A DNA stretch of 64,000 bases from Gammaproteobacteria bacterium. GTDB lineage: Bacteria; Pseudomonadota; Gammaproteobacteria; Ga0077536. Every line of letters starts with the position of its first letter. Position 1 is the stretch's first letter. This document shows positions 1 to 64,000 of this stretch, in pieces. The DNA is taken from NCBI GenBank assembly GCA_016191285.1, contig JACPPA010000033.1:62001-126000 (forward strand), read 5' to 3'. The notes beneath the pieces are model-generated. The model was not told the origin of the DNA. It did not search any database and was given only the letters and a program-made list of their open reading frames with translations. A program made the translations under genes and the position numbers.

Positions 1-910
1 GGCCAACTGGCAAAGTCCGCCGTTCGAACCCACGATTCGCGACGGCGTGCTCTATGGGCGCGGCGCCGCCGACATGAAGGGCAGCGTGGCCGCGATGGTG
101 ACGGCGGCCGAGCGCTTCGTCGCCACACACCCCGCGCATGGCGGCACGTTGGCGTTTTTATTGACGTCGGATGAAGAAGGTGTGGCGGTGGATGGCACGC
201 GCCGTGTCGTCGACACCCTCGCCGCCCGTCAGCAGCCGATAACTTGGTGTTTAGTCGGCGAACCCAGTAGTCAGCGGCGCCTGGGCGACTTATTGCGCAA
301 TGGACGCCGCGGCTCGCTGAATGGACGCTTGCGCGTGCACGGAGTCCAAGGGCATATCGCGTACCCAACGCTCGCGTCCAATCCGATTCATTTGGCGCTG
401 CCGGCCCTGACCGAGATCTGCGCCAACGAGTGGGACGCCGGCAACGAGTTCTTTCCGCCGACGTCATTTCAAATTTCGAATCTGAACGCCGGCACTGGCG
501 CTGAAAACGTGATCCCGCCCCGCCTCGATGCGTGGATAAACTTCCGCTTCGGAACGGCGAGCACGGTGACGGGCTTGCAGGCGCGCGTGACCTCAGTCCT
601 TGAACGGCATAGGCTCGATTACACCTTGGAATGGCATTTATCCGGCGAACCTTTTCTGACGCCGCGTGGCGCCTTGGTCGATGCTGTCGTGACCGCAATC
701 CGCGAGGAAAACGGCGTCAGCGCGGCATTGTCGACCGGCGGCGGAACCTCGGACGGGCGTTTTATCGCCAAGCTCGGTAGCGAAATCATCGAACTCGGGC
801 CGGTGAACGCGACGATTCACAAGATTAACGAATGTGTGCGGGTCGCCGAACTCGATGAACTCTCGACAATTTATCAGAGCGTACTCAACCGGTTATTGCT
901 GGATGTCTAA
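1..910 (+). CDS. dapE: Succinyl-diaminopimelate desuccinylase, 5' end missing
   Basis: Zinc-dependent amidohydrolase of the lysine/peptidoglycan pathway that releases succinate from N-succinyl-LL-diaminopimelate in the cytoplasm. The reading frame is open from base 2, so the start and roughly the first 80 residues (including the first metal His) lie outside the window. Visible are [10 protein letters not shown] with the bridging metal Asp, TSDEEG with the catalytic Glu, the dimerisation domain ([15 protein letters not shown]), and a C-terminal GGTSDGRF...NATIHKINE block with the last metal His. Other M20-family peptidases are the alternative, but the GGGTSDGRF and NATIHKINE blocks are typical of DapE. 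An internal GTG at 47 is not the real start. Confidence 0.93.
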
Positions 911-912
911 AA

Positions 913-942
913 CATGAATGCCCGCAGGCGCGGGCATTCATG
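913..942. terminator. Bidirectional hairpin between dapE and aceA
   Basis: A perfect 13-bp inverted repeat (913-925 pairing with 930-942) with the 4-base loop AGGC sits between the two convergent genes. There is no long T-run on either side, so it may act as a bidirectional terminator or as a 3'-end stabilising structure. Confidence 0.6.
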
Positions 943-961
943 AGCCATCGGCAAAGGCGAT

Positions 962-2263
962 TTAATGCGCGGCGGCAGCTTTAAACTGTTCTTCTTCGGT
1001 CGAACCGGTCAGGGCGGTGACTGAGGACTTGCCGCCCTGAATGACGGTAGTGACATCGTCGAAGTAGCCCGCACCGACTTCTTGCTGATGACTCGCGAAG
1101 GTGTAACCACGCTTGGCCGCGGCAAACTCTTTTTCCTGCACCATCTCAACGTAGGCGGTCATGCCTTTTTTGACGTACTCATTCGCCAGGTCGAACATGT
1201 TGTACCACATGTTATGGACCCCGGCTAAGGTGATGAACTGGTACTTATAACCCATCGCGCCGAGTTCACGTTGGAATTTCGCAATCGTCACATCGTCCAG
1301 GTTTTTCTTCCAGTTGAACGACGGCGAACAGTTATATGCCAACAGCTGCTCGGGAAATTGTTTTCTAATCGCCTCGGCAAAGCGGCGTGCTTCGTCGAGA
1401 TCCGGAACCGCGGTTTCACACCACAGGAGATCCGCGTAAGGCGCATACGACAGACCCCGATCGATCGCCTGGTCAAGGCCGGCACGGGTCACATACAAGC
1501 CTTCCGCGGTGCGCTCGCCGGTAACAAACGGCTGGTCCCGGACATCGACGTCAGAAGTCAATAAGTTCGCCGCGTTCGCATCGGTGCGCGCGAGAACCAC
1601 CGTGGGGACACCCATGGTATCGGCGGCTAAACGCGCCGCGACTAATTTTTGCACGGCCTCTTGGGTCGGAACCAACACCTTCCCGCCCATATGTCCGCAT
1701 TTTTTGACGGACGCTAGCTGATCTTCGAAGTGCACACCGGCGGCGCCCGCTTCGATCATGTTTTTCATCAATTCGAAGGCGTTCAGGACTCCACCAAAAC
1801 CGGCTTCGGCGTCGGCCACAATCGGGATGAAATAGTCGATGTCTTGCTTGCCCTTGGCCCATTGAATTTCGTCGGCGCGTTTGAAGGCGTTATTGATGCG
1901 CCGAACCACGGTCGGGACTGAATCAACCGCGTAGAGCGATTGGTCGGGGTACATAGTCTCGCTGGTATTGGCATCCGCAGCCACCTGCCAACCCGAAAGG
2001 TAAATCGCCTTCACACCCGCTTTCACCTGCTGGACCGCTTGGCCGCCGGTTAAAGCCCCCAAACAGGGCACAAAAGGTTCTTCGTTGACAAGTTTCCACA
2101 GTTTGTCCGCGCCGCGTCGCGCCAGCGTGTGCTCGATGGTCACGCTGCCGCGCAACCGAATCACATCTTCGGCAGAATACTCGCGGCGCACGCCGCTCCA
2201 ACGTGGATTCGTCGCCCAATCCTTCTTTAATTGCTCTACTTGGTCCTTAAACGACAATGACAT
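962..2263 (-). CDS. aceA: Isocitrate lyase
   Basis: Cleaves isocitrate to glyoxylate and succinate, the first step of the glyoxylate shunt, needed for growth on acetate, fatty acids or other C2-yielding substrates. The protein is 433 residues, the usual bacterial length, with the catalytic signature KKCGH at residues 187-191 and the metal-binding DAEAGFGG block near 151. The ATG at 2263 follows a good ribosome site (GGAGAAA). It stands alone; no malate synthase or AceK is visible in the window. The shunt fits the catabolic genes downstream, whose products would enter as acetyl-CoA. Confidence 0.97.
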
Positions 2264-2678
2264 CTTGATTTCTCCTGCCAGTCACAGCATTCCATCAGCT
2301 TCGGAAGTTAATCACTCATACCATCTTTTTAAATATCGGCCGCTTATCGAATTCCATCGCCCATGCAGTTGCCGTCAGTCGGTACGTTTAGACGTAACAA
2401 CGTTGCGCTCCGCGGTGGGCTGGGGACCCTACGTTGCGTCGCATCATTTGTCAATCCGACGCCGGTACGCGGCGCCTTAATGCTGTTAAGGTTGGCGCGC
2501 GCATTGTAGGTTCTCGCCCGCCGCCGGGCACGGGCTTTTCCCCATTCGACTGTAAATTTCAATGTCATCGCGGATCTAATTCCCTACACCGTCGCTGGTA
2601 TCGCCGAATGAATTTCAACTCGTATAATCGACTACAAGGATTCAACTTCAGAGATTGGCTTAATCGGCCACACCCAGC
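2264..2678. promoter_or_regulatory. Intergenic region with divergent promoters of aceA and clpS
   Basis: About 415 bases without a credible gene between divergent aceA and clpS. A consensus -10 box TATAAT at 2623-2628 lies about 50 bases before clpS; no good -35 is seen at the right distance. Short GC-rich palindromes occur near 2460-2475 and 2515-2530. Reading frames that cross the region lack a ribosome site and recognisable protein features. Confidence 0.4.
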
Positions 2679-2999
2679 ATGGCGAACAAAACCGGAACAG
2701 AACGAGAATCGGGTCTGGCAGTCCAAGAGGCGGCGCCCAAGGTCAAGACACCGCCGCTGTATAAAGTCGTTATGCTTAACGACGACTACACTCCCATGGA
2801 ATTTGTCGTCCACGTGCTTGAACAGTTTTTCAACATGGATCGTACTAACGCGACCCGCATCATGTTAGAAGTACACACTCGGGGCAAAGGAATTTGTGGG
2901 GTGTTCATTCATGAAATCGCCGAAACTAAAGTTGCCCAAGTGAACGCCTACGCACGCGAGAACCAGCACCCGTTGTTATGCGCCCTCGAACTGGCTTAA
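2679..2999 (+). CDS. clpS: ATP-dependent Clp protease adaptor ClpS
   Basis: Adaptor that binds N-degron substrates and hands them to the ClpA unfoldase. The protein is 106 residues with a flexible N-terminal tail and the core motif [16 protein letters not shown] (about residues 29-44), whose acidic patch binds the substrate amino terminus. The C-terminal half carries the usual [11 protein letters not shown] and EIAETK blocks. It lies 40 bases before clpA, the standard clpS-clpA order, and is probably transcribed with it from the TATAAT-containing promoter upstream. Confidence 0.97.
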
Positions 3000-3039
3000 T
3001 GACTCAAACCACCGCCGCTAGCGGAGTTAGGAATTCTTC

Positions 3040-5310
3040 GTGTTAAGTAAAGAACTGGAAGTCACCTTAAACCTTGCGTTCAAGGCGGCTCGCGAACAAC
3101 GCCATGAGTTCATGACCGTCGAGCACTTATTGTTGGCGCTGTTGGATAACCCAACTGCCGCGAAAGTCCTCCGCGCTTGCGGCGCGGATCTCAATCAACT
3201 AAGGCGATTACTGGTCGATTTCATCCGCGATAACGCTCCGGTGTTGCCCGACGACGAAGAGCGCGATACGCAGCCGACCTTGGGGTTTCAGCGCGTACTG
3301 CAGCGCGCGGTATTTCACGTGCAGTCGTCGGGCAAGAAGGAAGTGACCGGTGCCAACGTGCTGGTCGCGATATTCGGTGAGCGCGAATCACAAGCAGTGC
3401 ATCTGCTGAATCAACAAAACATCGCGCGCCTCGACGTTGTCAATTGCATCTCGCATGGCATTTCAAAGATCGCGGACGAGGACGGTGCCGCCGATTCGAA
3501 CACCAACAACGAGGAGGATGGCGAAGCCGCCGAAGCCAACAAAACCGCGCTCGATCAATTTTGTACCAATCTCAACGAACAGGCGCGCAAGGGCAAAATC
3601 GATCCGCTGATCGGTCGCCATGATGAGATCGAACGGACCATCCAGATTTTGTGTCGACGCCGCAAGAACAACCCGCTGTTTGTCGGTGAAGCCGGGGTGG
3701 GCAAAACCGCCATTGCTGAAGGCTTGGCGAAGAAAATCGTCGATAAGGAAATCCCCGAAATCTTGCAAAACGCGACCATTTATTCGCTCGATCTGGGCGC
3801 CCTCCTCGCTGGCACCAAGTACCGCGGCGATTTCGAGAAGCGCCTAAAGGCAGTCATCGGTCAATTAAAGCGCGAAACCGGCGCGGTGCTGTTTATCGAC
3901 GAGATCCACACGATCATTGGCGCGGGCGCGGCTTCGGGCGGCGTAATGGACGCGTCAAATTTGATTAAACCCATGCTCGCTTCAGGCGAGATTAAATGTA
4001 TTGGATCGACCACGTACCAGGAGTATCGCGGGATCTTCGAGAAAGACCGCGCCTTGTCGCGACGCTTCCAAAAAATAGACGTCGGCGAACCGTCGGTCGA
4101 CGAGACCATCAAGATTTTGCAAGGCTTGAAGTCACGCTTCGAGGAACATCACGACGTCAAGTACACGAGCCAGGCGCTGCGTTCGGCCGCCGAACTGACG
4201 CATCGATACATCAATGACCGGCATCTGCCCGACAAGGCCATCGATATCATCGATGAAGCCGGCGCACGTCAACGACTCGCCCCGCCTTCGCGCCGGAAAA
4301 AGACCGTAGGCGCCTACGAGATCGAGGAGATCGTCGCGAAAGTCGCACGGATCCCGCCGAAAACCGTGTCCACTTCCGATCGCGAAGTCCTGCAACATAT
4401 CGAGCGTGATCTCAAAATGGTGGTATTCGGCCAAGACGAAGCCATTGCGACCTTGGCCACCGCCATCAAAATGTCGCGCTCCGGTTTGGGCAACAATGAA
4501 AAGCCCATCGGCTCGTTCTTGTTCGCCGGGCCGACAGGAGTCGGTAAGACCGAAGTCACGCGCCAATTGGCGCGCGTGATGGGGATCGAGTTAATCCGTT
4601 TCGATATGTCGGAGTACATGGAGCGGCACACCGTGTCGCGTTTGATCGGTGCGCCACCGGGCTACGTGGGCTATGACACCGGCGGATTGCTCACCGAAGC
4701 CGTGCACAAACAACCGCATGCCGTGCTCTTGCTCGATGAAATGGAGAAGGCGCACCCGGACGTGTTCAACGTGCTGTTGCAGGTCATGGACCATGGCACG
4801 CTAACCGACACCAACGGACGGAAGACCGATTTTAGAAACGTCATCATTGTGATGACGACGAATGCCGGCGCCGACCGGATTAGTCGCGCATCGATCGGAT
4901 TCTCGACTCAAGACCATTCGAGCGACGCCGGCGAAGCGCTGAAACAATTGTTCAATCCCGAGTTTCGCAATCGCCTCGACGCCACGATTTTCTTCAAGGC
5001 ACTCGATCCGGTGACCATCAATCATGTGGTCGACAAATTCCTGGTCGAGCTTGAAAGTCAATTGGACGGCAAAAAAGTTTCACTCGAAGTCGATCATGCG
5101 GCGCGGGAGTGGCTTGCCGAACACGGCTACGACCGCCTGATGGGTGCACGTCCCATGAGTCGCCTGATTCGCGACAAAATTAAGAAAGCGCTCGCTGAAG
5201 AACTGTTATTTGGACGCTTGGCCAACGGCGGGCATGTGATCGTCACCGTGCGCAACGATGACATCGCGGTCGATCTCGAAGTCGAAGAAAAAGTTGCGGG
5301 CGAGATCTAG
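3040..5310 (+). CDS. clpA: ATP-dependent Clp protease ATP-binding subunit ClpA
   Basis: AAA+ unfoldase that, with ClpP, degrades N-degron and ssrA-tagged proteins. It has 756 residues: an N-terminal double Clp_N repeat (about 1-145), a first AAA+ module with Walker A GEAGVGKTA (about 216-224) and Walker B LFIDEIHT, and a second with GPTGVGKTE (about 497-505) and LLLDEMEKAHPD. No ClpB-type coiled-coil middle domain is present, which separates it from ClpB. The start is a GTG at 3040, chosen because the N-terminus MLSKELEVTLN matches the family and a GGAG lies upstream. clpP is not in the window. Confidence 0.97.
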   Translation: MLSKELEVTLNLAFKAAREQRHEFMTVEHLLLALLDNPTAAKVLRACGADLNQLRRLLVDFIRDNAPVLPDDEERDTQPTLGFQRVLQRAVFHVQSSGKKEVTGANVLVAIFGERESQAVHLLNQQNIARLDVVNCISHGISKIADEDGAADSNTNNEEDGEAAEANKTALDQFCTNLNEQARKGKIDPLIGRHDEIERTIQILCRRRKNNPLFVGEAGVGKTAIAEGLAKKIVDKEIPEILQNATIYSLDLGALLAGTKYRGDFEKRLKAVIGQLKRETGAVLFIDEIHTIIGAGAASGGVMDASNLIKPMLASGEIKCIGSTTYQEYRGIFEKDRALSRRFQKIDVGEPSVDETIKILQGLKSRFEEHHDVKYTSQALRSAAELTHRYINDRHLPDKAIDIIDEAGARQRLAPPSRRKKTVGAYEIEEIVAKVARIPPKTVSTSDREVLQHIERDLKMVVFGQDEAIATLATAIKMSRSGLGNNEKPIGSFLFAGPTGVGKTEVTRQLARVMGIELIRFDMSEYMERHTVSRLIGAPPGYVGYDTGGLLTEAVHKQPHAVLLLDEMEKAHPDVFNVLLQVMDHGTLTDTNGRKTDFRNVIIVMTTNAGADRISRASIGFSTQDHSSDAGEALKQLFNPEFRNRLDATIFFKALDPVTINHVVDKFLVELESQLDGKKVSLEVDHAAREWLAEHGYDRLMGARPMSRLIRDKIKKALAEELLFGRLANGGHVIVTVRNDDIAVDLEVEEKVAGEI

Positions 5311-5326
5311 TCCGTAATCACATCAC

Positions 5327-5845
5327 ATGGTTCAAAACGTCATCCAAGTTGGCCCCAACACATTTCGCGAATCCTTCGGTCGTTATTTCGAAGACTTCGA
5401 GGTTGGTCATATTTATCAGCACCGCCCCGGGCGGACCATTACCGAAACCGACAATGTCTGGTTCACATTGCTGACCATGAATACCCATCCGCTGCATTTC
5501 GACAATGAGTATGCAAAAGCCTCGGAGTTTGGACAGGCGCTGGTGAATAGCACTTTTACCGTGGCGCTAGTGGCCGGCCTCAGCGTCAGCGATGTCAGTC
5601 AAAAAGCCATCGCCAATCTCGGTTGGAAGGAAATTAAACTCCCGGCGCCGGTGTTTGTTGGCGATACCTTGTACGCCGAATCCACGGTGCTGGAAAAACG
5701 CGAATCGAAGTCACGACCAACCGCGGGCTTGGTCACCGTAAAAACCGTGGGCAAAAAACGAGATGACACGGTGGTTTGCGAATTTTATCGCACCATGTTG
5801 ATTCCGAAACGCGGACATGGTGTCGAGGACAAGATCGACTATTGA
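5327..5845 (+). CDS. MaoC-family (R)-specific hydratase
   Basis: 172-residue hot-dog-fold protein of the MaoC dehydratase family, which hydrates or dehydrates CoA thioesters. The segment FEVGHIYQHRPGRTITETDN followed by NTHPLHFDNEYAK carries the expected catalytic Asp/His pair of the hydratase motif, and PVFVGDTLYAES is the usual second-half strand pattern. It starts 17 bases after clpA on the same strand, with no clear ribosome site, so it may be read through from clpA. The substrate cannot be told; enoyl-CoA or mesaconyl-type CoA esters are possible. Confidence 0.85.
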   Translation: MVQNVIQVGPNTFRESFGRYFEDFEVGHIYQHRPGRTITETDNVWFTLLTMNTHPLHFDNEYAKASEFGQALVNSTFTVALVAGLSVSDVSQKAIANLGWKEIKLPAPVFVGDTLYAESTVLEKRESKSRPTAGLVTVKTVGKKRDDTVVCEFYRTMLIPKRGHGVEDKIDY

Positions 5846-5861
5846 GTTAATTGAACCCGTC

Positions 5862-7175
5862 TCAATTGAGCTCTTTCAACAATACCTGCGAGTTCCGCTG
5901 AAAATTATAGAGCGCTTGCCGCGCACTCGGGAGTCGTTCCAATTCAACCGCGACATAGCCGTATTCCTGGAACCAATGCTTCGCCTGCGTCGTGAGTGCA
6001 AATACCGCCTCGAGTTTAAGCGTCACGGCACGTTGCTCCAGCGCGGCGAGCAAAGTCTTGCCGAAGCCAAACTGACGGTAAGCGGGCTCGACCGCGACGC
6101 ACGCGATCTCGCCGCAGCGATCGGCGACAAATGGATATAGCGCGCCGCACGCCACCGTCGCGCCATCGCGGACCACCACCATGAAATGTTCGATTTCCGT
6201 TTCGAGCTTTTCGCGCGACCGTTTGACCAGAGCACCGGTCGCCTCAAGCGGTTCGATTAACTGCACGATGCCACCGACATCTTCGATCGTCGCTTGGCGC
6301 AGTTGATCGAACGGCGCGTTACTGATCAAGGTGCCGACGCCATCTCGCGTAAAGAGCTCGAGGAGCAACGCGCCGTCGCCGGCGTCGAGGAGATGCACGC
6401 GCTCGACCCCGGACTGACAGGCGCGCACGGCATTCGCCAGTTCCTGCTGGTGAGAGCCTTCGCGACGTTGATACTCGCGCGCTTCGCGCGGGGTCAGTTC
6501 GCGGACCAACGCGCCTTGCGCATCGAGCAAGCCAGCTTCGCGTGACAGCAAAATAAGCTTGTTGGCATGGAGTTCGATGGCAACGGCGCTCGCCAAATCC
6601 AACGCATCTAAACTAAACGTTTCACCGGTTGGGGAATAGCCGAGGGGAGAGATCAACACCACGTCAACGATGTCGAGCTGCTGGCTGATGGCGCGCCCAT
6701 CGATACGGCGCACGTCGCCGGTAAATTCGAGGTCAATCCCGTCGACCACACCGGCCGGCCGTGCCATCACGTAATTGCCGCCATTGATGCGTAGTGGCGT
6801 CGTGCCTAATGGCCGGACGCGGGTCGCATGGGAAAATTGGCTCTCGATATCGAACCTGACCGCCGCCGTGGCATCCTTTACCCGCGCGAGAACCTCAGCG
6901 GTGGTTACCCGACCCGATCCAACAAACCGGGGCTCGAGGTTAGCGGCGGCGAGCCGCGCCGAGACTTGTGGTTGGGATCCGTGAACGACGACCAGTCGAA
7001 CCCCGATTCCGGCGAGCAGCGTTAAGTCCTGCACCAGCTGCGGAAACAGTGGATCGGCAACTAATTCGCCGCCGAGATGGACCACGAAAGTATGCCCGCG
7101 ATGCGCCCTGATGTACGGCGATGCATCGCGCATCCAGTGCACAAAGGACGTTTCGTCCGTCTGACTCGTACTCAT
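5862..7175 (-). CDS. argA: Amino-acid N-acetyltransferase (N-acetylglutamate synthase)
   Basis: Catalyses the first step of arginine synthesis, acetylating glutamate with acetyl-CoA. 437 residues: an N-terminal amino-acid-kinase fold (about 1-290; VVHLGGELVADPLF, VVVHGSQPQV, INGGNYVMARPAG) and a C-terminal GNAT domain (EIACVAVEPAYRQFGFGKTL is the acetyl-CoA loop). This fused layout is that of classical ArgA, not the short GNAT-only form. The kinase-fold half probably binds feedback arginine. It is convergent with the MaoC gene and divergent from ilvD. Confidence 0.95.
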   Translation of the reverse strand: MSTSQTDETSFVHWMRDASPYIRAHRGHTFVVHLGGELVADPLFPQLVQDLTLLAGIGVRLVVVHGSQPQVSARLAAANLEPRFVGSGRVTTAEVLARVKDATAAVRFDIESQFSHATRVRPLGTTPLRINGGNYVMARPAGVVDGIDLEFTGDVRRIDGRAISQQLDIVDVVLISPLGYSPTGETFSLDALDLASAVAIELHANKLILLSREAGLLDAQGALVRELTPREAREYQRREGSHQQELANAVRACQSGVERVHLLDAGDGALLLELFTRDGVGTLISNAPFDQLRQATIEDVGGIVQLIEPLEATGALVKRSREKLETEIEHFMVVVRDGATVACGALYPFVADRCGEIACVAVEPAYRQFGFGKTLLAALEQRAVTLKLEAVFALTTQAKHWFQEYGYVAVELERLPSARQALYNFQRNSQVLLKELN

Positions 7176-7353
7176 TGAGCTGATCTAAAACTGCCGGCGA
7201 CTATTGATTGGGTGGGTGCCGTATTCTACACAGCCCGGCGGGTTGCGCGCCGCAAGCCCGCGCGTTACGTTGGCAAGGGGCGCTGCTATTTTCCGGCGTC
7301 ACCGGCCTCACACCTGTGCGAGGGGCCACCCCGATAACCGAAGGATCTTTGCG

Positions 7354-9036
7354 ATGAACGTCAAGCCATTAAACCGATACAGCGCACGTATTACTCAACC
7401 GCGGTCACAAGGCGCCTCGCAGGCGATGCTCTACGCGACTGGTCTGTCACAGGACGATCTTCAAAAACCGCAAATTGGAATCGCGAGCGTCTGGTTTGAA
7501 GGCAACCCATGCAACATGCACTTGCTGCAACTTGCCGAATATGTGAAGACCGGCGTCCAAGCCGCGGGCCTCGTTGGCATGCGCTTCAACACCATTGGGG
7601 TAAGCGATGGCATCTCGATGGGCACCGACGGGATGAGTTACTCGCTGCAGTCGCGCGAAATCATCGCGGACTCGATCGAGACGATCATGGGTGGCCAATG
7701 GTACGACGCGAATATCTCGCTTCCCGGTTGCGATAAGAACATGCCGGGGTGTTTGATGGCCATGGCGCGAATGAATCGTCCAGCGTTAATGGTGTACGGC
7801 GGGACTATCAAACCTGGTCATTCGCGGGGTGAGACGCTCGACATCATCTCGGCGTTTCAAAGCTATGGCGCCTATTTGGCGGGGACGATCGATGACACGC
7901 GGCGGGCCGAAATCGTGCGCCATGCGTGCCCGGGCGCGGGCGCCTGCGGTGGGATGTACACCGCCAATACGATGGCCTCCGCCATCGAGGCGCTCGGCAT
8001 GAGTCTGCCGTTCAGTTCGTCGACCCCGGCGATCGATCCGCTGAAGCAAGAAGAATGCATGCGGGCCGGACAGGCCATTCGCGTGCTACTCGAACGCGAT
8101 ATTAAGCCACGCGACATCATGACCCGCGCCGCGTTTGAGAATGCGATGGTCGTGGTCACGGTGTTAGGGGGTTCGACTAACGCCGTGTTGCACCTCATTG
8201 CCATGGCGCGGGCCGCCGACGTGACCTTGACGCTGGACGACTTCCAAGCCGTGAGCGATCGCACGCCGTTCTTGGCGGATTTAAAACCGAGTGGCCGCTT
8301 CGTGATGGAAGATGTACAAACCATCGGCGGCATTCCGGCTGTGATGAAATACCTCCTGGAACACGGGCTGTTGGACGGCAGTTGCCTTACTTGCACTGGT
8401 AAGACGGTCGCGGAAAACCTCGCCGATCTCCCGGGACTTAAAGCCGGCCAAGAGGTCTTGCGACCGCTGTCTAACCCAATCAAGCCATCCGGCCATATTC
8501 AAATTTTACGCGGCAACCTTGCGCCCGGCGGCGCCGTGGCCAAGATCACCGGCAAGGAAGGCCTGCGCTTCGCGGGTCCCGCTCGCGTCTATGATTCCGA
8601 AGAAGCCATGCTCGCGGCGCTGGAACAAAAGCAGATTCAAAAAGGGGACGTCGTCGTCATTCGCTATGAGGGGCCGCAAGGCGGACCGGGAATGCCGGAA
8701 ATGTTAACCCCAACTTCAGCGATCATGGGGGCTGGCCTAGGCAACGATGTCGCGTTGATCACCGATGGCCGATTCTCGGGCGGTTCGCATGGGTTTATCG
8801 TTGGCCATGTCGTCCCCGAAGCCCAGCAAGGCGGACCGATTGCCCTGGTCCGCAACGGCGATCAGATTTCGATCGACATCGCCAACAACCGGCTCGATGT
8901 CGACATCGCGGACACCGAGCTAGCGCGACGGCAAGCAGCCTGGACAATGCCACCTTACAAGGCCACGCGCGGCACCTTGTACAAATTCATTAAAAACGTG
9001 AAATCTGCCGCCGAGGGCTGTGTCACCGACGAATAA
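7354..9036 (+). CDS. ilvD: Dihydroxy-acid dehydratase
   Basis: Iron-sulfur dehydratase of valine, leucine and isoleucine synthesis. I chose the ATG at 7354 (560 residues; AAGGAT ribosome site about 10 bases upstream) because the open frame upstream of it, from 7204, does not look like protein. Both family signatures are present: CDKNMPGC with the cluster Cys (about residue 127), [16 protein letters not shown], and near the C-terminus [14 protein letters not shown]. It diverges from argA across about 180 bases and is convergent with the transglycosylase gene. Confidence 0.96.
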
Positions 9037-9054
9037 ATAATCGGCAACGCTGCC

Positions 9055-9672
9055 TTACATCATTTTCTTATAGTCGTTGTAATACTTCAGCACTCGGCGC
9101 ACATACGTTTGGGTTTCTTCGTAGGGTGGAATTTGCCGGCCGTAGGTGAGCACCGCGTTTTCACCGGCGTTGTAGGCCGCGAGCGCGAGCACCAGATCGT
9201 TATCGAACATCCCGAGCAGGTCCCGCAAATAACCCGTGCCGCCCGCGATATTCGCGGTCGGATCATTGCGATTCTTGACGCCGTAGCGCTCGGCGGTTTG
9301 CGGCATCAACTGCATAAGGCCAACGGCGCCAGCGGTAGACATGGCGTTCGGATCATAGGCTGATTCGGCAGTAATAACCGCGTGGACGAGTGCGGTCGGC
9401 AGCTTATGTCGTTTAGCCGCGAGTTCGATAACCTTACTGAAGCGCTCCCGATTCACCGCCAACGTCCGATAATCCACCGCGCCCGCGCGCGCCTCGGACC
9501 AGCCCTTCCAGGTTTTAATCAGCCGTTTATAACCAGTATGTGCCGGGCGGTCCGTGAGATAAACCCGACCGTACTTATCAACGTATTTATAAATATCGGC
9601 ACCGGCCACGAACGGTAGGGCCACGAGCAGGCCTACACCAATGAGGCGTCTTAACTGAATAATATTCGACAT
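9055..9672 (-). CDS. Lytic transglycosylase with DUF4124-like N-terminus
   Basis: Periplasmic murein-cleaving enzyme of 205 residues. An N-terminal signal peptide (about 1-25, LLVALPFVAGA) is followed by a DUF4124-like segment (IYKYVDKYGRVYLTDRPAH) and a C-terminal SLT domain. The catalytic Glu is in VITAESAYDPNA, and the family motifs GAVGLMQLMPQTAERYGV, ALAAYNAGENAV and YVRRVLKYY are all present. It lies 53 bases upstream of pgpA's 3' end on the same strand but has its own ribosome site context, so co-transcription with pgpA is possible but unproven. Confidence 0.92.
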   Translation of the reverse strand: MSNIIQLRRLIGVGLLVALPFVAGADIYKYVDKYGRVYLTDRPAHTGYKRLIKTWKGWSEARAGAVDYRTLAVNRERFSKVIELAAKRHKLPTALVHAVITAESAYDPNAMSTAGAVGLMQLMPQTAERYGVKNRNDPTANIAGGTGYLRDLLGMFDNDLVLALAAYNAGENAVLTYGRQIPPYEETQTYVRRVLKYYNDYKKMM

Positions 9673-9725
9673 TTCTGGGCGTTAAATTTTAGATCTAATG
9701 TCAAAACTATTTATCATTTATAACT

Positions 9726-10220
9726 TCATGATAAATAATTAATTAGTGCGAGCGCAAGCCCCGCGAACAATCCCGCCAGGGCATCGTCGACCATAATTCC
9801 CAATCCGCCACCCACTGCGCGGTCTAGCCACCGTATCGGCCCCGGCTTCGTAATATCGAATAGTCTAAATAGCGCGAATCCAATCACTGCACTCCGGAGA
9901 TCCTCGGCACCGAGGCCTAGCGTGATGAGGATTCCGACAATTTCGTCCCAAACTATCGCAGGGTGATCCTTGATTCCGAGAAATTGTGCCGTTCGGGCAC
10001 AAAGCGGAATGCCAATCGCGAACAGTAACGCTGTGAGCGCCCAATAAATTCGCTGATCCAAGGACGCTAGGGGCGTGTAAAGCGCGAACCCGAGTACCGA
10101 CCCCCATGTGCCAGGCGCCCACGGCGCCAGTCCTGTACCCAGACCCAATGCCAAGCAGTGGCCCGGATCGCGTAACAACACGACAGAGACTCGACTTCGC
10201 TTTCCAATTCCCTCCGTCAT
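9726..10220 (-). CDS. pgpA: Phosphatidylglycerophosphatase A
   Basis: Inner-membrane phosphatase that makes phosphatidylglycerol from phosphatidylglycerophosphate. Motifs: LGTGLAPWAPGTWGS near the N-terminus, then KDHPAIVWDEIVGI with the conserved acidic residues and FRLFDITKPGPIRWLD, followed by hydrophobic membrane segments. About 164 residues from the ATG at 10220; a TTG at 10235 would add five. The first 12 residues are atypical for the family, so the true start may be slightly later. Confidence 0.93.
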   Translation of the reverse strand: MTEGIGKRSRVSVVLLRDPGHCLALGLGTGLAPWAPGTWGSVLGFALYTPLASLDQRIYWALTALLFAIGIPLCARTAQFLGIKDHPAIVWDEIVGILITLGLGAEDLRSAVIGFALFRLFDITKPGPIRWLDRAVGGGLGIMVDDALAGLFAGLALALINYLS

Positions 10221-10451
10221 ACCTAAAGCGCTCAACGCTGGAGTCGTGAGTAAAAGCCGAAGTCAACCAAGTGCGCCGGAACATCCTCTTAATGGCCCCC
10301 AGGCGCAAGGGTCAAATCTATAAATCTTGTGCATTTCCTCGACAGGTGGCAGAGCACACAGCGCCGGAAGGGGTACCAATCGGGCTAACTATCGGTCACC
10401 ATTCGGCGCAAATTTGCGAACATCAATTCAAATTCAATCACCGAGGCTAAC

Positions 10452-11429
10452 GTGTACCGACTGCAAGCGATCGCAGAAAAATTCTCGTTAGCGCTAGAGG
10501 GTGACCAGAATATCGAAATTGACGGTCTTTGCGGCTTGTCCGACAACTTACCCGGTTGCCTTTCGTTCATTACCCAATCCAACCAGCGTAAGGACGCCCA
10601 GACCTCGCAAATCCCCGCCTTTGTCACGCGCCACGAGGAGCCAATTGCTGGGAAAGCCTGTATTTTCCACACCGATCCGGAATACGCCATTGCACTGATA
10701 GCGCGCCTGTTTGAACCCACGAAATTGAGCTGGGAGGGCCGCATTCATTCGTCGGCGATCATCCATACCACTGCCGTCATCGCGCCCGATGCCACGATCG
10801 GACCCTTTGTCGTAGTCGGGCGTGATGCGAAAATTGGAGCCCACTCGACGCTCTATCCAGGCGTAGTCGTTATGGATCGGGTTCGAATTGGGGCGCACTG
10901 TGTCCTCTACCCCAATGCAGTAGTCCGCGAAGATTGCGTCCTCGGCGATTACGTGTCGTTGCAACCAGGCGCGGTGGTCGGCGGCGACGGCTACGGCTAT
11001 GTCGCACGGAATGGCGCACACATCAAAATTCCACAACTCGGCAATGTCGTCCTCGAAGATGAAGTCGAAGTCGGCTCGAATTCGACCATTGATCGCGGCC
11101 GCTTCACGGCAACCCGCATTGGGCGCGGGACCAAAATCGATAACCTGGTGATGATCGCGCACAATGTTCAAATGGGCGAACAGTGTTTAATCGTCGCGCA
11201 GACCGGCATTTCGGGCAGTACCAAGTTAGGGGATCGCGTGACGCTGGCGGGCCAGGTTGGCGTTACCGGTCATTTAAATATCTGCGACGACGTCACTGTC
11301 CTCGGCAAATCGGTAGTCGCCAAACATGTCTTGCGACCGGGGACCTACGCCGGGATCCCAATCCGGCCAGCCGAACAATGGCGTCGTGCAGTCGCCAAGT
11401 TCTATTCCGATTCAAAACCAGACGAATAA
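10452..11429 (+). CDS. lpxD: UDP-3-O-(acyl)glucosamine N-acyltransferase, stand-alone copy
   Basis: Acyl-ACP-dependent transferase that adds the N-linked acyl chain in lipid A synthesis. The 325-residue protein has the LpxD N-terminal domain (about 1-95) and a left-handed beta-helix of hexapeptide repeats (about 98-290), with GGDGYGYV and the catalytic His237 in [10 protein letters not shown]. The start is a GTG at 10452 preceded by GAGG. Its neighbours are pgpA (divergent) and HMG-CoA lyase (convergent, 7 bases away), not the usual bamA-skp-lpxD-fabZ-lpxA cluster, so it may be a second lpxD copy. Confidence 0.9.
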
Positions 11430-11436
11430 ATCTCGC

Positions 11437-12363
11437 TTAAGCGGCCGGTGGAAACGCGCTCGCTCGACTGACCGCGGCCGGCATCTGGGTGGCGAGTTGT
11501 TCGCCAAGCCACTGGGTCGTCGCGATGATCGCCGGTAACGATAAATCCGTGTGATATCCCATATTCTCGAGCATATAGAGCACATCCTCGGTCCCGACGT
11601 TGCCCGTCGCGCCAGGAGCAAACGGACACCCGCCGACGCCACCGCAACTCACGTCGAAGGCGCGGACGCCGGCCACTAACGCCGCGTAGACATTGGCGAT
11701 GGCGGTATTGCGGGTATTGTGAAAATGCATGCGCAACGGTATGCGCTCGCGCACGTGCTCGATGTCCTCAATCAAGCGCTGAACCTGGGCCGGAACCGCG
11801 ACACCGATGGTATCGGCAAGCGCGATTTCATCGACGCCGGCCGCGGCAAGTCGCGCCACGATCTCAACCACGCGCGACGGTGCGACGCGACCTTCGAAAG
11901 GACACCCAAACGCCGCGGATACCGTCACGCCAAATTTGATACCCGCGCCCCGCGCTATCGGCGCAAGGTCCGCCACGAGATCCATGGACGCTTCTGGCAA
12001 CACCCCCTGATTGCGCTCGGAAAACGTTTTGCTCGCAACCACCGCGGTATGAATTTCCGTTAGACCCGCCTGCGCTGCCCGCTCGAACCCCCGCTGGTTT
12101 AAGACCAACGCGATATAGCGAACCGCGGGATGAGACGGTAAACGTCGAACCAGCTCGTCCGCATCAGCCATTTGCGGCACGCGTTTGGGATCAACGAAGC
12201 TAATCACTTCAATGCGCCGCGCGCCAGCGCCAATGAGCCGATCGATAAAGGCGAGTTTAGTGTCGGTATCGAGAATTTTTGGCTGGCTTTGCAGGCCATC
12301 CCGCGGTCCGACTTCAATGAGATCGACGAAGTTATCGTTCGCGCTCGACGTTATCGTGCTCAT
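11437..12363 (-). CDS. mvaB: Hydroxymethylglutaryl-CoA lyase
   Basis: Cleaves 3-hydroxy-3-methylglutaryl-CoA to acetoacetate and acetyl-CoA, the last step of leucine breakdown. 308 residues from the ATG at 12363, chosen over an upstream in-frame codon because the family N-terminus is VDLIEVGPRDGLQ. Other marks are SAAFGCPFEG, the metal HFHNTRNTA segment and the active-site loop GVGGCPFAPGATGNVGTED with the catalytic Cys. No other leucine-degradation gene is adjacent. Its product acetoacetate is also the product of the acetone carboxylase encoded 7 kb away. Confidence 0.93.
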   Translation of the reverse strand: MSTITSSANDNFVDLIEVGPRDGLQSQPKILDTDTKLAFIDRLIGAGARRIEVISFVDPKRVPQMADADELVRRLPSHPAVRYIALVLNQRGFERAAQAGLTEIHTAVVASKTFSERNQGVLPEASMDLVADLAPIARGAGIKFGVTVSAAFGCPFEGRVAPSRVVEIVARLAAAGVDEIALADTIGVAVPAQVQRLIEDIEHVRERIPLRMHFHNTRNTAIANVYAALVAGVRAFDVSCGGVGGCPFAPGATGNVGTEDVLYMLENMGYHTDLSLPAIIATTQWLGEQLATQMPAAVSRASAFPPAA

Positions 12364-12597
12364 TCTGGTACCTGCTGATCGCCGATTTCGGTAGCTCGGC
12401 ATTGTAGCGGCGTTATTTCCCGGCGACAGCCCTTCATTTCGGGGCAAGATTATAGAAATTATGGGGACGCCCATTTAATTAACGCAGTCTGAAACACGCG
12501 CCAACAACGTATGAGTTACACACTGCGCACCTATTCGTCCCCCGCCGCCGAATTCTCGAAAGAGACGATTGCGTTGGCGCCTGTTCCAATTTCAAAC

Positions 12598-13527
12598 TCA
12601 AACTTCCAACTGCATCCCGTCGAAACTGACCTCCCAACCGTTGTCTTCCACCGCTTTGCGCTCGGGGGTATCCGCAATGAGGATGGGATTGGTCGTATTG
12701 ATATGAATAAACACCTTGCGCCGGACATTCGAGTCGCGCAGCGCCGCCATGGTGCCCTCCGCGCCCGAGACGCTCATGTGCCCCATGCGTTCACCCGTTT
12801 TTACACCCACGCCGTCGCGGATCATCTCATCGTCGACATACAGCGTGCCGTCAAAAAAAATTAACTCCGCGCCGTCGATGCGCGCCGCCAGTTCAGGCGT
12901 CATCCGCGCGCAACCCGGTACGTAGAAAAATTGCGGGATGCCGTTGGCGTCGCGAACTTCAAGTGCGATGGTGTCTTCATCGACTGAACCGAAGTTATCG
13001 CCCTTGAACGCATCTTCAAGCCATAGCGCAACCTTGCCGGGCACCGCAAAGGGCACCACTTGAAAGCCCAGTTCGGCGCCACTCGCATCCCGTACCGCCA
13101 GGACTTCGTTCAAAGGCATCGGTACGCGCTGGACAAACTTGGGATTCAGCACATTGAAAATTGAATTGCCGGCGAGCACTTGCTGCACGCGGGGCGTGGC
13201 GTAGAGATTAAAGGCTTGCGATTCGCGTAAGGTCAGAAGCCCTGTCACATGATCGACATCCGCATTGGTCAGCACCACCGCCTTGATCGGACTCGTACGC
13301 AGTGCGCCGTGGGGATGCAATACGGCGTTGCTGTTGATTTGCTGTCGGAGATCAGGCGAGGCGTTGAACAGCACCCAACGTTCGCCATCAGCCGATACCG
13401 CAATCGACGACTGCGTGCGCATGGGCGCCGCGGGATCGCCATTGCGCGCGCGGCGACTATTAGGATGATTGCAATTCCACTGCGGATAGCCGCCACCGGC
13501 GGCGGATCCAAGGACGACAATATGCAT
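12598..13527 (-). CDS. pqqB: Pyrroloquinoline quinone biosynthesis protein PqqB
   Basis: Metallo-beta-lactamase-fold protein of PQQ biosynthesis. The 309-residue sequence opens with VVLGSAAGGGYPQWNCNHPN, then has TNADVDHVTGLLTLRE with the metal-binding variant typical of PqqB, and ends with KVFIHINTTNP and AVEDNGWEVSFDGMQLEV, all PqqB hallmarks. It lies 43 bases after moaE in a run moaD-moaE-pqqB on the minus strand. No pqqA, pqqC, pqqD or pqqE is visible in the window. Confidence 0.92.
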   Translation of the reverse strand: MHIVVLGSAAGGGYPQWNCNHPNSRRARNGDPAAPMRTQSSIAVSADGERWVLFNASPDLRQQINSNAVLHPHGALRTSPIKAVVLTNADVDHVTGLLTLRESQAFNLYATPRVQQVLAGNSIFNVLNPKFVQRVPMPLNEVLAVRDASGAELGFQVVPFAVPGKVALWLEDAFKGDNFGSVDEDTIALEVRDANGIPQFFYVPGCARMTPELAARIDGAELIFFDGTLYVDDEMIRDGVGVKTGERMGHMSVSGAEGTMAALRDSNVRRKVFIHINTTNPILIADTPERKAVEDNGWEVSFDGMQLEV

Positions 13528-13570
13528 TAGTCGCTCGCTATAAATGCTGATCGTTGCTGAGGACGATTCA

Positions 13571-14014
13571 TTACGTTCCGCCAGGCGTATTTTCGATAAC
13601 CCACCGAGTACCGTCCGCCAAGGTCTCCTTCTTCCAGAACGGCGCCTTCGATTTCAGATCTTCCATGATGTAACGACAGGCCTCGAACGCCGCCGCGCGG
13701 TGCGCCGACCACACCGCAACGAGTACGATCGATTCGCCCGGCGCAATCGCCCCCACACGATGTACCACCAACGTATTCAACAACGACCAGCGTTCACTGG
13801 CATCCGCGCAAATCGCTTCAAGATGACGCTCGGTCATTCCCGGATAATGGTCGAGGAACATTCCCTGCACGGGATCGCCCTCGTTAAAGTCGCGCATGGT
13901 ACCGACGAATGTCGCGGTCGCTCCAAACTGCCCAGGACTGGAGAACACACGTGCCTCAAAGCTCGCGAGCTCCGCGTACGGATCGAACGGCGCGGACTTG
14001 ATGACGATCGTCAT
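13571..14014 (-). CDS. moaE: Molybdopterin synthase catalytic subunit
   Basis: Large subunit of molybdopterin synthase; uses the thiocarboxylate of MoaD to put the dithiolene sulfurs into precursor Z. 147 residues from the ATG at 14014, one base after the moaD stop, so the two are translationally coupled. Signatures: FVGTMRDFNEGDPVQGMFLD, HYPGMTERHL, VVHRVGAIAPGE, AAFEACRYIMEDLKSKAPFWKKE with the active-site lysines. The product cofactor would serve both molybdenum enzymes and the tungsten aldehyde oxidoreductase at 54-56 kb. Confidence 0.95.
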   Translation of the reverse strand: MTIVIKSAPFDPYAELASFEARVFSSPGQFGATATFVGTMRDFNEGDPVQGMFLDHYPGMTERHLEAICADASERWSLLNTLVVHRVGAIAPGESIVLVAVWSAHRAAAFEACRYIMEDLKSKAPFWKKETLADGTRWVIENTPGGT

Positions 14015-14015
14015 C

Positions 14016-14249
14016 TCAACCACCGGTGACTGGCGGAAAAAAAGCGATCTCATCACCGGCGTGAACCACCGCATCGAGCACGCAGTAGTCCATATTGATC
14101 GCGCACAATGCCCGCGCCGGTAACGCCGCCTCACGAGTCGCGGCGGCCCATACCATCAGCACGGTGGCGCCGTCAGCGATCTGAATCGAGCTTTCGCGCC
14201 AACCCGCGGTTTCGGCAAGACTCGCGAATAATTTGACTTTGATTTCCAT
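14016..14249 (-). CDS. moaD: Molybdopterin synthase sulfur carrier subunit
   Basis: 77-residue ubiquitin-fold sulfur carrier with the essential C-terminal Gly-Gly (FFPPVTGG) that becomes a thiocarboxylate. It begins with KVKLFASLAETAG, typical of MoaD. It is the first gene of the moaD-moaE-pqqB run and diverges from moaC across 83 bases. A second MoaD-like carrier sits at 52.6 kb in the aldehyde oxidoreductase operon. Confidence 0.93.
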   Translation of the reverse strand: MEIKVKLFASLAETAGWRESSIQIADGATVLMVWAAATREAALPARALCAINMDYCVLDAVVHAGDEIAFFPPVTGG

Positions 14250-14332
14250 CGCAAAAGGCTTTAGACGATGCGCGCACGGTGCGGTACAGTGTTGTCGATT
14301 CTAGCGCACGATCCTAACGACGAGTAATTCTC

Positions 14333-14818
14333 ATGCCCGAATTCACGCATTTTGATGCCGCCGGCCAGGCCCATATGGTGGATGTCGGCGACAAAGCAAC
14401 GACCCGCCGACGCGCCATCGCCACCGGGCGCATTGAAATGCTCGAAAGCACGCTGGCAATGATCGAGGCCGGTACCCATCGCAAGGGCGACGTGCTAGGG
14501 ATCGCCCGCATCGCTGGCATCATGGCCGCGAAAAAAACTGCTGATCTGATTCCACTCTGCCATCCCATCGCCATTACGAGAGTCGAGATTGATCTAACGC
14601 CCTTGCGTGAAGCCAATGCGGTGAAGTGCACCGCCATAGTCGAGACCTTGGGTCAGACTGGCGTCGAAATGGAGGCGCTAACCGCCGTTCAGATCGCACT
14701 GCTAACGATCTATGACATGTGTAAATCCGTTGATCGCGGCATGCGCATCACCGCGATCGAACTCTGCGAGAAGTCCGGCGGACGTTCGGGCGAGTGGACG
14801 CGCGACGCTGTGTCGTAA
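14333..14818 (+). CDS. moaC: Cyclic pyranopterin monophosphate synthase
   Basis: Converts the MoaA product to cyclic pyranopterin monophosphate in molybdenum cofactor synthesis. 161 residues with [17 protein letters not shown] at the N-terminus, [18 protein letters not shown] with active-site residues, [23 protein letters not shown] and [11 protein letters not shown]. It is transcribed away from moaD-moaE. moaA and moaB are not in the window. Confidence 0.96.
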
Positions 14819-14838
14819 TCGCCCAAGTAACCTCTGCC

Positions 14839-15049
14839 ATGTGGTTAGTTGAACTAGCGCTCCGCCGTCCATACCGTTGCCGCGATGGCGGTGCTGATCC
14901 TACTGGGCGGCATCTATGCCATCCGCGTAACGGTCCTCAGCCGACAGTGCGGATCGGCGCGAGCTGTACCGCATCGAGACGGGGTCTTGCTGCCGGGACG
15001 CTACGCGGAGATGAAATTTAAAACGAAAGTCATATCTCAGACCAAATAG
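14839..15049 (+). pseudogene. Frameshifted N-terminal remnant of an RND efflux transporter gene
   Basis: From the ATG at 14839 the first frame reads MWLVELALRRPY. The sequence then continues in a different frame from 14876 as VAAMAVLILLGGIYAI and stops at 15049. Joined, this resembles the N-terminus and first membrane helix of AcrB/MexB-type RND pumps, which begin with a cytoplasmic L-RRPY stretch. After about 20 residues the similarity ends, and the remaining roughly 1000 codons are absent: a REP-like palindrome and a glutathione S-transferase gene follow. I read it as a decayed gene start. It is short, so chance resemblance is not fully excluded. Confidence 0.6.
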
Positions 15050-15050
15050 T

Positions 15051-15072
15051 CGCGGCTAAAGCCGCTCCCACA
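15051..15072. repeat. Single REP-type palindrome
   Basis: One copy of the window's REP family in the orientation CGCGGCTAAAGCCGCTCCCA, between the RND remnant and the glutathione S-transferase 3' end. The core forms a short hairpin. Confidence 0.75.
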
Positions 15073-15097
15073 GATCAACGCTCATGCCGCAATAGTT

Positions 15098-15775
15098 TTA
15101 AATCTTCGCCAAGGCTTGGCGCTTGTCCCAACGTTCGCTTTCCTCGGCCAACAACGCGGCGAATGACGGTCTGGCATACATACGCTGCAGAAACGCCGCA
15201 AGTTTTGGCCACCGTTTGGCATCGGGCTCAACCCCTGCGTGCCGCAAACTTATATGCCCGCTCGCGACCGTGAGATCCGCGATGCTGAGCACGTTGCCGA
15301 CATAGAACTGATTCGACGCTAGTTCCGATTCGAGGTACTCCCACATCGGATGGATTGCAGTCTCAACGACCTTCAGCACCTCGGCTTTACCCTCCTTGGT
15401 GACCGGTTGCTGCGACATCATGGGGGCCAAGACCAGCGGCCGAAAGACTTGGGGTCCAGCAATCGGTATCAATCCGCTATCGATGTATTCCTCGAACCAC
15501 AGGGCACGCGCGTACTGGTAATGATCGCCGGGGTAGAGCGCGGGCTGTGGATTACAGCGCTCGAGATAAATACAGATTGCCGTGGAATCGGCGAGCGCCT
15601 TATCGCCATCGAGAAAGGCCGGAATTTTGCCGAGCGGACTAATTTTTTTATACCCCTCGGGTGGCGCGAACGGGCTGACTTGCTCGTAGTCATAGGCAAT
15701 GCCCTTTTCCGCCATATAAGCTCGACATTTCCGAACAAAGGGCGATACGTTCGCGCCCAACAATTTATATGTCAT
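15098..15775 (-). CDS. Glutathione S-transferase family protein
   Basis: 225-residue cytosolic protein with a thioredoxin-fold N-terminal domain (YKLLGANVSPFVRKCRAYMAEKGI; the Ser of SPFVRK sits where the catalytic residue is expected, and DSTAICIYLE binds the glutathione gamma-glutamyl part) and an all-helical C-terminal domain with FYVGNVLSIADLTVAS. I chose the ATG at 15775 because it has the ribosome site CTGGAGAAA and fits the family N-terminus. The substrate is unknown. It is 79 bases downstream of the diguanylate cyclase gene on the same strand. Confidence 0.88.
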   Translation of the reverse strand: MTYKLLGANVSPFVRKCRAYMAEKGIAYDYEQVSPFAPPEGYKKISPLGKIPAFLDGDKALADSTAICIYLERCNPQPALYPGDHYQYARALWFEEYIDSGLIPIAGPQVFRPLVLAPMMSQQPVTKEGKAEVLKVVETAIHPMWEYLESELASNQFYVGNVLSIADLTVASGHISLRHAGVEPDAKRWPKLAAFLQRMYARPSFAALLAEESERWDKRQALAKI

Positions 15776-15854
15776 GAGAATTTCTCCAGGTAGTTGCAAC
15801 CTGCAGTCAGCGTACGCGATGCGCGTGCCGCGCGCCAGCGAGCGGGGCTTAAGA

Positions 15855-16817
15855 TTACTCCGCGTCAAGCGCCTTCAATCGACGCTTTTCGCAGTACATC
15901 GCGTCATCGGCGCGTTCACACGCGGAGAACAGTGTCGACATTGGATCGCGCACCGCAAGACCGAGTGCGGCGTTGATTTTCTCTTGCGCCAACCGCGTGC
16001 GTAGCCGAGCGATCAAGGCCTCGGCTTCTGGCGCGCGGACTTCAACCAGCAGCACGCCGAACTCGTCACCGCCGAGCCGCGCCACGACATCGGTATTACG
16101 CACCATTTGCGATAAGCAGCGGGCAGTGGCGGCAATCAAGCGATCGCCCGCCGCATGCCCTTCGGCATCGTTCACGAGTTTCAATTCATTCAGATCGATG
16201 GAGATAATGGCGGCAGTGTTCCCGTACCGTCGGCAGCGCCCCTCCTCGCGTTCGAGCAGCGTATCCCAGCCGCGTCGATTGTAGAGACCGGTCAAGGAAT
16301 CGAGTTTCGATTCGGCCTCCAGGCGATCGGCACGGCGGGTTGCCTGCTGCGTTTTCAATTCAAACTCGAGTAACGAAGCCAAGAGGCGGGCGGCGAGTTC
16401 GACGATTGGCATTTCGTTGGCGATTTGGCCGACGGGCGGTTGGGGATCGAGGCCACATAGTGCGCCAAACAGATCGCCGTCGCCCAAGTAGAGTGGTGCG
16501 GCGACGTAAGCCCGCACCGGCGCAAAATCGAGCAGCGGCATAAGCGCGTTCGCGGGATCCCCTGGCAACGCGCCATGTACCACCGCGCGTTGTGCGGGAA
16601 ATTGCGCGCTCAACTCGCCGCTCCAATGGCACAGCTGGCCCGGCGTAATCCCATACGTCCGATCGCATGCGGTGAGAATGATCCCGGAGTCGCCTTGATC
16701 GCGAATGATCATCCACGAGCCGAGACCGAAGTGCTCGCGCAACGCGTCTAAAACCGCCTGACCTGCTTCGTCGAAATTACGAAATGGCTGCAACGCCAAA
16801 TTGATTTCATTACTCAT
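15855..16817 (-). CDS. GAF-GGDEF diguanylate cyclase
   Basis: Predicted cytoplasmic c-di-GMP synthase of 320 residues. An N-terminal GAF-type sensor domain (about 10-160; no membrane segment) is followed by a GGDEF domain beginning at LDSLTGLYNRRGWD. The active-site motif is intact (RLGGDEFG) and the product-inhibition I-site RNTD sits five residues before it, so an active, feedback-regulated enzyme is expected. The ATG at 16817 has a GGGGTGAT ribosome site; an upstream in-frame start at 16856 is less likely. The GAF ligand is unknown. Confidence 0.9.
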   Translation of the reverse strand: MSNEINLALQPFRNFDEAGQAVLDALREHFGLGSWMIIRDQGDSGIILTACDRTYGITPGQLCHWSGELSAQFPAQRAVVHGALPGDPANALMPLLDFAPVRAYVAAPLYLGDGDLFGALCGLDPQPPVGQIANEMPIVELAARLLASLLEFELKTQQATRRADRLEAESKLDSLTGLYNRRGWDTLLEREEGRCRRYGNTAAIISIDLNELKLVNDAEGHAAGDRLIAATARCLSQMVRNTDVVARLGGDEFGVLLVEVRAPEAEALIARLRTRLAQEKINAALGLAVRDPMSTLFSACERADDAMYCEKRRLKALDAE

Positions 16818-17028
16818 AACATCACCCCGCCTCCCTGTGTTGTTGTTCGCTGGCATAACCCACCAGTCGATTCGTTAATCGTTCATTAACGATGAGTCTA
16901 GCAGTGCGCGCCGCCGGAGCTAGCTCACAAAGTCACAGACTGGCGCAAATAACGGAAGCGCATCACAACCTTGTTCGCCACCAAGGAAATTCTGAAAAAA
17001 ATCTCTCCTGCACTTTTGCGGCGCTTCT

Positions 17029-18069
17029 CTAGAGGATTTCCTCCGCCACCACCCTTAAAGCTTCGAGCGTGTTGACGGTGACCACCATCGTTCCAATATG
17101 GCCCTTGGCGCCGGCTTGTTTCCACGCTTTGAGTTGTTCCCGGATCCGCGGTGCTGGCCCGACCAAGGACGACTCATCGACTAAGCTATCGGGCACCGCG
17201 GCGACCGCCGCCGCTTTGTCACCTGCTAAATATAAATCCTGAATTTTGCGCGCTGCATCGAAGTATCCGAGTCGACAGGCGTAATCGTTATAAAAATTCT
17301 TGCCGCGGGCGCCCATGCCGCCGATGTACAGCGCGAGGAACTCCTTAATCACGCGCCGGCAGGCATCGAGATCGTCGCCCATCGCCACGCGCACAAACGG
17401 CGCCAGATCAAAATCCTGCAGCCGCTTATCCGTGCCCGCTTGTTCGATGCCGGTAAGCAGCGACGGCTCGAATAGGTCGTAGCGCTGCGGGTTCATCCAC
17501 ACCACAAAGGTACCGTCGGCGATTTCCGCGGCCAGTTGAATACCGCTGGCCGTGACCGCCCCAGTGTAGATCTTAAGTTTTGGATCGCCGTGCAAGATGC
17601 TCTTCAGCGGTTTACCAAGACCCGTCGAGCCGGGTCCGGTGTACGGGATTTGATAATGTTCACCGTGGTGTGTAACAGGCGCTTCACGCGCCAGAATTTG
17701 CCGCACGATCGAAATATATTCGCGTTGCCGCGCGAGGGGTTTGCCATAACGTTCGCCATGCCAGCCTTCGACGACCTGCGGCCCCGATGGCCCAAGACCC
17801 AGGAGAAAGCGCCCGCCGGAGAGATGATCGAGCGTCATCGCCGTCATCGCACTGCATGCCGGTGTGCGCCCCGCGAGTTGCATGATGGCGGTACCCGCTT
17901 TGATCCGCGTCGTGTTGGCCAGAACCCACGCGACCGGGGTCACCGCATCCGATCCATACGCTTCCGCGGTCCACACCGAATCGTAACCGAGGCGTTCCGC
18001 CTCCAAGACCATGTCCATGGGAAGTTTGTATTGCGGCCCCGAGTAGCCAAGCATCAAGCCAAGTTTCAT
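17029..18069 (-). CDS. Luciferase-like (LLM) flavin-dependent oxidoreductase
   Basis: 346-residue TIM-barrel protein of the bacterial-luciferase-like superfamily, the group often annotated as F420- or FMN-dependent. It begins [14 protein letters not shown] and has [40 protein letters not shown] and [19 protein letters not shown], the barrel and cofactor-binding segments of the family. The ATG at 18069 fits the family start. It is one of three LLM paralogs in the window. Cofactor (F420 or FMN) and substrate cannot be told from sequence. Confidence 0.87.
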
Positions 18070-18243
18070 GTCGCTGACCTTCCTATTCGAATTTACCGGT
18101 TGAATCTTCGGCCAGTGTCCACGATCTCGTGTGCGCTGCCCAGATTGGTATGATGCCAAACTTAACCCACCGCGGCTTTGGGAGAGTTGTCATGAATCTC
18201 GCCTATTCGCATTTATCCATCGAAGTACCCTGCCCACCCCCAC

Positions 18244-18429
18244 CGTCATGCCGGCGCACGCCGGAATCCAGAGGGCCTTAGAGCAACCTCGAATACCGGT
18301 CTTCCCAACGCGGGTTCGTGCGCTCAATCAGGTCCAGCTTCCACTGACGTTGCTAATTCTTGAGCGCTTTTTTCACGCGCGATGGCGCCGCGAAACCGTA
18401 CTGGATTCCGGCATTCGCCGGCATGCCGG
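18244..18429. repeat. Inverted-repeat element (MITE-like)
   Basis: In the 457 bases between the two LLM genes, the sequence 18244-18271 (CGTCATGCCGGCGCACGCCG and on) recurs inverted and slightly diverged at 18401-18429, bounding a 186-bp segment. Each arm is itself a palindrome around CCGG. Such 'CGTCATnCCGGC...GGAATCCAG' repeats are common dispersed elements in Proteobacteria. No open frame inside looks like a protein. Confidence 0.6.
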
Positions 18430-18526
18430 CAGTTTGCATGCGGCCGCTGTCGCTGCTGCAAAAATGTGCACAAGAGACAGCGCGAGCAGGGGGCAATTGG
18501 ACCTCAATGGCGCTGTTCGGCACGAC

Positions 18527-19549
18527 TCATCGCATCAGCGGCAAGATTTCCCCAAACCGTTCAATCACGTCGAGGCATTCTTGGCGCGATGGATAGTAAT
18601 GCCCGAGATTGACCGGATTGCGGGTGCGTAGACAGATCCAATCAGGATTAACGAGTCGTTTAATTTCGCCCATGCGATCGAGCCATTGCTGTTTATTGCC
18701 CAAGCACAGAAACATGTCTTCTATCGCAGTCAATTCATCTTTTGCTTCAGCGTCGGGTGATAAACCCTTTTCGGCATAGAAACTCCATTCACGCACCCAA
18801 CGATGGCCATGCTTTTGGCGTAGATCGAGTTCATTACCAATCCAGCCTTCAAAGCCCATCGTGAATTGCCAGTTTTTCTTGCCGAGCTTGTCGGCTTTTT
18901 CGCGCATCGCTTCGACTTGCGGCTTCAGGACTTTCGCGTTCGGCGGAAACCATAGACACCAGCCATCCCAGCGCAACGCACGTTCGAGCGCCTTGTCCGC
19001 GAAGGCGCCAATCCATACGGGCGGCCGCGGTTGTTGGTAAGGCTTAGGCGACATCTTCACGCCGTCGTAATTGAAGAATTCGCCCTTATAGTTGACCGTC
19101 TCTTGGGTCCAGCACGCTTCGATGATGTCCATTACCTCTTCAAAGCGTTTGCCACGCTGCGCGTAGGGCACGCCAAAATGCCGGAAGTAATCCTGGTGAT
19201 AACCGACACCGGCGCCAAACACCAAGCGGCCGCGCGATAAGCAATCGATGTTCGCAAGCTGTTCGGCGAGATGCACGGGATGGTGAAAAGTAGGCTGAAT
19301 CACCGTGCACGCCAATTGTACTTTCGAGGTCCGCGCCGCCAAGGCGGCCAACTGGGTGACCGTGTTGGGCCACCAGGTTTCCGGCCGCTGATGACGTTCC
19401 GGCACCCAAATTCCGTCGAAGCCGACGTGCTCCGCGAGTTCGGCTTCGCGAATGCAGTGAGCCATCGCGTCCGCGACTTCGGGACCGCTCGGCAGGGTGG
19501 TCTGATCGTAAGCGCCGAAATGGGTATCGGGCATGAACGCGACTTTCAC
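18527..19549 (-). CDS. Luciferase-like (LLM) flavin-dependent oxidoreductase
   Basis: 340-residue LLM-superfamily protein. The N-terminus MKVAFMPDTHFGAYDQ and the segments EHVGFDGIWVPERHQRP, PTFHHPVHLAEQLANIDCLS and GRLVFGAGVGYHQDYFRHFG are typical of the F420/FMN-dependent monooxygenase-like branch. The start is a GTG at 19549 with a strong AAGGAG site. It diverges from the acetone carboxylase operon and may share its regulatory region, hinting at a related substrate. Confidence 0.87.
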   Translation of the reverse strand: MKVAFMPDTHFGAYDQTTLPSGPEVADAMAHCIREAELAEHVGFDGIWVPERHQRPETWWPNTVTQLAALAARTSKVQLACTVIQPTFHHPVHLAEQLANIDCLSRGRLVFGAGVGYHQDYFRHFGVPYAQRGKRFEEVMDIIEACWTQETVNYKGEFFNYDGVKMSPKPYQQPRPPVWIGAFADKALERALRWDGWCLWFPPNAKVLKPQVEAMREKADKLGKKNWQFTMGFEGWIGNELDLRQKHGHRWVREWSFYAEKGLSPDAEAKDELTAIEDMFLCLGNKQQWLDRMGEIKRLVNPDWICLRTRNPVNLGHYYPSRQECLDVIERFGEILPLMR

Positions 19550-19772
19550 TGGACGTCTCCTTGGTGATAGCTAAGGCGGCCGATTCTAGGCAGGCAACCG
19601 GGAGCGAACAAGCCGGAATTACTCTGACCCCATGGTCGCAGTCATTGCGCCCCGTACCTTCTCGCAGGTCGATTCTCTTTTGTCCGCTTGCATGGCAGAA
19701 TCAGATCGATTCCTATCCACGTCGCCGTACCGGGCGACCGCAGCATTCGTGCACTGTCACAGGAGAAATTCG

Positions 19773-22013
19773 ATGGCTGTTGCTAACGATCTCGGCATGG
19801 TGCCTGCCCCCGCGCAAACCACGCCAACCGGCCCCACCCTCCGCGCGCTGTTCGCGGAACGTGATCGCCTGACGCGCGACACCGGCCACTATTGCGGCGT
19901 TACCGAACTCACGCTTCGCGACGCGGATCCGATTAAATACGAACGCTTCTACAACAAGTTGCACGCCGCGGTACTGGCGGCGCGTGAATCAGCACGCTTC
20001 GTCGCGGCGAGTCCGGGTTCACGTGAAATGGGCGAGTGCTTGTGGGGCATCACCACACCTGAAGGTGACACGCTCGCCGTCTCGCTTGGGTTTTTATCGC
20101 ATACCGCCATTTTCCCCGTGGCCGTGCGCTACATGGCTAACAACGACTACGACGTCAACGATGGGATTGAAGACGGCGACGTGTACGCCGTCTCGGACGG
20201 CAAAACCGGTGGCGTCCCGCATCCCGGAGATTTTTATTCCTTCGTGCCGATCTGCGTGGAAGGTGAAATTGCCGGGTGGGCGGTCGGCATCAATCATTTG
20301 ATGGAAAATGGCGCGCCGGTAGCGGGATCCTGGGCCACTTTTTCGGTCGATACCTTCATGGACGGCCTGGTCTGTCCGCCGATGCGCACGGGCCGCAAGC
20401 TGAAGCAAGAGTCGTGGTGGAAGGCGATTTGGGAACGCCGTACGCGGGCGTCGACAATGAATATCCTGGACGACAAAATGCGCCTCGCCGGCTGCGCGAT
20501 GATTCACCACGCGACCCATCGACTGATCGATGAATTCGGCCTGCAGTATTACAAACGCGCCATTCGCGAGGTCATCGAAGAAAGCCGTCGCATGATCGTC
20601 GACAACATGCGCGCGCTGATGGTCCCCGGACTGTATAACGGCTGCGCCTTCCGGCTCGTGAAATACGCTGGTCTGCAGAACGTATGGTCGCATGCGAATA
20701 AGAACACGTTGATTCATATCCGCGCCAGCGTTGAGCCGAACGAAAACGGCCTGTTGCTCGATACCGAAGGCAGTTCGCGCTGGGGTTATCACTCGTATAA
20801 CGCAACCCCGGGCGGGGTCGATTGTGCGGTGTTCCTTGGCATGATCAATTCCTTTGCCCACAACACCAAAGTCACCGCCGGTATCGAACTTGCCGTGCAG
20901 CGCCATTACGCCTATGGCAGCATCTATAACCCGGATTACGAATTCACCAGCAACGCCAATCTGTGGGCCCAAACCGTCAGCGTTAACAGCATCGGGTTTA
21001 ATGCGGTGTCGCGCGCCGCGTTCGCGCGCGGCTACCTGGAAGAAGCGTTTACCGTGGATGGCAATTGGGGTGCGTTCCAAGGCGCCGGCACCACCGCGGA
21101 CGGATCGTCCTACGGCTTCACCAATTTTGAATGGTTGGGTGGCACCGGGCGCGGCGCGTGGTGCTATAAAGATGGCGAACCGCTGGTGTGGGCAGCGTGG
21201 TCTCAGATCGCGACCATCGGCGACGCAGAAGAATTCGAGTCCTGCGTGCCGCCGCTGTTCTATCTCGGCCGCAAACTCCTCCCCGGCTACTTCGGCTATG
21301 GCAAATACCGTGGGGGTCCTGGCAATTCAGCCGTGCATTGGTGTGTACAGCCGGGCAAACATATCGCGCTAACGCGTCCGAACGGCGGCCTGTCGTGTAC
21401 GGCGTCGGTCGGTCTCGGCATGAGCGGAGCTTACCCGGGCCCCGGCTCGTTCATGATTTCGGCGCGCGGCACCAATCTGCCCGAGTTGATCGCGGAGGGT
21501 GAAACCCCGCGCGATGCGCGCGAATTGCTGGAACAGATTGACGCGGGCCGCCTGACGGTTAAGAACCTCGAAATATGGAAAACCGATTGCCCGGAACTCG
21601 CGTTGAAGGATCACGACCTGTTTGTTGATGCCGCCGGGTCATCCGGTGGCTGGGGCGATCCGCTCGATCGCGATCCGGCGTTGGTCATTAAGGATCTGAA
21701 CGACGGTATGGCTCCGCGGTACGCATTCGTTAGTCGTATGCACGGCGTGGTCGCGGCACAGGACGCGAGTGGCGTTTGGCAACTCGATACGGCGGCAACG
21801 ACGGCGAAGCGCGCCGAGCTAAAACGTCAGCGGCTCGCCGAATCCATACCTGCGGAAGCCTGGTGGCAAGCGGAACGCACCAAGGTCGTAAACAAGGATA
21901 TGGTGCCGGAAGTACATGAGATGTATGCGCAAAGCCTCAGCTTTGCAAAATTCGACGGCGAATTCCGGCGCTTTTGGCAGGTCCCCGCGGACTTTGCGTT
22001 CGCGCGGGAGTAA
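19773..22013 (+). CDS. acxB: Acetone carboxylase-type alpha subunit (HyuB superfamily)
   Basis: 746-residue protein, close to the size of acetone carboxylase alpha and longer than ordinary hydantoinase B. The start at 19773 has a perfect AGGAGAAA site. With that start the metal ligands fall at His150, Asp153 (HPGDF) and His175 (INHLM), the triad I recall for the manganese site of Xanthobacter acetone carboxylase. Expected role: ATP-dependent carboxylation of acetone or a similar ketone to the beta-keto acid, in the cytoplasm, as an alpha2-beta2-gamma2 complex with the next two genes. The substrate could be another ketone, such as butanone or acetophenone. Confidence 0.85.
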   Translation: MAVANDLGMVPAPAQTTPTGPTLRALFAERDRLTRDTGHYCGVTELTLRDADPIKYERFYNKLHAAVLAARESARFVAASPGSREMGECLWGITTPEGDTLAVSLGFLSHTAIFPVAVRYMANNDYDVNDGIEDGDVYAVSDGKTGGVPHPGDFYSFVPICVEGEIAGWAVGINHLMENGAPVAGSWATFSVDTFMDGLVCPPMRTGRKLKQESWWKAIWERRTRASTMNILDDKMRLAGCAMIHHATHRLIDEFGLQYYKRAIREVIEESRRMIVDNMRALMVPGLYNGCAFRLVKYAGLQNVWSHANKNTLIHIRASVEPNENGLLLDTEGSSRWGYHSYNATPGGVDCAVFLGMINSFAHNTKVTAGIELAVQRHYAYGSIYNPDYEFTSNANLWAQTVSVNSIGFNAVSRAAFARGYLEEAFTVDGNWGAFQGAGTTADGSSYGFTNFEWLGGTGRGAWCYKDGEPLVWAAWSQIATIGDAEEFESCVPPLFYLGRKLLPGYFGYGKYRGGPGNSAVHWCVQPGKHIALTRPNGGLSCTASVGLGMSGAYPGPGSFMISARGTNLPELIAEGETPRDARELLEQIDAGRLTVKNLEIWKTDCPELALKDHDLFVDAAGSSGGWGDPLDRDPALVIKDLNDGMAPRYAFVSRMHGVVAAQDASGVWQLDTAATTAKRAELKRQRLAESIPAEAWWQAERTKVVNKDMVPEVHEMYAQSLSFAKFDGEFRRFWQVPADFAFARE

Positions 22014-22016
22014 GGC

Positions 22017-22592
22017 ATGACCGACGATAGCGGCATTAGCAAGGAACTCATCGCGCAATTGATCGCGGGCCAGATCGACGACGACAACGCGACGCGACTG
22101 CAACGGTTACCGCGCAAGGACAAGGATCGATTTTTCAAATACATCGAAGTGCTACAACAACGCGCGCCGTGGCCGGAGCAAATTCTGCTGCGCCTTGGCG
22201 ATAAGTTATTTGTCGTGCGCAATGCGCGAAATGAGCGGGTCGTGAAATGCGAGTGTGGCAAGGAATTTGGTGACTATCGGCAGAATTGGAAACTCGCCTG
22301 TCGTATTCGCACGCGTCGCACCTTACCGGAAATGCTGGAAGTTTATGATCCGGCACCGGCCTGTCCCGAGCCCGGCTGGCAGGAGATCCGCGAGTTCTTT
22401 TGCCCAGATTGCGCGACACAACACGCGGTTGAAGTGGTCGCGCCGGGTTATCCGGTCGTATTCGAAATGCTGCCTGATTTAGATAAGTTTTATCGCGACT
22501 ATCTCGATCGCCCCTTACCGGACGAAGCGCCGACGTGGTATGCCGATCACACGGAAGTCGTCACGCGGACGTGGGCCTCGCTGGTGCATTAG
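22017..22592 (+). CDS. acxC: Acetone carboxylase-type gamma subunit
   Basis: 191-residue small subunit, 3 bases after the alpha-subunit stop and so probably coupled. Cysteines at 78, 80, 95, 116, 129 and 132, arranged as KCECGKEFGDYRQNWK and FFCPDC, fit the zinc-binding small subunit of acetone and acetophenone carboxylases. Size and position support this. A REP palindrome separates it from the beta-subunit gene. Confidence 0.82.
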   Translation: MTDDSGISKELIAQLIAGQIDDDNATRLQRLPRKDKDRFFKYIEVLQQRAPWPEQILLRLGDKLFVVRNARNERVVKCECGKEFGDYRQNWKLACRIRTRRTLPEMLEVYDPAPACPEPGWQEIREFFCPDCATQHAVEVVAPGYPVVFEMLPDLDKFYRDYLDRPLPDEAPTWYADHTEVVTRTWASLVH

Positions 22593-22658
22593 CAGCGCCA
22601 CGCACGGCGATTCGGACAATTTCCGCGTATGTCACATGTATCACGCAATGGTGCACAG

Positions 22659-22724
22659 TGTGGGAGCCGCTTAGCGGCGAATAAACTGGCAACGCCCAAT
22701 TCGCGGTTAAAGCCGCTCCCACAA
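22659..22724. repeat. REP pair inside the carboxylase operon
   Basis: Two inverted REP copies, TGGGAGCCGCTTAGCGGCGA and its complement-like form GCGGTTAAAGCCGCTCCCAC, separated by about 20 bases. They sit in the 223-base gap between the gamma- and beta-subunit genes and can form a long hairpin. Confidence 0.8.
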
Positions 22725-22815
22725 GATCGACGCGGTAATTTTTCAATGTCCGGTCCCGAGCAGCACGCGGAGCTACCGCAAAATGCCTGTAATGAATCGT
22801 TCTTAGGAAATTCAA

Positions 22816-25002
22816 ATGAATTTAGCCACCGCAGTCGCCGCCCACGACCGCCAGTTCATCCTGGCCTTCGACGCCGGCGGCACGATGACCGATGCCATCT
22901 TGGTCAAGCCCGATGGCAGCTTTACGGTAGGAAAATCGATCAGCCGGCGCGAAGACGAACCACGCAGTTACCGCGAATCCGTCACCGATGCCGCGAACAA
23001 TCTTGGCCTCACCGCCGAAGCCGTTCATGTCGGCTGTGCCGCTGACATCTACTGCGGCACGGGGATGCTCAACACCGTCCTGACGGGCAATGGTCGCAAG
23101 GTTGGCCTGCTCGTTACCCGCGGCTTCGAAGATATCACCGTGATGGAAGGCGGTCTGACTTATCTCGGTCAAAGTCAGAACGAATCCTTGCACCAGCAAT
23201 GTCATAAGCACACACGTCCGTTGGTCGAGCCTAAAAATGTGTTCGGCATCAGCGAGCGGCTTACCGGTGGCTGCTATCAAGGCAATATTCACCTCGCACC
23301 GGGGCACGAGTTAATCCCCGTCAAGGAAAGCCAAGTCATCAGCGCGGTGAACACGATGCTGGATCGGGGCATCGAAGTGATCGGCATCTTGTTTTTGTAT
23401 TCCTTCGTCGACCCGCGCCATGAACATCAAGCGAAGGCTGTCGCTGAATCGGTTCTCAAAGCACGCGGCGTGAACATACCGATCGTCTGCTCGGCTGACG
23501 TGGCGCCGGTCTCCAAAGAGAACAATCGCCTGAAGAGCTTGCTGTTTCAGTGTTTCGCCGCCGAGCTGGTGCGTGATTCGTTGCTGTCGGTCGAAACCCA
23601 AGCGAAGGACTATGGTTACCAAGGCCGCCTCCTAACGTTGCTATCTTACGGCGGCGCCGTGAACATGGAATATCCGCGTCTCTACGAAACGATGATCTCA
23701 GGCCCCATCGGCGGGCTGATTGGCGCGCAATTCATCGGCGAACAGTTAGGAATCAACAACATCGTTACCGCCGACATGGGCGGCACGAGCTTCGATGTGG
23801 GCCTGCTGGTCGAAGGTCGCATGGGGATCACCAAGAGCGCGGACATCGCGGGACATCGATTGGCGTTGCAAATGGTTGAAATCGACTCGGTCGGCAGTGG
23901 CGCCGGGTCGGTGGTGTGGGTGGATGAATACAAACGGCTGCACGTCGGCCCGGACAGCGCGGGCGCGAAAGTGGGCCGCTGTCTCGATTTCGAGCGGTTA
24001 ACGGTTACGGATATCAACGTTGTGCTCGGTTATGTTGATCCCGGCTATTTCTTAGGCGGTCAGGTCAAGCTCGATCGCGACGCGGCGCTGAAAGCGCTCG
24101 ATGAGGCCGTCGCCAAACCGTTGGGCTTAGCGGTGTATGAAGCAGGCGCCGGCGTTCTCAACATCGTCAACGCGCAGATGAACGATCTGCTGCGGACGAT
24201 GATCGCGGCCAAAGGCTACGACACTCATGACTTCACGCTGCTCTACTACGGCGGCGCCGGCCCGGTGCACATGTACGGCTTCGCCGACGGCATCGATTTT
24301 AAGGATGTGATTACGCTGCCATGGGCGGCCGGATTCTCCGCGTTTGGCGCCGCCTGTGCCGAGTACATGCATCGTTACGATCGCGGCTTACGCGTGTTGA
24401 TTCTCAATGGATTGGACGATGCCGAACGCACGGCGGTAGCGGTGCAGATCCGTGACGCCTGGGCGGCGCTTGAAGCTGAAGCGCGTGACGAAATGCGCAA
24501 GGAAGGCGTGGATCCCTCAACACTAAAATTTCGTTATGGGATCGCCGCCCGTTACATTGGTCAGCTCGAGAGCTTTGACACCGAACTTCCCGACGGCGCG
24601 ATGGCCGGCCCCGCCGATGTCAAACGCATGCTCGACGCCTTCGAAACCATGTACACCAAGGTCTATCCGGCGGGTGCGCGGTTCCCTGATGCAGGTTATT
24701 CGCTGACCGCGGTGCATCTGGAAGCGATCGCGCCGAAGCCGCAACCGATCTTGGCTGAGTATCCGCTCGCCGCCTCTAAACCGAGCGGCGAGGCGTATGT
24801 CGGCAGCCGCAACGTCTATCATGCTGGTGTTTGGACGCCATTCAACGTCTACGAGATGGCGGCGTTGCAGGCGGGCAATGAAGTGGTTGGACCTGCGATT
24901 ATTCGCGACCCGATGACCACGGTCGTGATTCCACCGGGGCGCGTGATGCGCTTCGATAAGTACCGTGTGTTGCATTACCGCCAAGGAGCCTCATCTAAAT
25001 GA
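22816..25002 (+). CDS. acxA: Acetone carboxylase-type beta subunit (HyuA superfamily ATPase)
   Basis: 728 residues, matching acetone carboxylase beta (about 717) more than hydantoinase A (about 680). The ASKHA-type phosphate loop FDAGGTMTDAI (from residue 18) and the second loop ADMGGTSFDVGLL are present, as expected for the subunit that hydrolyses ATP to activate bicarbonate and ketone. It ends GPAIIRDPMTTVVIPPGRVM, a typical HyuA C-terminal block. The AGGAAATTCAA before the ATG gives a modest ribosome site. Its stop overlaps the next start by four bases. Confidence 0.85.
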   Translation: MNLATAVAAHDRQFILAFDAGGTMTDAILVKPDGSFTVGKSISRREDEPRSYRESVTDAANNLGLTAEAVHVGCAADIYCGTGMLNTVLTGNGRKVGLLVTRGFEDITVMEGGLTYLGQSQNESLHQQCHKHTRPLVEPKNVFGISERLTGGCYQGNIHLAPGHELIPVKESQVISAVNTMLDRGIEVIGILFLYSFVDPRHEHQAKAVAESVLKARGVNIPIVCSADVAPVSKENNRLKSLLFQCFAAELVRDSLLSVETQAKDYGYQGRLLTLLSYGGAVNMEYPRLYETMISGPIGGLIGAQFIGEQLGINNIVTADMGGTSFDVGLLVEGRMGITKSADIAGHRLALQMVEIDSVGSGAGSVVWVDEYKRLHVGPDSAGAKVGRCLDFERLTVTDINVVLGYVDPGYFLGGQVKLDRDAALKALDEAVAKPLGLAVYEAGAGVLNIVNAQMNDLLRTMIAAKGYDTHDFTLLYYGGAGPVHMYGFADGIDFKDVITLPWAAGFSAFGAACAEYMHRYDRGLRVLILNGLDDAERTAVAVQIRDAWAALEAEARDEMRKEGVDPSTLKFRYGIAARYIGQLESFDTELPDGAMAGPADVKRMLDAFETMYTKVYPAGARFPDAGYSLTAVHLEAIAPKPQPILAEYPLAASKPSGEAYVGSRNVYHAGVWTPFNVYEMAALQAGNEVVGPAIIRDPMTTVVIPPGRVMRFDKYRVLHYRQGASSK

Positions 25003-25862
25003 AACTTGCTACCTTCTCGCTGCGTGGCGGCACGCCTCGCCTGGGTCGCGTCGACGGCGACGCGCTGGTCGATCTGTCGACGACGCAACTTCCGTCCGAA
25101 ATGAGCGCGCTCCTCGCGGCCGGTCCCGCCGCACTCGCGACGGCGGCGATTGCGACTGGAGCACGCCACGACCTCACCGACGTCACGCTGTGCGCGCCAG
25201 TGCTAAGGCCACCCAAAATTCTCGCGATTGGACTCAATTACCAAGATCACATCGAGGAAACCAAACTCGAAACGCCCAAATTCCCGATGTTCTTCAACAA
25301 ACAATCCACCGCCGCAAACGGCCCGTATGCCGCGATCCATATGCCACGGGTGTCCGACAAGCTCGATTACGAAGGCGAACTCGGCTTCATCATTGGCCGC
25401 CGTTGCCGCCATGTACCGCGCTCGCGCGCGCACGAAGTGATCGCGGGTTACGTGGTGTGTAACGACGTCAGCGTACGCGACTGGCAAATGCGCGCACAGA
25501 CCTTCACGCTGGGTAAATCGTTCGACACACACGCGCCGTTTGGCCCATTCTTGGTAACTGCCGACGACATCGGCGACCCGCACGACCTGGCGCTGAAAAC
25601 GACGGTCAATGGCGAACTACGCCAAAGTTCGAACACTAAACACTTGGTGTTCGACTGCTTTACGCAGATTGAAACACTGACCCAGGCGTTTACGCTCGAA
25701 CCCGGCGACTTGGTACTCACGGGGACGCCGAGTGGCGTCGGCATTGGCTTCAAACCACCGAAATACTTGATGGTCGGCGACAAGGTCCGGATCGAAATCG
25801 AGAAACTTGGGTTTATCGAAAATACGGTAGTGGCCGAACCGATCACCACCGATTTAATTTAA
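24999..25862 (+). CDS. Fumarylacetoacetate hydrolase family protein
   Basis: 287-residue FAH-fold protein, likely a hydrolase or decarboxylase of 1,3-dicarbonyl or 2-oxo acid compounds. Metal ligands are visible in LDYEGELGFIIGRRCR (Glu-x-Glu) and in CNDVSVRDWQ (Asp), with GKSFDTHAPFGPFLVT and LTGTPSGVGIGFKPP as the usual later blocks. The ATG overlaps the previous stop (ATGA), so it is coupled to the beta subunit. It could act on a beta-keto acid made by the carboxylase, which is inference from position. Confidence 0.9.
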   Translation: MKLATFSLRGGTPRLGRVDGDALVDLSTTQLPSEMSALLAAGPAALATAAIATGARHDLTDVTLCAPVLRPPKILAIGLNYQDHIEETKLETPKFPMFFNKQSTAANGPYAAIHMPRVSDKLDYEGELGFIIGRRCRHVPRSRAHEVIAGYVVCNDVSVRDWQMRAQTFTLGKSFDTHAPFGPFLVTADDIGDPHDLALKTTVNGELRQSSNTKHLVFDCFTQIETLTQAFTLEPGDLVLTGTPSGVGIGFKPPKYLMVGDKVRIEIEKLGFIENTVVAEPITTDLI

Positions 25863-25874
25863 GAAACACGACTC

Positions 25875-26852
25875 ATGCACGCTTGGCAGTTTGATCATTA
25901 CGGACATTACGGCGAAACCTTGCATTGGACAGAGCGCGTGGCGCCGGTGCCGGGCGAACATCAGGCCGTGGTGCGTACGGCTGCCATGTCGCTCAATTTT
26001 CCTGATCTCTTGATCATTCAAGGGAAGTATCAGCACAAAGCGCCCTTGCCAGCGGTGCCTGGCGTTGAAGGCGCGGGCATCGTCGAAGCCGTCGGGCGGG
26101 ATAGCAAATTTAAAATCGGCGACCGGGTCGTCGGCTTCACGCATGCGGGCGGTACGCTCGCCGACTTGTTTGTAGTCCACAACAATTCCGCGTGGACGGT
26201 GCCGCCGCATGTCACGGATGAGCAGGCCGCGGCGTTATCGGTGGTGTACGGCACTTCGTATTTTGGACTTGAGTGTCGCGCACATTTACAGGCAGGGGAG
26301 ACCCTACTCGTGCTCGGCGCGGCTGGTGGCGTCGGACTCGCGGCGATCCAGCTCGGCAAATTGATGGGCGCGACGGTCATCGCCTGTGCCGGCGATCAGG
26401 TCAAACTTGATATCTGTAAGCGCGAAGGCGCCGACCATGGCATTAATTACAAAACGGAAGATTTGGTCGAACGGGTCAAGGCGCTGACTAACGGCAACGG
26501 CGCCGACGTGATCTACGATCCGGTCGGCGGTGAAATCTTTGACCAGGTAAAACGCTGCATCGCGTGGGGCGGACGGCTGGTCGTCATTGGGTTTGCGGGC
26601 GGCAAGATCCCGTCGATCGAACTTAATCGCATCCTGCTCAAAAACATGTCGGTGCTTGGGCTGGCGTGGGGTCAATACCTGGATCGCGGCATGCCAGAGC
26701 CAGGGCAGGCGCAACTCAAATTTTACGACTGGCTTGCCAAACGCCAAATCAACCCGGTGATCTACCGCACCCTGCCCTTCAGCGAGGCCAAAGAAGGGTT
26801 GCGCCTCATTGAAAGCCGTCAGGTCTACGGCAAAGTTGTGATCAAACGCTAA
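25875..26852 (+). CDS. Quinone-reductase-like medium-chain dehydrogenase/reductase
   Basis: 325-residue MDR-superfamily protein of the NADPH:quinone oxidoreductase branch. It has the GroES-like N-terminal domain (MSLNFPDLLIIQGKYQ, PGVEGAGIVEAVG) and a Rossmann domain with LGAAGGVGLAAIQLGK. The Cys/His zinc ligands of alcohol dehydrogenases are missing, so it is probably zinc-free. It is 12 bases after the FAH-family gene. A role in reducing an enone or quinone in the same pathway is plausible but unproven. Confidence 0.9.
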   Translation: MHAWQFDHYGHYGETLHWTERVAPVPGEHQAVVRTAAMSLNFPDLLIIQGKYQHKAPLPAVPGVEGAGIVEAVGRDSKFKIGDRVVGFTHAGGTLADLFVVHNNSAWTVPPHVTDEQAAALSVVYGTSYFGLECRAHLQAGETLLVLGAAGGVGLAAIQLGKLMGATVIACAGDQVKLDICKREGADHGINYKTEDLVERVKALTNGNGADVIYDPVGGEIFDQVKRCIAWGGRLVVIGFAGGKIPSIELNRILLKNMSVLGLAWGQYLDRGMPEPGQAQLKFYDWLAKRQINPVIYRTLPFSEAKEGLRLIESRQVYGKVVIKR

Positions 26853-27102
26853 ATTTCGACGTAAAGGCGGGGTTGCATGGGTCGCTAACTCACCTATGCA
26901 ACCAGTACCGCCAAGCCTCAGACCGACCCGCTGGGTAGAAATCCTGTTCGATCTGACTGGCGTTATGCTGGTTCTGATCTTGTTGAGCACCCTGCCCATC
27001 TCCGAAGCCCATGGCGGCCCGCTAGCCGGGCCAGCCGCAACCAACCCCTCGTCTGACCTGGCACTCAAGCCTGCCGGATCCTGTCGCCAGGATTTCGCTC
27101 AC

Positions 27103-27182
27103 ATTCGCGGCTAAAGCCGCTCCCACAGCATCGATCCAGTGCAGGACGCCCCGCTTGTGGGAGCCGCTTTAGCGGCGAATCC
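27103..27182. repeat. REP pair in the 26853-27317 gap
   Basis: Two REP copies in opposite orientation (CGCGGCTAAAGCCGCTCCCA at 27106-27125 and TGTGGGAGCCGCTTTAGCGG from 27156) about 30 bases apart. The rest of this 465-base gap holds no convincing gene; a frame at 26896-27114 has one hydrophobic stretch but runs into the repeat. Confidence 0.8.
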
Positions 27183-27317
27183 GAACGCCCGCACATCTCA
27201 AGAGTCCAACCGCGCGCGCTTCGCGGAGCGATCCCTTCCCAACAGACAGAGGTGCGCGCCGAGCAATCCACCCAGTACAATCGACCGTCCCGCGCTTACC
27301 CGGATCGGAGCAGTGTC

Positions 27318-28373
27318 ATGATCGCCAATGCGTACTATTCACAAGAAATCCACGGCCCCTATCAGTTATTCGATCTAGGCCCCGCCTTCACGCTCGAAGA
27401 GGGCGGCACATTGCGCAACGCGCAACTGGCCTATGCAACGCATGGCAAACTGAATAAGGCGAAGAACAACGTCATTCTGATTCCGACGTGGTTTTCCGGC
27501 AGCAGCAAGGTTTTTGAGCAGGCGTATATCGGCAAGGATCGTGCCCTCGATCCCGAAAAGTATTTCATTATTTGCGTGAACCAGATCGGCAATGGCTTGT
27601 CGTCATCACCGCATAACACGCCGGCGCCAGCAGGCATGGGGAATTTTCCGAGAATTAGAATTGGCGACGACGTACGCGCGCAACACCTGTTAGTCACCGA
27701 AAAATTCGGCGTTAACGAGCTCGCCTTGGTTGTTGGTGGTTCCATGGGCGCGCAGCAAACTTACGAGTGGGCGGTACGCTATCCGGCGATGGTGTTGCGC
27801 GCCGCGCCGATCGCGGGCACGGCGAAGAATACCGATCACGATTTTCTTTACGGGCAAGCGCTGAGCGATGCTATTACAAGCGATCCGGGCTGGCGTGGCG
27901 GTTGGTACTCCAGTAATGCTGAAGTTCGCGCGGGCCTCGAACGGCATGCTGGAATTTGGGCGGTCATGGGCTTTAGTACTGAATTTTTCAAGCAAGAAGT
28001 CTGGCGTAATTTTGGGTTTAGTTCGATTCCGGATTTCATGATCAACTTCCTGCACGCGTATTTTCTACCGATGGATCCCAATGCCTTGCTCTGCATGGCG
28101 TGGAAGTGGCAACGTGGCGATGTCAGCCGCCATACCGGCGGCGATTTAAAAAAGGCGCTCGCACGAATCACCGCGAAAACCTTCGTGATGCCGATCGATG
28201 AAGACATGTTCTTCCCGCCGCGCGATTGCAAATCCGAACAAAAAATGATCAAGGGCAGCGAACTACGAATTCTGAACGCGATATGCGGGCATTTGGTGTT
28301 GACCGGATTTGACCCTGCGTTCTTGCAACAAGTCGATAAGCACCTAAAAGAACTCTTGGCCTTCAAGGTCTAA
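27318..28373 (+). CDS. Alpha/beta hydrolase of the homoserine O-acetyltransferase (MetX) family
   Basis: 351-residue alpha/beta-hydrolase-fold protein. The nucleophile elbow is [10 protein letters not shown] with Ser142; the acid is in [13 protein letters not shown] and the His in CGHLVLTGF, giving a complete triad. The family block [21 protein letters not shown] is MetX-like, but two features of true homoserine acetyltransferases (the longer lid and typical LNGPS box) are not evident, so a hydrolase or other acyltransferase role is possible. The start ATG at 27318 was preferred over the open upstream extension. Confidence 0.82.
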
Positions 28374-28423
28374 ATCCCCATGACCGTAGCGCACGAAATT
28401 TCCGACGTCACCTAAGGCACGTT

Positions 28424-28597
28424 ATGCACACACCCAAAGCCGAAGAGCACGAACACGTTCACGGTCCCGACTGCAATCACGATCACGGACTACCCGTCGA
28501 TCCGGCGCGTAACCCCTTGCGCGATGTCGGCCGCAATGATCCGTGCCCATGCGGGAGCGGCAAGAAATTCAAGAAATGTCACGGCAATCCAACTTAA
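28424..28597 (+). CDS. Small SEC-C motif protein
   Basis: 57-residue protein with a His-rich N-terminal half ([16 protein letters not shown]) and a C-terminal SEC-C zinc motif, [18 protein letters not shown], the same motif found at the end of SecA. SEC-C binds zinc and often mediates binding to ribosomes or partner proteins. It sits 50 bases after the MetX-like gene and 12 before the MBL hydrolase. It may be a metal-binding accessory protein; the specific role is unknown. Confidence 0.75.
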
Positions 28598-28609
28598 AGG
28601 TCACGCGCG

Positions 28610-29485
28610 ATGCATTGGCTACAGATTGGAAATATCGCGGTAACGCGCATCATCGAAATCGAAGAGCCGTTCTTGGTTCCCGATAAAATGTTCGCGGAAG
28701 CGACACCAGAAGCGATTGCCCCGTATCGTTCGTCGTTGGAACCGCGGGCGCTGTGTCCCCAAACGGGCAAACTCATCTTACCCATACAGAGCTATCTCAT
28801 TCGCACCGAACGCCATCTCGCGCTGGTCGACACCTGTGTGGGCAATCACAAATCGCTTGCCGGATTCAAACGGTGGGCTGGCCGCGATGATCCAACCTAT
28901 TTGAGTGCATTAAGCGCGGCAGGTGTCGCCCCCGAGGAAATCGACTTCGTATTCTGTACTCATCTGCACTTAGATCACTGCGGGTGGCACACGGAATTAC
29001 GCGACGGCCGCTGGCACCCCACCTTTCCGAATGCCCGGTATATCTTCGCCAAGGAAGAATATGCGTACGCCGAACGCCAATACCGCGAACGCGGCGATCC
29101 AGTCTTTGTTGAAAACGTAGTGCCCGTAATGGAGGCCGGTCGCGGCGTGCTGGTCGATACGGATTACGCAGTCGACGACACGCTGTATCTTGAGTCCACA
29201 CCAGGGCATACCCCTGGCCATTGTGCCGTCAAGCTGAAATCACGCGCGGAATCCGGGGTGGTTACTGGTGACCTCATCCACAGCCCATTGCAGTGCCCGC
29301 ATCCCGAATGGAATTTCCTATTTGATGATCAACCGACGTTGGCGCGGACCACACGTCGGCGATTCTTAGAGCGTTATGCCGATACGTCAACGCTGATCCT
29401 CGCGACGCATTTTCCATCGCCGTCGGTCGGCTGGTTCCGTAGCGCGGGCGATGCGTTTCGCTACGAATACCGCGATGAACTTTAA
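28610..29485 (+). CDS. Metallo-beta-lactamase-fold hydrolase
   Basis: 291-residue cytoplasmic MBL-superfamily protein. The metal site is complete: THLHLDHCGW (HxHxDH), then STPGHTPGHCAV, VTGDLIHSP and a final His in LATHFPSPSVGW. It resembles the broad group of lactonase and arylsulfatase-like MBL enzymes; no signal peptide. It begins 12 bases after the SEC-C gene and probably closes the catabolic run. The substrate is unknown. Confidence 0.88.
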   Translation: MHWLQIGNIAVTRIIEIEEPFLVPDKMFAEATPEAIAPYRSSLEPRALCPQTGKLILPIQSYLIRTERHLALVDTCVGNHKSLAGFKRWAGRDDPTYLSALSAAGVAPEEIDFVFCTHLHLDHCGWHTELRDGRWHPTFPNARYIFAKEEYAYAERQYRERGDPVFVENVVPVMEAGRGVLVDTDYAVDDTLYLESTPGHTPGHCAVKLKSRAESGVVTGDLIHSPLQCPHPEWNFLFDDQPTLARTTRRRFLERYADTSTLILATHFPSPSVGWFRSAGDAFRYEYRDEL

Positions 29486-29792
29486 GGGTGAGTGCGCAGT
29501 GATCGAGACGGCGATCACCCTCGGAATTGTCGATGGGTTAGCGTAAAAATAGTGCTGGCGCAAGCACACCAGTCATGTATGATGCAAACCATAACGATAT
29601 CGGCCCTATCAATAGCCCGACCTCTGATCCACCCCTGTGTTGAGCCCCGCCTGTCCCGACTTTCCGACCTATGGCGATCTCCAGAACGCATTGAATTTGC
29701 CGTGCGCGGCGAATCGTTGGCGAGAAATTTGTGCGGTTGGTTTCTCGCTCACGTAATTGTGATCAATCCACGTTCAATGATGAGACATACTG
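29486..29792 (+). promoter_or_regulatory. Long leader region of the first RRM gene
   Basis: About 307 bases without a credible gene. A possible promoter is CTGGCG at 29555-29560, 17 bases from TATGAT at 29578-29583. If used, the mRNA would have a leader of about 200 bases, as in cold-shock genes. The promoter call is by eye only. Confidence 0.3.
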
Positions 29793-30110
29793 ATGAATAT
29801 ATATGTTGGAAATTTGGCTTACAGCGTAACTGACGCGGACTTGTCACAAGCCTTCTCGGCCCATGGTGCGGTGGCCAACGCAACTGTCATTAAAGACAAG
29901 TTCTCGGGTCAGTCGAAGGGATTCGGATTCGTCGAAATGCCGAATAACTCCGAGGCCAACGAAGCTATAAAAAACCTCAATGAAAAGCCCCTCAAGGGCC
30001 GCAACATGCGGGTAAACGAAGCGAAACCTCGCGACGATCGCCCTGCACGCCCACCCCGTCGCTCGGGTGGCGGCGGCGGCGGTGGCGGCGGATACCAGCA
30101 GCACCACTAA
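29793..30110 (+). CDS. RRM-domain RNA-binding protein, glycine-rich tail
   Basis: 105-residue protein: one RNA-recognition motif (about 1-80) with RNP2 [10 protein letters not shown] and RNP1 [10 protein letters not shown], then a short basic, proline- and glycine-rich tail (a run of nine glycines before YQQHH). Such single-RRM proteins in bacteria bind RNA and are often cold-induced. A second close paralog is at 32985. A strong hairpin follows the stop. Confidence 0.93.
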
Positions 30111-30129
30111 ACTGCTTCCAGATTAGTCT

Positions 30130-30157
30130 CCGGCCAGGTGCTCGCACACCTGGCCGG
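30130..30157 (+). terminator. Hairpin terminator after the first RRM gene
   Basis: A perfect 11-bp stem, CCGGCCAGGTG (30130-30140) with CACCTGGCCGG (30147-30157), and a 6-base loop. It is followed by only a weak T-rich stretch (CCTCCGTTCTT). Confidence 0.65.
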
Positions 30158-30223
30158 CCTCCGTTCTTCGCAAACCGACCGCGTTTGCGGGCCCACCCGC
30201 TGTTGTTCCGGTATCATGCCGGC

Positions 30224-32422
30224 ATGGACACGGCAAAAGATCTCTTTAGTTATCGCAAATACTGGGCCGCGCGTTACGGCATTGCCCCGTTCCTCCCGAC
30301 TTCACGCGCCGAGATGGAGGAACTCGGTTGGGATTGTTGCGATATCGTCATCGTAACCGGCGACGCCTACGTCGATCATCCGAGCTTCGGCATGGCGATC
30401 GTCGGGCGCCTCCTTGAAGCACAAGGTTTTCGTGTCGGCATCGTCGCCCAACCCGAGTGGCGTGACGCTCACGCATTCGCGGCACTCGGGCGTCCGAAAC
30501 TTTTCTTTGGAATCACCGGTGGCAACATGGATTCGATGGTCAACCGCTATACGGCCGATCGCCGGATCCGCAGCGATGACGCTTACACGCCTGGTGCCGA
30601 ACCAGGACGTCGACCCGACCGCTCGGTAATTGTCTACGCGCAGCGTGCGCGTGAAGCTTTCGGCGATGTGCCAATTGTCATCGGCGGCATCGAAGCGAGT
30701 TTACGACGCATCGCGCATTTCGATTACTGGTCAGAAAAAGTGCGACGCTCGGTGCTCATTGATGCGAAGGCGGACCTCCTCATTTATGGTAACGGCGAGC
30801 GACAAATCGTCGAAGTCGCACACCGGCTTGCCGCCGGTGAATCGATCGCTACCATGACTGATATTCGCGGCACGGCACTCGTGCGCAATACGCCGGCGAT
30901 GTGGGGCGAAATAGATTCAACGAGCATCGACACGCCAGGTCCGCGTAATCCGCCGGTCGATCCCTATCGTATGGAACCGGCAAAAATCACCGCCTCTACT
31001 ACCGCGCCGACCGACACGCGAATTCCGATCGCAGTGGTGCGTACGGCGCGCCAGGTCCGCAATCTCGATCGTCAACGATCGGTACTCAGGATGCCGGCCT
31101 ACGAACAGGTACGGGATGACCCTATTTTGTACGCCCACGCCTCGCGCATCCTCCACTTAGAGTCGAATCCCGGTAACGCACGCGCGCTGATCCAACAGCA
31201 CGGCGATCAGCAGGTGTGGATCAATCCACCACCGATTCCGCTGACGACCCTGGAAATGGATGGCGTCTATGAACTGCCGTACCGGCGGCTGCCGCACCCA
31301 CTCTATGCCGGAGCCAAGATCCCGGCTTACGAAATGATCCGTTTCTCAATTCCCATTCAACGCGGCTGCTTCGGCGGCTGTACGTTTTGTTCGATCACCG
31401 AACACGAAGGCCGCATTATTCAAAATCGCTCCGAAGATTCGGTGATCCGTGAAATCGAGACCATCCGCGACACGGTCCCAGGTTTCACGGGGATTATTTC
31501 CGACTTGGGTGGACCGACAGCCAACATGTATCGCTTGGCGTGTAAAAGTTCCGCAATCGAATCGGCATGCCGCCGACCGTCCTGTGTGTTCCCGGCGATC
31601 TGTCCGAATCTCAATACCGACCACAGCCCGTTAATTAAGCTTTATCGCCGCGCGCGGGCGCTGCCGGGCGTAAAAAAAATCCTGATCGCGTCAGGCGTGC
31701 GCTACGACCTCGCGATTGAATCGCCCGAATACGTGAAAGAACTCGCGACCCATCACGTCGGCGGCTATCTAAAAATCGCGCCGGAACATATTCAGGAAGG
31801 GCCGCTGTCGAAGATGATGAAGCCTGGCGTCGGCACCTATCATCGCTTCAAGCAATTATTCGACAAGTACTCGCGCGCGGCCGGCAAGGAACAATATTTA
31901 ATTCCGTACTTCATCGCAGCCCACCCGGGCACGCGTGACGAAGACATGCTCGAACTTGCCCTGTGGTTGAAGCAGCATGGCTTGCGAGCCGATCAAGTGC
32001 AGGCGTTCCTGCCATCGCCCATGGCGACCGCAACTGCGATGTATCATTCAGGCAAAAATCCGCTGCGCAAAGTGTCGCGACACAGTGAAGACGTGCACAT
32101 TCCCAAGGGCCTTAAAGTGCGCCGCTTGCATAAGGCCTTTTTGCGCTACCACGATGCCAACAACTGGCCAACCCTACGAGCGGCGCTGAAGCGCATGGGG
32201 CGCGAGGATTTAATCGGCAGTAAATCCGGCCAGCTAATTCCACATTATCAACCGGCGGGAACTGGGCATGCACCAGAAGGCGCGCGCGGCAAGCACACTC
32301 CTTTCAGCACGCAGCACCTCGGCCTACCCACTACGCCACGCGCGACTAAACGTCCGCTCGCGCGCCAACGCTTCGCCGGTGGCCGCCCCACCGACGACGC
32401 CGGCCCTAAACGCGGACGTTAA
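30224..32422 (+). CDS. ygiQ: YgiQ-family radical SAM protein
   Basis: 732-residue member of the UPF0313/YgiQ group, radical S-adenosylmethionine proteins of unknown reaction. An N-terminal cobalamin-binding-like domain ([35 protein letters not shown]) precedes the radical SAM core with the cluster motif [18 protein letters not shown] (C-x3-C-x2-C). The C-terminal tail is basic and low in complexity, as in other members. The ATG at 30224 fits the family start; no clear ribosome site is seen, so the start is approximate. Confidence 0.93.
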
Positions 32423-32468
32423 GGCATCGACTGCTTGGAATGACAAGCGCTCTGCGGAGGAGTTGGTT

Positions 32469-32867
32469 ATGAAGCTCAAAATCGGTTATCAGGAACTCGT
32501 AAAACGCGCTGAAGCGGAAATCGAAACGCTAAGCGTCGACACCGCCATCAAACGGAGCACTGATCCCAATGTCGTGATAGTCGATATCCGCGATGTGCGC
32601 GAACTCCAGCGCGAGGGACGCATCCCAGGTTCGCTGCATATGCCGCGTTGCATGCTCGAATTTTGGATTGATCCAGAGAGCCCGTATCACAAGCCAATCT
32701 TCGCCTCAGGCAAAGAGTTCATTTTCCATTGCAGCAAAGGATGGCGTTCGGCCCTCGCGACTCAAACCGCGCAAATGATGGGCTTGCCTAATGTCTCGCA
32801 CATTGGTGGCGGTTTAGAGGCGTGGGTAGCGGCCAACGGGCCCGTCGAAAAGGTCGAAGCGAAATAA
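32469..32867 (+). CDS. Rhodanese-like domain protein
   Basis: 132-residue single rhodanese domain. The catalytic Cys88 is in FHCSKGWRSALA, the loop that carries the persulfide; VIVDIRDVRELQREGRIPGS is the typical CH2A-type segment. The ATG at 32469 has GGAGGAG about 8 bases upstream; an open frame extends back to 32268 but overlaps ygiQ and looks non-coding. It may deliver sulfur or detoxify thiosulfate or cyanide; the specific role is unknown. Confidence 0.9.
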   Translation: MKLKIGYQELVKRAEAEIETLSVDTAIKRSTDPNVVIVDIRDVRELQREGRIPGSLHMPRCMLEFWIDPESPYHKPIFASGKEFIFHCSKGWRSALATQTAQMMGLPNVSHIGGGLEAWVAANGPVEKVEAK

Positions 32868-32984
32868 ACGGCGCCGCGGCATATTCGGAAAGATTCAGAT
32901 ACCGCCTTGGTCACATTGTCAGACTGGATTTCAGTTGCTACAGTCAAACGAGGGGCGAGACAGCACGGGGAGGACAAAGCGCGA

Positions 32985-33287
32985 ATGAATATTTATGTAG
33001 GCAACTTGCCATACGGTATGAAAGACGACGAATTGCGCGCCACGTTTGAAAATCATGGCGCGGTGACTTCGGCAAAAATCGTGATTGATCGCGAGACCAA
33101 CCGTTCGAAGGGTTTTGGCTTCGTTGAAATGCCCAATCAGGGCGAAGCAGAAGCCGCGATCAAAGCGTTGGATGGTTCGCCGATGAACGGACGACCGCTC
33201 CGTGTAAACCCAGCCAAGCCACGTGAAGCGGGTGCTGGCGGTGGCGGTGGTCCGCGCGGCGATCGGCGGCCCCCACGCCACGGCTAA
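32985..33287 (+). CDS. RRM-domain RNA-binding protein, glycine-rich tail (second copy)
   Basis: 100-residue paralog of the protein at 29793: RNP2 NIYVGNLPYG, RNP1 [10 protein letters not shown] and a glycine-rich, basic tail. The ATG at 32985 is preceded by GGGGAGGA, a strong ribosome site. It has its own hairpin terminator. Confidence 0.93.
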   Translation: MNIYVGNLPYGMKDDELRATFENHGAVTSAKIVIDRETNRSKGFGFVEMPNQGEAEAAIKALDGSPMNGRPLRVNPAKPREAGAGGGGGPRGDRRPPRHG

Positions 33288-33309
33288 CCCGCCTCCCATT
33301 CTCGAGCGG

Positions 33310-33328
33310 CCTCGCGGGTGCCGCGAGG
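33310..33328 (+). terminator. Hairpin terminator after the second RRM gene
   Basis: An 8-bp stem, CCTCGCGG (33310-33317) with CCGCGAGG (33321-33328), and a 3-base loop, followed by TTCGTTC. The short T content makes the call moderate. Confidence 0.55.
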
Positions 33329-33387
33329 TTCGTTCACTAACCTGGGACTCGGAAGCGACTCCTAGCCAGAAAGGCGCGGGCGGCCCG

Positions 33388-33693
33388 TTATTGGGGTAAA
33401 TCTTCGAGTTTGATATCGATCATGCCATCGGCAGCGAATGCCTTACGCGTGATTAATGTCGTCGCCGCCGCTTCAATGGTGCGGCGATTAGCGGATACCG
33501 TCGCCGTGGGCGCGGCAGGCGCCCCGGCAAAGCGCTTTTCAATGACTTTGTCCGAAATTCTGCACAGGACGCGTCGTCCGTTAACATCGGCCGCGATGCT
33601 GACGCATTTCGTTACCGGGTTCCAGCATTCAAGAATCGGGAAGTGAATGGCACCGTCGGCTGACGACCGCGGACCGTAGCCAGTAAGCTTCAT
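33388..33693 (-). CDS. DUF1488-like small protein
   Basis: 101-residue protein; the segments IHFPILECWNPVTKCV, VNGRRVLCRISDKVIEKRF and ANRRTIEAAATTLITRKAF resemble the DUF1488 family, whose function is unknown. The ATG at 33693 has a GGA about 10 bases upstream; a TTG at 33705 would add four residues. It is convergent with the second RRM gene and stands alone. Confidence 0.65.
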   Translation of the reverse strand: MKLTGYGPRSSADGAIHFPILECWNPVTKCVSIAADVNGRRVLCRISDKVIEKRFAGAPAAPTATVSANRRTIEAAATTLITRKAFAADGMIDIKLEDLPQ

Positions 33694-33972
33694 GCAGAAT
33701 TCCAATCGTTATCGTATGGGCGCCCTCGATTATGCCCGAAATACTCGACAATTACCCCTCTTTCTTGCGCTACACACCGCCTGAGCTAACGCCAGTTTGC
33801 GTGTTGGACCGACGAATCATGGCGCCGTGAACAGCGTTCAAACAACCCTTTGTGGCTGCATTACGGGCTCAGTTGGGTCCGATTTTTCCGACATTCGAGG
33901 CGCGATCCAGATTTCCTGTGCTAGTGTTCCCGACCAAGCGACAACCTGCGACGACTCCCCAAATAGGAGGGA

Positions 33973-35397
33973 ATGATGGATCGACTCATGCGACTCAGCG
34001 CGGTCGAACAAGCGCGCCTCGTACGCAGCGGCGAAGTCTCGGTGCACGAAACGCTTGAAGCGTCGATCGCAGCGATCGAGCGCATGAACCGGACGCTGAA
34101 TGCGGTGGTACTCCCGCTCTATGACAAGGCGCGTCAAGCCTTGAAGACAGCGCCCCGCGATGCACCCTTTCATGGCGTGCCGCTGCTGCTGAAGGACATG
34201 CTGGCCGAGTACGGTGGCACCGTGATGACCGAGGGCTCGCGCTATCTGCGGGATTATGTATCGCCACAGGACAGCGAGCTCGTCGCCCGCTACCGTCGCG
34301 CCGGCTTTATCATCGTTGGCAAAACCAACACCCCTGAATTCGCGTCGAAGCCGACTACTGAACCCGAGCTTTTCGGAAAAACCGGCAACCCGTGGAATCC
34401 AGGCTACTCGGCTGGCGGATCCTCTGGTGGTTCGGGATCTGCTGTTGCTGCCGGTATGACGGCCGTGGCGCACGCCAATGATGGCGGCGGATCAATCCGG
34501 ATCCCGGCCGCGTGGTGTGGCTTGGTAGGGCTTAAGCCCACGCGGGGTCGCAATCCCCTCGGTCCGGACTATGGGGATATGGGTGCCGGTTTAATCTGCG
34601 AACACGTCGTCACCCGCACGGTGCAGGACACCGCGGCAATCCTCGATGTCACCGCCGGCCCCGACGCCGGAGCGCCCTACTTCCCGACGCCGCCAGCGCG
34701 TCCCTTCGCCGCCGAAGTGGGCGCCGCTCCAGGCTGCCTCCGGATCGCATTCGCGACCACGCCGCTCACTCGAACCCCAGTTCACGATGAATGCCGGCAG
34801 GCGGCGCTCAATGCTGCGCGACTCTGTGAATCCTTAGGCCATCATGTCGAAGAAGCGAGTCCGCAAGTGTCCGCCGAGCGCTTTAATGAAGTATTTACGA
34901 CGATCTGGCTTGGCATGGTTGCGTGGGCCATCCGCGATTGGTCGCGGCGCACGGGGCGCGAACCGACCCGCGAGCAGTTCGAGGCGCATACCTGGAAAAT
35001 GTTTACGCTCGATGCCGAACGACGGCCATCCGATCTCTTCCTCGCCATTCAAGACATGCAACGGATGGCGCGCGAGATCGCTCCCTTTTTCACGCAGTAC
35101 GACGTGTGGTTGACGCCGACCAGCCCGCAACCGCCGCAGCCACTGGGGTGGTTCGACTTTGATCCGAAGCATCCTAAGCAAGCGACGGAACGCATGAGCG
35201 ATATTCCACGCTTCTCGGCGATTGCGAATCTCACCGGTCAACCGGCGATTAGCCTGCCGCTGCATTGGACGCCAGACGGCTTACCCGTTGGCGTCCAATT
35301 CATCGGACGCTACGGGGATGAAGCAACGCTGCTGCGGCTAGCTGCCCAAATCGAAGCGGTGGCGCCGTGGAGTGCACGAATACCCGTCGTTAGCTAA
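33973..35397 (+). CDS. Amidase-signature family hydrolase
   Basis: 474 residues of the amidase-signature family. The catalytic triad is complete: Lys74 (LLLKD), the cis-Ser at 150 or 151 ([11 protein letters not shown]) and the nucleophile Ser174 ([20 protein letters not shown]). An AGGAGGGA site lies directly before the ATG at 33973. It begins a block of five genes on the same strand that leads through two HyuA genes to HyuB, 15 bases before the first HyuA. It may open an amide, hydantoin or lactam-derived product; the substrate is unknown. Confidence 0.92.
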
Positions 35398-35412
35398 GGC
35401 TGCAGTCAAGGA

Positions 35413-37440
35413 ATGATTGAGTCACGCATTGGCGTTGATATCGGCGGCACCTTCACGGATGTCGTCGCGGTTGACGCAACGGGTTCGTTACGCGTCACAA
35501 AATTACCGACTACTCCGCGCAATATCGCCGATGCACTCGCGCGTGGCACGGCACGAGTGCGCCATGACAGTCCGACCCACACGCTCCTCTATGGCACTAC
35601 GCTCGCGACCAACGCGCTGCTTGAACACCGCCTGGCACCGATCGGATTATTCGTGACCGCGGGATTTCGCGATATCCTCGAGATCAACGGTGTGCACGAT
35701 GAAGACCATCACGAACCGAGTGCTGGCCATCACGTGCGCCACAGCCTGGTGGCGCTTGAGCACGTCTATGAACTCCGCGAGCGTATCGAACGCGACGGCA
35801 GTATCCGTACTGCGTTGCACGGAGACGACGTCAGCGACGCGGGCCAAGCGCTACTCGCGGCGAACATCGAAATTGTGGCGGTCGTCCTCTTACACAGCTT
35901 CACCAATCCGCGGCACGAACGTCGTGTGCGCGAAATTCTCGCGACCAGTGCGCCCGCCTTGCGGGTCGTGCTCTCAAGCGAAGTGTTACCGGAGCTGCGC
36001 GAATACGAGCGCGCCGTCACGACCTGCTTGAACGCAGCGTTACTGCCACTACTTTCTCAGCACTTGGCGCAAGTGCGCGCCGAGAATCCGTCGCGACTGC
36101 TCATAATGAAATCGTCGGGTGGTCTTAGCGACGTCCAAAACATTGTTGAAACGCCACTCGCCACCGTGCTGTCCGGCCCCAGCGCCGCGGTGGTCGGGAT
36201 GAGTTGGTTGGCACAACAGTTAAAAATTAGCGATTTCATTACGCTCGATGTCGGTGGCACGTCGACGGATGTCGCGCTAGTTAGGAACGGCGCGCACGCC
36301 GTTACCACGCGCGCCGAAGTCGGCGGCTATCCACTCAAACTCTCGGCCGTGGAAGTCCTCACCATTGGCGCTGGCGGTGGCTCGCTGGCGTACCTCGGTC
36401 TGGATCAACGTTGGCACGTAGGCCCAGAGAGCGCTGGCGCCGAGCCCGGACCCGTATGCTATGGGCGCGGGGGAACTGCGGTCACCTTGACCGATGCCGA
36501 ACTCGCGCTGGGGCGACTGCCAACCGGCCTGCTTGGGGGCGAGCTCAGACTCGAGATCGACGCCGCCAACCGTGCGCTGCAGGACTTGGGACGTGCCCGT
36601 AATCTCGACGCGCAACAGACCGCCATCGGCATTCTAAAAATCGCGACGCATAACATGTGTGGCGCAATTCGGCGTGTGTCTGTGCAACGGGGCCACGATC
36701 CACGGGGATTCGCGCTAATCGCGATCGGTGGTGCCGGGCCGCTTCACGCAGCAGAACTCGCCGAGATGCTGGGGATCACGACCGTGGTTATCCCGCGTCA
36801 TCCTGGACTTGCCGCCGCCTACGGCTTGCTCGTGGCGGATTTACGGGAGGACAGCGGGCAAACCGCCATGCAACGCGAAACGCAACTTGATGTTCAGCCT
36901 ATCGCCCAGCACTACGCGGCGCTCGAGGCGCAAGTTGCCGAGCGTCTTCGTCGCGTTGATGGCAGCGGACCACTCGTGATCGCGCGCCACGCCGATCTGC
37001 GGTATCGCGGAATGTCCGCTGAATTTACGGTGCCCGTCGCAGGCGGCTCCCTCACCCTCGCGAGCTTGCACCAAGTTATCGAAGACTTTCATCAAATCTA
37101 TACCACTTTCAGCGGTCGGGCTTATCGCGGACTTGAAGAAGTGGAGATCGTGAATCTGCGTGTCACCGCCACAGCCGGATTACCTAAACCACCGCTATCC
37201 GACGTCAGGTTAGCGCCCGTGGCGGCGCCCCAAACCAAAACACGTAGCGTGTATTTTTTGAACGTGGACGCGATAGTCGAAAGCCCGCTATACGCGCGTA
37301 ACAACTTGCAAGCAGACAGCACCATCAGCGGTCCCGCGGTCATCGAGCAATTCGACACGACGATCCTCGTGCCGCCCGGATTCCTCCTATTTACCGATGC
37401 CGGCGGAAACGCAATTATTCGCTCCACTCTGGTGTTGTAG
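35413..37440 (+). CDS. HyuA-type subunit (hydantoinase/oxoprolinase/carboxylase superfamily)
   Basis: 675-residue ASKHA-fold ATPase subunit, related to N-methylhydantoinase A, 5-oxoprolinase and acetophenone carboxylase subunits. Phosphate loops: VDIGGTFTDV (residues 8-17) and LDVGGTSTDVAL; other marks are YGTTLATNALLE, VLSGPSAAVVG and SAGAEPGPVCYGRGG. It sits 15 bases after the amidase gene and 50 before a second HyuA. It may hydrolyse ATP to activate a lactam, hydantoin, ketone or bicarbonate. Confidence 0.88.
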   Translation: MIESRIGVDIGGTFTDVVAVDATGSLRVTKLPTTPRNIADALARGTARVRHDSPTHTLLYGTTLATNALLEHRLAPIGLFVTAGFRDILEINGVHDEDHHEPSAGHHVRHSLVALEHVYELRERIERDGSIRTALHGDDVSDAGQALLAANIEIVAVVLLHSFTNPRHERRVREILATSAPALRVVLSSEVLPELREYERAVTTCLNAALLPLLSQHLAQVRAENPSRLLIMKSSGGLSDVQNIVETPLATVLSGPSAAVVGMSWLAQQLKISDFITLDVGGTSTDVALVRNGAHAVTTRAEVGGYPLKLSAVEVLTIGAGGGSLAYLGLDQRWHVGPESAGAEPGPVCYGRGGTAVTLTDAELALGRLPTGLLGGELRLEIDAANRALQDLGRARNLDAQQTAIGILKIATHNMCGAIRRVSVQRGHDPRGFALIAIGGAGPLHAAELAEMLGITTVVIPRHPGLAAAYGLLVADLREDSGQTAMQRETQLDVQPIAQHYAALEAQVAERLRRVDGSGPLVIARHADLRYRGMSAEFTVPVAGGSLTLASLHQVIEDFHQIYTTFSGRAYRGLEEVEIVNLRVTATAGLPKPPLSDVRLAPVAAPQTKTRSVYFLNVDAIVESPLYARNNLQADSTISGPAVIEQFDTTILVPPGFLLFTDAGGNAIIRSTLVL

Positions 37441-37490
37441 TAGCTCAGGATAGTACATCGATCGGTAATTAATCCGCAGGAGAAAACTCC

Positions 37491-39551
37491 ATGGGTTGGC
37501 GTATTGCGGTGGATATCGGGGGCACCTTCACGGATGTCGTCGCCCTTGAAGAGGACACCGGCGCCTTACAGTTAGCCAAGGTGCCCAGTACGCCCGAGGA
37601 TCCGGCGCGAGGTTTTATCGTCGGCGTTGAACACATCATGCGCGCCGGCAAAATTCCGGAGACCGACATCAGTTCGGTGTTCCATGGCACGACCGTGGCG
37701 ACCAACGCCATCCTTGAACGTAAATATTCTCCGCTCGGGCTCATCATCACGTATGGCTATCGTGAAGCCCTCGAATGTGCGCGGCAAACCGTGCCCGGCG
37801 AATTCGGCGATATTACCTGGTGGATTAAGCCGCCGCGGGTCGTGCCGCTCGAACTCGTACGTGAAGTCAGCGCCCGTCTCGATGTGAACGGCGCCGAGGT
37901 GCGGCCAGTGGATGCGGCGGAGGTTCGCGCGCTCGCCTTGGATTTTAAGGCACAGGGAATCAAGGCAGTCGCGGTGTCGCTACTCCATTCGTATCGCAAT
38001 CCAGTCCACGAGGTTGAAATTCGCGAGATCATTCGCGGCGTCTACCCTGAATGTTTTATCTCGATCTCGTCGGACATTTTGCGCGAGTACCGCGAGTATG
38101 AGCGCACCAACACCACCTGTCTCAACACCGCGTTGATGCCACTGCTATCCGATTATCATGCCAAGCTCGAGCATGATCTGCGCAAGCGTAAGATCGCGGT
38201 GCCTTTCTACATCATGCGCTCGAGCGGCGGTCTGGCACAGGCCGAAGAAATTGCACGGTTGCCAATTGCAGCGGCGCTCTCGGGTCCGGCGGCCGGCGTA
38301 GTCGCGGCCACGCACTTTGGAAACCTCAGTGGTTTCAAGGACGTCATAGCCTTCGATGTCGGCGGTACGTCGGCGGATATTTGCCTGGTCGAAAACGGCC
38401 TACCGCGCATGCTCACCGAAGGCCGCGTGGACATCTACGACATCAAGACGCCGATGATCGATATTCACACCGTGGGCGCCGGTGGCGGATCAATCGCCTG
38501 GCTGGCCGGCGGCCGTAGTTTGAAAGTCGGTCCGCAAAGCGCCGGAGCCGCACCTGGGCCAGCCTGTTATAACCGCGGCGGCTCCGAACCCACGGTAACT
38601 GACGCCAACCTAGTGCTAGGTCGCATGACAACCGGGCTCGCCGGCGGCGGCATTCAATTGAATCGCGACAAAGCGGTGGCGGCGATTGAAAAACTCGCGG
38701 GCGCCTTGGGCCTCGATCTCATCGCGACCGCGGAAGGCATTCTGCGTATTGCCATCGAAAACATGGCGGCCGGGATTCGGACCGTATCGGTCAAACGCGG
38801 CCGCGATCCGCGGAGTTACACGTTGGTGGCCTTCGGCGGCGCCGGCCCATTGCACGCCTGTTATCTCGCCGATTGGCTGGACATGAAATGTGTACTGTTA
38901 CCGCCGAATCCGGGAGTGACGTCGGCCTATGGCTTGCTCCTGACCGATGTCCGCATCGATCAAGTTCATACCGATGTACAGCGCCAAGATAAATTTAATT
39001 TCCGCCAGATCGAAGACGAAATACACGCCCTCGAAGCGCAAGTTAAATCGCGCCTGGCGGGTGAGGGATTTGGCGCCGGCGTCGCTGTCGTACAACACTT
39101 TGTCGACATGCGCTATGCCGGACAAGCGTACGAAATCAGAACCGCACTGGAGACAACTACGTCCAGCCTTGAAACCCGATTGAATGCCGCCATCGCGCGC
39201 TTTCATACCAGTCATAAAGATCTTTATGGCTATTCGTATCAGGGCAAGCAATTAGTTGAACTCGTGAACGTCGGCGTTACCGGGCTCGGCCTGTTGAAAC
39301 GCCCGCAAGTCCCCGCTGGACCCTTGCACGGAACGGATTCAAGCCCGGCCATCAAAGCGCGTACCACGGTGTATTTCCCGCAGGAAAAAGGCGCCGTCGA
39401 TTGTCCGGTGTATGACCGGAGCCACTTGCGCGCCGGCAATGAAATCGCCGGGCCGTGCATTGTCGAACAATATGATTCCACGACCGTCGTCAATCCAGAG
39501 TGGCGCGGGCGACTGGATGAATGGGGTTCTTTAGTACTCACCAAAGCTTAG
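37491..39551 (+). CDS. HyuA-type subunit (second paralog)
   Basis: 686-residue HyuA-superfamily protein with VDIGGTFTDVV (residues 7-17), FDVGGTSADICLV, FHGTTVATNAILE, SGPAAGVVAATHFG and SAGAAPGPACYNRGG. An AGGAGAAAA site precedes the ATG at 37491. It is a diverged paralog of its upstream neighbour, not a duplicate. HyuB follows 16 bases later. Acetophenone carboxylases also carry two HyuA-like subunits, so this gene set could form a similar complex. Confidence 0.88.
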   Translation: MGWRIAVDIGGTFTDVVALEEDTGALQLAKVPSTPEDPARGFIVGVEHIMRAGKIPETDISSVFHGTTVATNAILERKYSPLGLIITYGYREALECARQTVPGEFGDITWWIKPPRVVPLELVREVSARLDVNGAEVRPVDAAEVRALALDFKAQGIKAVAVSLLHSYRNPVHEVEIREIIRGVYPECFISISSDILREYREYERTNTTCLNTALMPLLSDYHAKLEHDLRKRKIAVPFYIMRSSGGLAQAEEIARLPIAAALSGPAAGVVAATHFGNLSGFKDVIAFDVGGTSADICLVENGLPRMLTEGRVDIYDIKTPMIDIHTVGAGGGSIAWLAGGRSLKVGPQSAGAAPGPACYNRGGSEPTVTDANLVLGRMTTGLAGGGIQLNRDKAVAAIEKLAGALGLDLIATAEGILRIAIENMAAGIRTVSVKRGRDPRSYTLVAFGGAGPLHACYLADWLDMKCVLLPPNPGVTSAYGLLLTDVRIDQVHTDVQRQDKFNFRQIEDEIHALEAQVKSRLAGEGFGAGVAVVQHFVDMRYAGQAYEIRTALETTTSSLETRLNAAIARFHTSHKDLYGYSYQGKQLVELVNVGVTGLGLLKRPQVPAGPLHGTDSSPAIKARTTVYFPQEKGAVDCPVYDRSHLRAGNEIAGPCIVEQYDSTTVVNPEWRGRLDEWGSLVLTKA

Positions 39552-39567
39552 CGCGGAGTCGAAAACG

Positions 39568-41589
39568 ATGAGTGACGCCACTTCTTTTCCAGCGAGCTAT
39601 CACGCGAAACGCGACGAAGCAACCGCGTTTAAGGACTATGCTGACTTTCGCTATGGCCAGGTAGCACCCGACGCTGCTGCCCAGGCGAGGATCGCGGCGC
39701 TCCGCAAAACGCTCGACCCGATTCTGGTGGACATCGTGGACGGTGGCATCGAAGCTGCCGTCATGGAAGCCGAAGCCGCGGTTGAACGGACCGCGCGCTC
39801 CACCATCATTCGCGAACAGCATGACTACCGGGCGTCGTTGAATACGCTCGACTGCCTATCGGTGTCGCGCGTGTCGTGGGCGGCTACCGCCGATCCCATC
39901 CGCATGAAATTCTCACTTGATCAAATTCGTCACGGCGACGTGTTTATCTATAACGACGTCTACGAATCCGCCGGCACCATCGGCCACCTCCCTGACTACT
40001 GCGTCGTGACCCCGATCTTTTGGGAGCGGGCACTGATCGGATTCGCGCAGATCTTCGGCCACGTCAGCGATGTCGGCGGTCGCCATGCCGGTTCTTGGCC
40101 GAATACCTCGACCAGCATTTTCGAAGAAGGGACGATATGCCCACCGGTCAAGCTTTATTCACAAGGTCAGATCAACGACGGACTCTACGATGTCATCCTG
40201 CGCAACAGCCGCTTCCCCGACGATCTTCGCGGCGATATCGATGCCTTCGTCGGCGCGAATGAAATCATCCGTCGCCGTGTAGTTGAACTCTGCGAGCGTT
40301 TCGGCGGACTTCAGGTTGAAGCCGCGTTCTACGAAATTATCGATCGCTGTGCGGAAGTCGTCCGTGACCACGGCCTGCCCTTATTTCCGGACGGCGAATT
40401 CATCGGCGAGGACTTCATTGAGAACGATGGCTTGACGCTCGATCAACCCGTCAGAATGCAGATTACGCTCCGCAAGTATCCAGAAAAGATGATCTTGGAT
40501 TTCGCCGGTACGAGTCCGCAAACACGCGGGCCCGTGAATTGGCCATTGGACGGTCGCCATTATTCGAAATGGTTGGGCGCGTTTTTTAAGGCGCAGATCC
40601 CCGGCATCATCATCAACGAGGGCGTCACGCAAGTGTTTCGCTGCCGCATTCCGAAACGCACCATCGTGAGTTCCGAATTTCCAGCGCCAGTGGTGAGCCG
40701 CATGACCTGCATGCTGCGCATGATCAGCGCCTACACCGTGGCGCTCGCCAAGATGTTCAAGGGCCAAGTCGTCGCCGACATGCAGAACATCCAGATCTAT
40801 GGTCTGTACGGCAACGATTTGGAAGGTAAATTATTCTTGATGCGTGAAATCTTCGGCGCCGGTTCCGGGGCACGTCCCTATGCCGATGGCACCGACGCCG
40901 TCGATCTGGTGCCGTATTCGAAAAATTTGCCGGCGGAGTTCGTCGAGCAGCGCTTTCCGGTAACCGTCGAGCGCGTGGGCCTCGCCATCGATTCCGGCGG
41001 CCCTGGCAAGTATCGCGGCGGCCTCGGTTATGTGAAGGAACTGCGAACACTGGTTGACGCCCACTACACGACGGTCACCGAGCGCACCGCTTTCGCGTGC
41101 ATCGGTATTAACGGTGGGCGCTGGGGCGCACCGGGCGCGTCGGTCAAGAATCCCGGCACGCCGCAAGAGGAATCGGTGTTCTTCAGTCGAGATGCCGTCC
41201 CGGTACAGGCTGGTGACCTCATTCGACTGGTCACGCCCGGCGGCGGGGGTTGGGGCGACCCGTTGGAGCGCGAGGTCGAAGCCGTGCGCATGGATGTCGT
41301 GCGCCGGCTCGTGTCTCACGGCAGTGCCGAACGCGATTACGGCGTGGTGATGGATGCCGTCACGTACGTGGTTGATGCCGCAGCCACCACCGCGTTGCGC
41401 GCCCGGCTCGCGGCGGCACGCGGTCCAGTGAAGCTTATTGATCGCGGTCCTTATGCCGAAACGCTGATCAAGAAAGGCTTGCTCAAAGTCGCCGATCCTG
41501 AACTCGAGTGCACACGCTGCGCCGACGATCACGTACTCGATAAATATTGGAAAGATCTCTACAAGTACACGCCACCGCGATTGGGATAA
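39568..41589 (+). CDS. HyuB-type subunit with Cys-containing C-terminal tail
   Basis: 673 residues, about 100 longer than usual HyuB. The catalytic-metal pattern is present at His140, Asp143 (GHLPDY) and His165 (FGHVSDVGG), with exactly the spacing seen in the acetone-carboxylase alpha protein at 19.8 kb. The core ends with TPGGGGWGDPLERE, and beyond it runs a tail with LECTRCADDHVLDKYW, a possible zinc-binding CxxC. It probably forms a complex with the two HyuA proteins; hydantoinase, oxoprolinase and ketone carboxylase activities are all possible. Confidence 0.87.
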   Translation: MSDATSFPASYHAKRDEATAFKDYADFRYGQVAPDAAAQARIAALRKTLDPILVDIVDGGIEAAVMEAEAAVERTARSTIIREQHDYRASLNTLDCLSVSRVSWAATADPIRMKFSLDQIRHGDVFIYNDVYESAGTIGHLPDYCVVTPIFWERALIGFAQIFGHVSDVGGRHAGSWPNTSTSIFEEGTICPPVKLYSQGQINDGLYDVILRNSRFPDDLRGDIDAFVGANEIIRRRVVELCERFGGLQVEAAFYEIIDRCAEVVRDHGLPLFPDGEFIGEDFIENDGLTLDQPVRMQITLRKYPEKMILDFAGTSPQTRGPVNWPLDGRHYSKWLGAFFKAQIPGIIINEGVTQVFRCRIPKRTIVSSEFPAPVVSRMTCMLRMISAYTVALAKMFKGQVVADMQNIQIYGLYGNDLEGKLFLMREIFGAGSGARPYADGTDAVDLVPYSKNLPAEFVEQRFPVTVERVGLAIDSGGPGKYRGGLGYVKELRTLVDAHYTTVTERTAFACIGINGGRWGAPGASVKNPGTPQEESVFFSRDAVPVQAGDLIRLVTPGGGGWGDPLEREVEAVRMDVVRRLVSHGSAERDYGVVMDAVTYVVDAAATTALRARLAAARGPVKLIDRGPYAETLIKKGLLKVADPELECTRCADDHVLDKYWKDLYKYTPPRLG

Positions 41590-41632
41590 GCGACCGTCTC
41601 AACCCATCAAGCGGAAATGCCGAGATCGAAAA

Positions 41633-42457
41633 CTACAGAAAATCCGGAAAGTCCGATGCCACGCGCATCGTGAACTCCGGGCCGCGCTTATCGAGAAAGC
41701 TCGCGACGCCTTCTTTGGAATCCGCACCCTTGCCCATATGCCACAGCGCCTTCGATTCCAAACGAAACGCTTCGCGTGGATGTTCGGCACCCTGCATGCG
41801 CCATAGCAGGCGCCGAATGATGGCAACCGACACCTGGCTAGTGTTGTCGATGAACTCGCGTGCAATTTCGCGCGCCCGCGGGAGGAGCAGCTCCGGGGCC
41901 AGAAGTTCGCTAACCAACTTCGCACGCTGCGCTTCTTCGGCATCAAACACGCGACCACTCATGAACCACTGTGCGGCCTGGCTGATGCCGACGATGCGTG
42001 GCGCGAACCATGAGCTGCACGCATCGGGCGCGATGCCGCGACGCGCGAACACAAACCCCATGCGCGCGGTGGTGGAGGCCAGCCTTACATCACAGGGCAA
42101 GGTCATCGTGATCCCAATCCCGGTCGCCGGTCCGTTGATCGCCGCGATCACCGGTTTGCGCAAATCAAACAGCTTCAATGTTAATAGGCCGCCGGCATCC
42201 CGATGGTGATCGATACTGGTCCGCTTCGAACTACTAAAAGTCTCCGGGCCACCCGATAAATCGGTGCCCGCACAAAATCCGCGCCCAGCGCCGGTGAGGA
42301 TCACGGCCCGCACGTTGTCATCTTGGTCTGCCGCATCGAGCGCCTCAAGCAAGGCGTCGAGCATTTCATAGCTCATCGCATTGAGTTTGGCCGGCCGATT
42401 CAGCGTCAGCGTGAGAATATTCGAGTCGAGCTCGCGAATTAGCGGGGATTCACTCAT
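41633..42457 (-). CDS. Enoyl-CoA hydratase/isomerase family protein
   Basis: 274-residue crotonase-fold enzyme. The oxyanion-hole segments are LNRPAKLNAMSYEML and GAGRGFCAGTDLSGG, with KPVIAAINGPATGIG and LACDVR-like CDVRLASTTARMGF following. The ATG at 42457 overlaps the stop of the LLM gene upstream (ATGA), so the two are coupled. It converges on hyuB. It likely acts on a CoA ester in the same catabolic pathway; the substrate is unknown. Confidence 0.9.
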   Translation of the reverse strand: MSESPLIRELDSNILTLTLNRPAKLNAMSYEMLDALLEALDAADQDDNVRAVILTGAGRGFCAGTDLSGGPETFSSSKRTSIDHHRDAGGLLTLKLFDLRKPVIAAINGPATGIGITMTLPCDVRLASTTARMGFVFARRGIAPDACSSWFAPRIVGISQAAQWFMSGRVFDAEEAQRAKLVSELLAPELLLPRAREIAREFIDNTSQVSVAIIRRLLWRMQGAEHPREAFRLESKALWHMGKGADSKEGVASFLDKRGPEFTMRVASDFPDFL

Positions 42458-43386
42458 TTTTTTCGATCCTCGATGACTGGCAGAATTTCCTCGCACGCGC
42501 GGCGGGTTTGGTCGAACACGTCCTTGTCGCCCAGCGCAATCGGCAACAACACGAATTTAGTCGCGCCAGCCGCCTTGTATGCTTCGATGCGCCGGATGAT
42601 GTCTTGTACGGCGCCAATCGCGAGCAGCGGTCGCAGATCTATTTCATCGCCAATTCCCGCTCGACGCACCAAGGGAAATGCGCTCACCACTGGGTCGTCA
42701 ATGCTGCCAATACGGTACGCGAGCGACGTGCCAAAATGCTCGGGATCGATGGTGCGCCCCACGGCGGCGGCTTCGGTCTTAATGGTGGTGATGGCATGCC
42801 TGACCTGCTCTGGCGTGGTGATGCCACCGATCCATCCGCTGCCCAGGCGCGCGGTACGTTTCAGCGCCGCTTCGGCATTCCCACCGATCCACAACGGCAA
42901 TGGCTGTTGAATCGGTCGCGGATTGATGCAGGCATCTTTGTATTGATAGAACTTGCCGTCGAACGTCACGGACTCTTCGCTCCATAGCCGGGCCAGCAGT
43001 TGGAATATTTCCGTCGAGCGGGCACCACGGGTTCCCGAGTCACTGCCCATCGCACGCCATTCGGCGGCGTTCGGATATCCGACGCCGAACATCGGCAGTA
43101 ATCGCCCATTCGATAGAAAATCGATCGTCGCACACTGTTTGGCCAGGATCAGGGGATCGCGCAACGGCGCGACAATCGCATTCATGCCGAATTTAATTTT
43201 CTCGGTGCAGCCCGCGAGCGTGGCCATGACACTGATGGTTTCGAGGTAGGGATCTTTCGACACCAAGCGATCGGTTTGCCACACCGAATCTACTTTGTAA
43301 TGATCGAGCAATTGCACCCACTCAAACCAACTGCGTGGCGCGTCGAAGGGGAAATTGGCGATACCGAAACCAGCGCGAATTGCCAT
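42454..43386 (-). CDS. Luciferase-like (LLM) flavin-dependent oxidoreductase
   Basis: 310-residue LLM-superfamily protein, the third in the window. It has SVWQTDRLVSKDPYLE, GRLLPMFGVGYPNAAEWRAM and PRPIQQPLPLWIGGNAEAAL, typical of the family. The ATG at 43386 has AAGGAA upstream. It overlaps the enoyl-CoA hydratase gene by four bases, forming a two-gene operon opposite the amidase-Hyu run. Cofactor F420 or FMN cannot be decided. Confidence 0.87.
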   Translation of the reverse strand: MAIRAGFGIANFPFDAPRSWFEWVQLLDHYKVDSVWQTDRLVSKDPYLETISVMATLAGCTEKIKFGMNAIVAPLRDPLILAKQCATIDFLSNGRLLPMFGVGYPNAAEWRAMGSDSGTRGARSTEIFQLLARLWSEESVTFDGKFYQYKDACINPRPIQQPLPLWIGGNAEAALKRTARLGSGWIGGITTPEQVRHAITTIKTEAAAVGRTIDPEHFGTSLAYRIGSIDDPVVSAFPLVRRAGIGDEIDLRPLLAIGAVQDIIRRIEAYKAAGATKFVLLPIALGDKDVFDQTRRACEEILPVIEDRKK

Positions 43387-43496
43387 GAATATTCCTTAGT
43401 ATTGAACCTCAAGCACGTTTGAATAATTCAACCCGTGACTCCAGCGAGCGTCTATGGCACGCCGTGAATGAACGATATCCTAAGCGGAAGTAATCA

Positions 43497-44609
43497 ATGC
43501 GGTCGAGCGGAATGAATTCGAATACAAACGCCTTTGAGGCGCAAGTCGCCGCGCTTAGCGCGAAGCTTGCACCCGAGATCATGAATCAGCATGTCGCGGC
43601 CGTTTCCTTGATACATTTGCCGGGCAATCAGCCACCGTGGCGCGGTACCGGAATCCAGGTCACGCGTGGTCAGGCGTTTAGCCTCTTCGCGAGCGGCCGC
43701 CTTCAATGGTCCGCGCAAATGCCGGAGCGCCACGGCGGTCCGAAATTTCACATGTGGGCGCGAATCACGCCCGGTGGCCAGATCGTGAACTTGACCCAAA
43801 ACACCGGTAGCTTTATCGCCGACCGGAATGGCGAGCTCGAACTCGGGATTTATATGGGCGTATGGAAAAACGCGCAGGGTGAACTCGCGACGCCGACGAA
43901 ATTATATGCCCGTCTGAGCGGATCACTCACGTGCTGGGTAGTCGCGTGGCGCAATGATCCAGCGAGTGGCCTTGCGGCGTTAGTCAGACTCCAACCGGAT
44001 AGCTGGTTTTTAACCGCGGAAATGGTTCGTTACGCGAGTCCAATCCAGAAACCCGCCGGTTGGAAATATCTGATCGAAACCGGCGAAGCCGATATTTTCA
44101 CGGCCGGTCATGTCGAATCGACGCCGTCCATCGAACTCGACGCCGACGATGATCAAGGCATAATCACGACGCCAATTGAAATCGCGCTAAACCCATCGAC
44201 CACGCTCAGTTGGCGGTGGCGGGCCGAGACGCTGCCGAGCGCGGTGGCCGAGAACACCGTCCATACCCACGATTATTTCTCAATCGCGACCGAGTTCGAT
44301 AACGGCCGCGATCTGACGTGGATATGGAGTGCGAGCCTCGCCCCTGAAACCCACTTCGACTGCCCGATCCGGGCCTGGACGCCGCGTGAAACGCATCTTG
44401 TCGTCCGCAGCGGCACGGCGGATTTGGGTGTTTGGCATTGCGAGCGAAGAAATGTATACCAGGATGTGGCGGCTGCCATGGGGCCGCCACCGCGTAAAAT
44501 CGTCCGGGTGTGGCTGATTGCCGTAACGTCGTTTCAGCATCGCCGTGCGCGCGCCAGTTTCGCGAATATCGTGCTAACGAACGACCAGTGCGAGGTTACG
44601 GTTCTCTAA
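43497..44609 (+). CDS. DUF3047-like protein with an N-terminal beta-rich domain
   Basis: 370-residue protein. The C-terminal part (about 235-370) has LSWRWRAETLPSAV, DYFSIATEFDNGRDLTWIWS, HLVVRSGTADLGVWHCERRN and an ending VWLIAVTSFQHRRARASFAN, resembling DUF3047, a beta-sandwich family. The N-terminal part contains WRGTGIQVTRGQAFSLFASG, a pattern like carbohydrate-binding jelly-roll domains. No signal peptide is evident. The function is unknown. Start ATG at 43497; an ATG at 43512 is equally possible. Confidence 0.65.
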   Translation: MRSSGMNSNTNAFEAQVAALSAKLAPEIMNQHVAAVSLIHLPGNQPPWRGTGIQVTRGQAFSLFASGRLQWSAQMPERHGGPKFHMWARITPGGQIVNLTQNTGSFIADRNGELELGIYMGVWKNAQGELATPTKLYARLSGSLTCWVVAWRNDPASGLAALVRLQPDSWFLTAEMVRYASPIQKPAGWKYLIETGEADIFTAGHVESTPSIELDADDDQGIITTPIEIALNPSTTLSWRWRAETLPSAVAENTVHTHDYFSIATEFDNGRDLTWIWSASLAPETHFDCPIRAWTPRETHLVVRSGTADLGVWHCERRNVYQDVAAAMGPPPRKIVRVWLIAVTSFQHRRARASFANIVLTNDQCEVTVL

Positions 44610-44622
44610 CGAATTAACCCTA

Positions 44623-44648
44623 TGGGAGCCGCTTTAGCGGCGAATCTT
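44623..44648. repeat. Single REP-type palindrome
   Basis: TGGGAGCCGCTTTAGCGGCG followed by AATCTT, one copy of the REP family, 14 bases after the DUF3047-like gene. It could act as a transcript-end structure. Confidence 0.75.
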
Positions 44649-44776
44649 CAACCTGCCGGGGCGTTTGGTGAAAAAATCCGCACCGCTTCCAAGACGGCGT
44701 ACGCCTTCTTTCTGACTCCCTAATTTTTCCGTTTCGGTGTACTGTGCGATCTCGATTTACTCTCAACCAAACCGTA

Positions 44777-46426
44777 ATGAATGCGTATACCAAGAAGCCC
44801 TGGCTCGCTCAATATCGCCCCGGCACACCAACCGAAATTATCCCCGAACATCCCCACGCGCTCGCGATGTTCAAGGCTGCACTCGCCAACGCTCCCGACC
44901 AAACACTGATTTATTATTTTTCGAAAGCGCTTAGCACACGCGAAATCGACCGCTTAAGCGACGCATTTGCGGGCGCCCTACTGGCGCAAGGGTTGCGCCG
45001 CGGCGATCGCGTCGCCGCTTATTTGCAGAACGTCCCGCAGTTTATTATCGCCATGCTGGGCACATGGAAGGCCGGCGGGATCATGGTCTCGGTGAACCCG
45101 ATGCTGCGGCATAAAGAAGTGGCGCTAATCCTGAACGACTCGGGCTCGCGCATGTTGGTCACCCTCGAATCGTTGTTTCACGAAGTCGCCGCCGCCGTAT
45201 TGCCGGAAACCAAGGTGGAGCACGTGTTCACCACTTCGGAACTCGACTTTTTGGACGGCGAACGACCGGCGTTGTTAAACAACTCGCACCGCCAGTCCTG
45301 TCCAGGCGCCACCGATCTCGTGCAGGCCATGCAAGCGTTTGCTGATCACGTCGTTGCGCCGCTTGAAATAGCGTGTAGCGATGTCGCGCTATTAACCTAC
45401 ACCTCGGGCACGACCGGACCGCCGAAGGGCGCGATGAACACCCACGCCAACATCGTCTACAACACGCAGGTTTATCGGGCGTGGATGGATTTGAGTTCGC
45501 GCGATGTCATCCTGGGCGTGGCGCCGTTATTTCATGTCACTGGCTTAATCGCGCAGACCACGACGTCGTTTTTATTGCCGTGCGCGCAAATCCTGTATTA
45601 CCGCTTTGATCCCGCAACGACCGCGGAATTGATCGAACGTTACGGCGCAACTTTTGTCGTGGCGTCAATTACCGTTTTTATCGCGTTGATGAATAACGAA
45701 GACGCCAAGCGGCGTAACTTCTCGACCTTAAAGAAGGTCTATAGCGGCGGTGCGCCAGTGGCGCCCGCCACGGTGGCGGCATTCAAACAGCAGTTCGGCG
45801 CGTACATTCACAATATCTACGGCATGACCGAAACCACCAGCCCGACCCATGCAGTGCCGCTTGGCGGCGATGCGCCAGTCGATCCCAACACGGGCGCGCT
45901 CGCGGTCGGGGTTCCGGTTTGCGGCGCGGTGGTCCACATCGTCGACGATGAAGGCAATGCCGTTCCGGTTGGCGAAGTCGGCGAACTCGTCAGTGGTGGA
46001 CCGATGGTGGTCCCGGGGTATTGGCAGAAGCCGGAGGAAACCGCAAAGTGCTTCGAAGCGCGCGGGATCCACACCGGCGATGTCGGCTTCATGGATGAAC
46101 ACGGGTGGTTTTACATTGTCGATCGCAAAAAAGATCTGATCATTGCGTCGGGCTACAAAGTCTGGCCGCGCGAAGTCGAGGATGTGTTGTATACCCATCC
46201 GGCAATTCGCGAATGCGCGGTAGTCGGCGTCGCCGATGCGTATCGCGGCGAATCCGTGAAAGCCTTTGTCAGCCTCAAGGCGGATGCCGCAGCGACGCCG
46301 GCGGAAATCATCGAGTTTTGTAAGGATCGCATGGCCGCGTACAAGCGGCCACGCGAAATCGAGTTGGTCGACGAGTTACCGAAAACCGCCAGCGGTAAAA
46401 TCATGCGGCGCGAGCTACGCAAATAA
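44777..46426 (+). CDS. AMP-forming acyl-CoA synthetase (long-chain fatty-acid-CoA ligase-like)
   Basis: 549-residue ANL-superfamily ligase that activates a carboxylic acid to its CoA thioester through an acyl-adenylate. Motifs: LTYTSGTTGPPKGAMNTH (P-loop-like A3), YGMTETT (A5), HTGDVGFMDEHGWFYIVDRK (A7-A8) and PKTASGKIMRREL (A10 with the catalytic Lys). The ATG at 44777 fits the family start. The acid substrate is unknown; the neighbouring MFS transporter may import it. Confidence 0.92.
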   Translation: MNAYTKKPWLAQYRPGTPTEIIPEHPHALAMFKAALANAPDQTLIYYFSKALSTREIDRLSDAFAGALLAQGLRRGDRVAAYLQNVPQFIIAMLGTWKAGGIMVSVNPMLRHKEVALILNDSGSRMLVTLESLFHEVAAAVLPETKVEHVFTTSELDFLDGERPALLNNSHRQSCPGATDLVQAMQAFADHVVAPLEIACSDVALLTYTSGTTGPPKGAMNTHANIVYNTQVYRAWMDLSSRDVILGVAPLFHVTGLIAQTTTSFLLPCAQILYYRFDPATTAELIERYGATFVVASITVFIALMNNEDAKRRNFSTLKKVYSGGAPVAPATVAAFKQQFGAYIHNIYGMTETTSPTHAVPLGGDAPVDPNTGALAVGVPVCGAVVHIVDDEGNAVPVGEVGELVSGGPMVVPGYWQKPEETAKCFEARGIHTGDVGFMDEHGWFYIVDRKKDLIIASGYKVWPREVEDVLYTHPAIRECAVVGVADAYRGESVKAFVSLKADAAATPAEIIEFCKDRMAAYKRPREIELVDELPKTASGKIMRRELRK

Positions 46427-46511
46427 TCTCGGCGCGATAAGGCGATGATGGCGCCAGGGCCATCGTCGCTGCTCTTGTTCGAAAGTCATCGCCATTAATT
46501 ATCAACATCGT

Positions 46512-47697
46512 TTGCCGTGGCTGATGCTCGGCATCGCACTCCTGGCCCAAATCGCAAGCTCGCTTGTGACCCAAGGGATCCCGACGCTCGCGCCGTTCTT
46601 GCAGGAGGATTTGGGACTCACTCGCGGTCAAGTGGGACTATTTAATTCGGCACTGATGGCCGGGTCTTTTACGTCCTTGTTCGCGGCGGGTGCGTTGGTT
46701 GATTCGCGAGGGGAACGCGCCGCGCTGGTTTGTGGCAATGTCATTATCGGCGCGGCCTGTGCGGCGATTATCGCGACGCATGGCTTTATTTCGGCACTGT
46801 TAGTGCTCGTTATCGCCGGAGTCGGCGCCTCTTTCCCCACTCCCGCGGGCAGCAAGGCCGTGATGCGCTGGTTTCCACTCGCGCAACGCGGCACGGCAAT
46901 GGGCGTGCGTCAAACGGGGATCCCGCTCGGTGGTGCGCTGGCGGCCGCAACACTGCCGGCGCTCGCCATTCACCACGGTTGGCGAGTAGCAGTGGTCGTT
47001 AGTGGGATTTTTGCGTTTCTGACGGCGGTGCTATGTTTTTTTGGCTACCGCGATGAACGTCCGGCGCACGAAACACTCACCAGGCCCTCGGCGCCGCTTA
47101 GCTTCCGCGAAGTGCTCACACGCGATATCGCCTTGATGGGGCTTGCGGGCGCTTTGTTGCCGCTCGGACAATTTGCACTCGTGACTTACTTGGCCTTGTA
47201 CCTAAAGGAAACGCAGGGGATTCCGGTAACCACCACCGCGATTTTACTAGTCGCCGCGCAACTTGCCGGCGCCGCGGGCCGAGTGCTCTGGGGCGTATGG
47301 AGCGATCGCTGGTTTGGCCAACGACGTAAACCGGCGCTTATCACGGCGAACGTCCTCGCGGCAGGTTTGTCTTTGGTGCTGGGATGGCTGCCCGTCGAGA
47401 CCCCGTTTATTTATATCGCAATCATCGTCATCAGCTATGCATTCAATACCATCGGCTGGCACGGCAATTGGATTTCAATCTTGGCTGAGATTGCGGGCCC
47501 AGAACGTCAAGGCCGAACCATCGGCGCCGCCATGACCGTCATGTATGGCGGGATTATCCTGCTCCCCTCTGTTCGGTGTATTCGTCGACTACACACACTC
47601 TTGGCGCTGGGCGTGGACCATACTTGCCGGCATGATACTGCTCGGCACCGCGCTCACCTTGCCAGTGCGCGAGCATGGATACGCCAGACGCGGCTAA
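46512..47697 (+). pseudogene. MFS transporter with a 3' frameshift
   Basis: Major facilitator superfamily membrane protein (about 12 helices expected), starting at a TTG at 46512 or the ATG at 46524. Up to about 47564 the sequence is normal: LVDSRGERAALV and PLAQRGTAMGVRQTGIPLGG match MFS loops. Then the frame runs into a Cys/His/Arg-rich tail with no helices, ending at 47759. In the +1 frame from 47566, after the C-run CTCCCCTCT, a proper last helix resumes (LFGVFVDYTHSWRWAWTILA, then GMILLGTALTLPV) and stops at 47697. One extra C explains this: a mutation or a sequencing error. Confidence 0.8.
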
Positions 47698-47824
47698 GGA
47701 ACGCTAACCAACGCGTCTTGGACATCAGCAATTCGACAGCAAGTTTTGAGATTTTCTAAAACTTCGTTTGAACTACACTGCTTCCCGTCTGATTGCCAAT
47801 GTCTCGAATCACGGAGAATCTGTC

Positions 47825-48973
47825 ATGCACACCAGCACTCGGTCGACTAAGCGGTCTCAGGTCAGTGGTGCGGCGTCTGCTCATCGACTAGCAATTTCGA
47901 TTCCCCATCCCGCGACTCGCTTTGCCGACGATGACGCCTGTTGGCAGGCGGTTTGCACACGTGATCGCAGTGCCGACCGGGTGTTCTATTATTCGGTGCG
48001 GACTACCGGTGTTTACTGCCGTCCAAGTTGTGCGGCGCGCTTGGCGCGACGCGAAAACGTGCGCTTTCATCCAAGCTGCGACGCCGCCGAGGAAGCGGGG
48101 TTTCGCGCCTGTAAGCGCTGCCAACCTCGCGCTGGCGATCTGCAAAGCCGTCACGCGGCAAGTATCGCCAAAGCCTGTGCCTTGATCGAGTCCGCGGAGG
48201 ATATGCCAAGTCTTGAGGCGATCGCAGCAGTTGCCGGCTTGAGCCGCTACCACTTTCATCGCGTATTTAAACAACACATGGGGGTCACGCCTAAAGCCTA
48301 TGCCTCGCGCACCCGCGGCCTTCGGCTCGCGCAAGAAATTCACAACGGCGCGACCATCACAGAGGCTATTTACGCCGCCGGTTTCAATTCGACGGCACGC
48401 TGCTACGCTCAAAGCTCAGGCCTGCTAGGCATGCGTCCGAGCGCATTCAAAGCCCATGGGCGTGGCACCGTGATCCGCTTCGCGGTTGGACTCTGTAGTT
48501 TGGGCTCGGTCCTGGTCGCCGCCACCAAGGACGGTGTTTGCGCGATTCAATTTGGCGACGATGCGGAAACCTTGGTCCGTGAATTACAAGATCGCTTTAA
48601 AGCCGCCGAACTGATCGGCGCCGACGCGAGCTTCGAAGAGTGGGTCGCGACGGTAATCGGTTTTATCGAACGCCCGGGCAGCACGATGGACCTTCCGCTC
48701 GATATCCGCGGCACCGCCTTTCAACAGCGCGTGTGGCAGGCTCTGACCAAAATTCCGTGCGGCCAAACCGCGAGCTATACGGAGATTGCGACCGTCATTG
48801 GGCAACCCAGCGCGGTACGCGCGGTCGCGTTGGCATGCGCCGCGAATCCGCTGGCGGTGGCGATTCCGTGCCATCGTGTGGTGCGCACCGACCGCGCGTT
48901 AGCGGGTTATCGATGGGGGATTGAACGGAAGCGCGCCTTGCTCAATCGCGAACTTGAGGCGGTTTCGCCCTGA
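47825..48973 (+). CDS. ada: Bifunctional DNA repair methyltransferase and AraC-type regulator Ada
   Basis: 382-residue Ada. The N-terminal domain takes methyl groups from phosphotriesters on Cys65 in VYCRPSC, with Cys69 and the pair in FRACKRCQP as the zinc ligands. A middle AraC helix-turn-helix (LEAIAAVAGLSRYHFHRVFK) and a C-terminal O6-methylguanine transferase domain with AIPCHRVV (acceptor Cys) follow. The ATG at 47825 has a GGAG site; an earlier in-frame start at 47768 is less likely. After methylation it would activate its own gene and other alkylation-repair genes; none is adjacent. Confidence 0.96.
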   Translation: MHTSTRSTKRSQVSGAASAHRLAISIPHPATRFADDDACWQAVCTRDRSADRVFYYSVRTTGVYCRPSCAARLARRENVRFHPSCDAAEEAGFRACKRCQPRAGDLQSRHAASIAKACALIESAEDMPSLEAIAAVAGLSRYHFHRVFKQHMGVTPKAYASRTRGLRLAQEIHNGATITEAIYAAGFNSTARCYAQSSGLLGMRPSAFKAHGRGTVIRFAVGLCSLGSVLVAATKDGVCAIQFGDDAETLVRELQDRFKAAELIGADASFEEWVATVIGFIERPGSTMDLPLDIRGTAFQQRVWQALTKIPCGQTASYTEIATVIGQPSAVRAVALACAANPLAVAIPCHRVVRTDRALAGYRWGIERKRALLNRELEAVSP

Positions 48974-49013
48974 CCCCAAGATTTCGAACTCGGTGAGGTG
49001 TTGATCTGAAAAC

Positions 49014-49072
49014 TGTGGGAGCCGCTTTAGCGGCGAAGGGGAAAAAGATTCGCCGCTAAAGCGGCTCCCACC
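49014..49072. repeat. REP pair forming a long hairpin after ada
   Basis: GTGGGAGCCGCTTTAGCGGC with its exact inverse, spaced by about 12 bases, gives a hairpin with a stem of over 20 bp. It lies 41 bases after the ada stop and may act as a terminator. Confidence 0.85.
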
Positions 49073-49237
49073 AAAAGTAATCGCGCCTGAGGGCCGAGGT
49101 TCGGGATCCAGGATGCATAGCCTAAGCGTTCAATGCGCTGGGGAGTGAGCGTCTTGCCGACACCTTCAGTGAATTGCAGCAGGCCCGGCGGAGCTGTCAC
49201 CGAATATTCCTTCCCGGCAAGCCGCCGCTCTCCTAAT

Positions 49238-49302
49238 TGTGGGAGCCGCTTTGAGCTTCGAATCTTTTTTAACCCATTCGCGGCTAAAGCCGCCCCCACA
49301 CA
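49238..49302. repeat. REP pair (diverged) before the SHOCT gene
   Basis: TGTGGGAGCCGCTTTGAGCT (one arm eroded) paired with the inverted copy CGCGGCTAAAGCCGCCCCCA, in the 360-base gap between ada and the SHOCT gene. Nothing else recognisable is seen in the gap. Confidence 0.7.
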
Positions 49303-49333
49303 AAGGAACCACGCCTCGGGATCCGATCACGCG

Positions 49334-50332
49334 CTAAATATCTTTCAGGATTGCATCGCGGCGGCGCTGATATTCGTCGTCGGAGATGAGCTTTTTCGCG
49401 TGCAGCTTTTCTAATATACCGAGCCGTTCTTCGGGCGATTGGTTGCTCCCCGCACCCACACTCGCGCCGGTACCTTGCATGGCTTTGATTTGCTGGCGCA
49501 TACGTGCCATTTCTTCACGCATTTCGCGCCGCTCGAGCGTGAGCTTAGCCGCTTCTTGTTTTGATTTTTCGGCGGTTCGCTTCTGTTCTTCGGGAATTTG
49601 CGCTTCGCGATAGGCCTGGGCCGCCGTTGGCACGGCGATTACGATCCAATCGTTGCGTCCGCTATCGGCCGCGCCCGGGATGGTAATGCCGGTACTGGAA
49701 ACGATGCGACCTTCCATCTTGCTGGTTGAACTCGTGCGGTTACCGGGATCGAAGACCAGGTCGTTGTAATTATCGAGAATACCGGCGGACGCCTCGGCGC
49801 CTTTGATACCGCGATCCTTTTTCAGGTGATAGGTACCAATAATCAGATTGAGTTTGCCGTCCACGAAGAACACGCGGCCGCTGGTCCACTCCTTTTCCTT
49901 GGCCGAATCCAACAACAGCTTACTGTAACCGCGCACGTTGAAAATCACATCTTCGTTGGACTTGGCTTTCAACAATGCGTCCGCAAGATAGCGTCCCAAT
50001 ACTTCACATTGCGCGTCGGTGAAGATGGGATGGGCTTCTTCGTTGCGAAAGAATCCGCCCTCGCTCCACACCTCGACTGATTTCAAGGCATCGCGGATGT
50101 CGGCGCCGTCGAGCGTCGCCGGGTGGGCATTGCGCGGGAATGCCATGCCCTTCTTACCCTGGGTGGTCAACGCGACGTACTGCTCTTGTTCTTTCCAGAT
50201 ACTTTTGAGAATCGCCGGTTTATCGAAAAAGCTCGGCAGGAGATCAAGCGCCGCGGCGCTAGAAGTGCCGCCGAGCATCACCATCAGCGCGAGCATCGAG
50301 GCGAAAAATCTTGAGAGCGGTCTATGGCGCAT
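49334..50332 (-). CDS. Exported protein with C-terminal SHOCT domain
   Basis: 332-residue protein with a Sec signal peptide (about 1-29, SMLALMVMLGGTSSAAA), then a globular domain of unknown fold, a charged helix rich in Glu/Lys/Arg (about 240-300, likely coiled coil) and a C-terminal SHOCT motif, LGILEKLHAKKLISDDEYQRRR. SHOCT is a short C-terminal domain of unknown role. The start at 50332 was preferred because the open frame upstream lacks signal-peptide features. Periplasmic location is inferred. Confidence 0.75.
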   Translation of the reverse strand: MRHRPLSRFFASMLALMVMLGGTSSAAALDLLPSFFDKPAILKSIWKEQEQYVALTTQGKKGMAFPRNAHPATLDGADIRDALKSVEVWSEGGFFRNEEAHPIFTDAQCEVLGRYLADALLKAKSNEDVIFNVRGYSKLLLDSAKEKEWTSGRVFFVDGKLNLIIGTYHLKKDRGIKGAEASAGILDNYNDLVFDPGNRTSSTSKMEGRIVSSTGITIPGAADSGRNDWIVIAVPTAAQAYREAQIPEEQKRTAEKSKQEAAKLTLERREMREEMARMRQQIKAMQGTGASVGAGSNQSPEERLGILEKLHAKKLISDDEYQRRRDAILKDI

Positions 50333-50471
50333 AGGCGTTAGCGAGCTTTTTTCACGGTGAATGGGTACTGCGTAGACGGGCGGATTATAGCTAAGTTCCG
50401 GCGACATCATCACACTTAAACCGCGGGCGAGAGGTTTGGTGACCGTGCGGCGCGGGCATGAAGCGCGCACC

Positions 50472-50499
50472 AAAAAAAAGGCGCACCCGAAGGTGCGCC
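50472..50499 (-). terminator. Intrinsic terminator of the porin gene
   Basis: On the minus strand an 8-bp stem, GGCGCACC with GGTGCGCC, closes on a UUCG tetraloop and is followed by eight T. It lies about 27 bases after the porin stop, a classical Rho-independent terminator. Confidence 0.9.
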
Positions 50500-50525
50500 G
50501 TGCATCCAGAGCCGAGTCTAGGCGC

Positions 50526-51995
50526 TTACCAGAAGAAGAACGAGCCGATACTGAAGGTGTCGGACTGCGTGCTGGCTCCAGCGCTGTTCGTCAGCACGTT
50601 TTTGCCGTAGCTGTTCTTCGCATTGCTGTATTCCGCGATCAGCTTGAGCCACGAGTTGACGTCGTGATAAACGCCGACCGTCCACATGCTCAAACGTGCA
50701 TCGCGTAAGCCAAGGTTGCCCGCGCCATTTTGTCGAACGAACGGATCGGCGAACGCATCTTCACGCGATTCGCCATAACTGAGACCGACTTTGGTTTTGC
50801 CCAGGAATGTGTAGGTGCCTTGAAGATAGTACCCGCTGTCGTCCGCCGCCTCGCAGTGCGAGCCAGCGCCAACCGTTTGAGCCCCAATTGTTGATGCGAC
50901 GGTATTACATTGCGTGCCGCCCAAGAACTGCAGCGAGCGGCCCAGGCCTTGACCGTCATAGTAGTAACCCGTCATTGCGAAGCCCATGTATTTCGCTTCG
51001 GCGCCCAGGCCCCAGGCCCTGACCGTGGTTTCGCCGCCGCGATTAGTGGTGGCACCTTGCGCGACATTGATTGCCGTGCTCCCGATATCCTGCCACAGGC
51101 CATCGAACCAGAGCTGCACGCTGCCGCCGGTGAACGCAGTGTTGAAGTTCAACTCCCCTTCGAAGCGAGGGATGTCAACTTTGTTGAGCAAGCCCGGGCT
51201 AGCGTTCAATTGTTCGACACTCGGATCGTAAAGCCCGATTTCGGCTTGGAAGCCGCTGAAAACCGGTGTTTTATACGAGAAGCGCGCATTGAAGTTCGGA
51301 TAGGTGTAACCGCGGCCAATACGGCCAGCGGTGACCGAACCATCCAGGCCATTGGCGATACCGACGCCGAACAAGGTCATATCATGCAGGATCGCCTGGC
51401 GACCGAAGATTGACAGCGTACGACCGTAACTGACGGTACCGAAGCTGCCATCCAAGTTGACGAGGACTTCACGAGTGTCGATCGAAGCGCCTTGGATACC
51501 GTTGTTGCCCGCGGCGTTCAGGGGACCTACGCCATAGAGTTGATTCTTCGTGGCGCTGTTGTTGATGGTCGGCGCGAAGCTGAAGCGTGCGCTGCCCGTC
51601 ATGCCATTCACGGTTGGACTTTTGACGTTGAAACTAAAAAAGGCCGGGAGGAAGCCCGACGTAACACGCGAAATGTTAGTACCGTTACCAACACCGAAGG
51701 TACCCGGTGCGGTACCCACCACGGCAGGAACAGCGGGGCTGGTGGTGCCATTGTCGTTAACCTTCGCCGGAACGGCATCTTTAGCATCCGATGCAACCGG
51801 CGCATTCAACCCAAGAGGGTTATATCCCTGGTCGTTAGAACTATTAACGTAGAACGCGTTGATGTTGCCGTCGAAGCTCACTTCCCAACCATTATCCCCA
51901 CCGACCACTACCACAGCATTCGCGGCAGCGCTAAGACCGAGGGCCGCCGCGCCAATTGCAACCGCCAACCCTGTCTTCTTAAATTGTGTCGCCAT
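50526..51995 (-). CDS. Gram-negative outer-membrane porin
   Basis: 489-residue porin-type beta-barrel with a signal peptide (about 1-27, LGLSAAANAV). The barrel carries alternating strands with FGTVSYGRTLSIFGRQ, FNARFSYKTPVFSGFQAEIG and SVQLWFDGLWQD, and the sequence ends in the aromatic residues GSFFFW recognised by the Bam machinery. The ATG at 51995 has AGGAGG five bases upstream. It is expressed alone, with its own terminator. The substrate is unknown. Confidence 0.9.
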   Translation of the reverse strand: MATQFKKTGLAVAIGAAALGLSAAANAVVVVGGDNGWEVSFDGNINAFYVNSSNDQGYNPLGLNAPVASDAKDAVPAKVNDNGTTSPAVPAVVGTAPGTFGVGNGTNISRVTSGFLPAFFSFNVKSPTVNGMTGSARFSFAPTINNSATKNQLYGVGPLNAAGNNGIQGASIDTREVLVNLDGSFGTVSYGRTLSIFGRQAILHDMTLFGVGIANGLDGSVTAGRIGRGYTYPNFNARFSYKTPVFSGFQAEIGLYDPSVEQLNASPGLLNKVDIPRFEGELNFNTAFTGGSVQLWFDGLWQDIGSTAINVAQGATTNRGGETTVRAWGLGAEAKYMGFAMTGYYYDGQGLGRSLQFLGGTQCNTVASTIGAQTVGAGSHCEAADDSGYYLQGTYTFLGKTKVGLSYGESREDAFADPFVRQNGAGNLGLRDARLSMWTVGVYHDVNSWLKLIAEYSNAKNSYGKNVLTNSAGASTQSDTFSIGSFFFW

Positions 51996-52296
51996 CACTT
52001 CCTCCTAACTCAAGGATTCTTAAAGCTTAAGCTCGCCCTTCAAACGTCGCGTGCGGTCGCCATCCCCCTACAGTCCCGGCCCGCACGTCCGCAGTCTAAA
52101 GCGGCTGAATTATTCGTTGTCACCCGTTCACGTGATCGTAGCGAACAGTAGACGATTAAATCGCCTCACGCAAGCCTTTTGAGAGCATAAACGCTACAAA
52201 GGTCGGATTTATTCGCCTTCAAGTGGCATCGATACCACAATTCTATCGACCGTCCGGCGCAAGTCTTAAGGCCAACTTGAATTCAATTCACGCGGT
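51996..52296 (-). promoter_or_regulatory. Region upstream of the porin gene
   Basis: 301 bases with no credible gene between the porin and the AOR operon 3' end. It holds the porin ribosome site at its left edge and presumably its promoter; no convincing -35/-10 pair or operator was found by eye. Confidence 0.3.
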
Positions 52297-52608
52297 TTAG
52301 CCGCCGCCTTTTTGAAACGCGCGCTCGAACTGAAACATGAACTCCCGAGGCGTACCCGTAGCCCACCCGGCGCCGGTAAAAGTGAAGGTGAGATCAGTAA
52401 CCGGGATTCGGAGTAGCCCTAGCCGCCGCTCGCGTTCGGGGCCGAGGCGGAGGGAGAGCTCGCATCCGTCCGGAAACCGGAGCGTGAAGGTATCCGCCTT
52501 GCGTGTCATGGAGGCCTGGATGATACGGGGCAGAACGCGGACCACATCCGCGTGACTTAGGCCGTATTCGCGCTCGATGACAAAGGGAGCGGTCGCCAGT
52601 TCGCTCAC
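52297..52608 (-). CDS. Unknown small protein coupled to the MoaD-like gene
   Basis: 103-residue protein with no family I recognise; it has mixed polar and beta-like stretches (DTFTLRFPDGCELSLRLG, PVTDLTFTFTGAGW) and no signal peptide or membrane helix. It starts at a GTG overlapping the MoaD-like stop (GTGA), so translation is coupled. Position as the last gene of the aldehyde oxidoreductase operon suggests an accessory role in assembly or cofactor loading, which is inference only. Confidence 0.6.
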   Translation of the reverse strand: MSELATAPFVIEREYGLSHADVVRVLPRIIQASMTRKADTFTLRFPDGCELSLRLGPERERRLGLLRIPVTDLTFTFTGAGWATGTPREFMFQFERAFQKGGG

Positions 52609-52856
52609 CCGCCCGCGACTGGCGGCCAGATCGCGAGCGAATCGCCGTCGCGGAAAATGGGATTATCGCGTTCCGTCGGCGGCACATAGTTTCCATTGTG
52701 CAAGACCAGATGGGCGCGAGTTCGCGGCACGTGGTAGCGATCGATTATTTGAAAAGGCGTGGCATCGTCGGCGACTTCGATATCCGCCACGTTCGACACT
52801 GCGGTTGGCGGCAGAAATTCGGCCAGAGTCGCGTAGAGTTTGAGTTTGAGCTGCAT
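52605..52856 (-). CDS. MoaD-like sulfur carrier of the aldehyde oxidoreductase operon
   Basis: 83-residue ubiquitin-fold protein of the MoaD/ThiS family with the C-terminal Gly-Gly (IWPPVAGG) needed for thiocarboxylate formation. It begins LKLKLYATLAEFLPP. I chose the ATG at 52856 over a TTG at 52883. MoaD-like carriers accompany several tungsten AOR operons and may be dedicated to the tungstopterin cofactor. A REP pair lies between it and aorC. Confidence 0.85.
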   Translation of the reverse strand: MQLKLKLYATLAEFLPPTAVSNVADIEVADDATPFQIIDRYHVPRTRAHLVLHNGNYVPPTERDNPIFRDGDSLAIWPPVAGG

Positions 52857-52906
52857 AAGGCTAGGTGAGAAACCACGCGGCAACTATTTCCGCTTTTCAG
52901 AACCAC

Positions 52907-52973
52907 TGTGGGAGCGACTTTGGTCGCGAACTACGAACGTCAACCCTATTCGCGACTAAAGTCGCTCCCACAC
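52907..52973. repeat. REP pair with a variant stem inside the AOR operon
   Basis: TGTGGGAGCGACTTTGGTCG and its inverted partner GCGACTAAAGTCGCTCCCAC, spaced by about 25 bases. The core GCGAC...GTCGC differs from the common GCCGC...GCGGC stem yet still pairs. It separates aorC from the MoaD-like gene. Confidence 0.85.
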
Positions 52974-52986
52974 ACGGAGAACCCTC

Positions 52987-54258
52987 TTATTTCATCAACG
53001 CCGCGTTAAAGCCCACCGCCTGTGTACTGGCGAGGTAGGCCTCCATGATCTGGGTCGGATCCTCCAGCAGCTTATCCTTCCATTTGCCGAGGCGGGTTTT
53101 GGTCTGGATAAGTCCACGCAGTACGCCAACATGCTGAGTGAGGCCGAGACTCGTGGCGCCAACTAAAATGTCACCGTCGAATTGCAAGTTCATATATTTA
53201 AAGCGCTCGCGATTTAAAAGCTCGGCCGACGTGCCGCCCGCCTTGCCCATCCATAGGCCAAACGAACTTGAAATGAGCCCCAAGGTATCCAACACATTCA
53301 TGTTGACGCTGCCGCGATGTACTGCGCCCAGTAACCCCGCCATGTTGCGTGCCGCGAGCTGGCCGTGTTCGGTCGCCGTGGGTTGAATGGCTTGCACTGA
53401 GTATTCACCGGTTGAGAAGTCGCGGCCTTGCGCTACATCGCCAGCGGCGAAGATATCCGGATCGTTGGTCTGCATGTGCCGATTCACGAGGATCCCCTGA
53501 TCCGTTTCAAGACCGATACCCTCGAGGAATTTGATATTCGATCGCACGCCGGTGGCGGATACGATTAAATCCGCATCGACCGTCTCACCGGTGCTTAAGT
53601 CGACGGCAAAGGCGTGCGGAGTGCCCTTGCGAATCGCGGTCACGCGGGTCGACGTATGGACCTTGACACCCTCCTTCTCGCACCAGTCCTTAATCAAATG
53701 ACCCGCGATGTCGTTCATCATGCGCGGCACCATGCGGTCGGCCATTTCCACCACGGTCAAATCCGCACCGCTCTGCGCCAAGGCTTCCAGAATGATGCAG
53801 CCAATAAAGCCCGCGCCCATCAGCAAGACTTTGGCGCCGGGTTTCGCGCGGGTCGCGATATTGCGTGCGTCCGCCAAGGTCCAGCAATTAAAAATTCCAG
53901 GAAGATCGATGCCGGGAATCGGCGGCGCCATCGGTGTCGAACCCGTCGCAATCAACAGTTTGTCGTAGTGAATGCTGCTGCCGCTGGCAAGTAAGCCAAG
54001 CTTCGCGGCGCGATCGAGGCCGAGCACCCGATCATGCACTACCTTGATCTTCTGTTTCGCGAAGTGATCCGCTTGCTTACGCAGATGGGTGCCCTCTTCT
54101 TTGATATGGTTGATCAAGAAGTACGGCAGGGCCATCCGCGAATACGGTGGCTCGGGCTCGTCGCCAACCAACGTAATGCTCGCCGCCGGTTGTAACTTAC
54201 GTAGGGTCTCGGCGGCGACCACGCCGGCCGGCCCGGCACCGATGATCACGTGATTCAT
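52987..54258 (-). CDS. aorC: FAD-dependent NAD(P)H oxidoreductase subunit of the AOR complex
   Basis: 423-residue pyridine-nucleotide-disulfide-type flavoprotein. It has VIIGAGPAGVVAAETL at the N-terminus for FAD, LLMGAGFIGCIILEAL for NAD(H), and DIFAAGDVAQG near the C-terminus. No redox-active CxxxxC is present. Placed after the AOR and ferredoxin genes, it fits the AorC subunit of Aromatoleum-type enzymes, which couples aldehyde oxidation to NAD+ or ferredoxin. The start at 54258 has GGGAATG upstream. Confidence 0.85.
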   Translation of the reverse strand: MNHVIIGAGPAGVVAAETLRKLQPAASITLVGDEPEPPYSRMALPYFLINHIKEEGTHLRKQADHFAKQKIKVVHDRVLGLDRAAKLGLLASGSSIHYDKLLIATGSTPMAPPIPGIDLPGIFNCWTLADARNIATRAKPGAKVLLMGAGFIGCIILEALAQSGADLTVVEMADRMVPRMMNDIAGHLIKDWCEKEGVKVHTSTRVTAIRKGTPHAFAVDLSTGETVDADLIVSATGVRSNIKFLEGIGLETDQGILVNRHMQTNDPDIFAAGDVAQGRDFSTGEYSVQAIQPTATEHGQLAARNMAGLLGAVHRGSVNMNVLDTLGLISSSFGLWMGKAGGTSAELLNRERFKYMNLQFDGDILVGATSLGLTQHVGVLRGLIQTKTRLGKWKDKLLEDPTQIMEAYLASTQAVGFNAALMK

Positions 54259-54269
54259 GGCATTCCCTT

Positions 54270-56120
54270 TCAAATCGCGAGCCGGTGGAGGGTATCGGTG
54301 GTCGGAACCCCATCCGGGGTCCAACCACGGATTTCATAGTAATGCGGCAACATCTTGTGGAGCTCACTGACCTTGCCCTTGGCGGGTCCGGTCTTCGCTG
54401 CCTCTTTCAACAGCCGTTTCGGCAAGGTGTCGTCGGCTTTGGTTAAGCCCGCTTTCAAATTGAATTGCCGCTCTAAATTCCAAATGCGCTCGCCCGCCTC
54501 GAGCATTTTGTCCGGACTCCAGTCACCGGCGCAGGCCGCATCGATCTGCGGCGCGATATCTTCCAAGGTCCACGCAAAGGTGGTGAACACACACAGGCCA
54601 GTGGAATCCACCGCCGCCGTCGCATCTTGGAACGCTTTCACGAGTTCGGGTTTGCCATCGGTCGTCAGCGGATCCGTTTTAACCGGCACGCCGAGAATTT
54701 CCGAAGACACCGTATAGCTGCGCAGATGACAGGCGCCGCGATTCGATGTGGCATAAGTTAAGCCCATGCCTTGAATGCCGCGTGGATCATAGGCCGGGAA
54801 TTCCTGGCCTTTGACGGTCATCGATAAATCTGGATGCCCGTATTTTTCGCACAATCGCTTGGACCCTAAACCTAAATCGCGTCCGAAGCCTTCGCCCTTG
54901 GCGACCAATTCGGCGGCCTTGGTTAGTGCTTCGGCGGAACCAAAGCGCATTTCAATGCCACCGGTATGCTCTTTCGTAAGCGCGCCAATCTCAAAGAGCT
55001 CCATCGCCGCTGCCACCGTTGAACCAAAGGAGATAGGGTCATACCCATCTTCATTGCAGATGAAGTTGGCGTAGGTCAGGGCATCCAAGTCATCGACTCC
55101 AGTATCCGAACCCAGCGCCCAGGCGGCTTCATATTCGAGACCGCCGTTCGCGCCCATGTATTGGGGTTTGTTCACAATCGTGTAGTGCTTGGGATCGATC
55201 GTCGAAATCCGGCCACAGGCAATGGTGCACGCAAAACAAGCCGCATTCGTAGTGAGATTCGGTTTGCCGTCGCTCTCGCGTGGCACGTGCATGGCCTCCG
55301 CCGAGATCCGATTCGCGCCTTCGAACTGCACTTCGCGCATATTGCGCGTCGGCATCGCGCCAACTTCATTGATCACGTTCATCAACACCTGCGTGCCCAT
55401 CTTCGGCAGGCCTTCGCCGGTGACCGGATTTTGCGCTAGGACTTTCTTCGCCGTTTGCGTGGCCAGCATGAATTGCTTGGGATCGCGAATGTTGCCGACG
55501 CCTTTGGTGCCGCGCACGGCCACCGCTTTCAAATTCTTCGACGCCATCACGGTGCCAACGCCCGAGCGCCCCGCCGCGCGGTGCAGATCGTTGACTACCC
55601 CAGCGTATAGGCAGCCCTGTTCGGCCGCGCGACCGACACAGGCGATGCGGAGCAGTGGATCTTGATGGTCGTTGTGCAAGAGTCGGTCTGCTTCCCAGAC
55701 CGATTTACCCCAGAGGTGGTCGGCGGGGAGTAGCTCCGCCTTATCGTTCTCGAGGTACAGGTAAACCGGTTTCGGCGCTTTACCTTCGAAGATGAGCATA
55801 TCGAAGCCGGCGTTCTTGATTTCATTGCCAATAAAGCCGCCGGAGTTCGAACACGCAATCGCACCCGTTAACGGACTTTTCGTAATCACGGAATAGCGCC
55901 CGCCAGTCGCCGCCATCGTTCCCGTCAAGGGGCCGGTCGCCATGATCAACTTATTGGCGGGCGACAGCGCATCGATTTTGGGATCAATTTCTTCAAAGAG
56001 ATATTTCGTGGCAAGACCGCGCTGGCCGATGTATTTCAACGCCCAGTCCATGTTGAGCGGCTCGGTCGCGACGCTGCCCGTCGTCAAATTCACGCGTAAG
56101 ACCTTTTGTGTCCAACCCAT
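54270..56120 (-). CDS. aorB: Tungsten-dependent aldehyde ferredoxin oxidoreductase
   Basis: 616-residue AOR-family protein, the expected length. It begins MGWTQKVLRVNLTTGSV, followed by the cofactor-binding region and the [4Fe-4S] ligands Cys295, Cys298 and Cys302 in NAACFACTIACGR, with a fourth candidate, Cys510 (STGLCVFTTF). This matches the tungsten-bis-pterin enzymes that oxidise aldehydes to acids. The start at 56120 has GGAGG. It is flanked by a ferredoxin and the FAD subunit. The substrate range is unknown. Confidence 0.92.
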   Translation of the reverse strand: MGWTQKVLRVNLTTGSVATEPLNMDWALKYIGQRGLATKYLFEEIDPKIDALSPANKLIMATGPLTGTMAATGGRYSVITKSPLTGAIACSNSGGFIGNEIKNAGFDMLIFEGKAPKPVYLYLENDKAELLPADHLWGKSVWEADRLLHNDHQDPLLRIACVGRAAEQGCLYAGVVNDLHRAAGRSGVGTVMASKNLKAVAVRGTKGVGNIRDPKQFMLATQTAKKVLAQNPVTGEGLPKMGTQVLMNVINEVGAMPTRNMREVQFEGANRISAEAMHVPRESDGKPNLTTNAACFACTIACGRISTIDPKHYTIVNKPQYMGANGGLEYEAAWALGSDTGVDDLDALTYANFICNEDGYDPISFGSTVAAAMELFEIGALTKEHTGGIEMRFGSAEALTKAAELVAKGEGFGRDLGLGSKRLCEKYGHPDLSMTVKGQEFPAYDPRGIQGMGLTYATSNRGACHLRSYTVSSEILGVPVKTDPLTTDGKPELVKAFQDATAAVDSTGLCVFTTFAWTLEDIAPQIDAACAGDWSPDKMLEAGERIWNLERQFNLKAGLTKADDTLPKRLLKEAAKTGPAKGKVSELHKMLPHYYEIRGWTPDGVPTTDTLHRLAI

Positions 56121-56134
56121 GATGGCGGTCCTCC

Positions 56135-56602
56135 CTAGGCTTTCGGTAATGACTGGCTGGCGTGCGCTTTCATGCGCGCGAGCCCGGTATGGTCGGCGTC
56201 CACATAGGTGATGGCGCCGGTGGGGCACGCCGTGGCGCACGCCGGATCGCCGCCGCATAGATCACATTTGATGACCTTGCCGCTATCGGAGTTGTAATTC
56301 ACGGTGCCAAACGGACAGGCAATGGTGCACACCTTGCAACCCACGCACACCTCTTCGATCACTTCCTTGGCGCCAGTCAGTTGATTGATGACGATGGCCT
56401 CAACCGGACAGGCGTGCAAGCACCACGCTTCCGAACATTGCGAGCAGGTGTAGGGCGCGAAGCGGCCTTCGTCGTGAAAGGTGAAGACCTTAATCCGGGA
56501 TTTGCTGGGATTAAAGACGGCTTCGTTCTCGTAAGAACACGCCATTTCGCACTGTAGGCATCCGGTGCACTTTTCAGGCTCGAGTTGAAGGGCCTTATGC
56601 AT
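56135..56602 (-). CDS. aorA: Four-cluster ferredoxin subunit of the AOR complex
   Basis: 155-residue electron-transfer protein with four [4Fe-4S] motifs: CTGCLQCEMAC, CSQCSEAWCLHAC, CVGCKVCTIAC and CDLCGGDPACATAC. The ATG at 56602 has GGGGAGAA upstream. It heads the operon and lies 14 bases before the AOR gene. It should pass electrons from the tungsten site to the FAD subunit, the AorA role. Confidence 0.9.
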   Translation of the reverse strand: MHKALQLEPEKCTGCLQCEMACSYENEAVFNPSKSRIKVFTFHDEGRFAPYTCSQCSEAWCLHACPVEAIVINQLTGAKEVIEEVCVGCKVCTIACPFGTVNYNSDSGKVIKCDLCGGDPACATACPTGAITYVDADHTGLARMKAHASQSLPKA

Positions 56603-56811
56603 TGCTTTTCTCCCCAAAAAATAAGACAGGTCTCGTTCTAAATGCGCTTCCCCAGCCTAGCGAGATCGCGATCAAAAGGCTAGCCTTCGTGCGCGACAGC
56701 CACCCCGTGTCGAAGGCTCGCGCCGCCGACGATACTGGTCGGCGGCCGGCCTGAACTTCGTTAGGATGCGCAGTCTAATGCGGCACGGTCGTCATCAGGA
56801 GTCGCTCCGAT
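56603..56811. promoter_or_regulatory. Divergent region between the AOR operon and the substrate-binding protein
   Basis: 209 bases. An inverted repeat, AGCCTTCG (56682-56689) and CGAAGGCT (56711-56718), lies near its centre and could be an operator or weak hairpin. Promoters are not clear by eye. Confidence 0.35.
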
Positions 56812-57630
56812 ATGCCTTTAAGATTTCTCAAGTCCAGCGCTGCGCGGGGCGCGACCGGTTGCCTGCTGATCTTCAGCTGGTGGCTAGCGGCCGCCGCCGC
56901 GCCGCTCGAGGTCAAGCTCGCCTATATCGGAGCGATTAATTCGAGCGCGCATCAGGGCGCACTGCAGGGTTTAGAAGAAGCCCAGCAACAAGGCGACTTC
57001 CTGGGTCAACACTACACACTCGTCGAATTGGCCGCAGTGGCCGATCCCATCGATGCCAGCGCCGTGATCGCGGCCTTGCCGGCTGTCGAACTCGTTGCCG
57101 TGGCCGCGGCACATCCCACCCTGCCCGTTTTCAATGTCACGCGGCCCGACGACGCCTTGCGCACACAGTGCAAAACAAATCTGCTGCATGTGATTCCGAA
57201 TACCAAGACGCTGGTCGATGCTCTCGCTCAGTGGCGGGTCGCGCATCCAGAAGCGAAGACGGTTCAGGCGCAGGCCTGGCACGCCGATTTTGAGAAATAT
57301 TCTGCATCCCAACTCAATAACCGTTATCGTGAAAAATTCAAGCAGCCGATGGACGACGCAGCGTGGGCCGGGTGGGCCGCGGTCAAGCTTCTTTCCGATT
57401 TGGCCGCGCGTGAACAGAGTGCCGATCCTGCAGTGCTCCTCAAAGCGCTGCGCGAACATCTGGCATTCGATGGGCAAAAAGGTGTCACGATGAGCTTTCG
57501 CGACAATGGCCAATTGCGTCAGCCGGTGCTGTTAGTCGACCACGGCAAGGTCGTCGGGGAGGCACCGGTCCGCGGCGTGGTTGAAGTCGAAGATCTCGAT
57601 AGCCTCGGCCAAATCTCGTGTGCGAAATAA
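56812..57630 (+). CDS. Periplasmic substrate-binding-like protein, PQQ-dehydrogenase-associated type
   Basis: 272-residue exported protein with a signal peptide (about 1-30, LIFSWWLAAAAAP). Core segments VKLAYIGAINSSAHQGALQG, HPTLPVFNVTRPDDALRTQC, HVIPNTKTLVDALAQW and the ending GVTMSFRDNGQLRQPVLLVD resemble the ABC substrate-binding family found beside PQQ-dependent alcohol dehydrogenases (TIGR03863), though this copy is shorter than I expect (about 340). No ABC ATPase or permease is adjacent. It is the first of a two-gene operon. Confidence 0.72.
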   Translation: MPLRFLKSSAARGATGCLLIFSWWLAAAAAPLEVKLAYIGAINSSAHQGALQGLEEAQQQGDFLGQHYTLVELAAVADPIDASAVIAALPAVELVAVAAAHPTLPVFNVTRPDDALRTQCKTNLLHVIPNTKTLVDALAQWRVAHPEAKTVQAQAWHADFEKYSASQLNNRYREKFKQPMDDAAWAGWAAVKLLSDLAAREQSADPAVLLKALREHLAFDGQKGVTMSFRDNGQLRQPVLLVDHGKVVGEAPVRGVVEVEDLDSLGQISCAK

Positions 57631-57658
57631 TCGCCGCTCACCCTACAAGGAATCCTCA

Positions 57659-58609
57659 ATGCGTAAATCGTTCGCTCTAAGCCTCCTGTTATGCGGCTTA
57701 TGCGCCCAAGCAGGCGCCGCGCCACCGCGGGTGTTTGTTACCAACGAAAGCGGAAACTCAGTCTCGGTCATCGATATTCAGGCCAACAAAGTCACTTCCA
57801 CCATCCCGGTCGGCAAACGGCCGCGTGGGATTGGGTTGGCGCCGGACGGCCGCGAAATCTACGTCGCCGTGAGCGGCGAGAACATGATCAAGGTCATCGA
57901 TCCAGAGACGCTCAAGGTCACGCGCTCGTTTCCGAGCGGCGCCGATCCCGAGACCTTCGCGGTTCATCCCAACGGCAATCTCTATATCTCGAATGAAGAA
58001 AACGCCAAGGCCTCGGTCTATAACCCGCATACAGGGAAACTCATCGCCGAAATAAAGGTGGGGATTGAACCCGAAGGCGTCGCCATTTCGCCGGACGGCA
58101 CGCGCGCCATCGTGACCAGCGAATCGACCAACATGCTGCACGTGATCGCTATTCCGGAACATAAGATCGTCATGAACATTTTGGTCGGCGCGCGACCACG
58201 CGCCGCGACCTTTAGCGCCGACGGCAAAATTGCCTACGCCACGTCCGAGATCAGCGGAGAAGTCAAAAAAGTGGAAGTTGCCTCAGGCAAAATTATTGGC
58301 CGTGTGCCGCTCGCCGACGACAAAGCCAAGCCCAAGGACATTCTCGTGAGCCGCGACGGCAAGCGCGTCTTTGTGGCGGGTGGGCGCGCTAATCGCGTGT
58401 TCGTATTAGACGAAAAAACGTTGGATATCTTGACTGAAATTCCAGTTGGGAATCGCGTGTGGGGCTTGGCGCTGACACGTGACGGGAAACGTCTGTATAC
58501 AACGGACGGCGCGAGTAATCAGGTGTCGGTGATCGATACCGCCGCGAATAAGGTCATCGCGATCGTGCCGGTCGGCGCGCAACCATGGGGGCTTACGATC
58601 CGGGAATAA
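57659..58609 (+). CDS. Exported YVTN-type beta-propeller, PQQ-catabolism-associated type
   Basis: 316-residue protein with a signal peptide (about 1-21, LLLCGLCAQAGA) and seven-bladed YVTN-type repeats, e.g. RVFVTNESGNSVSVIDIQAN near the N-terminus and RLYTTDGASNQVSVIDTAAN near the C-terminus. It resembles the beta-propeller family found in PQQ-dependent alcohol degradation clusters (TIGR03866). AAGGA precedes the ATG at 57659, 28 bases after the previous stop. It likely acts in the periplasm; its ligand is unknown. Confidence 0.78.
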   Translation: MRKSFALSLLLCGLCAQAGAAPPRVFVTNESGNSVSVIDIQANKVTSTIPVGKRPRGIGLAPDGREIYVAVSGENMIKVIDPETLKVTRSFPSGADPETFAVHPNGNLYISNEENAKASVYNPHTGKLIAEIKVGIEPEGVAISPDGTRAIVTSESTNMLHVIAIPEHKIVMNILVGARPRAATFSADGKIAYATSEISGEVKKVEVASGKIIGRVPLADDKAKPKDILVSRDGKRVFVAGGRANRVFVLDEKTLDILTEIPVGNRVWGLALTRDGKRLYTTDGASNQVSVIDTAANKVIAIVPVGAQPWGLTIRE

Positions 58610-58624
58610 TCAAAACAGCCGTTC

Positions 58625-58820
58625 AAGATTCGCCGCTAAAGCGGCTCCCACAATAGGGGGGTGTCAAAGAGGAGTTAAAGATTCGCCGCTGAAGCGGCTC
58701 CCACAATAGGGGGGTGTCAAAGAGGAGTTAAAGATTCGCCGCTGAAGCGGCTCCCACAATAGGAGTGTCGAAGAGGAATTAAAGATTCGCCGCTAAAGCG
58801 GCTCCCACAATAGAGGGTCT
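58625..58820. repeat. 53-bp tandem REP array
   Basis: Three full units (58625-58677, 58678-58730 and 58731-58781; 53, 53 and 51 bases) and a partial fourth from 58782. Each starts AAGATTCGCCGCTAAAGCGG and continues with GCTCCCACAATAGG, and a spacer ending GAGGAGTTA. The hairpin core varies between CTAAAG and CTGAAG. It follows the propeller gene. An inverted single copy with a different stem is at 58826-58853. Confidence 0.9.
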
Positions 58821-58825
58821 TGTCC

Positions 58826-58853
58826 TGTGGGAGCGGATTTATCCGCGAATCTT
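58826..58853. repeat. Inverted REP copy with a variant stem
   Basis: TGTGGGAGCGGATTTATCCG plus CGAATCTT. The stem GCGGA...TCCGC differs from the array's but still pairs, and the edges are conserved. Confidence 0.8.
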
Positions 58854-58890
58854 TATGCGCAATGCATTTATGAAAAGCTTCAAAAATCCT

Positions 58891-58967
58891 CGTCATTGCG
58901 CGCGAAAGCGAAGCAATCCTTTTGTGCCGCGTTCTGGAAAAGCGTCGTCGCTTCACTCGCAATGACG
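58891..58967. repeat. Short inverted-repeat element
   Basis: CGTCATTGCGCGCGAAAGCG at 58891-58910 recurs inverted as CGCTTCACTCGCAATGACG (58950-58967 region), a common proteobacterial dispersed element. With the REP array it fills the 398-base gap before the TonB receptor 3' end. Confidence 0.6.
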
Positions 58968-59007
58968 GCGGCTTGGTTTCTGAAAAGTGTTTGCGACTTT
59001 GCGCCGA

Positions 59008-61497
59008 TCAAAAAATTAGACGTACCCCAATCCACCCCGCGCGGGGAGCACCGGCGCCGAGATACCGCGGAGTCGCATCGCGTAAGTCCGGCAACACCGC
59101 GGTAGGGTCCCCGCCCAATAATCCGAAAGTCTCGTAATCTTCATCGAATACATTGGTCACGCGCGCGAAGGCCTCAAGCTGCGCATTGACGCGGTACGAG
59201 CCGCGCAAATTAACCACGGCGTAACCCGCCACGGTGTCGAGCCGATTGGACTCATCACCGCGTAATACCTGGTCGGAGTTATAGAGCAATTCAAACCCGG
59301 CCTTGAGTCCAATCGGCAACGTATAGTCGCCGCCCAATTTGAGTTGATGGCGTGGAATTCCCGGAATCAGATCGCCTGGTGTTACCTGAATTTCGCCATT
59401 GGCATCAGCGTCCGGATGATGAGGGCTGCGCGCCTTGAACGCGGATTCAAAACTCGCGTTGACGTAACTGTAGGCGGCAAACCACTCCACGGCTTGCCAG
59501 GTACCGGCGAGCGCGAGCTCCATTCCCTCGCGCTTGGTGGCGTCGACATTCGCGAAAAGGCCAGTGGTGCGCCCTGTCGATTGAAAAATAATGTCGTCCC
59601 TGTTCACGGTACGAAAATAACCAAGTCGATAGTCGATATCGGCCACGACCCCGCGGACGCCGCCTTCGACACTCTCCGCGACCACTTGCTTCAGTGGCGG
59701 ATCGGCGAGAAAAGCGTTTGGCAAGCGACACGCGAAATTCACGTGAGCAGGATTTTCGCCACGCGCCGCGGCAAGCCGTCGCGCAATTTCAAAAACGCCA
59801 TCGTTGCAGGCGAGCTCGATCGGCGTGGGCGCGCGCGCGGATTCACTATAGTTCGCGTAGAGATTCAGATCCTTCAACAATGTGTACGTGACGCCCACCG
59901 TCGGATTGAAACGGCTGAAACCGTGATCTCCATCCAGTTCCGGGCGCACGCCGGATCGATCGCGTAACACGATCGCCGACTCGTTATAGCGCCCACCAGC
60001 GGTCAGCGTGAGTTGCTCGGTCAACATGAAGTTATCCATGAAATACAAGCTCCACGTGTCGCTGTGGGTCGTGACCGAAGTGCCCTCTCTATCGACAAAG
60101 GTGCCGACCCCCAAGCCCTCGGTACTGCGCGTCAGGGGATCGAGATTGGCGAGTTCGACCCGCGAGTCGAAGTCCGCGTTGCCCCGGTAATAACTAAACC
60201 CGGCAACAAAGTAGTTTTTGTGTTGGCCAAGCATGCGGTCGAAAACTAATTGCGCGTCGGCGCCATACGCTTCTTGGATCCGGCTGCTGCGATTGTTGAT
60301 TGCGGCATCGGCAAGTATCCCCGTGCCCGATAGCCCTGGGGTCAGATCAACCAGATCAAACGCCGCCGGATTGCCGGCCGCGGCATTGAGCGCGGTTTGC
60401 AGGGCTGGCACGTCGGCGACGCCCAGGACGTTTTTAGTACACACGTCGACACGGTTCAGTCCGAGTGTCGACAACGCGTCGCCCGGCAAGTCTTCAAGCA
60501 GAAAACTTCCGTTATTGAGCGCGCACCGCACGAACGACGAGGTATCGCCATTGAAGGAGCCCGTTGTGACCTTGCGATAGAACCCATTCGCCGTGAGGTC
60601 AAGCGCATCGGTAAGCTTGTAGTCGCCATCGAGGCTGATCGCGTGCAAGGTGTTGTCGGTGATGTCGGGGGCGGTGAACACCGCCGCGCGATCGAGCGCG
60701 AGCTGACCGACCGGCGCGGGTCCATTACCGCGCAAATGCGTGTCGGCGTATTGCAAATTCAAATCCAGCGCGCCACGTTCGCCCCGCCAACTCAATTCAC
60801 CGTAGAAATTCGCCGCGTCCGAGGGTGACAAATCGCGCCATCCCGCCTCATCGAAATAGCGCACGTTGGCGTAATAGCCGAGCGTGCCATTATTGCCGCC
60901 GCTCTCGGCACTCATGACGGCGCGCCCCCAACTTCCGCCCGAAATCTCCAATTGATTGCCCTGAGTATTGAAACCGTCCTTCATATCGATGGACAGTGCA
61001 CCGCCCAAGGTATTCAACCCGAACAATGGGTTCGCACCGCCGACCAAAGTCATGCTGTGGATCGCTGATTCGGGAATAAGATCCCAATTCACTGCATCCC
61101 CCAAGGGTTCGTTGATCCGAATGCCGTTTTGATACACCGAGATCCCCATTGGCAAGCCCAATAAGGGTGAGGCTGAAAAACCGCGAAATTGCACATCGGG
61201 TTGGAGTGGATTGTTCTGCGCGGCATTGACCGACACGCTGGCGAGATTGGTGTTTAGATAATCCGTGAGATCGAGACTCTGCGCGCGTTCGAGCGCGTCG
61301 CTGTCAGCCGCCTGACTCGAGAATGGTAACCGGTTCGGCGCAAGGCCAAGCCCCCCGGCGCTGGGGGCCGGCGCGATGACCACGATTTCCTCGTCGAATC
61401 CGGCGCCCTCCGCGTGTGCCTCGTTGAAAATACCTGCACCGCCGACCCATAAGGCATGCGCCACGATTGCGATCGCCCAAGACCACCGTGAATACAT
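59008..61497 (-). CDS. TonB-dependent outer-membrane receptor
   Basis: 829-residue receptor with a signal peptide (about 1-29, IAIVAHALWVGGAGIFNEAHA) and a plug domain (DVQFRGFSASPLLGLPMGIS, ESAIHSMTLVGGANPLFG). A long beta-barrel follows, ending in IGVRLIF with the terminal aromatic recognised by the Bam machinery. The ATG at 61497 is favoured; an upstream TTG at 61518 is possible. No Fur box or cobalamin riboswitch is seen. Its ligand is unknown; neighbours suggest something tied to PQQ-dependent oxidation (PQQ or a metal), which is speculation. Confidence 0.92.
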   Translation of the reverse strand: MYSRWSWAIAIVAHALWVGGAGIFNEAHAEGAGFDEEIVVIAPAPSAGGLGLAPNRLPFSSQAADSDALERAQSLDLTDYLNTNLASVSVNAAQNNPLQPDVQFRGFSASPLLGLPMGISVYQNGIRINEPLGDAVNWDLIPESAIHSMTLVGGANPLFGLNTLGGALSIDMKDGFNTQGNQLEISGGSWGRAVMSAESGGNNGTLGYYANVRYFDEAGWRDLSPSDAANFYGELSWRGERGALDLNLQYADTHLRGNGPAPVGQLALDRAAVFTAPDITDNTLHAISLDGDYKLTDALDLTANGFYRKVTTGSFNGDTSSFVRCALNNGSFLLEDLPGDALSTLGLNRVDVCTKNVLGVADVPALQTALNAAAGNPAAFDLVDLTPGLSGTGILADAAINNRSSRIQEAYGADAQLVFDRMLGQHKNYFVAGFSYYRGNADFDSRVELANLDPLTRSTEGLGVGTFVDREGTSVTTHSDTWSLYFMDNFMLTEQLTLTAGGRYNESAIVLRDRSGVRPELDGDHGFSRFNPTVGVTYTLLKDLNLYANYSESARAPTPIELACNDGVFEIARRLAAARGENPAHVNFACRLPNAFLADPPLKQVVAESVEGGVRGVVADIDYRLGYFRTVNRDDIIFQSTGRTTGLFANVDATKREGMELALAGTWQAVEWFAAYSYVNASFESAFKARSPHHPDADANGEIQVTPGDLIPGIPRHQLKLGGDYTLPIGLKAGFELLYNSDQVLRGDESNRLDTVAGYAVVNLRGSYRVNAQLEAFARVTNVFDEDYETFGLLGGDPTAVLPDLRDATPRYLGAGAPRAGWIGVRLIF

Positions 61498-61675
61498 GTT
61501 TGTTTTAAACTCGATCAAGTTTTTTTTTGCGTCCCTCGTCCCCGCCCGCGTGGCGGACGACGATCGGAACGGGTGAGTGCGGATGATACTTAGGCGCAGT
61601 GGGGGTGGCGACGGAATTTCGCATTTAGATTCAGGCGAAACCGAATCTGATTCGAGAATTTCTCCTGAAGCCGAT

Positions 61676-61862
61676 TTAAGGAAACTCTGAATAAGTCCCT
61701 TCCTGACTTTCGTCAGGACAGGCTCTGGACTTTGACTCGCCTCCTGAGGCTCGCCCTAGCGGGCCGCACGAGGTGCGTTCAAAATCGCGCCAGGCGATTT
61801 TGTCAGAGTAAGGCGCCGCCCTGTGCCTTAAGGAATCTCTGCCTTTTGCAGAGATTCCTTAA
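61676..61862. mobile_element. MITE-like element 1
   Basis: A 187-bp element with imperfect 15-bp terminal inverted repeats: TTAAGGAAACTCTGA (61676-61690) and, inverted, TTAAGGAATCTCTGC (61848-61862), 13 of 15 identical. The right end is itself a 15-bp-stem hairpin (61828-61842 with 61848-61862). Internal palindromes include CCTGACTTTCGTCAGG and AAAATCGC...GCGATTTT. It has no gene. No clear target duplication is visible. Confidence 0.55.
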
Positions 61863-61882
61863 CTCGTCCCCGGCAACGTGGA

Positions 61883-62052
61883 CCTAGCAGCCTGTCGGAC
61901 TTAGGGAATCGTCGCGAGGCGAGTGGGAGAGCGAGGACAGATCCGCGCGCATTCGAGGCGAATAGGGGGGCTATTTAACGAGAATGCGCGCGGATATGGA
62001 CCGCTGTCCCAGCGCCGCAGTAGATTCCTCCTAAGTCCGACAGGCTGCTAGG
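61883..62052. mobile_element. MITE-like element 2
   Basis: A 170-bp element bounded by a perfect 23-bp inverted repeat, CCTAGCAGCCTGTCGGACTT (+AGG) at 61883-61905 and its inverse at 62030-62052. Inside is a second inverted repeat, ATCCGCGCGCATTC and GAATGCGCGCGGAT, so the element folds into a long cruciform. Its right end overlaps the last bases and the TAG stop of the response regulator. It codes for no protein. Confidence 0.7.
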
Positions 62053-62692
62053 CACGGACAAATCCATGGCGAATGGCGATGCGCGCCATTTCCGCGACGG
62101 TGCTGACGTCGAGCTTACTTTTGATTTGCGTCGAATAATTCGCCACCGTCTTGCCGCTCAGTGATAAGCGTCGCGCGACTTCGGCGACGGTTTGACCTTC
62201 GGCCAACAGACAAAATATTTCGAATTCGCGCGTCGACAGGCCCGCGATCGGTGAACTCGAGCCGCGAGTTTTCTGAAAGGCGAGCCGTTGCGCGATGTCC
62301 GGATCGAGATAGATATTACCAGCGGCAATAGCTTTGACCGCGTCGACCAAGACCGTTGGGGCACTACTTTTGCCAATATAGCCACGCGCGCCAGCCTGCA
62401 GTGCTTGCTCGACGAAAACCGTGTCTTCATGCATCGAAAACGCGAGGATCCGCGCGTCGTGCCTGCGTTGAATAATGCGACGAATCGCCTCCAGGCCGCC
62501 GATTCCCGGCAAACTTAAGTCCATGATGACCACATCGGGTTCCAACTCACCAAACAACTTTACGGCGGTCTCACCGTTCTCCGCCTCGCCGGCGATGTCG
62601 AGCGTCAGATGATCCTCCAGCAGCGTCCTATAGCCGGCGCGAACCACGGCGTGATCGTCGACGAGTAATATTCGAATTTTGTGCGTATTCAT
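62048..62692 (-). CDS. NarL/FixJ-type response regulator
   Basis: 214 residues: a receiver domain (about 1-125) with the acidic pocket VDDHAVV, phosphoacceptor Asp58 in VVIMDLSLPG and GKSSAPT with the conserved Lys, and a C-terminal LuxR-type HTH (LSTREFEIFCLLAEGQTVAEVARRLSLSGKTVANY). It is paired with the histidine kinase upstream, 13 bases away. The last base pairs and stop come from a MITE-like insertion. It resembles regulators of alcohol dehydrogenase genes (AgmR/ExaE group), which is position-based inference. Confidence 0.93.
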   Translation of the reverse strand: MNTHKIRILLVDDHAVVRAGYRTLLEDHLTLDIAGEAENGETAVKLFGELEPDVVIMDLSLPGIGGLEAIRRIIQRRHDARILAFSMHEDTVFVEQALQAGARGYIGKSSAPTVLVDAVKAIAAGNIYLDPDIAQRLAFQKTRGSSSPIAGLSTREFEIFCLLAEGQTVAEVARRLSLSGKTVANYSTQIKSKLDVSTVAEMARIAIRHGFVRA

Positions 62693-62705
62693 CAGGATGG
62701 CTTAT

Positions 62706-64000
62706 TTATATGTTTATGCGTAATACGAATTGTGTGCCGGCCCCCACCGCGGTCGCAAGGTCCAGTTCTCCTTTGACGGCGCGCACGCGTTCATAAATCC
62801 CAACCAAGCCTAAACCGCGGCGCTGCGTTCGCGAACTAAAACCGACGCCGTCATCCGCAATCGTCAGCATGAGCGTGCCCGGACCAGTCGCGGTACCGCG
62901 ATGTTCGAGGACGACAGAGGCGTTGGTTGCCGCAGCGTGTTTCGAAATATTAGTCAGCGCTTCTTGCACGATGCGATACAGGTTTATGCCGATTTCGCCC
63001 GCTAGAGGCGGTACCTCACCCCGCACCGCGAAACTACAAAATTGCTCGGCATGCGCTGCATTCCAAGCATCGACCAGGTCTTCGAGCGCCCGAATGAGCC
63101 CGAACTCGTCCAATATCGTCGGCCGCAGGCGCGACATCATCTGCCGAGCCCGGTCATAGATCTGCGTTGAGATCTCGGCAATCGTATCCGCGCTGTGCTT
63201 GATGCGCGGGTCGAAACGCGCGCCGCGCTGCCCAATCGAGACCGCCAAGGCTTTAATCGCGCTGATCGACTGACCCATTTCGTCATGCAGCTCGTGCGCG
63301 AGTTTGCGGCGTTCCTCTTCGCGGATCACTAGCGCACGCTGCGCCATATGCGCGACTTCCTCCGCGCTCAGTTCGCGAACTTCCGCCATTTGATTAAAGC
63401 GCTGGTTAATCTCATCGATATCCGGGATCCCAACCTTAGGCAGGCGAACGCCGTAATGGCCATCCTCGATTTGGGTGAGCGCGTGCGCAATCGACGCGAG
63501 TGGCCGCATGGCCACTCGCACCACCCACACCACCAGCAAATTCCCCAGCAGCGCGAATACGAGCAAAGCCCCGAGCGCACCACGCGCTTCCCGCCACGAT
63601 TCGTCGATTTCATCCGCCGGCTCGGCCAGTAGCAGAATATCCAGGGCATCGCCGGGCACCTCGATCCGACGCATAAGATGCAGCGACTTGGGCTCGATGA
63701 GACCCACGTACCAACGCGGCGCCTGCGGCGTTTCGCGTGGCGCCGGAACGCCATCCAACGTCGATTCGAGCGTGATAGTCAGGTGGCGTGCGTGCGTCGT
63801 AGCCGCGAGTCGATCAATTAGACTCCGAGAGGTTACTTGATGGTCCTCGACTGCCTGCCCCACCCACAGCTCAATTAAAGCGGCCGCGAGGTCGATAGAG
63901 GAGAACAACTCATCGTGCACGGATTGGCGAGCATTGCGTATAACCGACCATGTCCCGGTGGTGGCGGCGATTAAAATGACCAGGGTCAAGGCCACGTTTA
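62706..64000 (-). CDS. NarX-type sensor histidine kinase, probably cut at the window end
   Basis: At least 429 residues. It has one membrane helix near the visible N-terminus (LVILIAATTGTWSVI), a short periplasmic region, a second helix (LLVFALLGNLLVVWVV), a HAMP domain, a HisKA_3 motif with the phospho-His in RRKLAHELHDEMGQS, and an ATPase domain with LTIADDGVGFSS and RGLGLVGIYERV. A GTG at 63995 is the first in-frame start inside the window, but the frame is open to the edge, so the true N-terminus may lie outside. It should phosphorylate the adjacent response regulator. Confidence 0.9.
   Translation of the reverse strand, partial: NVALTLVILIAATTGTWSVIRNARQSVHDELFSSIDLAAALIELWVGQAVEDHQVTSRSLIDRLAATTHARHLTITLESTLDGVPAPRETPQAPRWYVGLIEPKSLHLMRRIEVPGDALDILLLAEPADEIDESWREARGALGALLVFALLGNLLVVWVVRVAMRPLASIAHALTQIEDGHYGVRLPKVGIPDIDEINQRFNQMAEVRELSAEEVAHMAQRALVIREEERRKLAHELHDEMGQSISAIKALAVSIGQRGARFDPRIKHSADTIAEISTQIYDRARQMMSRLRPTILDEFGLIRALEDLVDAWNAAHAEQFCSFAVRGEVPPLAGEIGINLYRIVQEALTNISKHAAATNASVVLEHRGTATGPGTLMLTIADDGVGFSSRTQRRGLGLVGIYERVRAVKGELDLATAVGAGTQFVLRINI

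Follow-up and report, generated by a model that had tools for sequence, protein, structure and literature searches.

A window of 64,000 nucleotides, the whole stretch of gammaproteobacterial DNA that was analysed (contig JACPPA010000033.1, positions 62,001 to 126,000), contains three intact open reading frames whose order, sizes and number of gamma-subunit cysteines are as the first-pass annotation described them (Table 1). The ATG at 19773, which had been chosen as the alpha start for its ribosome-binding site, is preceded by AGGAG at normal spacing and is backed by orthologues that align from the first residue. Comparison with one orthologue (L022; dN about 0.11, dS about 1.5) indicates that the alpha gene is under strong purifying selection. 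The beta product carries the motifs DAGGTMTD and DMGGTSFD, the gamma match to PF08882 is well above the cut-off of that profile, and the subunit lengths are those of the acetone carboxylase (Acx) type, which is set apart by a HyuB-like subunit of about 720 residues or more, a HyuA-like subunit of about 720 and a gamma subunit that is N-terminally longer than that of acetophenone carboxylase (Apc).

Table 1. Genes of the operon and its surroundings, numbered from the first base of the window
Feature	Position	Strand	Profile or structure match
Alpha subunit (HyuB fold, metal-site subunit), 746 aa	19773..22013	+	PF02538 E=1.6e-52; 5m45_A E=8e-107
Gamma subunit, 191 aa, six Cys	22017..22592	+	PF08882 E=1.6e-35; 5svb_C E=7e-46
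Beta subunit (HyuA/ASKHA kinase-like, nucleotide site), 728 aa	22816..25002	+	PF01968, PF05378, PF19278; 5svb_B E=7e-150
FAH-superfamily enzyme; start overlaps beta stop by 4 bases	24999..25862	+	PF01557 E=7e-71
MDR-family NAD(P)H-dependent oxidoreductase (quinone/enone-reductase-like)	25875..26852	+	PF00107, TIGR02824
LLM1, luciferase-like flavin/F420 oxidoreductase	18527..19549	-	PF00296 E=8e-53
LLM2, Rv3520c-type F420-dependent-like oxidoreductase	17029..18072	-	TIGR03559 383 bits (cut-off 335)
LLM3, third luciferase-like oxidoreductase	42454..43386	-	PF00296
DUF3047 protein	43497..44609	+	PF11249 E=5e-29

For each of the three subunits the best match among solved structures is the Xanthobacter acetone carboxylase (XaAC; E values in Table 1), to which the aligned identity is 31% for alpha, 44% for gamma and 37% for beta, and on these similarities the fold of the subunits can be taken as certain. 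Acetophenone carboxylase is weaker in the same search (E = 6e-29, 9e-9 and 1e-87 for alpha, gamma and beta, respectively), and the hydantoinases and caprolactamase also fall behind acetone carboxylase for all three subunits. The operon thus holds the HyuA-like, HyuB-like and PF08882 gamma subunits that characterise Acx.

The first-pass annotation had taken an intact metal triad to single out a carboxylase. Residue mapping predicts E88, H150, D153 and H175 as the metal ligands of alpha, and the last three do align with H150, D153 and H175 of the Xanthobacter alpha subunit, as first noted; however, none of the three residues is missing from any of the 10 Apc-like proteins or from any of the five plain HyuB proteins tested from the window's genome, one of the latter being encoded at 39568-41589 of the window itself. 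We therefore discarded the triad as a diagnostic of carboxylases, and aligning the metal site, which had been put forward as a check, could hardly have failed: the site is there, but the plain HyuB proteins would pass as well. In the Apc structure mercury is bound at Asp65, His123, Asp126 and His148 (PMC5214803). Among the four ligands only the mobile one, Glu89 in Xanthobacter and Glu88 in the window, discriminates at the level of sequence, with Glu in all 50 acetone-carboxylase-type proteins that have a residue at this position and Asp in 15 of 15 Apc and HyuB proteins, a split to be read as a signature and not as 65 independent observations, since many of the sequences are closely related. 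Replacement of alpha-Glu89 of XaAC by Ala abolishes acetoacetate formation, a carboxylate at this position being essential (PMC12250083), and E89D is an active variant.

Further signature residues lie in the other two subunits. All four predicted Zn cysteines of gamma (C78, C80, C129 and C132) are kept in the cysteine mapping, and F412 of beta corresponds to F405 of XaAC, the residue that stacks on adenine. Among the HyuA proteins compared, those of Apc and Hyd type have PGP in the nucleotide loop, and this motif is absent from the XaAC type and from all proteins of alpha-gamma-beta operons, the window having the acetone-carboxylase-type AKVG in its place; PGP is retained in a few acx loci of classic gene order. 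At the alpha85/beta578 inter-subunit contact, which couples the two sites in XaAC, the pair is E-N in XaAC and R-E throughout the window's clade. For annotation, the H/D/H triad is unfit to separate carboxylases from hydantoinases, and residue 89 (Glu or Asp) together with the nucleotide loop may help. Some classic-order acx operons diverge at these sites: His150 is Gln in four (L104, L110, L111 and L112, from a Sinorhizobium medicae plasmid and related genomes), and operons with Gln150 or a PGP loop may not be true acetone carboxylases. An otherwise complete operon of the window's genome (L084, contig C16) encodes a gamma subunit (9702-10211) whose four Zn positions read T, A, C and S, three of the cysteines being lost.

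Acx has been defined by the gene order acxA-acxB-acxC, that is, HyuA-HyuB-gamma (PMC5214803), which we found in 18 of 18 classic loci, two of them in the window's own genome. The window departs from this definition with HyuB-gamma-HyuA, an order that recurs in its clade wherever it can be read and is common to relatives down to about 50% identity; in copies diverged to about 40-43%, gamma still directly follows alpha. In the alpha tree, a quick search with some long branches, as were the others, the Acx branch has a support of 100 with Apc and HyuB outside it, and within it the alpha-gamma-beta proteins included in the tree form their own clade (support 100; stem of 2.29 changes per column) apart from the characterised enzymes. 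The beta tree recovers the same clade at 100, and a grouping of the clade with plain HyuB, the outcome that would have told against the earlier reading, is rejected (p-AU = 1.8e-5). On this phylogeny the operons of alpha-gamma-beta order belong to a clade of their own, sister to acetone carboxylase, a point absent from the first-pass annotation, and the long stem of the clade leaves room for changed chemistry. No characterised or assayed member of this clade was found in the literature.

Of 36 genomes of the window's family, 34 have matches to the PF08882 gamma profile, as many as 14 in a single genome, and none of 60 genomes from the class's other families has one. An alpha orthologue at 73% identity or more is present in 25 of the 36, and for one family of uncultured Gammaproteobacteria the operon's clade can be called near-core. 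The window and its orthologues at 72-93% identity (clade A) come mainly from one gammaproteobacterial family, with one locus (L036) from MAG Ga0077536. The GTDB order of that name has been described as having an exceptional wealth of monooxygenases, Baeyer-Villiger and alkanal types among them (PMC8371827), and the window's family presumably belongs to this order. Clade B, at about 50%, was found in MAGs that bear the labels Cycloclasticus, Porticoccaceae, Cellvibrionales, Methylococcaceae, Alphaproteobacteria and Opitutaceae. Three public MAG contigs titled Klebsiella pneumoniae (L021, L032 and L035) are apparently of the window's family, and these records are probably mislabelled.

The window's genome (G000) shows an unusual pile-up of ATP-dependent carboxylases. 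Besides two classic-order acx operons (C3 and C16), it has two acetophenone-carboxylase-like operons of the order HyuA, gamma, HyuA, HyuB (C40:225-233 kb and C49:138-147 kb; L078, L079 and L082). At 33973-41589 of the window, two HyuA genes and a single HyuB gene come after an amidase gene, in an Apc-like two-kinase layout with no gamma gene. A HyuB with a PF08882 gamma-type region fused at its C-terminus (residues 671-757) is encoded at C40:265709-267859 (L080:17700-19982, minus strand) and is partnered by a HyuA gene (L081:138-2282), which together possibly make up a two-gene carboxylase. Long open reading frames with a similar weak gamma match are found in most genomes of the family.

Profile searches bear out the names first given to the flanking FAH, MDR, MetX-like (PRK07581) and LLM genes. 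LLM1 is divergent from alpha across a gap of 223 bases. The FAH gene directly follows beta in all 19 clade-A loci with enough DNA and LLM1 lies upstream in 20 of the 23 that have upstream DNA, both genes being absent from clade B; LLM2 and the MDR gene are each kept in most clade-A loci. LLM3 is 17 kb from the carboxylase in the window and adjoins the cluster in L024, L025, L027, L029, L033, L034 and L040, in all of which except L027 and L029 the DUF3047 gene travels with it near the carboxylase. The genome encodes the F420 gamma-glutamyl ligase CofE (C49:175070-175726; PF01996, E=3e-70), and the LLM enzymes may therefore be F420-dependent. No report of an acetone carboxylase paired with a luciferase-like monooxygenase was found in the literature.

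Neither a CoA ligase, nor an acetoacetyl-CoA ligase or transferase, nor a thiolase adjoins the window operon. In clade B (L041-L044 and L047), the gene behind beta encodes an acetate/acetoacetate-CoA-ligase-like synthetase, and genes for a CaiB-type CoA transferase and for acyl-CoA dehydrogenases come next. A Baeyer-Villiger monooxygenase, an esterase, an ADH and an ALDH are encoded as well at one of these loci, and a thiolase with a sigma-54 regulator at another. In the window's own family, diverged paralogues (G013, G018 and G033) likewise adjoin such ligases or CaiB genes. These neighbours are as expected if the product is a beta-keto acid that needs CoA activation.

As first noted, no AcxR-type sigma-54 activator is encoded within the window, the nearest strong one lying about 9 kb beyond its end, and -24/-12-like sites in the window are no more frequent than chance, with none near the operon; sigma-54 activation of the operon was accordingly set aside. 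Scans for sigma-70 promoters and terminators did no better than on shuffled sequence. The window is also rich in REP-like palindromes (GTGGGAGCSGCTT), which match 17 times where 0.22 matches would be expected, at 22660-22722, 27114-27169, 49015-49071, 58639-58839 and elsewhere; one pair lies within the operon, in the gap from gamma to beta, and another after the MDR gene.

We propose that the product of the alpha-gamma-beta genes is likely to be an Acx-branch ketone carboxylase that depends on ATP and works without biotin, an assignment based on homology, tree position, conserved ligands, signature residues and synteny. In a mechanism modelled on XaAC (PMC5543143, PMC12250083), 1) beta would bind ATP and phosphorylate two substrates in turn at its one ATP site, the ketone in its enol form and then bicarbonate, one ATP being converted to AMP and 2 Pi; 2) the phosphorylated intermediates would be channelled inside the enzyme to the metal site in alpha; there His150, Asp153 and His175, with the switching Glu88, would hold a metal that may be Mn or Fe, and the new C-C bond would be formed; 3) Glu88 would act as a carboxylate switch, and the beta-keto acid would be released; and, 4) gamma would serve as a Zn-bearing structural subunit. 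Acetone is probably not the substrate; more likely the neighbouring luciferase-like oxidoreductases supply the ketone or share in its processing. The beta-keto acid is in turn the probable substrate of the FAH-family enzyme. No consensus that separates substrates has been found for this superfamily (PMC5214803). Taken as a whole, an Acx-branch carboxylase with a Xanthobacter-like mechanism, a ketone other than acetone and an FAH enzyme acting on the product is the explanation that we favour with good confidence.

The operon could instead encode an ordinary acetone (or butanone) carboxylase, making acetoacetate, whose genes have changed places, since its subunits agree with those of Xanthobacter in every catalytic ligand and in the nucleotide loop and sister clade-B operons carry the acetate/acetoacetate-CoA-ligase-like gene. 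However, the large subunits are only 31-37% identical to those of XaAC and belong to a separate, long-stemmed clade, genes for acetoacetate activation, thiolysis or AcxR do not adjoin the operon, FAH is a constant partner and LLM genes are usual ones, and beta has I344 and E355 at positions matching the proposed Apc ketone pocket, where XaAC has M and A, so that we regard acetone as an unlikely substrate. An ATP-dependent cyclic amidohydrolase of the hydantoinase or oxoprolinase type that kept a gamma subunit would share the fold family and the H/D/H triad common to hydantoinase-type HyuB, and an amidase gene with its two-HyuA-one-HyuB set does lie 9 kb downstream; but described hydantoinases have no gamma subunit (PMC5214803), and the Acx-like subunit lengths, the tree and AU test, the Glu at position 89 and the non-PGP loop make it very improbable. 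An acetophenone-carboxylase-type enzyme for aromatic ketones, with which the operon has its HyuA, HyuB and gamma subunit types and weak NCBIfam ApcD and ApcB matches in common, is the least credible of all, as those matches score far under the Apc cut-offs, neither a second HyuA (alpha-prime) nor an epsilon gene was found in the operon, whose order is not apcABCD(E), the clade falls outside Apc and the same genome has separate Apc-like loci.

Having kept to an Acx-branch ketone carboxylase, we considered the fate of its product. After acetophenone carboxylase a CoA ligase and a thiolase act, and after acetone carboxylase CoA activation and thiolysis. The closest solved relatives of the FAH protein include L-2,4-diketo-3-deoxyrhamnonate hydrolase, and the H-x2-E, E-x-E, D, Q and K residues listed as FAHD1 motif residues (PMC7056447) appear by eye to be present in it. 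FAHD-type enzymes, including YisK of B. subtilis, are mainly oxaloacetate tautomerases (PMC10825186). The enzyme may hydrolyse, tautomerise or decarboxylate the carboxylation product. A bolder suggestion, which we hold to be rather unlikely, is that clade A is a CoA-independent module for ketone degradation, in which an LLM-made ketone would be carboxylated to a free beta-keto acid that FAH would cleave in a retro-Claisen reaction. We know of no direct precedent for retro-Claisen hydrolysis in the FAH family and for this reason give that role a low probability. If it were true, direct hydrolysis by FAH would replace CoA ligase and thiolase, and the ketone would possibly be cyclic or terpenoid and made by F420- or flavin-dependent LLM enzymes.

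We file the operon as an Acx-branch ketone carboxylase and not as an acetone carboxylase, because its gene order departs from acxABC and acetone is no more than a candidate substrate. The first-pass annotation is therefore partly supported: an acetone-carboxylase type is upheld over a plain hydantoinase, through gamma, the sizes, the trees with their AU test, Glu89 and the nucleotide loop, and its suggestion of a ketone other than acetone gains support as a possibility from the separate clade and the FAH/LLM context, but the reason it gave was in part the wrong one. Characterised enzymes are few in this biotin-free carboxylase superfamily. The operon defines a conserved clade whose fixed partner gene suggests a different fate of the product, and it bears on whether ketone carboxylation is more widespread in carbon turnover than one would judge from acetone and acetophenone.

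Three known systems can be compared with the window. The ATP-dependent hydantoinase, oxoprolinase and caprolactamase type (HyuAB/CapAB; PDB 6YRA, 7HK5) shares the HyuA and HyuB folds and, in the plain HyuB proteins tested here, the H/D/H site, but it is a two-gene system without gamma, has shorter subunits, sits on another branch of the tree and, again in those plain HyuB proteins, has Asp at the Glu89 position. ApcABCDE of Aromatoleum aromaticum (PDB 5L9W) has HyuA, HyuB and gamma subunits with an H/D/H site in the HyuB subunit, and differs in its two HyuA-type kinases, its epsilon subunit, the Asp at the Glu89 position and its PGP loops. AcxABC of Xanthobacter autotrophicus Py2 (PDB 5M45, 5SVB, 5SVC) differs in its order, beta-alpha-gamma as against alpha-gamma-beta, and in its E-N latch where the window has R-E, and the window is further unlike it in lacking a sigma-54 activator and in having FAH, LLM and MDR neighbours; the two are nevertheless alike in the three subunit types and their sizes, the four metal ligands, the Zn cysteines, the ATP motifs, the adenine-stacking Phe and the non-PGP nucleotide loop.
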